The translations under genes and the position numbers were made by a program. The notes beneath the pieces are model-generated. The model saw only the letters and a list, made by a program, of their open reading frames with translations. It ran no database searches and was not told the origin of the DNA. A DNA stretch of 37,246 nucleotides from Spirochaetota bacterium (GTDB lineage Bacteria; Spirochaetota; B62-G9; DRHN01). This document shows, piece by piece, positions 1 to 37,246 of the stretch. Within the stretch, counting starts at the first letter, position 1, and every line of letters begins with the position of its first letter. The stretch spans positions 584,339-621,584 of the forward strand of contig CP070841.1 in the NCBI GenBank assembly GCA_020342115.1. The letters run 5' to 3'.

Positions 1-535
1 AACACCTCAGGCATCGTTTGAAATAGTTATTCCAGAGCTCCTGTCTTTTGACCGGGGCAAGAGCATCTATTTCATCGATATCCGAAAAATCATCCTCTTT
101 ATTTTTCTGCTCAATTTTTTCACCTATGACAATATCGCATAACTCACTCTCAGGATAATTCACGTGACAGGTCTCACACTTGAAAATAAGAGAGCCTTTT
201 TCATCCCTCATGCCCTCACAGGTTATACCTATAATCTTGACCCTTTCTCTTTTCACCTGTCTTTCGGAAAGCAAGACCTTCAGAGATTTCTGGTCACATC
301 CCTTGATCAAAATACAGATCGGGCCTTCCTCACTTTCCATTATATCTCTTTCTGTAAGATACCTTGTGAGGTTGTAATAACAGCGGTCATCCCAAACAAG
401 TTTTTCAACATCTTTTGCCTGTTTTATAAAAACAGGAACCGTGTCGCCAAAGCCGTTTTTCCCATATCCTACCAGAAGGCTCACTGTTCCCTCAGCCAGC
501 ATCTGTTTTGCTTTGTTTTTAATCTCATCAATCAT
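1..535 (-). CDS. FdhB/FrhB-like iron-sulfur protein (partial, 3' end cut by window)
   Basis: This is an open frame running off the left edge; 178 codons are visible from an ATG that overlaps the stop of the upstream mvhD-like gene (ATGA overlap), which indicates translational coupling. The N-terminal part reads as the N-terminal region of the coenzyme F420 hydrogenase/dehydrogenase beta-subunit family (FrhB/FdhB): a glycine-rich stretch VGYGKNGFGDTVPVF, then EKLVWDD, then ILIKGCDQKSLKVLL. Cysteines typical of Fe-S ligation follow (ITCEGM, KCETCH, and RCLRC at the edge), so ferredoxin-type clusters probably continue outside the window. Its place directly after MvhD mirrors the second FdhB/FrhB-like gene at 4512-5624, so it probably passes electrons between the HdrA/MvhD assembly and an outside donor or acceptor such as formate dehydrogenase or hydrogenase. 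The partner is an inference; the family call is fairly secure. Confidence 0.72.
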   Translation of the reverse strand, partial: MIDEIKNKAKQMLAEGTVSLLVGYGKNGFGDTVPVFIKQAKDVEKLVWDDRCYYNLTRYLTERDIMESEEGPICILIKGCDQKSLKVLLSERQVKRERVKIIGITCEGMRDEKGSLIFKCETCHVNYPESELCDIVIGEKIEQKNKEDDFSDIDEIDALAPVKRQELWNNYFKRCLRC

Positions 536-939
536 AGGTCTGTTTTCTCTTGAGAAGCTGCCATAACATCTTCCACTACTTTCTTAACGATATCAGCCCA
601 TTTGGCCCCCTCTGAAGCTGAAACCCAGGACATATTAAACCGTCTCTTGTCTATTCCGAAGTAATCGAGCAGATTCTTAAACATCAGCATTCGGCGCCTG
701 GCATAATAGTTACCTTCCTTATAATGGCATTCACCGGGATGACAACCCGATACCAGCACCCCATCCGCACCTTCCTGAAAACACTTGAGTATGAGTAAGG
801 GGTTCACCCTCCCGGAGCAGGGAACTCGTATGATGCGTATATTCGCCGGATACTGGTAACGGCTGATACCGGCGAGGTCGGCTCCTGCATAGGAGCACCA
901 GTTGCACAAGAAACCCACTATTTTCAATTTCTTTTCCAT
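532..939 (-). CDS. mvhD: MvhD-type hydrogenase/Hdr iron-sulfur subunit (second copy)
   Basis: A 135-residue protein of the MvhD/FlpD family, the [2Fe-2S] subunit that delivers electrons from a hydrogenase or formate dehydrogenase to HdrA. The family signature is clear: FLCNWCSYAGADLAG near residue 10, VPCSGR near residue 40, VSGCHPGECHY near residue 63 and a C-terminal SASEGAKWAD. The first and third motifs carry the conserved cysteines expected to bind the cluster. It lies 15 nt after the tandem HdrA gene and its stop overlaps the start of the next FdhB/FrhB-like gene. No [NiFe]-hydrogenase catalytic subunit is visible, so the electron source must come from the FdhB-like partner or from elsewhere. 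It is a paralogue of the protein at 5642-6076; the two share the core motifs but differ at their ends. Confidence 0.93.
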   Translation of the reverse strand: MEKKLKIVGFLCNWCSYAGADLAGISRYQYPANIRIIRVPCSGRVNPLLILKCFQEGADGVLVSGCHPGECHYKEGNYYARRRMLMFKNLLDYFGIDKRRFNMSWVSASEGAKWADIVKKVVEDVMAASQEKTDL

Positions 940-954
940 TTTATGAGTACATGC

Positions 955-3900
955 CTACAAAAAGAGTTCCTGGAACTCATTAATAATCTGTTTATTGGTG
1001 AAACCTCTTAAATCGATTGCGCTGCTGAAACAGGCCGCCACACATGTCCCGCATCCTTTGCAGAGAAGCGTGTTTACCCCGGCTCTTTCGCTTTCTTCAT
1101 CGATCTCTATGGCTCCGAACACGCAAACCTCAACGCAGAGACCGCATCCGCTGCATCTGGATTCATCGACCGAAGCCGTATATGCCTCTGAACTGATTTT
1201 ATCCCGTGTCACAATCGTAAGGGCATGAGCCGCTGTCGCAATCGCCTGTACGATAGATTCATCGATATGTTTCGGGCCGTGAGCCATACCGCATACAAAT
1301 ACTCCACTGGTTGAAAAATCGACAGGACGCAATTTGACATGCGCTTCGTTGAAGAACCCGTCTTCATTCAGCGGGACTTTCAACATCTTTGCCACTTGCC
1401 CGTTCGTCTCAAGAGAATCTATGCCGACACTCAGAACGATCAACTGGACGGGCAGATATATATCCTTACCGAGTATTTCATTGAACAGCTTTATCTTGAA
1501 ATTTCCCTGTTCGATCTTCTCGACAACAGGTTTACGGTCTTTTTCATACCGCAAGAAGAGAGCACCTGCTTCTCGAGCCACCGCATAGTAAGGCTCACGC
1601 AATCCATAGGTCCTCATGTCCCTGTAAAGAACATAAACATCTTTATCCGGATAATCCTTTTTCAGCTGTAAAATATTTTTTATAGCCTGACCACAACAGA
1701 CACGGCTGCAATAATTTCTTTCCCCTTCGCGCGAGTCGACACATTGTATCATGGCTATACTATTGACATATTTCATGAGAGGATTCTTATTCTTGAGAAC
1801 CGTTTCGAATTCTCTCTGAGTGACAACATATGGATCGGTCTTATAACCGTAGCTTTCCGTTTCATGTTCCCTGGCCCCCGTAGCCACGATAACCGTTCCA
1901 TGTTCTGCACTCTTTTCCTCATCATTGGTTGTGAAGTTTGTCGTAAAATTACCCACATAGCCTTTTATGTCTTTTATATTTGCGTTCAGAAACAGTTCGA
2001 TCAGAGGATGTTCTTCGATTCTTCTAATTAATCTTTGAAGAGCCAATACAATATCTTCCTCGGGAAGTAAATAACTAATTTTTAAAAGATTTCCGCCAAG
2101 CTCGCTTTCTTTCTCGATCAGATACACCTGATATCCGTTATCTGCGACGAACAGGGCTGCAGTCATACCGGCTATCCCTCCGCCGATTACCAGACAAGCC
2201 TTATTCACATCAGAATACAATTCATACAATGGCTCAAGATATCTCGATTTGCCAACAGCCATACGAACGAGGTCTTTTGCCTTTTGCGTTGCGAGCTCGG
2301 GGGTATTCTGATGAACCCATGAGCATTGATCGCGTATATTGGTCATCTGTAAGAGATATTTATTCAAACCGGCTTTTTCGAGTCCGCTTTGGAATGTTGA
2401 TTCATGCGTTCTTGGAGAACAGGATGCGACCACGATACGATTCAAATCATGCTCTTTGATTTTATTTATTATCAAACGAATCGAATCCTGCGAACAAGCA
2501 TATAGAAGTTCGTGGGCAAACTTTACATTGGGTAACGACCTGGAAAACTCTACAACCGAAGGGACATCGACGACAGAAGCTATATTAGTACCGCAATGAC
2601 ATACTATAACACCGATATTAAGCGGTTTGGCTTCTGTATCAACCTCCCCTGGTTTCTCTGCCATAATCTCCGAGCTTGTGTCCGGGCTCAAAAGCCCCCT
2701 GGCCGCCAAAGAAGCAGCTGCACCTGCAGAAACAACCGCTTCGGGTATATCCATGGGTCCGGTTACTGTACCACAAACATAGACTCCATCAACATTTGTT
2801 TCTCCAGGTTGAAAAGTACTGCACCGGCAGAAACCATATTCATCAAGTTCAACACCCAATCCTCTAAGAAGGTTCTTTGATTTATCAGGAATTCTAATAC
2901 CAACAGACAAGATCACAAGATCGAATTCTTCAATTCGTATTTTTCCATCCGGTGTGATGTATTTAATGATAAGATTCTTTGTATCCGGGGCTTCGAGTAT
3001 CTCCGAAATCCTCGATTTGATATATTTGACACCATATTCCGTTTTTGCTCTATCGACAAATTTGTCGAAATCTTTGCCGTATGCCCTGATATCAATATAG
3101 AAAATCGTGGAGTCTATAGTGAGGTTATGTTCTTTTGTGATAATTGCATCTTTTGTCGCCTGCATACAGCAATAGGAGGAACAATACCCGTAATTTCCTG
3201 AAGCAACGTCGCGTGATCCAACGCACTGTATAAACGCTATTTGAGATGGAAGCTTCCCATCGGAGGGTCTGACAATCTGCCCGTTAGTCGGTCCTGAAGC
3301 ACTGAGAAATCGTTCATATTCGATACTGGTGAGAACATTCTCGTATACTTTATACCCGTACTCAGGCCGGATTTGAGGCGTAAACTCTTCAGTCCCTGTA
3401 GCAATAATAATGGAATTAAAATCCATCGCCTCGATTGTATCTTTTTGCTCATAATCAATTGCATCAGCAGGACAGACTTTCTTGCAAATACCGCATTTCC
3501 CATTTGTGAGATACAGGCAATATTCCTTATCGATCTTATAGACAGCAGGTACAGCCTGCGCATAAGGGATACTTATACATTTTGATGTAGTGATACTCTT
3601 ATTGAAAAGATCGGACACCTTGACAGGGCATTTCTCTGCACATACCCCACATGCCGTGCACTTTTCTTCATCAACAAAACGCGCCCTCTTTCGGATACGC
3701 GCCTGAAAACGTTCGTCCAATTTTACGACATCTTCTATGCTCGAACAGGTGAATATATCCACATTGGAGTGAGAAGCGAGCTCCACGAGCTTCGGTGAAA
3801 GGATACATGTGGAGCAGTCATTAGTCGGAAACGTCTTATCGAGTTGCGCCATTCGGCCACCGATGTTTGGTTTTTCTTCGACAAGCGTGACCTGTATGCC

Positions 3901-3972
3901 CATTTGGGCCAGATCGAGCCCCGCCTGAACTCCACTTATACCTCCTCCTATCACTAGTATTCGCCTATCCAT
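955..3972 (-). CDS. Tandem HdrA-like flavoprotein (HdrA-HdrA fusion, 1005 aa)
   Basis: A heterodisulfide-reductase subunit A-like protein made of two HdrA units in one chain, acting as the FAD electron-bifurcating or confurcating core of a soluble Hdr complex. Unit 1 (about 1-445) starts directly at the FAD fold (VIGGGISGVQAGLDLAQ), followed by TFPTNDCSTCILSPKLVE near 50-65, a ferredoxin motif CTACGVCAEKCP near 105, GKCGICKKVCP near 157 and QCVGSRD near 250. Unit 2 (about 450-1005) starts with the HdrA N-terminal domain (VIVCHCGTNIASVVDV), then a second FAD motif (VIGGGIAGMTAALF) near 597 and two C-terminal 4Fe-4S motifs beginning at Cys940 and Cys971. The second unit lacks the CSTCI-type cysteine pair after its FAD motif, so the halves are not equivalent. 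The ATG is preceded by AAGGA. It lies between a second HdrC and a second MvhD. Confidence 0.92.
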   Translation of the reverse strand: MDRRILVIGGGISGVQAGLDLAQMGIQVTLVEEKPNIGGRMAQLDKTFPTNDCSTCILSPKLVELASHSNVDIFTCSSIEDVVKLDERFQARIRKRARFVDEEKCTACGVCAEKCPVKVSDLFNKSITTSKCISIPYAQAVPAVYKIDKEYCLYLTNGKCGICKKVCPADAIDYEQKDTIEAMDFNSIIIATGTEEFTPQIRPEYGYKVYENVLTSIEYERFLSASGPTNGQIVRPSDGKLPSQIAFIQCVGSRDVASGNYGYCSSYCCMQATKDAIITKEHNLTIDSTIFYIDIRAYGKDFDKFVDRAKTEYGVKYIKSRISEILEAPDTKNLIIKYITPDGKIRIEEFDLVILSVGIRIPDKSKNLLRGLGVELDEYGFCRCSTFQPGETNVDGVYVCGTVTGPMDIPEAVVSAGAAASLAARGLLSPDTSSEIMAEKPGEVDTEAKPLNIGVIVCHCGTNIASVVDVPSVVEFSRSLPNVKFAHELLYACSQDSIRLIINKIKEHDLNRIVVASCSPRTHESTFQSGLEKAGLNKYLLQMTNIRDQCSWVHQNTPELATQKAKDLVRMAVGKSRYLEPLYELYSDVNKACLVIGGGIAGMTAALFVADNGYQVYLIEKESELGGNLLKISYLLPEEDIVLALQRLIRRIEEHPLIELFLNANIKDIKGYVGNFTTNFTTNDEEKSAEHGTVIVATGAREHETESYGYKTDPYVVTQREFETVLKNKNPLMKYVNSIAMIQCVDSREGERNYCSRVCCGQAIKNILQLKKDYPDKDVYVLYRDMRTYGLREPYYAVAREAGALFLRYEKDRKPVVEKIEQGNFKIKLFNEILGKDIYLPVQLIVLSVGIDSLETNGQVAKMLKVPLNEDGFFNEAHVKLRPVDFSTSGVFVCGMAHGPKHIDESIVQAIATAAHALTIVTRDKISSEAYTASVDESRCSGCGLCVEVCVFGAIEIDEESERAGVNTLLCKGCGTCVAACFSSAIDLRGFTNKQIINEFQELFL

Positions 3973-3989
3973 GATTCCTTACTATCATT

Positions 3990-4463
3990 TTAATAATCTA
4001 ATTTTTCCGAAAACTTGCTGATCTCTTTCATATCATTCTCTGTAATCGAATCGCGTCTTACAATAATCTGTTCCAGCATGGTGCACCTCATATCCTGGGT
4101 GATTCTATCTATCTCGTTGATGGCATTAACAAACAGCGGCTTGACATACCCCTGTTCAAGAGCCATCTTTCTTAATACCCGAATTATCTCCGGATATTTT
4201 ACTTCCTGAGGACACATGACATGACACCTGTAACATTTCACACAGTACCAAATAGCATCTGATCCAAGAACTTCCTCTTTCATTCCAAGTAGAATCATAT
4301 GGATTATTCTTCGCGGGCTGTATTCTGCCGTGACCTCACTCACAGGACATGAAAGAACGCATGTCCCGCACGCAAAACAGCGCATTATGTTCTCCCCGCC
4401 TGGACAACGAGATACTTCATTCTTGAAATCCGGATAAATAGAACCTATTTTTTTCGCATTCAT
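3990..4463 (-). CDS. hdrC: HdrC-like iron-sulfur subunit (second copy)
   Basis: A 157-residue HdrC-type ferredoxin protein. It carries two CxxCxxCxxxC 4Fe-4S motifs: CFACGTCVLSCP at Cys29-Cys39, and CVKCYRCHVMCP about 55 residues further on. Between them lies the EYSPRRIIHMILLGM segment typical of HdrC, which normally precedes the second cluster. HdrC transfers electrons between HdrA and HdrB, but no HdrB lies beside this copy; the neighbours are an FdhB/FrhB-like gene upstream and a tandem HdrA downstream (17 nt gap). It may therefore bridge HdrA and the FdhB-like protein, or share the single HdrB encoded at 12496-13383. It lacks an obvious Shine-Dalgarno, and a 48-nt gap separates it from the previous gene. 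Domain assignment is strong; the partner is inferred. Confidence 0.9.
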   Translation of the reverse strand: MNAKKIGSIYPDFKNEVSRCPGGENIMRCFACGTCVLSCPVSEVTAEYSPRRIIHMILLGMKEEVLGSDAIWYCVKCYRCHVMCPQEVKYPEIIRVLRKMALEQGYVKPLFVNAINEIDRITQDMRCTMLEQIIVRRDSITENDMKEISKFSEKLDY

Positions 4464-4511
4464 AGCATCAACCGATTTTATAATTTTCTCGGGCAGACAT
4501 GTCTCAAATTT

Positions 4512-5624
4512 CTACTTACCCCGAGGCTGTTGAATATCCTCCACTTCTGATAGTTCTTCTTCTCTGAAAGTTGTAACAGGCAGCTCCTCGTCACGGCTCC
4601 TTCCAGGCACATAATCAAACAGAGCCTGTATCTTTCTGGAGAAAACGTTATAAATCATGCCCAACGGGATATCCATGGGGCAGGCCTGTTCGCAAATGCC
4701 GCATGAAACACATGAATACCCCATATGGTTTATCTTGGTCAGATGATATAGCACAGTATCGTCAGGCATCTTTATCTGCTTCTTTTTAATAGCGCGATTC
4801 ATATATCTTACAGAAGAGTATCCCATCTTCTCTGGTTCCAGCAGACACTCTTTACAATAACACAAAGGGCATACTTCACGACAGTTATAACACCTGATAC
4901 ACGGCTGTATCAGGTCGAGAAAGTTATCAATCCTATCTTTTTGTATCTGTTTTCTCCCTGTTGAGATCATACCGATCTTTTCTTTTCGCCTCGACGAATC
5001 GCTTATTTCTTCGGTTTCCAGATCATTTATAAGTTTTTTTCCTTTTTCAGTGTTCACCCCTATCACAAGATCCGAGGAATTCAACCCGATCCATGCCATA
5101 TTGATATCCGCACTGTCTGCTGTGAAATACATACAATAGCTGCAGGATTCTCTTATTTCCTCTTTCTTGTCGGACAAGAAAGCCTCGATATATTTCAAAG
5201 TAAACTTTTCCCTATCTTCTTCCTTCTCTATTATATTCATATATTCTTTTGCGTCGTATACACCGGGACAATCATATCCTATCATATAGAGGTTCTCATC
5301 AGATACCTGCTTGATCTTTATAAGTTCTATCGCTGCTCTGACCTCACAGGGTCTGAGAACAACCGCAATCTTCTTATCTGTAGGTTCTTTTGTCAGCTCT
5401 TTTAGGATACAGGCCGCATTCACCGTCTGCACGGGTGCAAGGGGATCGCTCCCTTCTGTGTTCAAAGGGTCAGTGATGAGAGCATGCGAGACACTCCTGC
5501 CGTTGGGATGGCGTTTGGGAACGAGTACTGCATCGACCCTTTTCTCTTGCAGAAGATATCTTAAAAAATATTTAATCGATTCCAGATGATTTTTAGCTTT
5601 AATCCCTTTTAACATTTGCAACAT
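4512..5624 (-). CDS. FdhB/FrhB-like protein with ferredoxin domains
   Basis: A 370-residue iron-sulfur protein resembling the beta-subunit family of F420-dependent hydrogenase/formate dehydrogenase found beside HdrA and MvhD in anaerobes. The N-terminal 230 residues match the FrhB/FdhB style (VDAVLVPKR, KIAVVLRPCEVRAAIEL, MIGYDCPGVY). A cysteine-rich block then starts at Cys242 (CIRCYNCREVCPLCYCKEC) and a second ferredoxin motif at Cys305 (CVSCGICEQACP). It probably exchanges electrons with an NAD(P)H-, formate- or F420-type partner and hands them to MvhD/HdrA. The start ATG has GAGG seven bases upstream. It follows the MvhD-like gene by 17 nt, the same order as at 1-939. Whether it binds FAD or F420 cannot be decided from sequence alone; annotation pipelines often call such proteins formate dehydrogenase beta subunit. 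Confidence 0.82.
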   Translation of the reverse strand: MLQMLKGIKAKNHLESIKYFLRYLLQEKRVDAVLVPKRHPNGRSVSHALITDPLNTEGSDPLAPVQTVNAACILKELTKEPTDKKIAVVLRPCEVRAAIELIKIKQVSDENLYMIGYDCPGVYDAKEYMNIIEKEEDREKFTLKYIEAFLSDKKEEIRESCSYCMYFTADSADINMAWIGLNSSDLVIGVNTEKGKKLINDLETEEISDSSRRKEKIGMISTGRKQIQKDRIDNFLDLIQPCIRCYNCREVCPLCYCKECLLEPEKMGYSSVRYMNRAIKKKQIKMPDDTVLYHLTKINHMGYSCVSCGICEQACPMDIPLGMIYNVFSRKIQALFDYVPGRSRDEELPVTTFREEELSEVEDIQQPRGK

Positions 5625-5641
5625 TTTCAGACCTCATACTA

Positions 5642-6076
5642 TTAAATCGCCCACACTGATTTCAGAGGATTGGGGCCCAGTAGCTTCAAATGCGCAACCA
5701 TTTCCTTTACCGTTTCAGCAAAGTAAGCACCTTCACTGGCACTGATCCATCTCAGCCAGACACGTTCAGGCTCCAGACCTGCTTCTTTCAAAGATGTCTT
5801 CAGTATGGCAACACGTCTTCTTGCTTTATAGTTTCCGTTGATATAATGGCAGTCACCAGGATGACATCCCCCTATCAGCACTCCATCAGCCCCTTCCATG
5901 AGAACCTTGATAACGTATGTTGGATCGAGTGCGCCGCTGCACATGAGCCTTATGATCCTGATATTGGATGGGTACTGTATCCTTGAGACACCGGCGAGGT
6001 CGGCGCCTGCATATGTACACCAGTTGCACAGGAATGCTATTATCTTCGGTTCAAAATCTTGGCTTACATTCTCCAT
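5642..6076 (-). CDS. mvhD: MvhD-type hydrogenase/Hdr iron-sulfur subunit (first copy)
   Basis: A 144-residue MvhD/FlpD-family protein with the same motifs as its paralogue at 532-939: FLCNWCTYAGADLAG, LMCSGALDP, IGGCHPGDCHY and ISASEGAYFAE. It should carry a [2Fe-2S] cluster and link HdrA to an electron-donating or -accepting subunit. The frame is open well upstream (to 6211), but that part overlaps the end of the HdrA-GltD gene. I chose the ATG at 6076 because it gives the normal family N-terminus, lies 29 nt after the previous stop and has AGGAAGG about 12 bases before it. Neighbours are the giant HdrA-GltD-HdrA flavoprotein upstream and the FdhB/FrhB-like gene downstream, suggesting the three form one electron-transfer arm. 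Confidence 0.92.
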   Translation of the reverse strand: MENVSQDFEPKIIAFLCNWCTYAGADLAGVSRIQYPSNIRIIRLMCSGALDPTYVIKVLMEGADGVLIGGCHPGDCHYINGNYKARRRVAILKTSLKEAGLEPERVWLRWISASEGAYFAETVKEMVAHLKLLGPNPLKSVWAI

Positions 6077-6105
6077 GAATAATTCATCACCTTCCTCTCT
6101 CACCT

Positions 6106-9100
6106 TTATACCGCTTCTTCTATCATCTGATATATCTGTCTTTTTGTAAAAGTTGTCTGTTGTGTGGCAGCATTTGGACAGGCAGTCGAACATAACCCGC
6201 ATCCCTGACAAAGCACTTCGACGGTCTTCGCCTTTGCGGTCTCCTCATCGATTTCCCTTGCATCAAAAGGGCATATATCGACACACATTCCGCAACCGCT
6301 GCAAATTCTATCTTTCACCTGAACGATTTTGCCTGACGATTGCACCGTGTCCTTCGCAAGGAGAGTGGCTGCACGGGCGGCAGCGCCACCTGCCTGGGAT
6401 ATCGATTCAGTTATGTTCTTCGGAGAATGAGCGAGGCCGCAAAGATAAAGACCCTCGGCAGAAAAATCAAGAGGCCTGAGCTTTGCGTGCGCCTCGAGAA
6501 AAAATCCATCTTTGTTTAACGGAACCTTGAACATGTTCGAGATGGATTTACTTTCAGGGGGCTCCATCCCCGTACTGAGCGTGAGAAGATCGGACGGCAA
6601 TTCCAACTTTTTTCGAAGCAGCATGTCATGATACCTGATAACCAGTTTTTTATCTGAGCTCAAACTGACTTCAGGTTTGTTATTCAAATCATACCTGATA
6701 AAATTGACTCCCATCTCACGAGCCTTCTGGTAGTACTCTTCATATAAACCGTATGATCTTATGTCTCTGTAGAATATGTGTATGATCGATTCCGGCGTAC
6801 GTTCCTTTATCCTGATGGCATTCTTGAGGGCCGATTGACAGCACACACGGCTGCAGTAAGGCCTCTTTTCATCCCTTGCCCCCACACATTGAATCATGGC
6901 AATACTTCCAAATGCTTCTCCACCGACAATCTTCTCTTCGAGTTCACGCTGTGTAACAATTAAATCCGATTCCCCATAAAGATATTCATCTGTTTTTACT
7001 TCAACTGCGCCAGTGGCAACAATGACTGCCCCATATGTTATTTGCGTTTCCTCACCTGAGTTATTGTTTCTCACTGTTGAATCGTAGTTCCCGACATATC
7101 CAGCAACTTCTGTTACCTCAGAATCTGTGAACACGGTTATCGCCTCATCTTTCGTTACTCTCTGAATGAGATCAGCGAGCAGTTGCTGAACATCATTTCC
7201 ATCCATGTCGTAATGAATATCTCTCGCATTTCCTCCAAGCTCTTCATCCCTTTCTACAAGATATGAGTCAAAGCCCTGCTCCATGAGGCTCAAGGCAGCT
7301 GTCATACCGGCAATACCACCACCTATGACAAGACCTTTTTTTGTTACGGGAAAAGAAGCCCTTCGGAAAGGGACAAGGAGCCTTGCCCTGGCCACTCCCA
7401 TGGCTACCAGCTCCTTTGCCTTTTGTGTAGCTCTCTCTTTTTCTCTCATATGCACCCATGAACACTGCTCCCTGATGCTCACGAACTCTATAAGAAACGG
7501 ATTGAGCCCGCTCTCTTTCAATGTGTCCTGGAAAAGCGGTTCATGTGTTCTCGGTGTGCATGAAGCTATAACAACTCTATTGATATTATACTCCTGTACA
7601 ACTTCCTTCATTTTCTGCTGGGTGTCCTGAGAACAGGTGTAGAGATTTTCTTCTGCATAAACAACCCCTGGTAATGTTTTTGCGTACTCGGTTACGCAAG
7701 GTACATCAACGACCGAGCCGATATTGATCCCGCAGTGACATATAAAAACAGCTAACCTCGGTTCTTCGTCCGAAATATCTCTTTCTTCGGGATATTCCTT
7801 CTTCACGGTAAGCGTGTTACGCTCATCTTTCAAGAGTGAAGAAACCTGAGAGACCGATGCGCTCGCTGTCGTTATTGTCTCGGGTATATCTCTCGGTTTC
7901 GAAGCCGTACCACAAACGTAAATGCCATCGACGTTTGTCTTTTCACTGAAGAACGGACCTGTATCGATAAAACCGAATTTGTTTAATGTTATGCCAGTTA
8001 TTTCCGAAAGATTCTCATTGCACGGGTTTGGTACCAGACCTGTTGAGAGAACGATCATGTCGTAGTTTTCTTCCCGCACTTCGTCATTGTTATCAACATA
8101 TTTTACAACGAGATTATCAGTTCCAGGCACATCTTCAATCATAGAAAGACGGGCCTGTCTGAACTTCACACCATACTCGTCCCGTGCACGTTCATAATAC
8201 TTATCAAAATCCTTTCCATAAGCCCTGATATCGATATAATAAATATGACAGTCTACGGAAGAATTATGCTCTTTCGTTATGACGGCCTCCTTGATAGAAT
8301 ACATACAGCAAACAGACGAGCAATAAGCTCTGCCCTCTTCACGCATCTGACGTGATCCCACGCATTGTATCCAGGCTATCTTTTCCGGTTCCTTGTGGTC
8401 GGAAGGACGCACAAGATGGCCGCTTGAAGGACCCGATGCAGATAGTATCCTCTCAAATTCAGCACTCGTTATAACGTTCTGGTATTTTTGGTAACCATAC
8501 TCCCCGAGTCCTGAAGGATCGAACTTATCATATCCTGTGGCCAGTACAATCGCACCCGTATCGATGACAATCTCTTCCTTCCCCATCATGTGGTCGATAG
8601 CGTCACAGCCGCAGGTCTCGACACATATCATGCATTCAGAGCAACCTGAACAATCGAGACATCTTTGAGCCTCTGCTACTGCGGTACCTTCATCATATCC
8701 CAGCTCGATTTCCTCAAATCCCTGTATCCTTTCTTTCACGGGACGAACCGGCATTCTCTTTCTTGCTTCTTTTTCGAAATATCCACAGGGCGGCTCGGCT
8801 ATCCTTCCAGGCAAATATTGACGACCTTCCTTCAGGTCTTTTCCTTCGATAAAACGCACAATAGACTCCGCAGCCTCATGGCCTTCCGCTACCGCTTCAG
8901 CCATTGAGGAGGGGCCGTGCACCACATCGCCACCGGCAAAAATCCACTCAATGTCCGTCTGCAGGGTTAAAGGATCGACCTTTATACTGTTGCCTTCGCC
9001 TGTTTTAATCGCATCCAGATCATGGATAACAGTATCATCCGAAACCTGGCCCGTTGCAGTAATGATATAGCACGCATCCATCACCATCGATTCATTCCGG

Positions 9101-10521
9101 CAGACATCTGTGCTGAACCTTCCTTCGATGTCAAAAACACCGCAGCACTTTATAAATTTGATTCCTCTTATACGTCCATTTTCCGAAATGACCTTATCGG
9201 GTGTCCATGAGTTGTATATTTCTACACCCTCTTCAAGCGCCTCCTCTATCTCCCATCGATAGGCAGGCATTTCTTTTCTTGTACGGCGATAAACGATTAT
9301 TACTTTTTCGGCCCCCAATCGAAGGGCGACTCTTGCGGAATCCATCGCAACGTTTCCGCCGCCTATCACAATCACGACTCCATGCAGTTCGATCTTTTTA
9401 CCGGTAGTCACATCACGCAAAAACTCGATACCTTTTAGCACTCCCTCAGCATCCATTCCCTTGACTCTTAAATCCCGTGACGCAGTTGCTCCGGTTGCAA
9501 TAAAGACGGCTTCATAACCCTGGCTCTTTATTTCAAGAAGCTCCCTATCCTTCCCGATAGTCACTCCATACTCAATTTCAATGTTTCTGTTGCGCAAAAT
9601 ACTGTTTGCCTCTGCAAAAAGAACCTCTTTGTTCAATCTGTAATCGGGAATACCAGTATACAAGGTGCCGCCTGGTTTATCTTCCCGTTCAAAGACTGTT
9701 ACCTGGTACCCTCGCTCGGAAAGATCTTTTGCACATGTCAGGCCTGCAGGTCCTGCCCCGACTATTGCTACCTTGCTGTCCGTACAAAGGAAGTCTTTTG
9801 TATCCTCCTCATCGATTAATCCGTTTTTCATCACATAATCAGCCGCAAACCGTTTCAAGTAATTTATAGCAACCGGTTCATCGACATCTTTTCTGTTGCA
9901 TGCAGCCTCACAGGGGTGATGACATATTCTTCCGCATACGGCCGGAAACGGCTGCCGTTCTCTGATCAGATCATGGGCTTTTTTATACTCCCCCATCGAT
10001 ATGAGAGCTACATAGCCCTGTATGTTGACAGAAGCCGGACATTTATCCCTGCAGGGCGAGATCCCATGCTTGTCTATTGAGACTATATTGGGTATTGCCT
10101 GCGGATACAGCTTGTAAATCGCTTTACGTTCTCCCATGCCTTCATCGAATTGGCTCGGGATATTAACCGGACACTTCTCTGTGCAATCACCACATCCGTT
10201 GCACTTTGATTCATCAACAAATCGTGGTCTTTTTTGCAAGGTCAGCTTGAAGTTTCCAGCCTCCCCTTCCAAGCCTTTCAGGTCTGCATTGGTAATGATC
10301 TCTATATTCGGGTGGCGGCCTGTATCAACAAGCTTCGGGGACATGATGCACATCGCACAATCATTTGTCGGAAATGTCTTATCCAGCTGAGCCATCACCC
10401 CGCCTATCGAGGGTTTATTATCGATGAGATAGACCTTGAATCCAATCTCAGCCAGATCGAGAGCAGCCTGTATGCCTGCGATGCCCCCTCCAAATACCGC
10501 TACCGAGCCTACCCTGCCCAC
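6106..10521 (-). CDS. HdrA-GltD/NfnB-HdrA triple-flavin fusion (about 1471 aa)
   Basis: A giant flavoprotein with two HdrA units, the first interrupted by a GltD/NfnB-like NAD(P)H domain. The N-terminal FAD motif (VFGGGIAGIQAALDLAE) is followed by TFPTNDCAMCIMSPKLVD and CNGCGDCTEKCP. Near residue 155 a GltD-type segment begins (CRDKCPASVNIQGY, VCGRICHHPCEAACN, then AIVGAGPAGLTCAKDL, VIGGGNVAMDSARVAL, FAGGDVVHGPSSMAEA) and runs for about 460 residues. HdrA unit 1 resumes at CLDCSGCSECMICVETC and QCVGSR. HdrA unit 2 has FICHCGINIGSVVDV, VIGGGIAGMTAALSL and two C-terminal 4Fe-4S motifs starting near Cys1407 and Cys1438. It probably oxidises or reduces NAD(P)H while exchanging electrons with ferredoxin and HdrBC. 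I chose GTG at 10521 because GAGG sits eight bases before it and the product then starts like other HdrAs; a TTG at 10548 would overlap the preceding gene with no ribosome site. Confidence 0.9.
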   Translation of the reverse strand: MGRVGSVAVFGGGIAGIQAALDLAEIGFKVYLIDNKPSIGGVMAQLDKTFPTNDCAMCIMSPKLVDTGRHPNIEIITNADLKGLEGEAGNFKLTLQKRPRFVDESKCNGCGDCTEKCPVNIPSQFDEGMGERKAIYKLYPQAIPNIVSIDKHGISPCRDKCPASVNIQGYVALISMGEYKKAHDLIRERQPFPAVCGRICHHPCEAACNRKDVDEPVAINYLKRFAADYVMKNGLIDEEDTKDFLCTDSKVAIVGAGPAGLTCAKDLSERGYQVTVFEREDKPGGTLYTGIPDYRLNKEVLFAEANSILRNRNIEIEYGVTIGKDRELLEIKSQGYEAVFIATGATASRDLRVKGMDAEGVLKGIEFLRDVTTGKKIELHGVVIVIGGGNVAMDSARVALRLGAEKVIIVYRRTRKEMPAYRWEIEEALEEGVEIYNSWTPDKVISENGRIRGIKFIKCCGVFDIEGRFSTDVCRNESMVMDACYIITATGQVSDDTVIHDLDAIKTGEGNSIKVDPLTLQTDIEWIFAGGDVVHGPSSMAEAVAEGHEAAESIVRFIEGKDLKEGRQYLPGRIAEPPCGYFEKEARKRMPVRPVKERIQGFEEIELGYDEGTAVAEAQRCLDCSGCSECMICVETCGCDAIDHMMGKEEIVIDTGAIVLATGYDKFDPSGLGEYGYQKYQNVITSAEFERILSASGPSSGHLVRPSDHKEPEKIAWIQCVGSRQMREEGRAYCSSVCCMYSIKEAVITKEHNSSVDCHIYYIDIRAYGKDFDKYYERARDEYGVKFRQARLSMIEDVPGTDNLVVKYVDNNDEVREENYDMIVLSTGLVPNPCNENLSEITGITLNKFGFIDTGPFFSEKTNVDGIYVCGTASKPRDIPETITTASASVSQVSSLLKDERNTLTVKKEYPEERDISDEEPRLAVFICHCGINIGSVVDVPCVTEYAKTLPGVVYAEENLYTCSQDTQQKMKEVVQEYNINRVVIASCTPRTHEPLFQDTLKESGLNPFLIEFVSIREQCSWVHMREKERATQKAKELVAMGVARARLLVPFRRASFPVTKKGLVIGGGIAGMTAALSLMEQGFDSYLVERDEELGGNARDIHYDMDGNDVQQLLADLIQRVTKDEAITVFTDSEVTEVAGYVGNYDSTVRNNNSGEETQITYGAVIVATGAVEVKTDEYLYGESDLIVTQRELEEKIVGGEAFGSIAMIQCVGARDEKRPYCSRVCCQSALKNAIRIKERTPESIIHIFYRDIRSYGLYEEYYQKAREMGVNFIRYDLNNKPEVSLSSDKKLVIRYHDMLLRKKLELPSDLLTLSTGMEPPESKSISNMFKVPLNKDGFFLEAHAKLRPLDFSAEGLYLCGLAHSPKNITESISQAGGAAARAATLLAKDTVQSSGKIVQVKDRICSGCGMCVDICPFDAREIDEETAKAKTVEVLCQGCGLCSTACPNAATQQTTFTKRQIYQMIEEAV

Positions 10522-10531
10522 AAAACAATCC

Positions 10532-12499
10532 TCACACCAATGATTCAATCATTGAATAGTACTGTTTTATTGTGAAATTCTTCTGTTGTGCCGCGCCCGA
10601 GGGACATGTGACAATGCATGCCCCACATCCCTGGCATAATATTTCGTTGATAAACGCCTTCCTTTTTTTCTCGTCAAGCTGTATTGCATTATATGAACAT
10701 TGTGAGACACATTGCCCGCATCCTGCACATAACTCTTCGTCAATCCATGAAGTTATAGGGTCGTGCAGGAGCTTTTCGTTTGACAGCAATTCCAAAACTT
10801 TGGAGGCCGCTGCACCAGCCTGGGATACCGTATCCGTGATATCTTTCGGTGCCTGGGCACAGCCTGCAACGAAAACTCCTTGGGTCAATGTTTCCACAGG
10901 TCTCAATTTGGGATGCGCTTCCGAAAGAAACCCGTTTCCATCGACCTGTATCTTTAATTTTTTGCTCAACTCTTCGATCCCTCCTGAAGGACGCATAGCC
11001 ATTGCCAGGACGACCATATCCGCCCTGATTACGATCGTTTTCCCGGAGAGAGTATCGGCACCGACAACAACGACTTTGTCGTCTTCCCGATATAACCTCG
11101 CCACTCTCCCGCGAATATATAAGACGTTGTCCTCTTCAATAGCCCTTTGAACGAACTCTTCGTAGTTCTTGCCTCCTGAGCGAATATCCATATAAAACAC
11201 GTAAGGTTGCCCATCCGGCACCCTGTGCTTATAGAGCATGGTATGTTTTGCCGTATACATACAACAGATACGAGAACAGTAGGGAAGGTGATTATCCGGG
11301 TCGCGTGACCCCACACACTGTATGAATACTATTTCTTTTGGCACAGTCCCGTCTGAAGGACGGACCAGTTTGCCCTGTGTCGGCCCGGAAGAGGAAAGAA
11401 GCCTTTCAAAGGTCAGCCCGTCCAACACATCCTCACAATATCCCATTTTGTATTCTTCGATCTTTTCTTTTTCGTAAAGGTCATAACCCGTTGCCACGAC
11501 AATAGCACCAACCTCAATCTCTTCTATCCTTTCTTTCTGCTCAAAATCGATCGCTCCAAGCGGGCATGCCTTCTCACATAATCTGCATTTGCCTGTTTTA
11601 AAATAGAGACAGTTATTATTATCGATAACCACCTTGTTTGGTACAGCCTGAGGAAATGGGGTGTAAATTGCCTTCCGTTTACCGATCAATTGTTCGAACT
11701 CTGAAGGAACTGTTTTCGGACATTTCTGATAACATATACCACAGCCGGTACACTTGTCCCAATCGACATAAGCCGCTTTGCGGCGTATCTTTACATTGAA
11801 ATTCCCGACATAACCCGATACTTCTTCAACCTCTGAATAGGTCATAAGCGTAATATTTTTATTTTGTCCTACCTCAACCATGCGAGGTGTCAGGATACAC
11901 TGCGAACAGTCAAGGGTGGGAAAGGTTTCTGAAAGCTGAGCCATACGCCCGCCAATGGAGGGCTGTCTGTCAAGAAGAAAGGTCTCGACCCCGCTATTTG
12001 CTATATTAAGAGCCACCTGCATCCCGCTAATGCCAGCCCCTATAACAAGCACCTTCTTGATGGTCTGTAAAGAAACCTCGGTGAGAGATTCGTTACGTCT
12101 TGAGCGCTCTATCACGCTCTTCATTATGTCTATGGCCTTTTCCGTTGCCTTCTCTTCCTCGTCGTGATGGACCCAGGAACACTGCTCCCTTATGTTTGCT
12201 ATCTCTACTCGATACGGATTCATGCCGGCTTCGATCGACGCTCTCCGAAATGTTGTTTCATGGAGCGTTGGTGAGCATGAGGCAACAACTATCCCATCGA
12301 TCTGGCCGGAACGACAAGCCTCTTTAAAAATCATCTGCCCCGGTTCCGAACACATATACTGATAATCTTTTATAAACTCAACCCCTGGATACTTTGAAAT
12401 CTCTTTTGTTACTGCTTCTATATCAACGATAGAAGCAATATTTATCCCACAGTGACAGACGAAAACCCCGATTCTGTTCATATGCTCTGGATTTTTCAT
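10532..12499 (-). CDS. hdrA: HdrA, heterodisulfide reductase subunit A-like, single unit
   Basis: A 655-residue HdrA of canonical layout. The N-terminal domain has VFVCHCGINIASIVDI and VVASCSPTLHETTFRRA. It is followed by an FAD motif (VLVIGAGISGMQVALNIA) near residue 148, TFPTLDCSQCILTPRMVE near 190, ferredoxin motifs CTGCGICYQKCP near 244 and GKCRLCEKACP near 300, QCVGSRDPDN, and two C-terminal 4Fe-4S motifs starting at Cys591 and Cys622. HdrA is the FAD-bearing bifurcation centre of HdrABC. Its start overlaps the end of hdrB by four bases and AAAGGA lies eight bases before the ATG. With hdrC and hdrB upstream it makes the only complete HdrABC set in the window. The physiological disulfide substrate is unknown; bacterial HdrABC relatives have been linked to NADH, ferredoxin and small disulfide proteins. 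Confidence 0.95.
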   Translation of the reverse strand: MKNPEHMNRIGVFVCHCGINIASIVDIEAVTKEISKYPGVEFIKDYQYMCSEPGQMIFKEACRSGQIDGIVVASCSPTLHETTFRRASIEAGMNPYRVEIANIREQCSWVHHDEEEKATEKAIDIMKSVIERSRRNESLTEVSLQTIKKVLVIGAGISGMQVALNIANSGVETFLLDRQPSIGGRMAQLSETFPTLDCSQCILTPRMVEVGQNKNITLMTYSEVEEVSGYVGNFNVKIRRKAAYVDWDKCTGCGICYQKCPKTVPSEFEQLIGKRKAIYTPFPQAVPNKVVIDNNNCLYFKTGKCRLCEKACPLGAIDFEQKERIEEIEVGAIVVATGYDLYEKEKIEEYKMGYCEDVLDGLTFERLLSSSGPTQGKLVRPSDGTVPKEIVFIQCVGSRDPDNHLPYCSRICCMYTAKHTMLYKHRVPDGQPYVFYMDIRSGGKNYEEFVQRAIEEDNVLYIRGRVARLYREDDKVVVVGADTLSGKTIVIRADMVVLAMAMRPSGGIEELSKKLKIQVDGNGFLSEAHPKLRPVETLTQGVFVAGCAQAPKDITDTVSQAGAAASKVLELLSNEKLLHDPITSWIDEELCAGCGQCVSQCSYNAIQLDEKKRKAFINEILCQGCGACIVTCPSGAAQQKNFTIKQYYSMIESLV

Positions 12500-13383
12500 C
12501 CCAGAAGTCCTTTCTCTTTCAAAACAGGCCTCGGATCGATCGAGTGCATGCTGTAATCAGTCGCATCTTCTATCCCGACAAACAGTGCCAGGATCTGACT
12601 GACATACATAACAGGGATTGTTTTGAAACCAGGCACGTTATCGACCAGCGTTCCCTGAGAAGAATCAAGATTAAAATAGCACAGGGGGCAGGAAGTTGTT
12701 ATCATATCGGCTTTATTATTTACAGCTGAATTTATTATTTTCGATGTTCTTGAGATGACAATATCCTTTTTATTAACCGTCTGATAGGAACCGCAGCATT
12801 CGGTTTTAAAGGGAAAATATACATTATCTATACCGCATGCCTGGAAAAGCTCTTCCATTATACCGGGATTTTCCGATGATTCATCAATCGAGATCTCTTC
12901 GGGACGAAGAAGCATACACCCGTAATAAGGAGCCACCTTCAAATCCGATGTTTTTTTTATAATGCCGTCGGCTAATGTCTCAAATCCGATGAACTCCTTC
13001 AAATAATTGAGAAGATGAATAACCCTGACCTCATCACCATTGAAATTTGTTTCTTCGAGATACATGAATTCGTTTATCTTATTGCGCTTCTCTTCATCAT
13101 GAAGCACCAGATCCTGGGCTCTTCGCAGGGTGTTGTAACACATTGAGCAGAGGACCAGAAGCTCCCTTCTGCCCGTCTGCTTTGCACGTAGGAGAGTTCT
13201 TATGGGAGCAAGCTGATTCATCAGGTTATCGGACGCCATTGAGTAGGTAGTGCCGCAACAAAACCAATTCTTGAGTTCTTCAACCTTAACATTGAGCTTG
13301 TACAACAGCTTTAACATTGAGTCCTCGTAATTCCTCCCCGTGGTCTTCAATGTACACCCCGGCATATACGATACGGTTAACAT
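12496..13383 (-). CDS. hdrB: HdrB, heterodisulfide reductase subunit B-like
   Basis: A 295-residue HdrB with two complete CCG domains, the ligands of the paired non-cubane [4Fe-4S] clusters where heterodisulfide reduction occurs in methanogens. Domain 1: Cys10, 31 residues, Cys42-Cys43, 35 residues, CSMC. Domain 2: Cys in YYGCML, 39 residues, Cys-Cys in TECCGSY, 34 residues, CPLC. All expected cysteines are present, so the catalytic subunit appears intact. It is the only HdrB in the window, although two HdrC and three HdrA-type proteins are encoded. AAGGAG lies about 12 bases before the ATG, and the stop overlaps hdrA by four bases. The substrate in this organism is not known; a disulfide or another redox carrier is likely. 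Confidence 0.95.
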   Translation of the reverse strand: MLTVSYMPGCTLKTTGRNYEDSMLKLLYKLNVKVEELKNWFCCGTTYSMASDNLMNQLAPIRTLLRAKQTGRRELLVLCSMCYNTLRRAQDLVLHDEEKRNKINEFMYLEETNFNGDEVRVIHLLNYLKEFIGFETLADGIIKKTSDLKVAPYYGCMLLRPEEISIDESSENPGIMEELFQACGIDNVYFPFKTECCGSYQTVNKKDIVISRTSKIINSAVNNKADMITTSCPLCYFNLDSSQGTLVDNVPGFKTIPVMYVSQILALFVGIEDATDYSMHSIDPRPVLKEKGLLG

Positions 13384-13427
13384 CTAATGCAATAACTCCT
13401 TGTATCGGTTCTGTTATCTCCTGTTCT

Positions 13428-13835
13428 CTAATGAGTGAACTTTCGAAAGTTTGCGATTAGAGCAATCTGTGGCAATGTCTGTAACTCCTCATTAGGAACT
13501 TCGTTCGGATGAACATAGTTCACATTCTTTCTCAGGAAGATCTGTCTCAAAGCTTCCATTATTTTCGATAGATCCACCCCTTTCGGGCACCTCACTGCAC
13601 AGGTAATGCAGGAGGCGCAGATCCAGAGTGTGTTTTTACATAATATTTCCTCGATCTGCCCAAACTGTAAAAGTCTTATGACTTCGTGAGGCGGTATATC
13701 CATGAACTCCGAAGTCGGGCACCCGGCAGTACACTTTCCACACTGATAGCAGGCAAATAGATTCGCACCACTTATTTCTATTATTTTATCAATATCTTCA
13801 TTATCAAGTTCTTCAGATGACAATTGAACATTCAT
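13428..13835 (-). CDS. hdrC: HdrC, heterodisulfide reductase subunit C-like (first copy)
   Basis: A small ferredoxin-like subunit with two CxxCxxCxxxC motifs: CYQCGKCTAGCP, and CASCITCAVRCP about 46 residues later. It connects HdrA and HdrB and is encoded just before hdrB (44 nt), so this is the HdrC of the complete HdrCBA set. An ATG five codons further upstream (13850) is possible, but only the ATG at 13835 has a good ribosome site (AAGGA, seven bases before), giving 135 residues. The segment between the clusters (IPPHEVIRLLQFGQIEEIL) is the usual HdrC linker. The gene follows fumarase beta after a short spacer that contains a curious broken mini-frame. Confidence 0.94.
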   Translation of the reverse strand: MNVQLSSEELDNEDIDKIIEISGANLFACYQCGKCTAGCPTSEFMDIPPHEVIRLLQFGQIEEILCKNTLWICASCITCAVRCPKGVDLSKIMEALRQIFLRKNVNYVHPNEVPNEELQTLPQIALIANFRKFTH

Positions 13836-13861
13836 AAATAAATCCTTCATTTAAAATGAAT

Positions 13862-13954
13862 ACTTGCTGAGATCAATCCCTGCCTTTTCAAATTGCTCAA
13901 AAGCAAAGCATTAACAGAATGCTGCTTTCGGTTTATCCATCATAACCTTCCCTC
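13862..13954 (-). other. Mini-frame with strong ribosome site and in-frame TAA (possible leader or gene remnant)
   Basis: Directly after the fumarase beta stop there is a strong ribosome site (GAGGAGGGAAGG) followed by ATGATG and a frame reading MMDKPKAAFC, then TAA. The same frame continues without further stops for 19 codons (CFAFEQFEKAGIDLSKYSF) to a second TAA at 13854-13856, close to the start of hdrC. A TAA cannot be read as selenocysteine or pyrrolysine by known rules, so this is either a 10-codon leader, a 30-codon gene broken by one base change, or chance. I do not recognise the encoded peptide. Confidence 0.35.
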
Positions 13955-13955
13955 C

Positions 13956-14510
13956 TCATTCCAATGACCACTGCTCCCTTCCCTGTATGTAGAGGTCCCC
14001 CCCGTAACAGTCATTTATCACCACAAGAGGCATATCCTTTACAGCGAGTTCACGTACAGCTTCTGTTCCAAGATCATCAAAAGCGATAACCTTTGCTTGG
14101 ACGATTGCTTTCGATATCAGTGCAGCTGCTCCCCCTGTCGCTCCAAAATAAACTGCAAGCCGCTCTTTCATTTTATCTATCAATTCATCCGATCGCTGTC
14201 CCTTCCCTATCATCCCCTTCATACCGTGCTCGATCAGCAGCGGTGCATAGGGGTCCATCCTGTAGCTGGTGGTCGGTCCTGCTGCTCCTATCACGAATCC
14301 TGGCGGCGCGGGTGAAGGACCAACATAGTAAATGACACTTCCCTTTAGATTGAATGGCAGGGGGTTACCACCCTCTAAAAGTTCAACGAGCCGCTTATGC
14401 GCTGCATCACGTGCCGTATATATGATACCTGAGAGCAAGACCTGGTCTCCGGCGTTTAAACCCTTTACCGTCTCATCTGTGAGTGGTGCTTCGATCTTTT
14501 TTTCTTCCAT
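13956..14510 (-). CDS. fumB: Fumarate hydratase class I, beta subunit
   Basis: A 184-residue beta subunit (C-terminal domain) of two-subunit, oxygen-sensitive class I fumarase or the related L(+)-tartrate dehydratase. Recognisable features are LSGIIYTARDAAHKRL near the N-terminus, YYVGPSPAPPGFVIGAAGPTT in the middle, the GMIGKGQ loop and the ending VINDCYGGDLY. With the alpha subunit upstream (15-nt gap) it interconverts fumarate and malate in the cytoplasm. The context, next to malic enzyme and in the same window as the methylmalonyl-CoA genes, favours fumarase over tartrate dehydratase. A GGGGGAG sequence sits close before the ATG. Confidence 0.92.
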   Translation of the reverse strand: MEEKKIEAPLTDETVKGLNAGDQVLLSGIIYTARDAAHKRLVELLEGGNPLPFNLKGSVIYYVGPSPAPPGFVIGAAGPTTSYRMDPYAPLLIEHGMKGMIGKGQRSDELIDKMKERLAVYFGATGGAAALISKAIVQAKVIAFDDLGTEAVRELAVKDMPLVVINDCYGGDLYIQGREQWSLE

Positions 14511-14525
14511 GGCTCCCCCGAAATT

Positions 14526-15386
14526 CTACAATATACACGATTTGCTTCTTGCTGCATGGCACTGAATGTTGACTGCAGCAGGATATGAGGCAATATGCCG
14601 CGGATAGACTTCAATAAAAAGTTCCAGAGCAGTAATCCTGCCGCCAAGCCCTGCAGGACCGATACCGAGCCTGTTGACCTGCTCAAGCCAATCGGCCTCC
14701 AATGTAGCAATCGATTTATCCGGATTTCTTTCACCAATCTTTCTTGTAATGGCTTTCTTCGCGAGATAGGCCACATAGTCAAAAGTTCCACCAAGTCCAA
14801 CACCAACAATAATCGGCGGGCATGGATTTGCCCCTGCATCTTTAACCGTTTCTATAACAAAATCACGAATCCCATCGATACCATCGGCAGGCTTCATCAT
14901 TTTTATTCTGCTCATGTTTTCCGAGCCCCCGCCTTTAGGGAGAACGGTTATCTTGACTTGATCTCCAGGTACAATTTCCGTGTGGATAATTGAAGGAGTA
15001 TTGTCTCCTGTATTTTCAGGGTTTGTGTAGGCATTTTTTACAATTGACTTTCTGAGATATCCCTCTGTATATGATTCGCCAACCCCCTCATCAATAGCGC
15101 TATTTATATATCCTCCGCTGAAAGAAACATCCTGCCCTACCTCAAGAAAAACCACAGTGAATCCTGTATCCTGACAAATCGGTATGGATTTCTGCCGTGC
15201 AATTTCAGCATTTTCCAGAAGCTGATCAAATATGGCTTTTCCCACAGGAGATTCTTCCTCCTGTTTTAACTTTTTAAAAGCCTCTTCAAGATCATCATTT
15301 AATTCGGTGCATGCCTTGATGCAAAGGTCTTTCACAGCATTTTTAACCTGATCTACATCAATTATTCTTTTTTTCTTATTCTCCAT
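14526..15386 (-). CDS. fumA: Fumarate hydratase class I, alpha subunit
   Basis: A 286-residue alpha subunit of a two-subunit class I fumarase, which holds the catalytic [4Fe-4S] cluster. Family landmarks include [18 protein letters not shown] (Cys of the first cluster ligand), [43 protein letters not shown], and [30 protein letters not shown], with further cysteines near the C-terminus (NIQCHA). Such enzymes are typical of strict anaerobes. The gene follows malic enzyme after 26 nt and precedes the beta subunit, so malate made from fumarate would feed straight to malic enzyme, or the reverse. A clear Shine-Dalgarno is not visible. Confidence 0.94.
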
Positions 15387-15412
15387 ATAACAACATCCAT
15401 TTATTTAATATT

Positions 15413-16762
15413 TTAAAAATCCTCGTCGCATGCACAGATAAACCCGTTATCGATCAACGACTTCGTTTTTTCTCGAGTGCTCTTTATAATAGTTTCTGCC
15501 TTTTTGTACAGCTCATCTCGCTTCATCGGCTGAAGTGCAATTCCCTGTTCAATTGCCTTCATACCCACTGCCGTTGCCTCCCTCGGAAAAACTTCCCACT
15601 CATCCATGGTGGGTATGATGTAGTCATCCCTGAGGCCATTGTCTTCAGCAGTTTTTGCCAGCTCTCTTGCAGCTTCTATGCACATCTCATCTGTTATCGT
15701 GGTTGCACGCACATCAAGAGTGCCTCTGAATATGCCTGGAAAACCAAGCGAGTTATTGACCTGGTTCGGAAAATCACTCCTCCCTGTTGCAACAATCCGC
15801 GCCCCTGCATCCTTGGCTTCCCATGGCCAAATTTCAGGTACTGGATTGGCGCACACAAAAACAATAGAGTCTTTAGCCATTTTGGATATCCATTCCTTCT
15901 TCACAGTACCGGGTCCGGGTTTTGAAAGCGCTATAAGCACATCCGCATCTTCAAGGACTTCATCGATAGTTGCATCAATGCATGCATCATTGGTAAACTG
16001 ACAGATATGCCATTTCTCGCCTAGATCGGGATTCGACTCGATATCTTCCCTGTTTTTATGAAGCGGGCCTTTGCTATCCATCATGATACAGTTCTCCGGC
16101 GAAGCACCTGCCTTGAATATTACATCAGCAACCCGTATGTTTGCAGCACCAGCACCCATGAATATTATCCGTACATCCTCGAGCTTCTTTTGAACTACCT
16201 TTACCGCATTGATCAGGCCGGCAAGGGTCACTGCAGCAGTGCCCTGCTGATCGTCATGCCAGACCGGTATGGAGCATTCCTTTCTCAGAACATCCAGTAT
16301 ATGGAAGCATTTCGGCTGAGATATGTCCTCAAGGTTCACTCCTCCAAGAGAGGGCTGCAGCAATTTTACTGTCTCGATGAATTTTTCAGGGTCCTTGGTA
16401 TCCAGGCAGATAGGAAATGCATCGACACCACCTAGATACTTAAAAATAAGAGCCTTTCCCTCCATAACAGGCATGGCAGCCTCCGGCCCGATATCGCCCA
16501 GTCCGAGCACACGGGTTCCGTCGGATATGACGGCAACAGTATTCCATTTGCTGGTATACTCGTATACCAGATTCTTGTCTTTCTGAATCTCCCTGCATGG
16601 AACCGCAACACCAGGTGTGTACCAGACATTAAAATTACTGATCCCCTCTACCAGGCACCTGGGAAGAACCTCTATCTTTCCGTGATAAAGCTGGTGAAGC
16701 TTCGTCGCAATCTCACCAGGCCTTTTTGCCTTCGCTAACAGCTCTTTTTCGTCGTACTTCAT
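15413..16762 (-). CDS. maeB: NAD(P)-dependent malic enzyme (oxaloacetate-decarboxylating)
   Basis: A 449-residue malic enzyme converting malate to pyruvate and CO2 with reduction of NAD(P), or the reverse carboxylation. Motifs are YTPGVAVPCREI, GLGDIGPEAAMPVMEGKA, WHDDQQGTAAVTLAGLINAV and the nucleotide fold IIFMGAGAANIRVADVI. There is no C-terminal phosphotransacetylase domain, so it is the short bacterial type rather than full-length E. coli-style MaeB. GGAG lies eight bases before the ATG. It appears to be the first gene of the long fumarase-Hdr transcription unit and lies just downstream of the GntR regulator on the same strand. Cofactor preference cannot be read from the sequence with confidence. 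Confidence 0.93.
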   Translation of the reverse strand: MKYDEKELLAKAKRPGEIATKLHQLYHGKIEVLPRCLVEGISNFNVWYTPGVAVPCREIQKDKNLVYEYTSKWNTVAVISDGTRVLGLGDIGPEAAMPVMEGKALIFKYLGGVDAFPICLDTKDPEKFIETVKLLQPSLGGVNLEDISQPKCFHILDVLRKECSIPVWHDDQQGTAAVTLAGLINAVKVVQKKLEDVRIIFMGAGAANIRVADVIFKAGASPENCIMMDSKGPLHKNREDIESNPDLGEKWHICQFTNDACIDATIDEVLEDADVLIALSKPGPGTVKKEWISKMAKDSIVFVCANPVPEIWPWEAKDAGARIVATGRSDFPNQVNNSLGFPGIFRGTLDVRATTITDEMCIEAARELAKTAEDNGLRDDYIIPTMDEWEVFPREATAVGMKAIEQGIALQPMKRDELYKKAETIIKSTREKTKSLIDNGFICACDEDF

Positions 16763-16860
16763 AACATATACTCCATTGTTTTAATTTTTATTGGTAACAG
16801 TGATTCCTCTCCATTTTCAGAGTCATTTTTCAAAATCACCGCCTATAACCAACAAAAAAG

Positions 16861-16869
16861 TTATCCACA
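16861..16869 (+). promoter_or_regulatory. Isolated consensus DnaA box
   Basis: The nonamer TTATCCACA matches the strongest DnaA-box consensus. It lies in the 148-bp spacer between malic enzyme and the GntR gene. No cluster of further boxes or AT-rich unwinding element is apparent, so this is not presented as an origin. Confidence 0.35.
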
Positions 16870-16881
16870 GGGGACAGGCGT

Positions 16882-16900
16882 GTACTTTTGCGTACTTTTG
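16882..16900. repeat. Short direct repeat GTACTTTTG in the malic enzyme upstream region
   Basis: Two copies of GTACTTTTG, one base apart (10-bp period), lie between the gntR stop and the malic enzyme start. A period of one helical turn fits a protein binding on one DNA face, but nothing else supports this. No convincing -35/-10 pair is visible in the same spacer, so the malic enzyme operon may be read through from gntR. Confidence 0.3.
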
Positions 16901-16910
16901 GATTACCATT

Positions 16911-17585
16911 TTAAAATAGGTCCTCATCTATATACTGTAGAAACCTTGGCCTCGCTTTCTCAATATGATTACGTACAAAATCTTCAACATATCGGGGGTC
17001 GGTCTTTCTATCCTTGAGGAGAACCAGCATCTTTCTGTGAAGCTCAAAGGAACCTTGAAGGTCCTCCTTATAGTACAGACTTGCTACCTTAAACATTAAA
17101 TGCTGTATTCTAATTTGCTGAAGTATATCGATCAACATGCTGTTTTTCGACACATCGATGAGCTGGTCATGGAAGATATGGTGATATTTCCAGTATCCTT
17201 TTATATCATTCCCTTCTGCTGCCTCCTTCATCTTTTTAAAGGTTTTTTCTATCTTATCAAGTTCCCCATCTTTCATTCGCTCAAAAGCAAGTCTTGCAGC
17301 AATTCCCTCAAGAACTGCCCTGATCGGAAACTGCTCTTCGATATCATTTCGTGTTATCCTTTTTACAAATGTCCCTATTCTCGGTTTTATAACCACAAGT
17401 CCCATCTTATTGAGCTCCCTGAAAGCCTCCCTTATTGGCGATCTGGATACACCGAACAGTTCCTGGAGCCTGGTTTCGATGAGCCTATCCCCTTCCTTTA
17501 TCGTACCATCCAGAATTGCATTGGTGAGCCACTCTGATATCTGGTCAACAAGTCCGATCGGTTTAAATTGCTGGTTATTGTTCAT
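16911..17585 (-). CDS. GntR-family transcriptional regulator, FCD (FadR-like) type
   Basis: A 224-residue regulator (from the ATG at 17585; an in-frame ATG at 17603 would add six residues). The N-terminal winged helix-turn-helix has the GntR layout: DQISEWLTNAILDGTIKEGDRL, ELFGVSRSPIREAFRELNKMGLV, VKPRIGTFV-like KPRIGTFVKRI. The C-terminal all-helical FCD domain contains the usual charged and histidine positions (FPIRAVLEGIAARLA, YHHIFHDQLIDVSKN, VRNHIEKARPRFLQY) that in relatives bind a metal and an organic acid. Placed between the methylmalonyl-CoA operon and the malic enzyme-fumarase-Hdr operon on the same strand, it probably controls one or both in response to a short organic acid or acyl-CoA. 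Its promoter carries a perfect palindrome, so it probably represses itself. The ligand is unknown. Confidence 0.9.
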   Translation of the reverse strand: MNNNQQFKPIGLVDQISEWLTNAILDGTIKEGDRLIETRLQELFGVSRSPIREAFRELNKMGLVVIKPRIGTFVKRITRNDIEEQFPIRAVLEGIAARLAFERMKDGELDKIEKTFKKMKEAAEGNDIKGYWKYHHIFHDQLIDVSKNSMLIDILQQIRIQHLMFKVASLYYKEDLQGSFELHRKMLVLLKDRKTDPRYVEDFVRNHIEKARPRFLQYIDEDLF

Positions 17586-17631
17586 AATTTTTCCAATGAG
17601 CATGCATTTATTTTAGAATGAATTCATGTCG

Positions 17632-17643
17632 ATTGTCGACAAT
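17632..17643. promoter_or_regulatory. Palindromic operator candidate for the GntR regulator
   Basis: ATTGTCGACAAT is a perfect 12-bp palindrome lying four bases downstream of the gntR -10 box, covering the expected transcription start. FCD-type GntR proteins bind short palindromes with TTGT/ACAA-like arms, and this position would block transcription initiation. I did not see a second copy in the other spacers. Confidence 0.6.
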
Positions 17644-17647
17644 ACAC

Positions 17648-17675
17648 ATTTTACACAACACTCATCGTTTGTCAA
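17648..17675 (-). promoter_or_regulatory. Sigma-70-type promoter of gntR
   Basis: Read on the minus strand: TTGACA (17675-17670), a 16-bp spacer and TAAAAT (17653-17648). The -35 is a perfect match. The transcript would start near 17640, within the palindrome, about 55 bases before the ATG at 17585. Confidence 0.65.
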
Positions 17676-17765
17676 GAAAAATATTTAACAACTCTGTCAC
17701 CTTTTTGTCATATCTGTGTGATTTAAGTGCAGCTGCAACTGAAAAATAATATGCCTTTTGCTTGC

Positions 17766-18752
17766 CTATTTATCAAGCAAGCGGAGCAGCTTGTACGCTG
17801 CAGCAGTTGGGGTTATTGTGCCTGCAGTTACCTGATCTGCAATCTCGGGAATAATACCTTGCACGTTTGTATTCCTGTTAAACCGTTCTTTCAGACCTTC
17901 TTCCAATAGCGACCACATCCAGGCAAGAGCTTGCTTCTTGCGTTTTTCCTCCAGCTCACCGCTGGAATTGAGTTTTGCCCTGTGCTGTAAAACGGTTTCC
18001 CACACCTTATCAATGTTCTTCATTTCAAGAGCACTGCATACATGAACAGGGGGAATCCAATGAGCATATGAAGGGCTCAGCAGGTTAAGCAACCTCTCAT
18101 ATACAACTTGAGCCTTTTCAGACTTCTGAACATTTTCACCATCTGCCTTGTTTATTGCAATAGCATCAGCAAGCTCTATGATTCCCCTCTTTATTCCCTG
18201 CATCTCATCTCCGATACCGGCAAGCATGAGAAGGAGAAAAAAATCGACAATATAAGCAACACTTATTTCTGACTGTCCTACACCCACTGTCTCGATAATA
18301 ATTACATCGAAACCTGCAGCTTCACAAATGATCATCGTTTCTCTAGTTTTTCTTGTAACACCTCCCAGGGTTCCCCCTGAAGGCGACGGTCTGATAAATG
18401 CTTTCTTCAAAGAAGAAAGCTTTTCCATCCTTGTCTTGTCCGCCATTATGCTTCCACCGCTTCTTGCACTGCTTGGATCGACTGCAAGAACTGCAACACT
18501 ATGCTCTTTTTTGATGAGGTATAGACCGAGACTCTGTATAAAGGTGCTCTTCCCGACACCGGGAATACCTGTTATCCCCAGCCGAACTGCGTTTCCAGAG
18601 TAAGGAAGAAGCCGATCGACTATATCAAGCGCTAACTCTATATGAGAAGGTTGTGAACTTTCAATTAGGGTAATAGTTTTCGAAAGAATTCTTCTGTCTT
18701 TTGCAAGAACACCCTGAACATAGTATTGAGGATCATCCAGATTCATCTTCAT
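17766..18752 (-). CDS. meaB: MeaB/ArgK-type GTPase chaperone of methylmalonyl-CoA mutase
   Basis: A 328-residue G3E-family P-loop GTPase that protects and reloads the adenosylcobalamin mutase. It shows Walker [19 protein letters not shown], the MeaB-specific [51 protein letters not shown] and the NKADG guanine-recognition motif. The start codon overlaps the stop of the mutase gene (ATGA), so translation is coupled, the usual arrangement for this pair. The older name ArgK reflects an early mis-assignment to arginine transport. A six-base inverted repeat (GCTTGC/GCAAGC) spans the stop codon but has no T-run, so I do not call a terminator. Confidence 0.95.
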
Positions 18753-20872
18753 TTATCAAGAGCATCCATAACCAGGTTTGCAGAATCTATCATTGAAGTT
18801 CCCGGCACGAATACAGCCTTTACTCCTTTACTGTAGAGAAAATCAAAATCACCATGCGGAACTATACCTCCAATTATAACTGTTATATCTGCTCCTCCTT
18901 CCTCCTTGAGAGCATACATTAGTTGTGGGACTAGAGTCTTGTGACCAGCTGCAAGAGTGGACACCCCAACAACATGAACATCGTTTTCAACTGCCATCTT
19001 TGCAACGTCCCCTGGAGTCTGAAACATAGGGCTTATATCCACATCAAAGCCGAAATCTGCAAAAGCTGTGGCAACTACCCTGCTCCCGCGGTCATGACCA
19101 TCCTGGCCCATCTTGGCAACCAGTATCCTCGGGCGCCTTCCCTCTCTCTTCATGAACTCATCGGTTCTCTTTCTGATGGAATCTATCTTTTCCCTGTCTT
19201 TAAACGCCGAGACATACACTCCTGATATACTCTGGGTTGTTGCAGTATATCTGCCAAAAACCTTCTCTAAGGACTGGGTAATCTCCCCAACAGTTGCCCT
19301 TGCCTTCACAGCAGGAATGCACACTTCGAGAAGATTTCCACCGGATTTAGCACAATTGGTAATTGTATCCAGTGCCTTATGAACTGCATCACTGTCACGA
19401 CTCTTTTTTATCTTCTTTAACCTGGCTATCTGCTCCTTTCGGATTTCATCAGATACCTTAAGAATTTCACCTGATGGTTCCTCATCTATCAGGTACTTGT
19501 TTACACCAACAATCGTCTCCTCACCCTGGTCGATTCTCGCCTGTCTCCTGGTTGCTGATTCCTCTATGCATCTCTTGGGCATCCCGGACTCTATAGCCTT
19601 TGCCATACCGCCAAGCTCTTCAACCTCTTCCATGATCTTCTTTGCTTCACGGACAACAGCGCTCGTCAGGGCTTCCACATAGTATGAACCGCCCAGAGGA
19701 TCAACAACTCTGCATATCTGTGATTCTTCCTGGACTATTATCTGAGTGTTTCTCGCAATCCTGGAAGAAAATTCCGTCGGGAGGGCGAGTGCTTCGTTAA
19801 AGGAGTTTGTATGAAGTGATTGAGTGCCTCCTAACACAGCCGAGAGGCACTCCAATGTGGTTCTTATGATATTGTTATATGGATCCTGCTGCGTCAGACT
19901 CCAGCCCGAGGTCTGACAGTGCGTTCTCAACATCATCGATCTGGGGTTCTTTGGACCGAACTTGCTGATTTCATCAGCCCACAGATAACGGGCAGCCCTG
20001 AGCATCGCAATCTCCATAAAGAAGTTCATTCCTATACCAAAAAAGAATGAGAGGCGAGGTGCAAAATCATCGATATCAAGCCTCCTGTCGAGAGCAGCCT
20101 TCACATATTCCAAGCCATCTGCAAGGGTAAATGCAACCTGCTGAACAGAATTGGCCCCGGCCTCCATCATATGGTAGCCGCTTATGCTCACACTGTTGTA
20201 CTTTGGTATATATTTGGCGCAATATTCTATGATATCAGCAACAATTCTCATGGAAGGCTCAGGCGGATAAATGTAGGTGTTCCTTGTGAGGTATTCTTTC
20301 AGAATATCATTCTGTATTGTTCCAGTAAGTTTATCCCGGGACACCCCCTGTTCTTCGGCAGTAACTATATACCCTGCAAGTATGGGAAGCACAGCACCGT
20401 TCATCGTCATCGATACAGACATCTGATCAAGCGGGATCTCATCAAACAGGATCTTCATATCTTCCACAGTATCTACTGCGACACCTGCCTTTCCAACATC
20501 GCCAATGACTCTAGGATGGTCCGAGTCGTAACCTCTGTGAGTTGCAAGGTCAAAAGCTACTGACAGCCCCTTCTGGCCAGCAGCGAGACAACTTCTGTAG
20601 AATGCATTCGACTCCTTTGCTGTTGAAAATCCTGCATATTGACGGATTGTCCAGGGTCTTCCTGCATACATCGTGGCTCTCGGCCCGCGCACAAAGGGAG
20701 AGTATCCTGGCAGAGTGTTTATAGAGTCAAGTCCTTCGAGATCTTCAGCTGTGTAAAGGGGCTTTACTTTTATACCTTCAGCAGTCATCCAGTCAAGCGA
20801 TTCAACCGGTTCTCCCCTGAGCTCTTTAGTTGCAAGCTCTTCCCACTTCTTTTTATCAGGATAATCCGCCAT
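18749..20872 (-). CDS. mcmA: Methylmalonyl-CoA mutase, single-chain (catalytic plus B12 domain)
   Basis: A 707-residue adenosylcobalamin-dependent mutase interconverting (R)-methylmalonyl-CoA and succinyl-CoA. The N-terminal TIM barrel has [39 protein letters not shown] and [12 protein letters not shown]. The C-terminal cobalamin domain has the DxHxxG motif ([10 protein letters not shown]) near residue 590 with the lower-ligand histidine present. Both domains in one chain at near-usual length indicate a complete enzyme. The ATG at 20872 has GGAG six bases upstream; a GTG at 20884 would add four residues but lies in the ribosome site itself. It is followed by meaB with a 4-base overlap and preceded by the epimerase after about 99 nt. 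Confidence 0.96.
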
Positions 20873-20971
20873 AGCAAACTCCACTATACTTAGAGGTCAT
20901 TAAGATTACACATGGGTAGCAAAAATGTTATTGTACGGCCTGTCATCCTCCATAACCAATACTTAAAAAGT

Positions 20972-21373
20972 TTATTTCTCACAAAGCTCGACAAGGACAC
21001 CGCCTGTAGATTTTGGGTGAACAAAGGCTATCTTTGCTCCTCCGGCACCGATTTTCGGTTTCTCATCTATGAGCACGATCCCCTTTTGCTTCATCTCTGT
21101 CAATGCTTCTTCGATGTTTTCGACCTGAAATCCAACATGCTGGATACCCTCACCCCTCCTCTCAAGATACTTAGCTATGGGTCCATCCGGTGAAGTCGAT
21201 TCCAAGCACTCAACCCTACTCTCTCCTACAGGAAATATGGTAACATTCACCTTCTGCTCATCTATATTTTCACATCCACAGGATGTAAGACCAAGAGCGT
21301 TTTCCCAGAAAACATTAGCCTGTGTCATATTTTTTACTGCTATTCCAAGATGATCTATCTTTACAACCTTCAT
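20972..21373 (-). CDS. mce: Methylmalonyl-CoA epimerase
   Basis: A 133-residue member of the vicinal-oxygen-chelate (glyoxalase) superfamily that converts (S)- to (R)-methylmalonyl-CoA. It begins with KIDHLGIAVKNM (metal-binding His), contains GEGIQHVGFQVENIEEAL (second metal His), and ends with IAFVHPKSTGGVLVELCE (metal Glu), the usual pattern. AAGGAG lies seven bases before the ATG. It sits between sucD (16-nt gap) and the mutase gene, which makes the assignment firm compared with other glyoxalase-like proteins. Confidence 0.94.
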   Translation of the reverse strand: MKVVKIDHLGIAVKNMTQANVFWENALGLTSCGCENIDEQKVNVTIFPVGESRVECLESTSPDGPIAKYLERRGEGIQHVGFQVENIEEALTEMKQKGIVLIDEKPKIGAGGAKIAFVHPKSTGGVLVELCEK

Positions 21374-21389
21374 AGAGCACTCCTTCTAA

Positions 21390-22259
21390 CTATTTCATAA
21401 TATCCTTCAGCATCTGAGGCATCTGATCAGGTCTGTCTGCAACCCGAACACCAGCTTCATTAAATGCCTTCACTTTCGCTTCTGCTGTTCCCCTGCCTTC
21501 TGAAATAATTGCACCCGCATGTCCCATTCTCTTACCAGGCGGGGCCGTGCGTCCCGATATGAACACCACAACGGGCTTTTTAATAGAGGCTCTGATGAAC
21601 TCTGCTGCCTGCTCTTCATCTTCGCCTCCTATTTCACCAATGATCACTACTGCGTCGGTTCCGGTATCTTCCTCAAACATCTCCAGCAGTTCAACAAAGC
21701 TGGTTCCAATAATCGGATCTCCCCCTATTCCAATGCATGTTGATTGTCCCATACCGCTCAGTGTGAGATTGTATACAACCTCATAGGTTAAAGTACCGCT
21801 TCTCGATATAACTCCAATACTGCCCGGCTTGTGAATGTGTCCGGGCAAAATACCAACCTTGCTCTTGCCAGGGGAGATAAGACCGGGACAGTTGGGCCCC
21901 ACAAGCCGGGCTCCCTTTTCTCTCACATAATGGTAATTTTCTATCATTTCAAGAACAGGTATTCCTTCTGTGATACATACAATGAGTGCTATTCCGCTAT
22001 CAGCTGCCTCTCTCAGCGCCACTGTGCAAAACCGCGCTGGAACAAAGATGCATGAACAGTTTGCCCCTGTAGCTTCTTTTGCCTCCTCTACCGTGTTAAA
22101 TACAGGAAACCCATGGATCTCCTGCCCACCCTTTTTAGGAGTCACACCGCCAATAACTTTTGTTCCATACTGAAGCATCATTTCTGTATGAAAGGATCCG
22201 TCACGGCCCGTTATTCCCTGAACAATTACCTTCGTATTTTCATCTATTAAAATGCTCAA
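21390..22259 (-). CDS. sucD: Succinate-CoA ligase (ADP/GDP-forming), alpha subunit
   Basis: A 289-residue alpha subunit with the CoA-binding Rossmann fold ([19 protein letters not shown]), the [12 protein letters not shown] motif and the phosphohistidine loop ([19 protein letters not shown]). With SucC it interconverts succinyl-CoA and succinate with substrate-level phosphorylation. Placed directly before the methylmalonyl-CoA epimerase and mutase genes, it probably serves propionate or succinate metabolism rather than a full citric acid cycle. The gap to sucC is 17 nt. Confidence 0.96.
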
Positions 22260-22276
22260 AGCACGTCACCCCAACC

Positions 22277-23407
22277 CTACATATAAGCGACTTTTATGAC
22301 ATTTTTTACGGCATCAGTCAACCCATCGTAGCTGTCAAATCCTTTTGCCCTTAATATATCCCTACCCTCCTTCTGATTTGTTCCAACCAATCGAATAACG
22401 AGAGGTACAGGAATATCGATCTGCTCCATGGTCATCACAATACCGTTGGCTATATCATCACAGCGTGTGATGCCGCCGAATATATTGATAAGAATTGCCT
22501 TTACCTTCTTATTCTTCAAAATGATCTTCAAAGCGTTCAATGTTTTACTCGGGCTTGAGCTTCCACCCACATCCAGAAAATTTGCAGGTTTTCCACCGAG
22601 AAGCTTTATTATATCCATGGTTGCCATTGCAAGCCCTGCGCCATTGACTATACAGCCTATATCGCCATCCAGGTGGACAAAGCTTAAACCTGACTCTCTG
22701 GCATAGATTTCATCCTCACTGTATTCCTCACTGCCCCTCAGCTCCTCTAATTCCTGATGTTTAAAAATCCCATTATCATCAAAAATCATCTTCGCATCAA
22801 CAGCAATGAGCCTGCCACTTCCTGCCAGAACATAGGGATTGATCTCCACAAGAGAGCAGTCCTTTTCTTTAAGGAGTTTATACATATTTATAACCGTAGC
22901 CTCAGCCTGAGGAATCAGTTCCCTGGAAAAAGTTATAGAGAGAAACTTTTTAAGCTCATCTTTATTAATCCCCTCCAGCGGATTGATGTACAGTTTCATT
23001 ATCTTATCAGGTTCTGTAGCTGCAATTTCCTCGATATCTATCCCTCCACTCGAACTCGCTATGCATACAACTTTCTTTGCGGTTCTGTCAACGGTGATGC
23101 TCAGATAGTATTCCTTCTGGATATCAACCGCTTCGCTTACCAAAACCTTCTCTACAGGAATACCCTTGATTCGCATTGACAGTATTTCCTGTGCTTTTGT
23201 AAAGGCCTCCTGGGGAGATACTGCAAGCTTTATCCCTCCAGCTTTACCCCTGCCTCCTACAAGCACCTGCGCCTTTACCACAACAGTAGAGCCAAGTTCA
23301 CTGGCAGCATTTCGAGCGTCCTGTGGGTTATCTGCAACTTTGCCTTTTGTCACAGGTATACCATACTCATCGAGCAACGCTCTTGCCTGGTATTCATAGA
23401 TCTTCAT
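22277..23407 (-). CDS. sucC: Succinate-CoA ligase (ADP/GDP-forming), beta subunit
   Basis: A 376-residue beta subunit with an ATP-grasp domain (MKIYEYQARALLDEYGIPV at the start, VVVKAQVLVGGRGKAGGIKL, VEINPYVLAGSGRLIAVDAKM) and the C-terminal ligase domain (GLAMATMDIIKLLGGKPANF, INIFGGITRCDDIANGI). I chose the ATG at 23407, which starts in the usual SucC manner and has GGGGTGG nine bases before it; an ATG at 23416 sits directly on that site. First gene of the sucCD-mce-mcmA-meaB unit. Confidence 0.96.
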   Translation of the reverse strand: MKIYEYQARALLDEYGIPVTKGKVADNPQDARNAASELGSTVVVKAQVLVGGRGKAGGIKLAVSPQEAFTKAQEILSMRIKGIPVEKVLVSEAVDIQKEYYLSITVDRTAKKVVCIASSSGGIDIEEIAATEPDKIMKLYINPLEGINKDELKKFLSITFSRELIPQAEATVINMYKLLKEKDCSLVEINPYVLAGSGRLIAVDAKMIFDDNGIFKHQELEELRGSEEYSEDEIYARESGLSFVHLDGDIGCIVNGAGLAMATMDIIKLLGGKPANFLDVGGSSSPSKTLNALKIILKNKKVKAILINIFGGITRCDDIANGIVMTMEQIDIPVPLVIRLVGTNQKEGRDILRAKGFDSYDGLTDAVKNVIKVAYM

Positions 23408-23436
23408 CTTATTCATCCACCCCGTCTTTATAGTAT

Positions 23437-23464
23437 ATTATAAATTACCTCTGGATACTATGAA
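23437..23464 (-). promoter_or_regulatory. Possible promoter of the sucCD-mce-mcmA-meaB unit
   Basis: Read on the minus strand: TTCATA (23464-23459), a 16-bp spacer, and a perfect TATAAT (23442-23437), about 30 bases before the sucC start. The -35 is weak. The 182-bp spacer up to ecfT shows no other candidate and no clear terminator. Confidence 0.35.
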
Positions 23465-23598
23465 TATATGATTCTTCAAAAATATCAAGGATCATGTCTT
23501 TACATTTTACAAAACACCTGCGCTTAATCTGTAAAAATTAGGTTTTCAATTGTGAGGTTTTTAACAGACAGCTAGTACTATCCCTTTTCTAACCACTG

Positions 23599-24201
23599 TC
23601 ACGATTTGATATCAAACGCCTTCACAGTAGCAGCGTTCACGATGTCATCACCATGTTGCAGGGTGCTGGAAATTACAGACACAATATAGAGCCTGATGGA
23701 TTTAAAAGGGTGTCTTCTGATCATACCTCGTAACCTTAGAGTTTCGAAAACGACCCTTCCTGTTCGTGAAAAAGAAAACAGCATGTTGTAGGCCACTCCT
23801 ATGGATAGCCCAAAACCCTTGAGTCCTCTGGCCTCGAAAAACCTGATCAGTGCCGAAAGCGACACTCGCGAGAACATCAGTGCAACCGTAAGCATTAGAC
23901 AAAACGCTCGTACAGCCATAGTAACACCGATCACAGCACCAGACGATGAAAGGTTGAGAAAGTAAAAGCTCAGATCACGCTCGCCTGCAAGAAAAGCACT
24001 GATAATAATGGGAGAAATTACAATGATCCAGAATTTTATACGGCCTAATAGCTGGAGGAAAACCTTAATATATAATAAAGAGAGTACAATAACTAATATT
24101 AATGGTATTATAAGAAGAAAGTCTGTAAGTAAAAAAGAGAGAACCAGTGCATAAAACAAAAGCAAAATTTCTATCCAGACGAATGCTCTCCTACGCTCCA
24201 T
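23599..24201 (-). CDS. ecfT: EcfT-like transmembrane protein of an ECF transporter
   Basis: A 200-residue integral membrane protein of the EcfT/CbiQ family, the scaffold that couples ECF ATPases to the substrate-binding S component. Several hydrophobic helices occupy the first 120 residues. The cytoplasmic coupling region carries FFEARGLKGFGLSIGVAY and a second ETLRLRGMIRR, consistent with the ATPase-contacting Ala-Arg-Gly type motifs of the family. GGAG lies seven bases before the ATG, and the start overlaps the end of the S-component-like gene. Slightly shorter than typical EcfT (about 260), but both coupling regions are present. Confidence 0.82.
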   Translation of the reverse strand: MERRRAFVWIEILLLFYALVLSFLLTDFLLIIPLILVIVLSLLYIKVFLQLLGRIKFWIIVISPIIISAFLAGERDLSFYFLNLSSSGAVIGVTMAVRAFCLMLTVALMFSRVSLSALIRFFEARGLKGFGLSIGVAYNMLFSFSRTGRVVFETLRLRGMIRRHPFKSIRLYIVSVISSTLQHGDDIVNAATVKAFDIKS

Positions 24202-24817
24202 ATTTCAGCTCCAGACGTTTTCTGATCTCAGCCCCGAGCTTCAACGCAGCAAAGCCCGAAACTGTTCCTGCCGCTACCCGTACAACGAGTAATATCAAAA
24301 TAATCGCAATAAGACGCTTTTCATCTATTCCCAGAAGCTTACCCCCTGATTTAGCCATCATGACTGCAACTTCCACTACGTTTTTTCCAAAGAGTATACG
24401 TAGCATTACAAATCGATGAATGAAATTCCATATTAGGGCAAGAATACCAGCGGTTATATAACCGGTTCTAAGCCTCTGTCCAAAGAGTGAAACCGCTGCT
24501 TCCATGAGAAGGCTCTCCATCAATATTGCCACAACAGGGCCCAGCTTCACACCTCCAGGGCTTACGAGCTTCAGCAAAGCTGTGATAATTCCGATGAGTA
24601 CAATGCTCCATGGCTTTTGAATGAAGCTTCTTCCTGTAAGAGCAATAATACAGCCCGCACTTGCCATTATCAGCCCGGTGAAAAAAGTGTTGACAAGAGG
24701 GGGAAAGATAACATGAAGGATAGTACCCAGACTGAGCTCGATCCCTCCCCATAGGGCTCCGAAGAGCCATATATATACCCAGTCTCTTGTCTGGTATTTC
24801 TTCATAACCCTACTCAT
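24191..24817 (-). CDS. Probable ECF transporter S component (membrane protein, substrate unknown)
   Basis: A 208-residue protein with about five to six hydrophobic segments (for example WVYIWLFGALWGGIELSLG, FFTGLIMASAGCIIALTG, ILIGIITALLKLVSPGG-like stretch, GYITAGILALIWNFIHRFVM, LIAIILILLVVRVAAG). It lies between the fused ATPase and EcfT, which is the usual place for the substrate-specific S component. I could not match it to a named S family (thiamin, biotin, cobalamin, hydroxymethylpyrimidine), so the substrate is open. The chosen ATG (24817) overlaps the ATPase stop by eight bases; ATG at 24805 is an alternative. A longer frame upstream only shadows the ATPase gene. Confidence 0.62.
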   Translation of the reverse strand: MSRVMKKYQTRDWVYIWLFGALWGGIELSLGTILHVIFPPLVNTFFTGLIMASAGCIIALTGRSFIQKPWSIVLIGIITALLKLVSPGGVKLGPVVAILMESLLMEAAVSLFGQRLRTGYITAGILALIWNFIHRFVMLRILFGKNVVEVAVMMAKSGGKLLGIDEKRLIAIILILLVVRVAAGTVSGFAALKLGAEIRKRLELKYGA

Positions 24818-26303
24818 GATACATTTTTTTTTCTTCCTGAAAGTTGTAACCGCGCACTGGAATCCCGTCCGCCTTAATCCTACCGTGTTCAAGAAAAACT
24901 ATCCTCTTTGCGAAACGGCATACAAGCTTGTCATCGTGGGTTATCAAGAGGATGGCCTTGCCGCTTCTGCTTAAAAGTTGAAGATAGCGCATTACCATGC
25001 TCAGATGGATCCAGTCCTGACCAACTGTAGGCTCATCCAGAATTATGAGAGCAGGATCTGAAGATAAAACAGAAGCAATTATGCATCTCTGCTTCTCACC
25101 TATGCTCAAGGAGGTTGGAGCTCTCTTTATAAGCCTTCCGAGATCTGTCATTTCCAGTGCACTGCTACAAGCAGCCTCTGCATCGAGCCCAAAACTTTCC
25201 GGTCCCAGTGAGACCTCGGCTTCCACACTGTCCGTTAGGAGCTGCTCATAATTGTTCTGAAATATGAAGCCGACTTTTCTACCTATAGGGAGCCTTTGAA
25301 GATGCCTCTGCCATATTACCTTACCCTTTTTCTTTGATACAAGCCCTGCAATAACCCGTGCAAGAGTCGTCTTCCCTGCTCCATTGCTGCCAACAAGAGC
25401 AATAAACTCGCCCGGGTAAATGGAAAGATCTATCCCGTGAAGAACCTGATGTTTTCCCCACAATGCATCTACATTCATCAATTTTACCAGAGGTTTCTCA
25501 TCCCTGTCTGGAGGATTTATCCCATCCGGTACGTAACGCTCAGGACCTTTGCTGACGTGCCTCCAGGGGAAACGGAGCCCGAGAGAGATGAGCCTCTGTT
25601 TGTCACGGAAAACCTCTGCCGGTTTTCCAAATGCTGCTGCTTGCCCTTCCTTCAATATCAGAACCTTATTGCAGACGGGGTATATGGCGCTAATCCGGTG
25701 TTCAATTACAAGAATGGTAATTCCATGTTCCTTGTTCAGCCTTGAGAGGGCAGAAACGAGAAGACCCACGCCACTCCAGTCCAGGTTTGCAGCAGGTTCG
25801 TCAAGAACGATTACCTTTGGACGCATGCTCAGCACTGATGCTATCGCTACTCTCTGGAGCTCTCCTTCAGAAAGTGTGTGCAGCTTTCGATCTCTAAGAT
25901 GCAAGACGCCAGTGCTAGCAAGAGAAAACCCGACCCTTTTATCAATCTCATCTGAAGAAAGCTTGAGATTGTGGGGAGCAAACGCTACCTCATCAGCAAC
26001 AGTTGTGTGAAAAAGCTGTGTCCTGGGATTCTGAAACACTATTCCTATATGCCTGGAAAGCTCACTCACAGGGTAAGTGCTTGTATCGAGTCCATCAACT
26101 GCCACTCTCCCGCTGATTAACGCAGGTTTTGTGTGGGGAATCAACCCTGTGAGACAGAGTGCCAGTGTGCTCTTTCCGCAGCCCGTGGGACCGGTTATTA
26201 AAAGAAATTCTCCCTCTTTCACAGAGAATGAAAGATCTTCCAACGCTTTCTTATTCCCATATGAAACCGTAAGATTTGATACTTCTATCATAGGACAGCT
26301 CAT
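24810..26303 (-). CDS. Fused ECF transporter ATPase (EcfA-EcfA', two ABC domains)
   Basis: A 497-residue protein with two complete ABC ATPase domains. Domain 1: Walker A GPTGCGKSTLALCL, signature LSEGELQRVAIA, Walker B VIVLDEPAANLD. Domain 2: Walker A GSNGAGKTTLARVI, signature LSIGEKQRCIIA, Walker B ALIILDEPTVGQD. Each has the downstream switch histidine (LVIEHR; LLITHDD). This is the YkoD-like fused form of the two ECF ATPases, which pairs with one EcfT and one S component, both encoded directly downstream. The ATG at 26303 starts just before the domain (MSCPMIEVSNLTV); ATG 26291 or a TTG at 26336 are alternatives and no start has a clear ribosome site. Confidence 0.88.
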   Translation of the reverse strand: MSCPMIEVSNLTVSYGNKKALEDLSFSVKEGEFLLITGPTGCGKSTLALCLTGLIPHTKPALISGRVAVDGLDTSTYPVSELSRHIGIVFQNPRTQLFHTTVADEVAFAPHNLKLSSDEIDKRVGFSLASTGVLHLRDRKLHTLSEGELQRVAIASVLSMRPKVIVLDEPAANLDWSGVGLLVSALSRLNKEHGITILVIEHRISAIYPVCNKVLILKEGQAAAFGKPAEVFRDKQRLISLGLRFPWRHVSKGPERYVPDGINPPDRDEKPLVKLMNVDALWGKHQVLHGIDLSIYPGEFIALVGSNGAGKTTLARVIAGLVSKKKGKVIWQRHLQRLPIGRKVGFIFQNNYEQLLTDSVEAEVSLGPESFGLDAEAACSSALEMTDLGRLIKRAPTSLSIGEKQRCIIASVLSSDPALIILDEPTVGQDWIHLSMVMRYLQLLSRSGKAILLITHDDKLVCRFAKRIVFLEHGRIKADGIPVRGYNFQEEKKMYHE

Positions 26304-26436
26304 CAGTAACAGATCTTTAATTCCCAGCTCTTTCAATAATACATGAAAAGGGGGATTTACTTCAATGCAATAACTCTTTATTATAACGATTTTTCAATAA
26401 ATATATCAGTCCTGTCTCATAACGTAAAATTTTGGC

Positions 26437-26465
26437 TTGTATTAGTTAAGTTTCAACCCTATAAT
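26437..26465 (+). promoter_or_regulatory. Sigma-70-type promoter of the aldehyde dehydrogenase gene
   Basis: TTGTAT (26437-26442), a 17-bp spacer and a perfect TATAAT (26460-26465), about 55 bases before the start codon. The ribosome site GGAAGGAG lies seven bases before the ATG. The spacer is AT-rich and separates this gene from the divergent ECF ATPase. Confidence 0.6.
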
Positions 26466-26520
26466 TTACTATTCTTTTATAAATCTATTCAGAGTCATTC
26501 TTATATGGAAGGAGTTTGTT

Positions 26521-27924
26521 ATGGCTGAAGATCCAAAAATCGCTGCTAAATATATTACAGGATTGGTGGAGCGTGCCCGAAAAGCTCAAGCAAAGATCGA
26601 GTTTGCTACTCAGGAAATGGTAGATGGTATGGCCACAAGAATCGCATGGTCAGGGGTTCGTCCTGATTTTGCTACGAGTTATACTAAATTCTGTGAAGAA
26701 GAGATCAGGATGGGTTACCAGCCCCACAAATACGCCAAGCTCATGACCAAGGTAAAAGGCGCTCTGCGGGATATGAAGGGAAAGAAATCAGTAGGTATAG
26801 TTGAGCATGATAAAGAGAAGGGCATCATCAAGATTGCCAAGCCGATGGGGGTTGTTGGCGCCCTGATCCCGGTTACAAATGGCGAAGCGACACCATTTGT
26901 AAAAGCCATCTGCGCCATAAAAACCCGAAATGCAATAATCATGGCCCCTCATCCACGAGCCCAGAAGACCAATAACATGGCAACTGCTCAGATGCGCAAA
27001 ACCCTTAAGAAACACAACTGGCCTGAGGATCTTATAATAGGTATAGAAGATATTTCGGTGGAAAGAAGTAAAGAGCTTATGAGTCAGTGCGATATAATTG
27101 TTGCCACAGGAGGCGCAGGCATGGTGCGGGCAGCCTTCTCGAGCGGTACCCCCAGCCAGGGCGTAGGCGCCGGAAACTCAGTCTGCATCGTTGATGAAAC
27201 CGCTGACCTGAAAGACGCAGCAGACAAGATCATGCGCTCCAAGACCTTCGACTATGCCACAAGCTGCTCTACAGAAAATTCAGTCATCATACAGGAAGAT
27301 GTATACAACAAGATGATCAAGGAGCTGGAAGCAGTAGGAGGTTATCTGGTCAATCAGGAGGAAAAAAAGAAGCTTCAGGCTACCATGTGGGATCCTGAAA
27401 AAGGAATCCTGAATAGAGATATCGTGGCACAGCCGGCAGAGAAGATCGCAAAGCTTGCCAAAATCAACCTTCCAAAGGGCAAGACCTTTATCATGATACC
27501 TGAAACAGGTGTGGGCAAGGGCTATCCATTTTCAGGTGAAAAACTTTCCGTAACAGCCACTATTTACAAATGGAAGACCTTTGATGATGCCATAGACCTT
27601 GTGAACAGAATCACTTCATTTTCAGGCCCGGGACATTCATGCGGCATTCATACATTCGACGAGATGCGCATACGAGAGCTCTCGCACAAGGTAAGGGTCA
27701 GCCGGATCATGATTCGCCAGCCCCAGTGTCTTGCCAACAGCGGGGCCTGGACAAACGGTATGCCTATGTCAATGTCCCTTGGATGCGGCTCCTGGGGAGG
27801 CAATAGCACCACGTCCAACATTACGTGGGAACATATGCTGAACTACACATGGGTATCATACCCTATTCCGAGCACTCAGCCCACAGACGAGGAGCTGTTC
27901 GGCACTATCATGGATGAGGATTGA
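26521..27924 (+). CDS. CoA-acylating aldehyde dehydrogenase, SauS-like
   Basis: A 467-residue aldehyde dehydrogenase of the CoA-acylating branch (relatives: AdhE N-domain, EutE/PduP, SucD-type succinate semialdehyde dehydrogenase, sulfoacetaldehyde dehydrogenase SauS). The catalytic cysteine is Cys249 in FDYATSCSTENS. Upstream are PMGVVGALIPVTNGEATPF, MAPHPRAQKT and ATGGAGMVRAAF, which fit CoA-dependent rather than hydrolytic members. The run SGAWTNGMPMSMSLGCGSWGGNS near residue 410 is typical of this branch. It would interconvert an aldehyde and its acyl-CoA with NAD(P). Overall impression is closest to SauS-type enzymes, but the substrate is not fixed by sequence; the downstream pyrimidine/beta-alanine genes suggest malonate semialdehyde or another short semialdehyde as candidates. 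It seems to be a single-gene unit with its own promoter. Confidence 0.82.
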   Translation: MAEDPKIAAKYITGLVERARKAQAKIEFATQEMVDGMATRIAWSGVRPDFATSYTKFCEEEIRMGYQPHKYAKLMTKVKGALRDMKGKKSVGIVEHDKEKGIIKIAKPMGVVGALIPVTNGEATPFVKAICAIKTRNAIIMAPHPRAQKTNNMATAQMRKTLKKHNWPEDLIIGIEDISVERSKELMSQCDIIVATGGAGMVRAAFSSGTPSQGVGAGNSVCIVDETADLKDAADKIMRSKTFDYATSCSTENSVIIQEDVYNKMIKELEAVGGYLVNQEEKKKLQATMWDPEKGILNRDIVAQPAEKIAKLAKINLPKGKTFIMIPETGVGKGYPFSGEKLSVTATIYKWKTFDDAIDLVNRITSFSGPGHSCGIHTFDEMRIRELSHKVRVSRIMIRQPQCLANSGAWTNGMPMSMSLGCGSWGGNSTTSNITWEHMLNYTWVSYPIPSTQPTDEELFGTIMDED

Positions 27925-27980
27925 AGCAATAATGGCATGGACTTCCGGTCCAAGACCTCCTGTTCGGAAGGAGATGCATA

Positions 27981-28166
27981 ATGCTCATCGACATTTCAAT
28001 TGAGAACAAAGAAAATCCTGTTTTACATCCGGGAGAACCTTCCATGATCTCGACAACTTATCTGAAATTCCGGTGTATGAATTCAGGGAGTACTGTTTCG
28101 CTTTAAAAACATACGATATGAATGCAATCCTAACCAGAGTGGTAGTCGAGGTAAATACCCATGTAT
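27981..28166 (+). pseudogene. Frameshifted N-terminal gene remnant (possibly cyclase/kynurenine-formamidase family)
   Basis: GGAAGGAG seven bases before an ATG begins a frame MLIDISIENKENPVLHPGEP. Around 28040 the coding signal appears to move to another frame, which reads FHDLDNLSEIPVYEF, then REYCFALKTYDMN, then AILTRVVVEVNTHV before TAA at 28164-28166. Joined, the two pieces make a plausible start of a cyclase-family (Mn-dependent hydrolase) protein, where an N-terminal IDIS segment and a following THxGTHxD motif are usual; the remnant ends just before that motif. About 60 residues remain of a protein normally over 200 long. The family call is tentative; the frameshift and good ribosome site are what is seen. 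Confidence 0.42.
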
Positions 28167-28227
28167 AACGTTATTATCCGATCGATACCATCAAAAATCG
28201 AGTGCCTGTGATTAGCATAGTAATAAA

Positions 28228-28259
28228 TTAGTTCTCGGTGCTATTTCACCAAGAACTAA
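28228..28259. repeat. 32-bp palindromic element, copy A (upstream of preT promoter)
   Basis: The arms TTAGTTCTCGGTG and CACCAAGAACTAA flank a six-base loop; 12 of 13 positions pair. It ends nine bases before the preT -35 box. A diverged copy lies at 33462-33493 before the aminotransferase gene, and the outer arms are identical in both. It has no following T-run, so it is not a simple terminator. It could be an operator for a shared regulator or an RNA hairpin. Confidence 0.6.
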
Positions 28260-28268
28260 TAAACTACC

Positions 28269-28298
28269 TTGAAATGCACTTCCAATTTATATTATAAT
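28269..28298 (+). promoter_or_regulatory. Promoter of the preT-preA pyrimidine degradation genes
   Basis: TTGAAA (28269-28274), an 18-bp spacer and a perfect TATAAT (28293-28298). The transcript would carry a leader of about 115 bases before preT. Confidence 0.55.
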
Positions 28299-28419
28299 AT
28301 TATTTATCACTCTTTAGTGCTGGATATCTTTCAGATCTTGCAATTATTACTATTAAACTTATGAGTAAAATTAGATTAATAAATTTATAAATGAATGAAA
28401 TTACAGAAGAATAATTAAA

Positions 28420-29718
28420 ATGGAACCCTGTTTTACACCTGACCAGGCTTATGCAGAAGCAGGCCGATGCCTGCTTTGCTTCGATGCTCCCTGTAGCAAA
28501 GGGTGCCCCGCAGGTACCGATCCCGGCACTTTTATCAGAAAATTGAGATTACGGAATATTAAGGGTGCAATAGCAACTGTTAAGAACAATAACATTTTGG
28601 GAGGAATCTGCGGCATATTATGTCCTGTATCGGGTTTGTGTGAAAAAGAGTGTGCAGCGACACCTATTGACAGGCCTATCCAGATTGGCAGGGTACAAAG
28701 ATTCTTGATCGAGCACGGAAGAAAGTTGAAGTTTAACCCGTTGGAAAAAAAGGAGCCGAATAATATAAATATAGCTATCATTGGTTGCGGTCCTTCCGGA
28801 CTCAGCTGTGCTGCCGAGCTCGCTAAAGAGGGTTTTTCAGTTGATATATTTGAAAAGAAACCAAAACCGGGCGGCGTGATGCGATATTTAATTCCTGACC
28901 ACCGTCTAAGTAAAGAGTTCTTAAATGAAGAATTAAAGGACATAAGCTCTCTTGGTGTGAACATCAGGTATAAATCTCCTGTGGAATCTGGAGAAGAATT
29001 GGAGAAATTATTAAAGGAGGGATATAGAGCCGTATATATTGCAACAGGAACCTGGGGAATGAAGAGCCTTGGATTAGCATCCGTTTATAAAGGCTTTTAT
29101 AATGCTAAAGAATTTCTTGAAAAATGTAAATCCACTGAAAAACCTGATATGAAAAAGATAATTTCCGGCAAGAGAGTGTGCGTTATCGGCGGCGGTGACA
29201 CTGCTATCGATGCAGCAGAATCAGCTCTAATATTAGATGCTAAAGACGTCTCTATTGTATATAGAAGATCTTTTGCCCAGATGCCCGGCGATGAAAACGG
29301 AAAGATAGAGGCTTTAAAATCAGGAATAAATTTCCTCATTTTAACACAGCCTGTAAAATATTTAACCAATGGCGGAAGGATAACCGGTATCGAAGCAGTA
29401 AGAAATAAACTGGGAACTTCTGATACTTCAGGAAGACCCCGACCTGTACCTATAAGTGGCTCGAGTCATATTATCAGTACAGATATTATTATAGAAGCAA
29501 TAGGTTTTGGGCCGGAGGATGACAGCAAAATGCTGTTTGAAAAATTTAAATTGTCAGAAAAAGGACTTATCCTTGTTGATGAAAAAACAGGTACAACTAG
29601 CAAAAAAAGCTTCTACGCAGGGGGAGATATAACCAGGGGTCCTTCCCTCATCCCTGAAGCTGTTGCAGATGGCAAAAGAGCAGCCAAAGCAATATTGGAA
29701 GATATGGAGTTATCATAG
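28420..29718 (+). CDS. preT: Dihydropyrimidine dehydrogenase, NAD(P)-binding subunit (PreT-like)
   Basis: A 432-residue flavoprotein of the GltD family, the FAD/NAD(P)H subunit of bacterial dihydropyrimidine dehydrogenase that reduces uracil and thymine to dihydropyrimidines. The N-terminal Fe-S domain has RCLLCFDAPCSKGCPAG and GICGILCPVSGLCEKEC. The FAD motif is AIIGCGPSGLSCAAELA, followed by KPGGVMRYLIPDHRL, the nucleotide fold VIGGGDTAIDAAESAL, VYRRSFAQMPG and the C-terminal FAD segment YAGGDITRGPSLIPEAV. The stop codon is immediately followed by the preA start, so the subunits are probably made in equal amounts. The ribosome site is weak. In isolation it could be a glutamate synthase small subunit, but the PreA partner settles the call. 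Confidence 0.92.
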   Translation: MEPCFTPDQAYAEAGRCLLCFDAPCSKGCPAGTDPGTFIRKLRLRNIKGAIATVKNNNILGGICGILCPVSGLCEKECAATPIDRPIQIGRVQRFLIEHGRKLKFNPLEKKEPNNINIAIIGCGPSGLSCAAELAKEGFSVDIFEKKPKPGGVMRYLIPDHRLSKEFLNEELKDISSLGVNIRYKSPVESGEELEKLLKEGYRAVYIATGTWGMKSLGLASVYKGFYNAKEFLEKCKSTEKPDMKKIISGKRVCVIGGGDTAIDAAESALILDAKDVSIVYRRSFAQMPGDENGKIEALKSGINFLILTQPVKYLTNGGRITGIEAVRNKLGTSDTSGRPRPVPISGSSHIISTDIIIEAIGFGPEDDSKMLFEKFKLSEKGLILVDEKTGTTSKKSFYAGGDITRGPSLIPEAVADGKRAAKAILEDMELS

Positions 29719-30966
29719 ATGGCTAAGCTACTGGATTTGAGTATAGATTTTTGTGATGTGAAATTCCCCAACCCTGTTTTACTGTCTTCATCCCCTGTTT
29801 CAAATACAGCCGAGATGATTGGAAGAGCATTTGAATACGGATTTGGCGGAGTTGCATATAAAACCTTGGGTTTTGATAATATAAAGATTATACACCCATC
29901 TCCGAGAATGGCAGGATACACATACGGTAGTAATAATCTAATCGGTCTTCAAAATGTTGAACAAATAACTGACAGACCGTTACAAGATAATCTCATGGAT
30001 ATTGAATACCTTAAGAAACATTGGTCAAATCATGTTGTCATAGCAAGCATAATGGGATTCAGTGAAGAGGAATGGATCGAGCTCGCAAAGATGGCAGCAG
30101 GCTCTGGTGCAGACATACTCGAACTCAACTTTTCCTGCCCGCACATGACTGTAGAGGGCTCAGGTATGAAGGTAGGTCAATCTTTTGGACTGATAGAAAA
30201 GTTTACAAGTACCGTAAGGAATGTAGTGGACATTCCTATCCTCGCCAAGATGACACCTAATATTACAGATATAACCGAACCTGCATTATCTGCCAAAAAA
30301 GGAGGGGCAGACGGCTTGACTGCCATAAACACTGTAAGGGCTCTCACTGAAATAGGACTCGATGATAATGTCCCAAAACCCAATGTTGCCGGTATCGGTG
30401 CAATGAGCGGGTATTCCGGACCCGCGATAAAACCCATTGGTTTGCGGTGTGTTACGGAACTGGCTCAGTGTACCGATTTGAATTTACCGATTGCCGGCTG
30501 CGGAGGTATAGAAACATGGGTGGATACGACCGAATACCTACTCTGCGGCGCATCTCTGGTTCAGATTACAACCGGTGTTGTTCATTACGGATACAGGATC
30601 GTTGAAGATATACTTGAGGGTCTTTCTTATTACATGGAGGAAAAGGGATTTAAATCAATATCAGAAATAGTTGGCAAAGCTCTCCCAAATATACAGCCAA
30701 CAGATCGTTTTGATCTTTCAAGGCAGGGAGTAGGAGAATATGATCTGGATAGATGCGTGGGGTGCGGACAGTGCTATATCGTGTGTCAGGACGCTGGAGG
30801 GCAGTGTATAGACTGGGATTATGATAAGAGAAGACCTGTCCATGATGAAGAAAAATGCCTGGGTTGTATGATATGCTCCTTCATCTGTCCTGTATCGGAT
30901 CCTCCTTTGATTTCTTACAGGGAAGTAAAAAACAAAAAATCTGTAATTCCACCAGTATCGGAGTAG
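29719..30966 (+). CDS. preA: Dihydropyrimidine dehydrogenase, catalytic subunit (PreA-like)
   Basis: A 415-residue FMN barrel fused to a ferredoxin domain, catalysing pyrimidine-base reduction. The dihydroorotate-dehydrogenase-like barrel has NPVLLSSSPVSNTAEM, GGVAYKTLGFD, the active-site cysteine in LNFSCPHM, LAKMTPNITDI, and AIKPIGLRCVTELA with GCGGIETWVD. The C-terminal part has two 4Fe-4S motifs, CVGCGQCYIVC and CLGCMICSFICP, which relay electrons from PreT. Length and layout fit PreA from E. coli-type two-subunit enzymes. It starts at the base after the preT stop and is followed by the beta-ureidopropionase-type gene after 32 nt. Confidence 0.94.
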   Translation: MAKLLDLSIDFCDVKFPNPVLLSSSPVSNTAEMIGRAFEYGFGGVAYKTLGFDNIKIIHPSPRMAGYTYGSNNLIGLQNVEQITDRPLQDNLMDIEYLKKHWSNHVVIASIMGFSEEEWIELAKMAAGSGADILELNFSCPHMTVEGSGMKVGQSFGLIEKFTSTVRNVVDIPILAKMTPNITDITEPALSAKKGGADGLTAINTVRALTEIGLDDNVPKPNVAGIGAMSGYSGPAIKPIGLRCVTELAQCTDLNLPIAGCGGIETWVDTTEYLLCGASLVQITTGVVHYGYRIVEDILEGLSYYMEEKGFKSISEIVGKALPNIQPTDRFDLSRQGVGEYDLDRCVGCGQCYIVCQDAGGQCIDWDYDKRRPVHDEEKCLGCMICSFICPVSDPPLISYREVKNKKSVIPPVSE

Positions 30967-30998
30967 ACAGACAATTTTTAAAGAAAGGAAATGAATGT

Positions 30999-31910
30999 AT
31001 GACTGACAGGATCGTTAAAGGCGGTTTAATACAGGCATCTAATGTGATTGCTCCTGCTGAAGATACATCAAAAATGTCGAAAAAGGAAATACAGAGTGAA
31101 ATCGAAAAAATCAAAGAAGCTATGCTTGAAAAACATAAAAAACTGACTGAAAAAGCTGCAGGGCTTGGTGTTCAAATCCTCTGCTATCAGGAACTATTCA
31201 ACCTCCCCTATTTTCCTGCAGAGCATAACCAGAGGTGGTATGCCGCTGCTGAACCGATTCCAGGACCAACTATCGACGAAGTGGCAAAATGGGCCAAAAA
31301 ATACTCAATGGTAATTATAGCACCTGTCTATGAATATGCCATGGATGGCGTCTTCTATAATACGGCAGCGGTTATTGATGCAGATGGGAAGCTTCTCGGT
31401 ATAACCACAAAGATGCATATACCCTATGTCCATCCCGGATTTTACGAGAAGTTTTATTTCAAGCCGGGAAATACAGACTATCCTGTATTCAAGACAGCTT
31501 ATGCAAAAGTCGCACCTTATATCTGCTATGACAGGCATTTTCCTGACGGAGCAAGGATATTGGGGCTCCATGGAGCAGAAATAATGTTTAACCCTTCTGC
31601 AACAACAGCCGGTCTATCCAGACATCTATGGGAGCTGGAGCAGCCGGCTCATGCTGTGGCTAACGGGTATTTTGTTGGAGCTATTAATCGTGTAGGTACT
31701 GAAAACCCGTGGAATACAGGGCGTTTTTACGGATCATCCTACTTCTGCAATCCAAAAGGTAAAATTATTGCCCAGGGCTCAGAAGATAAGGATGAGGTGG
31801 TAACTGCTGATTTGAACATGGAAGAAATATACGAGATCAGAAACACGTGGGCGTTTTATAGGGACAGAAGACCTGAGACTTATGGTGATATTACCAAATT
31901 AATACCTTGA
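30999..31910 (+). CDS. Beta-ureidopropionase-type amidohydrolase (nitrilase superfamily)
   Basis: A 303-residue carbon-nitrogen hydrolase that would cleave N-carbamoyl-beta-alanine to beta-alanine, CO2 and ammonia, the third step of reductive pyrimidine degradation. The nitrilase triad is present: Glu65 in CYQELFNLPYF, Lys in TTKMHIPYVHPGF and Cys in PYICYDRHFPDGARIL. The insert YEKFYFKPGN matches beta-ureidopropionase and N-carbamoylputrescine amidase relatives; context favours the former. I chose the ATG at 30999, with AAAGGAA eight bases before it; the frame extends upstream but over the end of preA. It follows preA closely and is probably co-transcribed. Confidence 0.9.
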   Translation: MTDRIVKGGLIQASNVIAPAEDTSKMSKKEIQSEIEKIKEAMLEKHKKLTEKAAGLGVQILCYQELFNLPYFPAEHNQRWYAAAEPIPGPTIDEVAKWAKKYSMVIIAPVYEYAMDGVFYNTAAVIDADGKLLGITTKMHIPYVHPGFYEKFYFKPGNTDYPVFKTAYAKVAPYICYDRHFPDGARILGLHGAEIMFNPSATTAGLSRHLWELEQPAHAVANGYFVGAINRVGTENPWNTGRFYGSSYFCNPKGKIIAQGSEDKDEVVTADLNMEEIYEIRNTWAFYRDRRPETYGDITKLIP

Positions 31911-31925
31911 TGCCTATCCTATACA

Positions 31926-32011
31926 GCTGAAATGGATTCGTAGTGGTAAATCCATCTAATTATAATATTTTGAATTGTTTTCAGATTCGCTGCAATTCAG
32001 GGAGTTTCAGC
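31926..32011 (+). other. Candidate structured leader (nested inverted repeats) before dihydropyrimidinase
   Basis: The 150-bp spacer holds an outer pair GCTGAAA (31926-31932) and TTTCAGC (32005-32011) enclosing two smaller stems, TGGATT/AATCCA (31933-31938 with 31949-31954) and GAATTG/CAATTC (31972-31977 with 31993-31998). Together they could fold as a three-way junction. The region is AT-rich and each stem is short, so chance is possible. No known riboswitch class is recognised. Confidence 0.28.
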
Positions 32012-32060
32012 GATCGGGCCCTTTATCCAGAGGAATTCTCATCTCATCAAGAGGTCAAGC

Positions 32061-33437
32061 ATGGATCTGATTATTAAAAATGCAAAAATCATAAACACTG
32101 ATAAAACATATACTGCAGATATTGGCATTCAAAATGAAAAAATCAAGAGAATACAAAAAAATTTAAAACCTGATACTGCTGAAATAATTGATGCAAAAGG
32201 GAAGTATGTTTTTCCAGGGGGAATCGATGCGCATGTTCATCTCAATCTTTTCTTTTGCGATACCTATTCGGAAAACTGGGACACCGGAACGCAGGCTGCA
32301 GCCTGCGGAGGTTTGACCACAATAATCGATTTTGCGATTCAAACCAAAGGAAAAACCATAAAAGAGGCTGTTGAGGAAAGGAAAAAAGATGCAGAACAGA
32401 AGGCCTGTGTGGACTATTCTCTTCATGGAGGTATAACTGACTGGAATGAAACTACAAGGAAAGAGTTGAATTACTATGTGTCAAACGGTATCCCCTCTTT
32501 TAAAATGTTTATGATTTATAGAAAACGGGGCTTCATGTCAGATGATGGGATGCTCTTCCAGGCCCTGGAAGAAACAAAAAGGAACGGCGGAATCATTATG
32601 GTTCATGCTGAAAGCACATTTGTCCTGGATATGCTCATTGAGCGATATCATCCTCAGACCAAAAAACTTGGTGCATGGGGCCATGCCCTTTCCAGGCCCT
32701 GTTTTACCGAATACGAAGCCATCCAGAGGGCTATTACATGGACTGAGGTAACAGGTGGCAGGCTTTACATTGTGCATATGTCTACCGGAGAAGGGGCGGA
32801 TATAGTAAAAGCCGCCCAGATGAGAGGTGTTAAGGTTTGGGCTGAAACATGTCCGCAGTATCTGCTTTTGACTGACACTGTATTTAAAAAGAAGGATGGG
32901 CACCTCTATGCTACATGTCCGCAGATCAAAAAACAGCACGATCAGGACAGACTGTGGCAAAGTGTAATAGGAGGCGAGGTAAAGATATTAGCAACAGATA
33001 CCTGCACCTTCACCAAAGCGCAGAAAGATTTGTGGAAAGGAGACTTCACAAAGATTCCGTATGGACTGCCGGGCATGGAAACACTTGTCCCTGTAATGCA
33101 CACTGCTGCTGTTGGACAGAGAAAAATATCTTTGAACAAATTCGTGGCCCTCACTTCTACAAACCCGGCAAAACTATTCGGGCTTTATCCAAAGAAAGGC
33201 ACAATTGCTGAAGGAAGCGATGCTGATATTGTTATATTTGATCCGAACAAAAAAATAACCATAGATCATAAAAAACTTGCAACAAATTGCGACTGGTCGC
33301 CGTATCAGGGAATGAAGCTCTTAGGCTACCCAGAGGTTACCATATCTCGCGGAGAGATTATTGCCAAAGATGGTAAATATGTTGGAAAAGCCGGCAGGGG
33401 GAAATTTATACCAAGAAAACCAGGGGGTACAATTTAG
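32061..33437 (+). CDS. hydA: Dihydropyrimidinase (D-hydantoinase family)
   Basis: A 458-residue amidohydrolase that opens dihydrouracil or dihydrothymine to N-carbamoyl-beta-amino acids, the second step of the pathway. Metal-site residues are all visible: His58 and His60 (GGIDAHVHLNLF), the lysine to be carboxylated, Lys148 (PSFKMFMIY), His182 (MVHAES), His239 (YIVHMSTGEG) and Asp313 (ILATDTCTF). The C-terminal SDADIVIFDPNKKITI segment is typical. AGAGG lies before the ATG. It probably belongs to the preTA transcription unit despite the 150-bp spacer, which may hold a structured leader. An allantoinase or other hydantoinase activity is possible, but the neighbours favour dihydropyrimidinase. 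Confidence 0.93.
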   Translation: MDLIIKNAKIINTDKTYTADIGIQNEKIKRIQKNLKPDTAEIIDAKGKYVFPGGIDAHVHLNLFFCDTYSENWDTGTQAAACGGLTTIIDFAIQTKGKTIKEAVEERKKDAEQKACVDYSLHGGITDWNETTRKELNYYVSNGIPSFKMFMIYRKRGFMSDDGMLFQALEETKRNGGIIMVHAESTFVLDMLIERYHPQTKKLGAWGHALSRPCFTEYEAIQRAITWTEVTGGRLYIVHMSTGEGADIVKAAQMRGVKVWAETCPQYLLLTDTVFKKKDGHLYATCPQIKKQHDQDRLWQSVIGGEVKILATDTCTFTKAQKDLWKGDFTKIPYGLPGMETLVPVMHTAAVGQRKISLNKFVALTSTNPAKLFGLYPKKGTIAEGSDADIVIFDPNKKITIDHKKLATNCDWSPYQGMKLLGYPEVTISRGEIIAKDGKYVGKAGRGKFIPRKPGGTI

Positions 33438-33461
33438 AATTCTGGATAACACTAGAGCCAA

Positions 33462-33493
33462 TTAGTTTTTGGTGGATTATCACTAGGAACTAA
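33462..33493. repeat. 32-bp palindromic element, copy B (upstream of the aminotransferase)
   Basis: The arms TTAGTTTTTGGTG and CACTAGGAACTAA flank a six-base loop. As RNA all 13 positions pair if three G-U pairs are allowed; two more A-T pairs extend the stem outward. Over 35 aligned bases about 27 agree with copy A at 28228-28259. It lies 41 bases before a TATAAT. Confidence 0.6.
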
Positions 33494-33534
33494 TTAAAGA
33501 AGGATATACAGTAGTTTGTATTATGAAGATTAAT

Positions 33535-33540
33535 TATAAT
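33535..33540 (+). promoter_or_regulatory. Possible -10 box of the aminotransferase gene
   Basis: A perfect TATAAT 38 bases before the start codon, but no good -35 hexamer at 16-18 bases upstream. A promoter of this kind often needs an activator; the palindromic element upstream could be its site. Confidence 0.35.
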
Positions 33541-33578
33541 ACAGCATTTCATAAAATAACTTAAAAGGGGAATTTGTT

Positions 33579-34889
33579 ATGTTCGAAAACATAAATCCTA
33601 AAGATCTTGAGGACGGAAGGAAATACCTCATGTCTGGCTCAGTAGGAGGCGGCCTTCCCATAATCATAGACAGCGGAAAGGGTGCTGTTGTGACGGATAT
33701 TAAAGGTAAGGAATATATAGACTGTACTTCACAGGCTTGGACCTTCAATATAGGAGTGGCTCATCCTAGGGTTAAAGAAGCAGCTAAGGAACAGATCGAT
33801 AAGATAACACACGTAAGAACAAGCTTTGAGACTGTACCAAAGCTTCTTCTTTTAAAAAAGCTCGGTGAGATTGCACCAAAGAATTTAAAAAAGATCAGCT
33901 TCTGCCTACACGGCTCCTTAGCGAACGAATCCGCAATGAAGCTTGCCATAACAAACAATCCTGAGGGTATGAAGTTTCTCACTCCATTTGAAAACTATTC
34001 GGGTCGAACTCTTGCGACAATTGCAGCCAGCTGGTCTTACCATCCTATCAGCAAGTTATTTGCACCATACATGGAACATGTGGTAAGGATCCCAAATGCC
34101 TATTGCTATAGATGCCCATTCGATGCGGAATACCCTGAATGCGGGATACTTTGTGCAGAATATGTGAAAACTATGATTGAGAGGGGTCTCGAACCTGTAA
34201 TTGCAATAATCATGGAGCCTATGCAGGCCAGTGGAGGAATGATAGAGTATCCGGAAGAATACCTGAAAAGAATTCGCAAGATATGTGACGAGTTCGGAAT
34301 TTTGCTTATATTTGATGAGATCCAGACCGCCTTTGGCAGACTAGGTGTAATGTTTGCAAGTGAACTTTACGATGTATATCCTGATATACTCGTATTCGGA
34401 AAAGCGATCGCAGGCGGATTCCCACTTGCAGGGGTAATGCAGAGGAATGATCTTAAACCACCACAGCCGGCAACAGATTCATTCACATTTGCTCATTTCC
34501 CGGTCTCATTTGCAGCAGCATGTGCCACACTGGATGTGATAAAGGAAGAAAACCTCCTAGAGAAAGCCGTAAAGATGGGCAAATATTTCACTTCAAGGCT
34601 GAAAGAGCTTCAAAAAAAATATGAAATTATCGGCGACATACGTGGGCCCGGGTTGATGATAGGCATTGAGCTTGTAAAAGATAAAAAAACTAAAGAAATA
34701 GCAAATGACATAACCCATAATATTGTAAAAGAAGCTGTCAAACATGGAGTTATCTTTGGGGAGAGCAAGTTCAAGGGTTTGGGGAATGTACTCAAGATAA
34801 AACCACCGCTTGTAATATCAGAATCACAGGCAGACAGGGTGCTTGAGGTGTTTGAAAAGCTTATTAAGAAATACTCCGATAAATCATAG
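33579..34889 (+). CDS. Class III aminotransferase, probable beta-alanine aminotransferase
   Basis: A 436-residue PLP-dependent fold-type I transaminase. The PLP-binding lysine is Lys275 (VFGKAIAGGFPLAGV) and the pyridine-nitrogen aspartate is Asp246 (LIFDEIQTAFGRLG). A cysteine-rich stretch YCYRCPFDAEYPECGILC lies near residue 176, a pattern found in several omega-amino acid transaminases. Following the genes that make beta-alanine, it most likely transfers the amino group from beta-alanine (or 3-aminoisobutyrate from thymine) to an oxo acid, producing malonate semialdehyde. GABA or another omega-amino acid is an alternative. AAAGGGG precedes the ATG. It may have its own promoter, with the shared palindrome upstream. 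Confidence 0.85.
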   Translation: MFENINPKDLEDGRKYLMSGSVGGGLPIIIDSGKGAVVTDIKGKEYIDCTSQAWTFNIGVAHPRVKEAAKEQIDKITHVRTSFETVPKLLLLKKLGEIAPKNLKKISFCLHGSLANESAMKLAITNNPEGMKFLTPFENYSGRTLATIAASWSYHPISKLFAPYMEHVVRIPNAYCYRCPFDAEYPECGILCAEYVKTMIERGLEPVIAIIMEPMQASGGMIEYPEEYLKRIRKICDEFGILLIFDEIQTAFGRLGVMFASELYDVYPDILVFGKAIAGGFPLAGVMQRNDLKPPQPATDSFTFAHFPVSFAAACATLDVIKEENLLEKAVKMGKYFTSRLKELQKKYEIIGDIRGPGLMIGIELVKDKKTKEIANDITHNIVKEAVKHGVIFGESKFKGLGNVLKIKPPLVISESQADRVLEVFEKLIKKYSDKS

Positions 34890-34984
34890 CTCACATCTTA
34901 TTATTAAGAAATAATTCTATTTCTCTTTTTCATTGTGAAATAAAGATGTTACTATGACTAATCCAATAATGAAGGACTTAAGTG

Positions 34985-35566
34985 ATGAAATTAATACATA
35001 ATGATATCCTTGATGAGTTCAGCACTAATGCGAAAATTGCATTTGAAAAGATTACTGAAAATACATTGCATGAAATTATTACTCTCATCATAAGCGCTAA
35101 GAAAATCTATGTTCTCGGTATTGGACATTCAGGTATGTTTGTGAAAATATTATCAATGAAACTCAATCATGTGGGATTAAAAGCATATACAGTGTTTGAC
35201 GAGATCAATCCTCCATTTGAAAAGGACGACCTTTTTATTGCAATAAGTCAATCTGGAGAGACAAAAACTATTGTTGCACTGGCAGAAAAAGCAAAAACTT
35301 TAAGTGGTAACGTATTAGGAGTTACCACAAACAGCGAATCAACACTCGCACGGCTATCTAAAGCTGTGTTGAAAATAGATGATGTGTCAGATGGTATCGA
35401 TTTCCCTGGTCTTTCCACTCTGGGAGATAAAACATACCAGAATCTCACAGGCTGTCTGTTCGGTTTCAATATCTATGTACTGTTCTATTCACTAATAATA
35501 ATGATTGCCAACGAACGGGGGGAAAGTCCTGGATCAATCGATTCAAGACATGCAAATCTGCAGTAA
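34985..35566 (+). CDS. SIS-domain protein, 6-phospho-3-hexuloisomerase-like
   Basis: A 193-residue sugar-isomerase (SIS) domain protein. The phosphosugar-binding features are IYVLGIGHSGMFVKILSMKL and the serine-rich loop FIAISQSGETKTIVALAEKA. Size and order are like 6-phospho-3-hexuloisomerase (HxlB/PHI), which interconverts hexulose 6-phosphate and fructose 6-phosphate, but no hexulose-phosphate synthase is present in the window. AAGGA lies eight bases before the ATG at 34985; the preceding GTG is in the same frame but less likely. It is the last plus-strand gene before a strong terminator. Its role beside the pyrimidine genes, and opposite an FGGY kinase, is unexplained. Confidence 0.82.
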   Translation: MKLIHNDILDEFSTNAKIAFEKITENTLHEIITLIISAKKIYVLGIGHSGMFVKILSMKLNHVGLKAYTVFDEINPPFEKDDLFIAISQSGETKTIVALAEKAKTLSGNVLGVTTNSESTLARLSKAVLKIDDVSDGIDFPGLSTLGDKTYQNLTGCLFGFNIYVLFYSLIIMIANERGESPGSIDSRHANLQ

Positions 35567-35624
35567 TGAAGATTAGTATCTTATTTAGGTATAGCGCCCA
35601 GTTATGAATGTTTCTTATAAATCG

Positions 35625-35668
35625 GCTATAAGCTCTCATACAAATCAATGTAGAGCTTATAGCTTTTT
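35625..35668 (+). terminator. Rho-independent terminator after the SIS-domain gene
   Basis: A perfect 12-bp stem, GCTATAAGCTCT (35625-35636) and AGAGCTTATAGC (35652-35663), with a 15-base loop, followed by five T. It ends the plus-strand transcript about 60 bases after the SIS stop. On the other strand no T-run follows, so it does not serve the minus-strand genes well. Confidence 0.85.
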
Positions 35669-35757
35669 GTATTACTTTATGTAAAAAACGGCTTTCCTTA
35701 TCATAGAAAGCAATCTTTAGAGATGTTGTTCCCACATCAAAAATTAGATACGTTCAC
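35664..35757 (-). pseudogene. Decayed N-terminal fragment of an FGGY carbohydrate kinase
   Basis: On the minus strand a frame reads YLIFDVGTTSLKIAFYDKES, then RFLHKVIQK, which is the start of an FGGY kinase: the DxGTTSxK phosphate-binding loop followed by the first strands. A GTG with AAGGAAAC before it (35757) is one base out of frame with this segment, so the start is broken. After VIQK the frame runs into the terminator stem and no longer resembles a kinase. The intact-looking C-terminus of an FGGY kinase lies 1.2 kb away at 36991-37246 on the same strand. The piece is probably a remnant of a duplicated or rearranged kinase gene. Confidence 0.6.
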
Positions 35758-35783
35758 TGTTTCCTTGTGAAAAATTATTGACT

Positions 35784-36884
35784 TTACCTGATAAGTATCT
35801 CCGGTCTCTTCAATACAACCCCTTGATACTCAATCTCCCTCACAGGCCAGTTTGATGAGCAGGTGAGCAGTTCAAAACTACTTCCCTTAACCAGAATTGA
35901 GTCTTCCAATTTAGTCCCTTGTATGGAAGGATTATGAGCGAATATCTCACCATCCTGTATCATATACTCGCTGTGTGGATCAAGCCCAATCTCGCGGGCC
36001 AGGTAGCCGCAGGTTCCGCCCTGGAAATGCTTGAGTTCTTCCCCCTTGAACCCGACTTCTTCATATGCCTTTTTACCGATAGTAAATATATCTTTCATCC
36101 TGTTACCGGGTGTTGTTGCAGCAATATATGCCATATCTACCTTATGAAGCGCCTCATACTTAGTTCTAATCTCTTCATGTAATGAACCAAAATGCACAAG
36201 GCGTGTCATGTTGAGAACTAATCCCCACTTCTGTGCACAGATTACAACCATACAGTATTTATCCAGCTTTTTTCTGGTGGGCATTGGATGTCGAAAATTG
36301 AAAATCCTCTCATCAGTACCAACAAGCAGTACTACTGGATATATGCCTTTTGACAACAGCTTCCCGCCAATGACACCCTGTATCTCAAACTCGTCCATTC
36401 CAGGTTCTATCTCATACATCGTCTCTTCCATTGAACCAGCACATATTCCTGCAAGCGTTCTATAGCGTTCAACTTCAGATTCGGTGAGGGGGATTCTCAA
36501 CGGGTCAAGTCTGCTTTTCTCATTAACGGCACCTGAAAATTCATGATCAGCCGCAAGTTTCCCTCCTTTAACGATATCATCAACGCAAGCTTTAATAGTG
36601 GCCTCGGTCCAAATAAACTCGACACATTGAGCAGATAAATTTTCTGTTTCTTCTTCAGATACTCTGGGCATTTCGATGTTATTGGTAATTAGATACACGG
36701 CGTCCAGAGTCACAAGGATACACACAAATCCCAGCTCAGTACCATGAATTATCTGGTCATCACCACCAGCAGTGAGCCAAGAAAAATTATGTTGAGCCCC
36801 GAAAAGCACTCCTTTATAACTATTCGCGTTCATAAATTTTCTAATTTTATCCAACTTGCTGTGAATCTCTTCTTTCTCAGTCAT
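35784..36884 (-). CDS. M24-fold (aminopeptidase P/creatinase-like) protein lacking most metal ligands
   Basis: A 366-residue protein with the two-domain layout of the M24 family: an N-terminal creatinase-like domain (about 1-130) and a C-terminal pita-bread domain (from TESEVERYRTLAGICAGSME). The dinuclear metal ligands of true peptidases are mostly missing: the segment equal to DxG...DxTR reads CAQKWGLVLNMTR, the histidine motif is replaced by FQGGTCGYLARE, and only the last glutamate (KLEDSILV) is clearly kept. This looks like a known non-canonical M24 subgroup with a GGxxGYxxRE signature and an NPSIxGTKxEDxILV ending. It may be a hydrolase of another kind or a non-catalytic binder. GGAG precedes the ATG. 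It follows an FGGY kinase gene by about 106 nt, probably in one unit. Confidence 0.75.
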   Translation of the reverse strand: MTEKEEIHSKLDKIRKFMNANSYKGVLFGAQHNFSWLTAGGDDQIIHGTELGFVCILVTLDAVYLITNNIEMPRVSEEETENLSAQCVEFIWTEATIKACVDDIVKGGKLAADHEFSGAVNEKSRLDPLRIPLTESEVERYRTLAGICAGSMEETMYEIEPGMDEFEIQGVIGGKLLSKGIYPVVLLVGTDERIFNFRHPMPTRKKLDKYCMVVICAQKWGLVLNMTRLVHFGSLHEEIRTKYEALHKVDMAYIAATTPGNRMKDIFTIGKKAYEEVGFKGEELKHFQGGTCGYLAREIGLDPHSEYMIQDGEIFAHNPSIQGTKLEDSILVKGSSFELLTCSSNWPVREIEYQGVVLKRPEILIR

Positions 36885-36990
36885 AGAATCCTCTCCTCTT
36901 TTTATATGATTAACAATTCAACATAAAACATCTCGCATAAACACAACTAATGTATGATTATTATGGAGAATTGCGAGTTATCTTACATCC

Positions 36991-37246
36991 TTACAAAATC
37001 CCTAAATAATGGATGAAATCCTTTAACACTTTTTCATAAGCAGCGATATTTTCTTTAACCGGATTCACTGTTTTCTTTATAACAGAAAACCTCGAAACCG
37101 CATCTTCTATCGTATCGTACACTCTAACTCCAACTCCCGCGAGGATTGCTGCTCCGGCACATTCAGCATCTCTCTGCTCCGGCAGGTCCACAGGCATGGC
37201 AAGTACATCTGATACTATCTGCGGCCATACACTGCTGCGCGCGCCG
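36991..37246 (-). CDS. FGGY-family carbohydrate kinase (partial, 5' end outside window)
   Basis: The C-terminal 84 codons of a gene that enters from the right edge. GARSSVWPQIVSDVLAMPV followed by AECAGAAILAGVGVRVYDTI is the second ATP/ADP-binding region of FGGY kinases (xylulokinase, gluconokinase, glycerol kinase and relatives). Substrate cannot be told from this piece. It precedes the M24-fold gene, so the two may act together, possibly with the SIS-domain protein encoded on the opposite strand. Confidence 0.85.
   Translation of the reverse strand, partial: GARSSVWPQIVSDVLAMPVDLPEQRDAECAGAAILAGVGVRVYDTIEDAVSRFSVIKKTVNPVKENIAAYEKVLKDFIHYLGIL

Follow-up and report, generated by a model that had tools for sequence, protein, structure and literature searches.

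Which substrate is used by the aldehyde dehydrogenase encoded at positions 26521 to 27924 of the window (the whole stretch of DNA analyzed here, 37,246 nucleotides), given that it lies beside genes for reductive pyrimidine degradation in a genome in which we found no methylmalonate-semialdehyde dehydrogenase (MMSDH)?

The dehydrogenase and its active site

The gene is an open reading frame on the forward strand that starts with ATG, has a ribosome-binding sequence (GGAAGGAG) just 5', and encodes a protein of 467 amino acids, referred to here as P0001. The top NCBIfam model for P0001 is SauS (NF047625) at 509 bits, which is below the curated cut-off of 600 bits, followed by AdhE and EutE-type models. 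Among PDB sequences, the closest solved structure is that of the C. kluyveri succinyl-CoA reductase SucD (8CEI/8CEJ, 36% identity), with AdhE second, and the AlphaFold model of P0001 (mean pLDDT 91.6) matches SucD at a TM-score of 0.92-0.95. The catalytic cysteine and histidine, the fold, and the alignment all fit a full-length CoA-acylating aldehyde dehydrogenase of the AdhE/EutE/SucD/SauS branch. The preliminary description of this locus had placed the gene product in that branch, and NCBIfam, the nearest solved structures, and the predicted fold agree; at the level of sequence and predicted structure, the reading frame is confirmed as real and its product as a CoA-acylating aldehyde dehydrogenase. 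The closest named homologue is from a Spirochaetes MAG (L080, 76% identity), on which basis we take the host to be a spirochaete, and a search of viral contigs found no relatives.

In SucD, the distal carboxylate is bound by Lys70 and Ser243 while the chemistry is carried out by Cys242 and His364 (PMC10249356). The gene and the corresponding codons are as follows:

26521..27924, forward strand: predicted malonate semialdehyde dehydrogenase (malonyl-CoA forming), a CoA-acylating aldehyde dehydrogenase of 467 aa (open reading frame, NCBIfam, PDB, AlphaFold, tree, and context)
26749..26751, forward strand: Lys77 codon, aligned with SucD Lys70, the distal carboxylate binder (alignment; PMC10249356)
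27265..27267, forward strand: Cys249 codon, the catalytic cysteine (SucD Cys242), followed by Ser250 (SucD Ser243) (alignment; PMC10249356)
27634..27636, forward strand: His372 codon (SucD His364, which donates a proton to the CoA that is released) (alignment; PMC10249356)
27748..27750, forward strand: Trp410 codon, a clade-marking position (alignment)

SucD residues Lys66, Lys70, Thr112, Cys242, Ser243, and His364 are all kept in P0001 (as Lys73, Lys77, Thr119, Cys249, Ser250, and His372), and AdhE carries alanine at the Lys70 position. P0001 differs from SucD at Ser373 and Cys403 (Thr365 and Thr395 in SucD) as well as in gene context.

Surroundings of the gene in the window and the genome

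The P0001 gene lies 495 bp ahead of a complete reductive pyrimidine (pyd) operon on the same strand. Features of the window that bear on the role of P0001 are the following:

17766..23416, reverse strand: methylmalonyl-CoA mutase operon (MeaB, MCM, epimerase, SucD, SucC; family matches), a speculative sink for a thymine branch
28227..28260, no strand assigned: 14-bp hairpin in the gap between the P0001 gene and the pyd operon (pattern match)
28269..28298, forward strand: promoter-like site 5' of the pyd operon, TTGAAA-18-TATAAT, 11/12 (consensus match only)
28420..29718, forward strand: PydA1/PreT-like NAD(P)H:FAD subunit of dihydropyrimidine dehydrogenase (GltD/YgfK/PreT-type family)
29719..30966, forward strand: PydA2/PreA subunit of dihydropyrimidine dehydrogenase (494 bits against a cut-off of 335)
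30855..31910, forward strand: PydC-like carbamoyl amidohydrolase of the nitrilase family, its reading frame overlapping the PydA2 end (family and position)
32061..33437, forward strand: PydB dihydropyrimidinase (484 bits against a cut-off of 393)
33579..34889, forward strand: class III aminotransferase, putative beta-alanine aminotransferase PydD (family and position)

The reductive pyrimidine set is therefore complete in the window (PydA, PydB, PydC, and the aminotransferase, the last two by family and position only), and the aminotransferase is nearest to racemase/GABA-type enzymes. The preliminary description had set the dehydrogenase beside pyrimidine degradation, which holds for adjacency and for the completeness of the operon but probably does not extend to co-transcription. 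Since the hairpin and the promoter-like site (pattern matches only) sit in the 495-bp gap, the P0001 gene probably forms a transcription unit of its own, and a single transcript spanning it and the pyd operon is unlikely. On the other side of the gene, HdrA/HdrB/HdrC- and FrhB-like genes, fumarase, and malic enzyme (positions 955-13850, reverse strand) adjoin the mutase operon, an array that resembles those of propionate-metabolising syntrophs.

We searched the genome (G000; 3.53 Mb, single contig) family by family. P0001 is the sole aldehyde dehydrogenase of the window, as had been noted before, and elsewhere in the genome there are only three further aldehyde-dehydrogenase-type genes: a P5C dehydrogenase type (L001), ProA (L003), and a PduP-like gene (L026) that adjoins DeoC/RpiB/TPI. 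The absence of MMSDH/IolA (TIGR01722), first remarked on for the window, extends to all of G000, where the top match is the P5C dehydrogenase at 117 bits against a cut-off of 448.5; TIGR01722 is not among the 22 families that P0001 matched at E 0.001. With all groups taken together, MMSDH was under its cut-off in 16 of the 19 genomes tested.

Gene neighborhoods of homologues

About 110 homologues were gathered with their surroundings and labelled by neighboring genes. In Anaerovirgula multivorans, a homologue with 58% identity to P0001 (L083) is part of a complete iol operon with the order IolG, transporter genes, IolG, IolC, SauS-like gene, IolJ, IolB, IolD, and IolE, in which IolC and IolD score above their NCBIfam cut-offs and the SauS-like gene takes IolA's place between IolC and IolJ. 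The product of IolJ is malonate semialdehyde, and no MMSDH was found in the 5.4-Mb genome (best E 2e-4). Judged from the gene content of this operon, which lacks IolA, malonate semialdehyde would be the only plausible substrate of the dehydrogenase. A homologue 84% identical to L083, from a Clostridia MAG (L084), has a class III aminotransferase directly 3', and its genome contains PydA2 and PydB. Malonate semialdehyde is the intermediate shared by inositol and beta-alanine breakdown, and both the inositol context of the former and the aminotransferase and pyd genes of the latter point to it.

A link to pyrimidines recurs in genome G374, where the homologue (L054, 65% identity to P0001) lies divergent from an NCS2-type nucleobase permease. 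Downstream come an aminotransferase, after 76 bp, and PydA1/A2, at +6-7 kb, and on the other side a Na+-type decarboxylase operon (CT-gamma-biotin carrier-beta) is found at -3 to -6 kb. The permease, a protein of the xanthine/uracil type that scores under the xanthine permease cut-off, may have uracil as its substrate. A second SauS-like copy in G374 (48%) lies about 16 kb from IolD on the same contig. A single family takes in the aminotransferases adjoining L054, L084, and L112 (59-65% identity to one another); the one beside L126 matches the same reference at 62%, and, judged from the aminotransferase next to L054, the family resembles taurine:2-oxoglutarate aminotransferase. Genes for sulfonate metabolism (SauT, SauCD, Xsc) were found neither in the window nor beside close relatives. 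Since taurine also fits the aminotransferase context, it is the inositol operon of L083 that tips the balance to malonate semialdehyde.

Downstream of three further homologues (L055, L056, and L080, with 59, 57, and 76% identity to P0001), a carboxyltransferase gene starts after 90, 2, and 69 bp, respectively. Just 5' of the dehydrogenase in L055 and L056 is a transaldolase, that of L055 being of a more distant type (33%), and IolD lies 9.4 kb downstream in L056 (genome G361). In an Anaerolineae MAG, a more distant member (L111) is the last gene after IolB-transaldolase-IolD-IolE-IolG, and neither IolC nor IolJ was seen at that locus. There (L111, 4095-11374), and also at L056, L059, L093, and L097, the transaldolase takes the place of IolC and IolJ in the inositol operon, which hints at a transaldolase-based form of inositol catabolism that releases malonate semialdehyde and bypasses the kinase step. 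The nearest whole-genome relative with the gene, G002 (74%), has it back to back with a transaldolase and shows no IolD and no convincing PydA2. G000 holds an 84% orthologue of this transaldolase, away from the P0001 gene; because of this orthologue and the adjacency in G002, some malonate semialdehyde may come from a transaldolase route in G000 as well. Altogether, G000 has five diverse transaldolase-family genes (L161, L162, L163, L164, and L165), some of them beside methyltransferase- and corrinoid-protein-like genes.

About 18 loci from marine Gammaproteobacteria and sphingomonads pair the SauS-like gene with an acyl-CoA dehydrogenase, and most of them add enoyl-CoA hydratase, 3-hydroxyisobutyryl-CoA hydrolase, and 3-hydroxyisobutyrate dehydrogenase (families checked at L103). 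By gene content, these are apparently valine operons with a SauS-branch gene, about 50% identical to P0001, in MmsA's place, which implies that the product of their dehydrogenase is methylmalonyl-CoA rather than propionyl-CoA. Among these loci (L087, L091, L103, L107, and about 14 more), some have a divergent AraC-type regulator. The denominator that the neighborhoods share would be malonate semialdehyde, with the methyl homologue taking its place in the valine operons.

Clades, rival readings, and the fate of the product

A maximum-likelihood tree was built with care from 68 rows; in it SucD, a single sequence on a long branch, served as the outgroup and as such falls outside all SauS-like clades, and one AdhE outgroup (L009) was left out of later trees. 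Enzymes encoded beside SauT/SauU/SauCD/Xsc form a SAU clade (support 100/99), those beside SauCD, transketolase halves, and an RpiB-like isomerase (SqwGH/SqwI/SqwKL-like neighbors) form an SQW clade (99/100), and the valine-operon enzymes form a third (100/100). P0001 falls in none of these and, as far as gene-context labels show, in no clade of another known substrate; placement in such a clade is what the preliminary description had said would refute its reading. Its own clade (97/95) has 10 rows: P0001, L080, G002/L021, G374/L054, L081, G223/L055, G361/L056, L062, L112, and L126. When the five closest members are constrained to group with the SAU clade, the tree becomes worse by 42 log-likelihood units (AU p 0.035, a modest value, with the groups picked post hoc, after the tree was seen). 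For monophyly of the window clade and the iol enzyme L083, the test gives neither backing nor rejection (AU p 0.27). A Chloroflexi-rich subgroup with transaldolase or aminotransferase neighbors is a separate clade (100/99); its context is therefore either ancestral or of repeated origin, and we take it as supporting context, not as evidence of window-clade membership.

Position 410 is Trp across the window clade and in L083/L084, Phe in 15 of 15 sulfonate-context (SAU/SQW) enzymes, Leu or Ile in the valine-operon enzymes, and Tyr or Trp in the Chloroflexi clade. The window and valine clades largely have Glu122, Asn151, and Asn362 in common, which the sulfonate clades lack. Position 410 tracks clade as well as substrate and is a marker, not proof.

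Other groups in the collection have contexts of their own. L085 was tried as a sulfonate enzyme on account of Xsc-Pta upstream but was counted as valine, given a full valine operon downstream and its place in the valine clade. A SauS-like clade from many clostridia and proteobacteria (L128, L131, L133, L136, L141, L144, L145, L148, and L152-L154) lies beside a thiamine-diphosphate enzyme with 27-29% identity to Xsc, often with an HMG-CoA-lyase-like gene near. In G001, G006, and G148 (L022:2080-5451, L023:568-3920, and L071:8631-12105), two adjacent half-size citrate-synthase-like genes are directly 5' of the SauS-like gene, with a HAD phosphatase next in two of the three.

We consider it probable that P0001 is a non-decarboxylating, CoA-acylating malonate semialdehyde dehydrogenase whose product, malonyl-CoA, is then decarboxylated by a biotin-dependent complex of the Na+-pump type. 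In the scheme that we infer for substrate, product, direction, and coupling, uracil would be converted by the pyd enzymes to beta-alanine and by transamination to malonate semialdehyde, which would form a thiohemiacetal with Cys249 while Lys77 and Ser250 hold its distal carboxylate. Hydride would pass to NAD(P)+ and CoA would then free malonyl-CoA, so that malonate semialdehyde, CoA, and NAD(P)+ would give malonyl-CoA with the CO2 kept. A complex of CT alpha, gamma, biotin carrier, and beta subunits would turn malonyl-CoA into acetyl-CoA, possibly with export of Na+, and the energy lost in the classical MmsA/IolA reaction would be saved. The likely substrate, malonate semialdehyde, and the likely product, malonyl-CoA, were both raised in the preliminary description and gain support from the L083 iol operon, L084, L054, the carboxyltransferase neighbors, the iol genes near L111 and L056, the 16 of 19 genomes with MMSDH under its cut-off, the decarboxylase operon of G000, and the kept SucD residues. 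Weighing against them are the improbable co-transcription with pyd, the lack of IolD and of a convincing PydA2 in G002, the taurine-type aminotransferases near relatives, the racemase/GABA-type affinity of the window's own aminotransferase, and the AU p of 0.27 for monophyly with L083.

P0001 could instead be a true sulfoacetaldehyde dehydrogenase (SauS/SqwD) that makes sulfoacetyl-CoA from sulfoacetaldehyde, of which taurine would be one source, as its top NCBIfam model and the taurine-type aminotransferases by L054, L084, L112, and L126 would allow. We regard this as unlikely, since 509 bits fall short of the 600-bit cut-off, the SAU (100/99) and SQW (99/100) clades leave P0001 out (a modest, post hoc AU p of 0.035 for union with SAU), all 15 sulfonate-context enzymes have Phe410 rather than Trp, and no sulfonate genes were seen beside P0001 or its close relatives. 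The cut-off, the tree, the gene context, and position 410 led us to reject SauS identity, and the earlier label "SauS-like" stands as the name of a branch but not of a function. There is a similarly small chance that the chemistry is the one we favor and the substrate comes mainly from the cleavage of a C6 keto-acid (e.g., 5-keto-2-deoxygluconate) by a transaldolase, the pyd neighbor being there by chance. The back-to-back arrangement in G002, the 84% orthologue in G000, and the transaldolases adjoining the gene in L056, L058/L059, L093, L097, and L111 (within an inositol operon in the last; more distant in L055, at 33%) agree with such a supply, whereas G000 is without IolD and has its transaldolase away from the P0001 gene, beside which the pyd operon lies.

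It is quite improbable that P0001 also or mainly turns methylmalonate semialdehyde from thymine into methylmalonyl-CoA for the mutase operon, a route that the preliminary description had put forward. The mutase genes are 3 kb off, and the fold apparently takes a methyl group, given the related enzymes (about 50% identity) that replace MmsA in valine operons, but their clade is distinct (100/100) with Leu or Ile instead of Trp at position 410, and no close relative of P0001 was seen beside mutase genes in the neighborhoods inspected; for P0001 itself, only the proximity of the mutase operon favors this route. Acylating dehydrogenases are reversible, and SucD, the nearest solved enzyme, acts as a reductase. 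That P0001 runs in the opposite direction, reducing malonyl-CoA (or succinyl-CoA) to supply malonate semialdehyde/beta-alanine or succinate semialdehyde, is nevertheless very improbable, since its relatives belong to operons for catabolism (iol, val, pyd), we noticed no 4-hydroxybutyrate genes near the P0001 gene, and G000 is without the biotin carboxylase for usual malonyl-CoA synthesis.

Returning to malonyl-CoA as the predicted product, G000 has one carboxyltransferase gene, inside a complete CT-gamma-biotin carrier-beta operon at C1:189619 (L160; CT 7536-9080, gamma 9163-9459, a biotin carrier with an EAMKM motif, and beta 9899-11026). Our search of G000 turned up no biotin carboxylase, and the complex can therefore decarboxylate but not fix CO2 by itself in the usual way. 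Its CT subunit resembles both propionyl-CoA carboxylase beta and methylmalonyl-CoA decarboxylase alpha, and methylmalonyl-CoA from the mutase operon would therefore be an equally good substrate; the gene neighbors in relatives point to malonyl-CoA as a candidate substrate. On gene content, the biotin-dependent Na+-pump-type decarboxylase appears to be a better-supported exit for the product than the mutase operon. In G000, FabD is present while AccA, AccD, and biotin carboxylase were not found, and in G374 AccA and biotin carboxylase were not found. That malonyl-CoA made by P0001 also feeds fatty acid synthesis, with pyrimidine or beta-alanine salvage standing in for acetyl-CoA carboxylase, seems improbable to us.

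Compared with known systems, P0001 has the fold, the catalytic Cys/His/Lys, and the CoA-acylating chemistry of SauS (NF047625; Cupriavidus-type, L151) at 40% identity, but it scores under the cut-off, lies outside the SAU clade without SauT/SauU/Xsc neighbors, and has Trp410 instead of Phe. SqwD/SauS with the ADP-forming ligase SqwKL/SauCD (the sulfo-TK variant, reviewed in PMC12890257) is of the same family at about 44-47% identity and occurs in spirochaetes too; however, its clade comes with transketolase halves, an RpiB-like isomerase, and SauCD, none of which is near the P0001 gene. Methylmalonyl-CoA/glutaconyl-CoA-type Na+-pumping decarboxylases share CT alpha, gamma, biotin carrier, and OAD-beta with G000 and with the genes beside L054, although in G000 the proposed substrate is malonyl-CoA made by the dehydrogenase. 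MmsA/IolA (TIGR01722, ALDH6) would act at the step and on the substrate proposed for P0001 but belongs to another branch of the superfamily, and it releases acetyl- or propionyl-CoA and CO2, not (methyl)malonyl-CoA. In the known Pyd clusters of PMC7332683 (Figure 1 legend), the upstream pathway is the one encoded in the window, with PydA/B/C, an aminotransferase (PydD), and then a malonic semialdehyde enzyme, and the ends named are reduction (PydE) or a malonic semialdehyde dehydrogenase (MSDH); at that step the window has an acylating enzyme of the SauS branch, for which malonyl-CoA is the expected product. In the open literature that we searched, no characterized enzyme of the window clade and no such enzyme was described; the branch is known, and the assigned function is new as far as that literature goes.

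If our reading is true, a recurrent misannotation as SauS would be removed, and a non-decarboxylating alternative to MmsA/IolA would exist that seemingly recurs in pyrimidine, inositol, and valine catabolism, with the possible wider consequence that SauS-branch enzymes recurrently replace MmsA/IolA. Uracil or inositol could then supply malonyl-CoA directly. The loss of CO2 would move to a biotin-dependent, possibly Na+-pumping decarboxylase, which would let anaerobes conserve energy where the classical step is regarded as wasteful.
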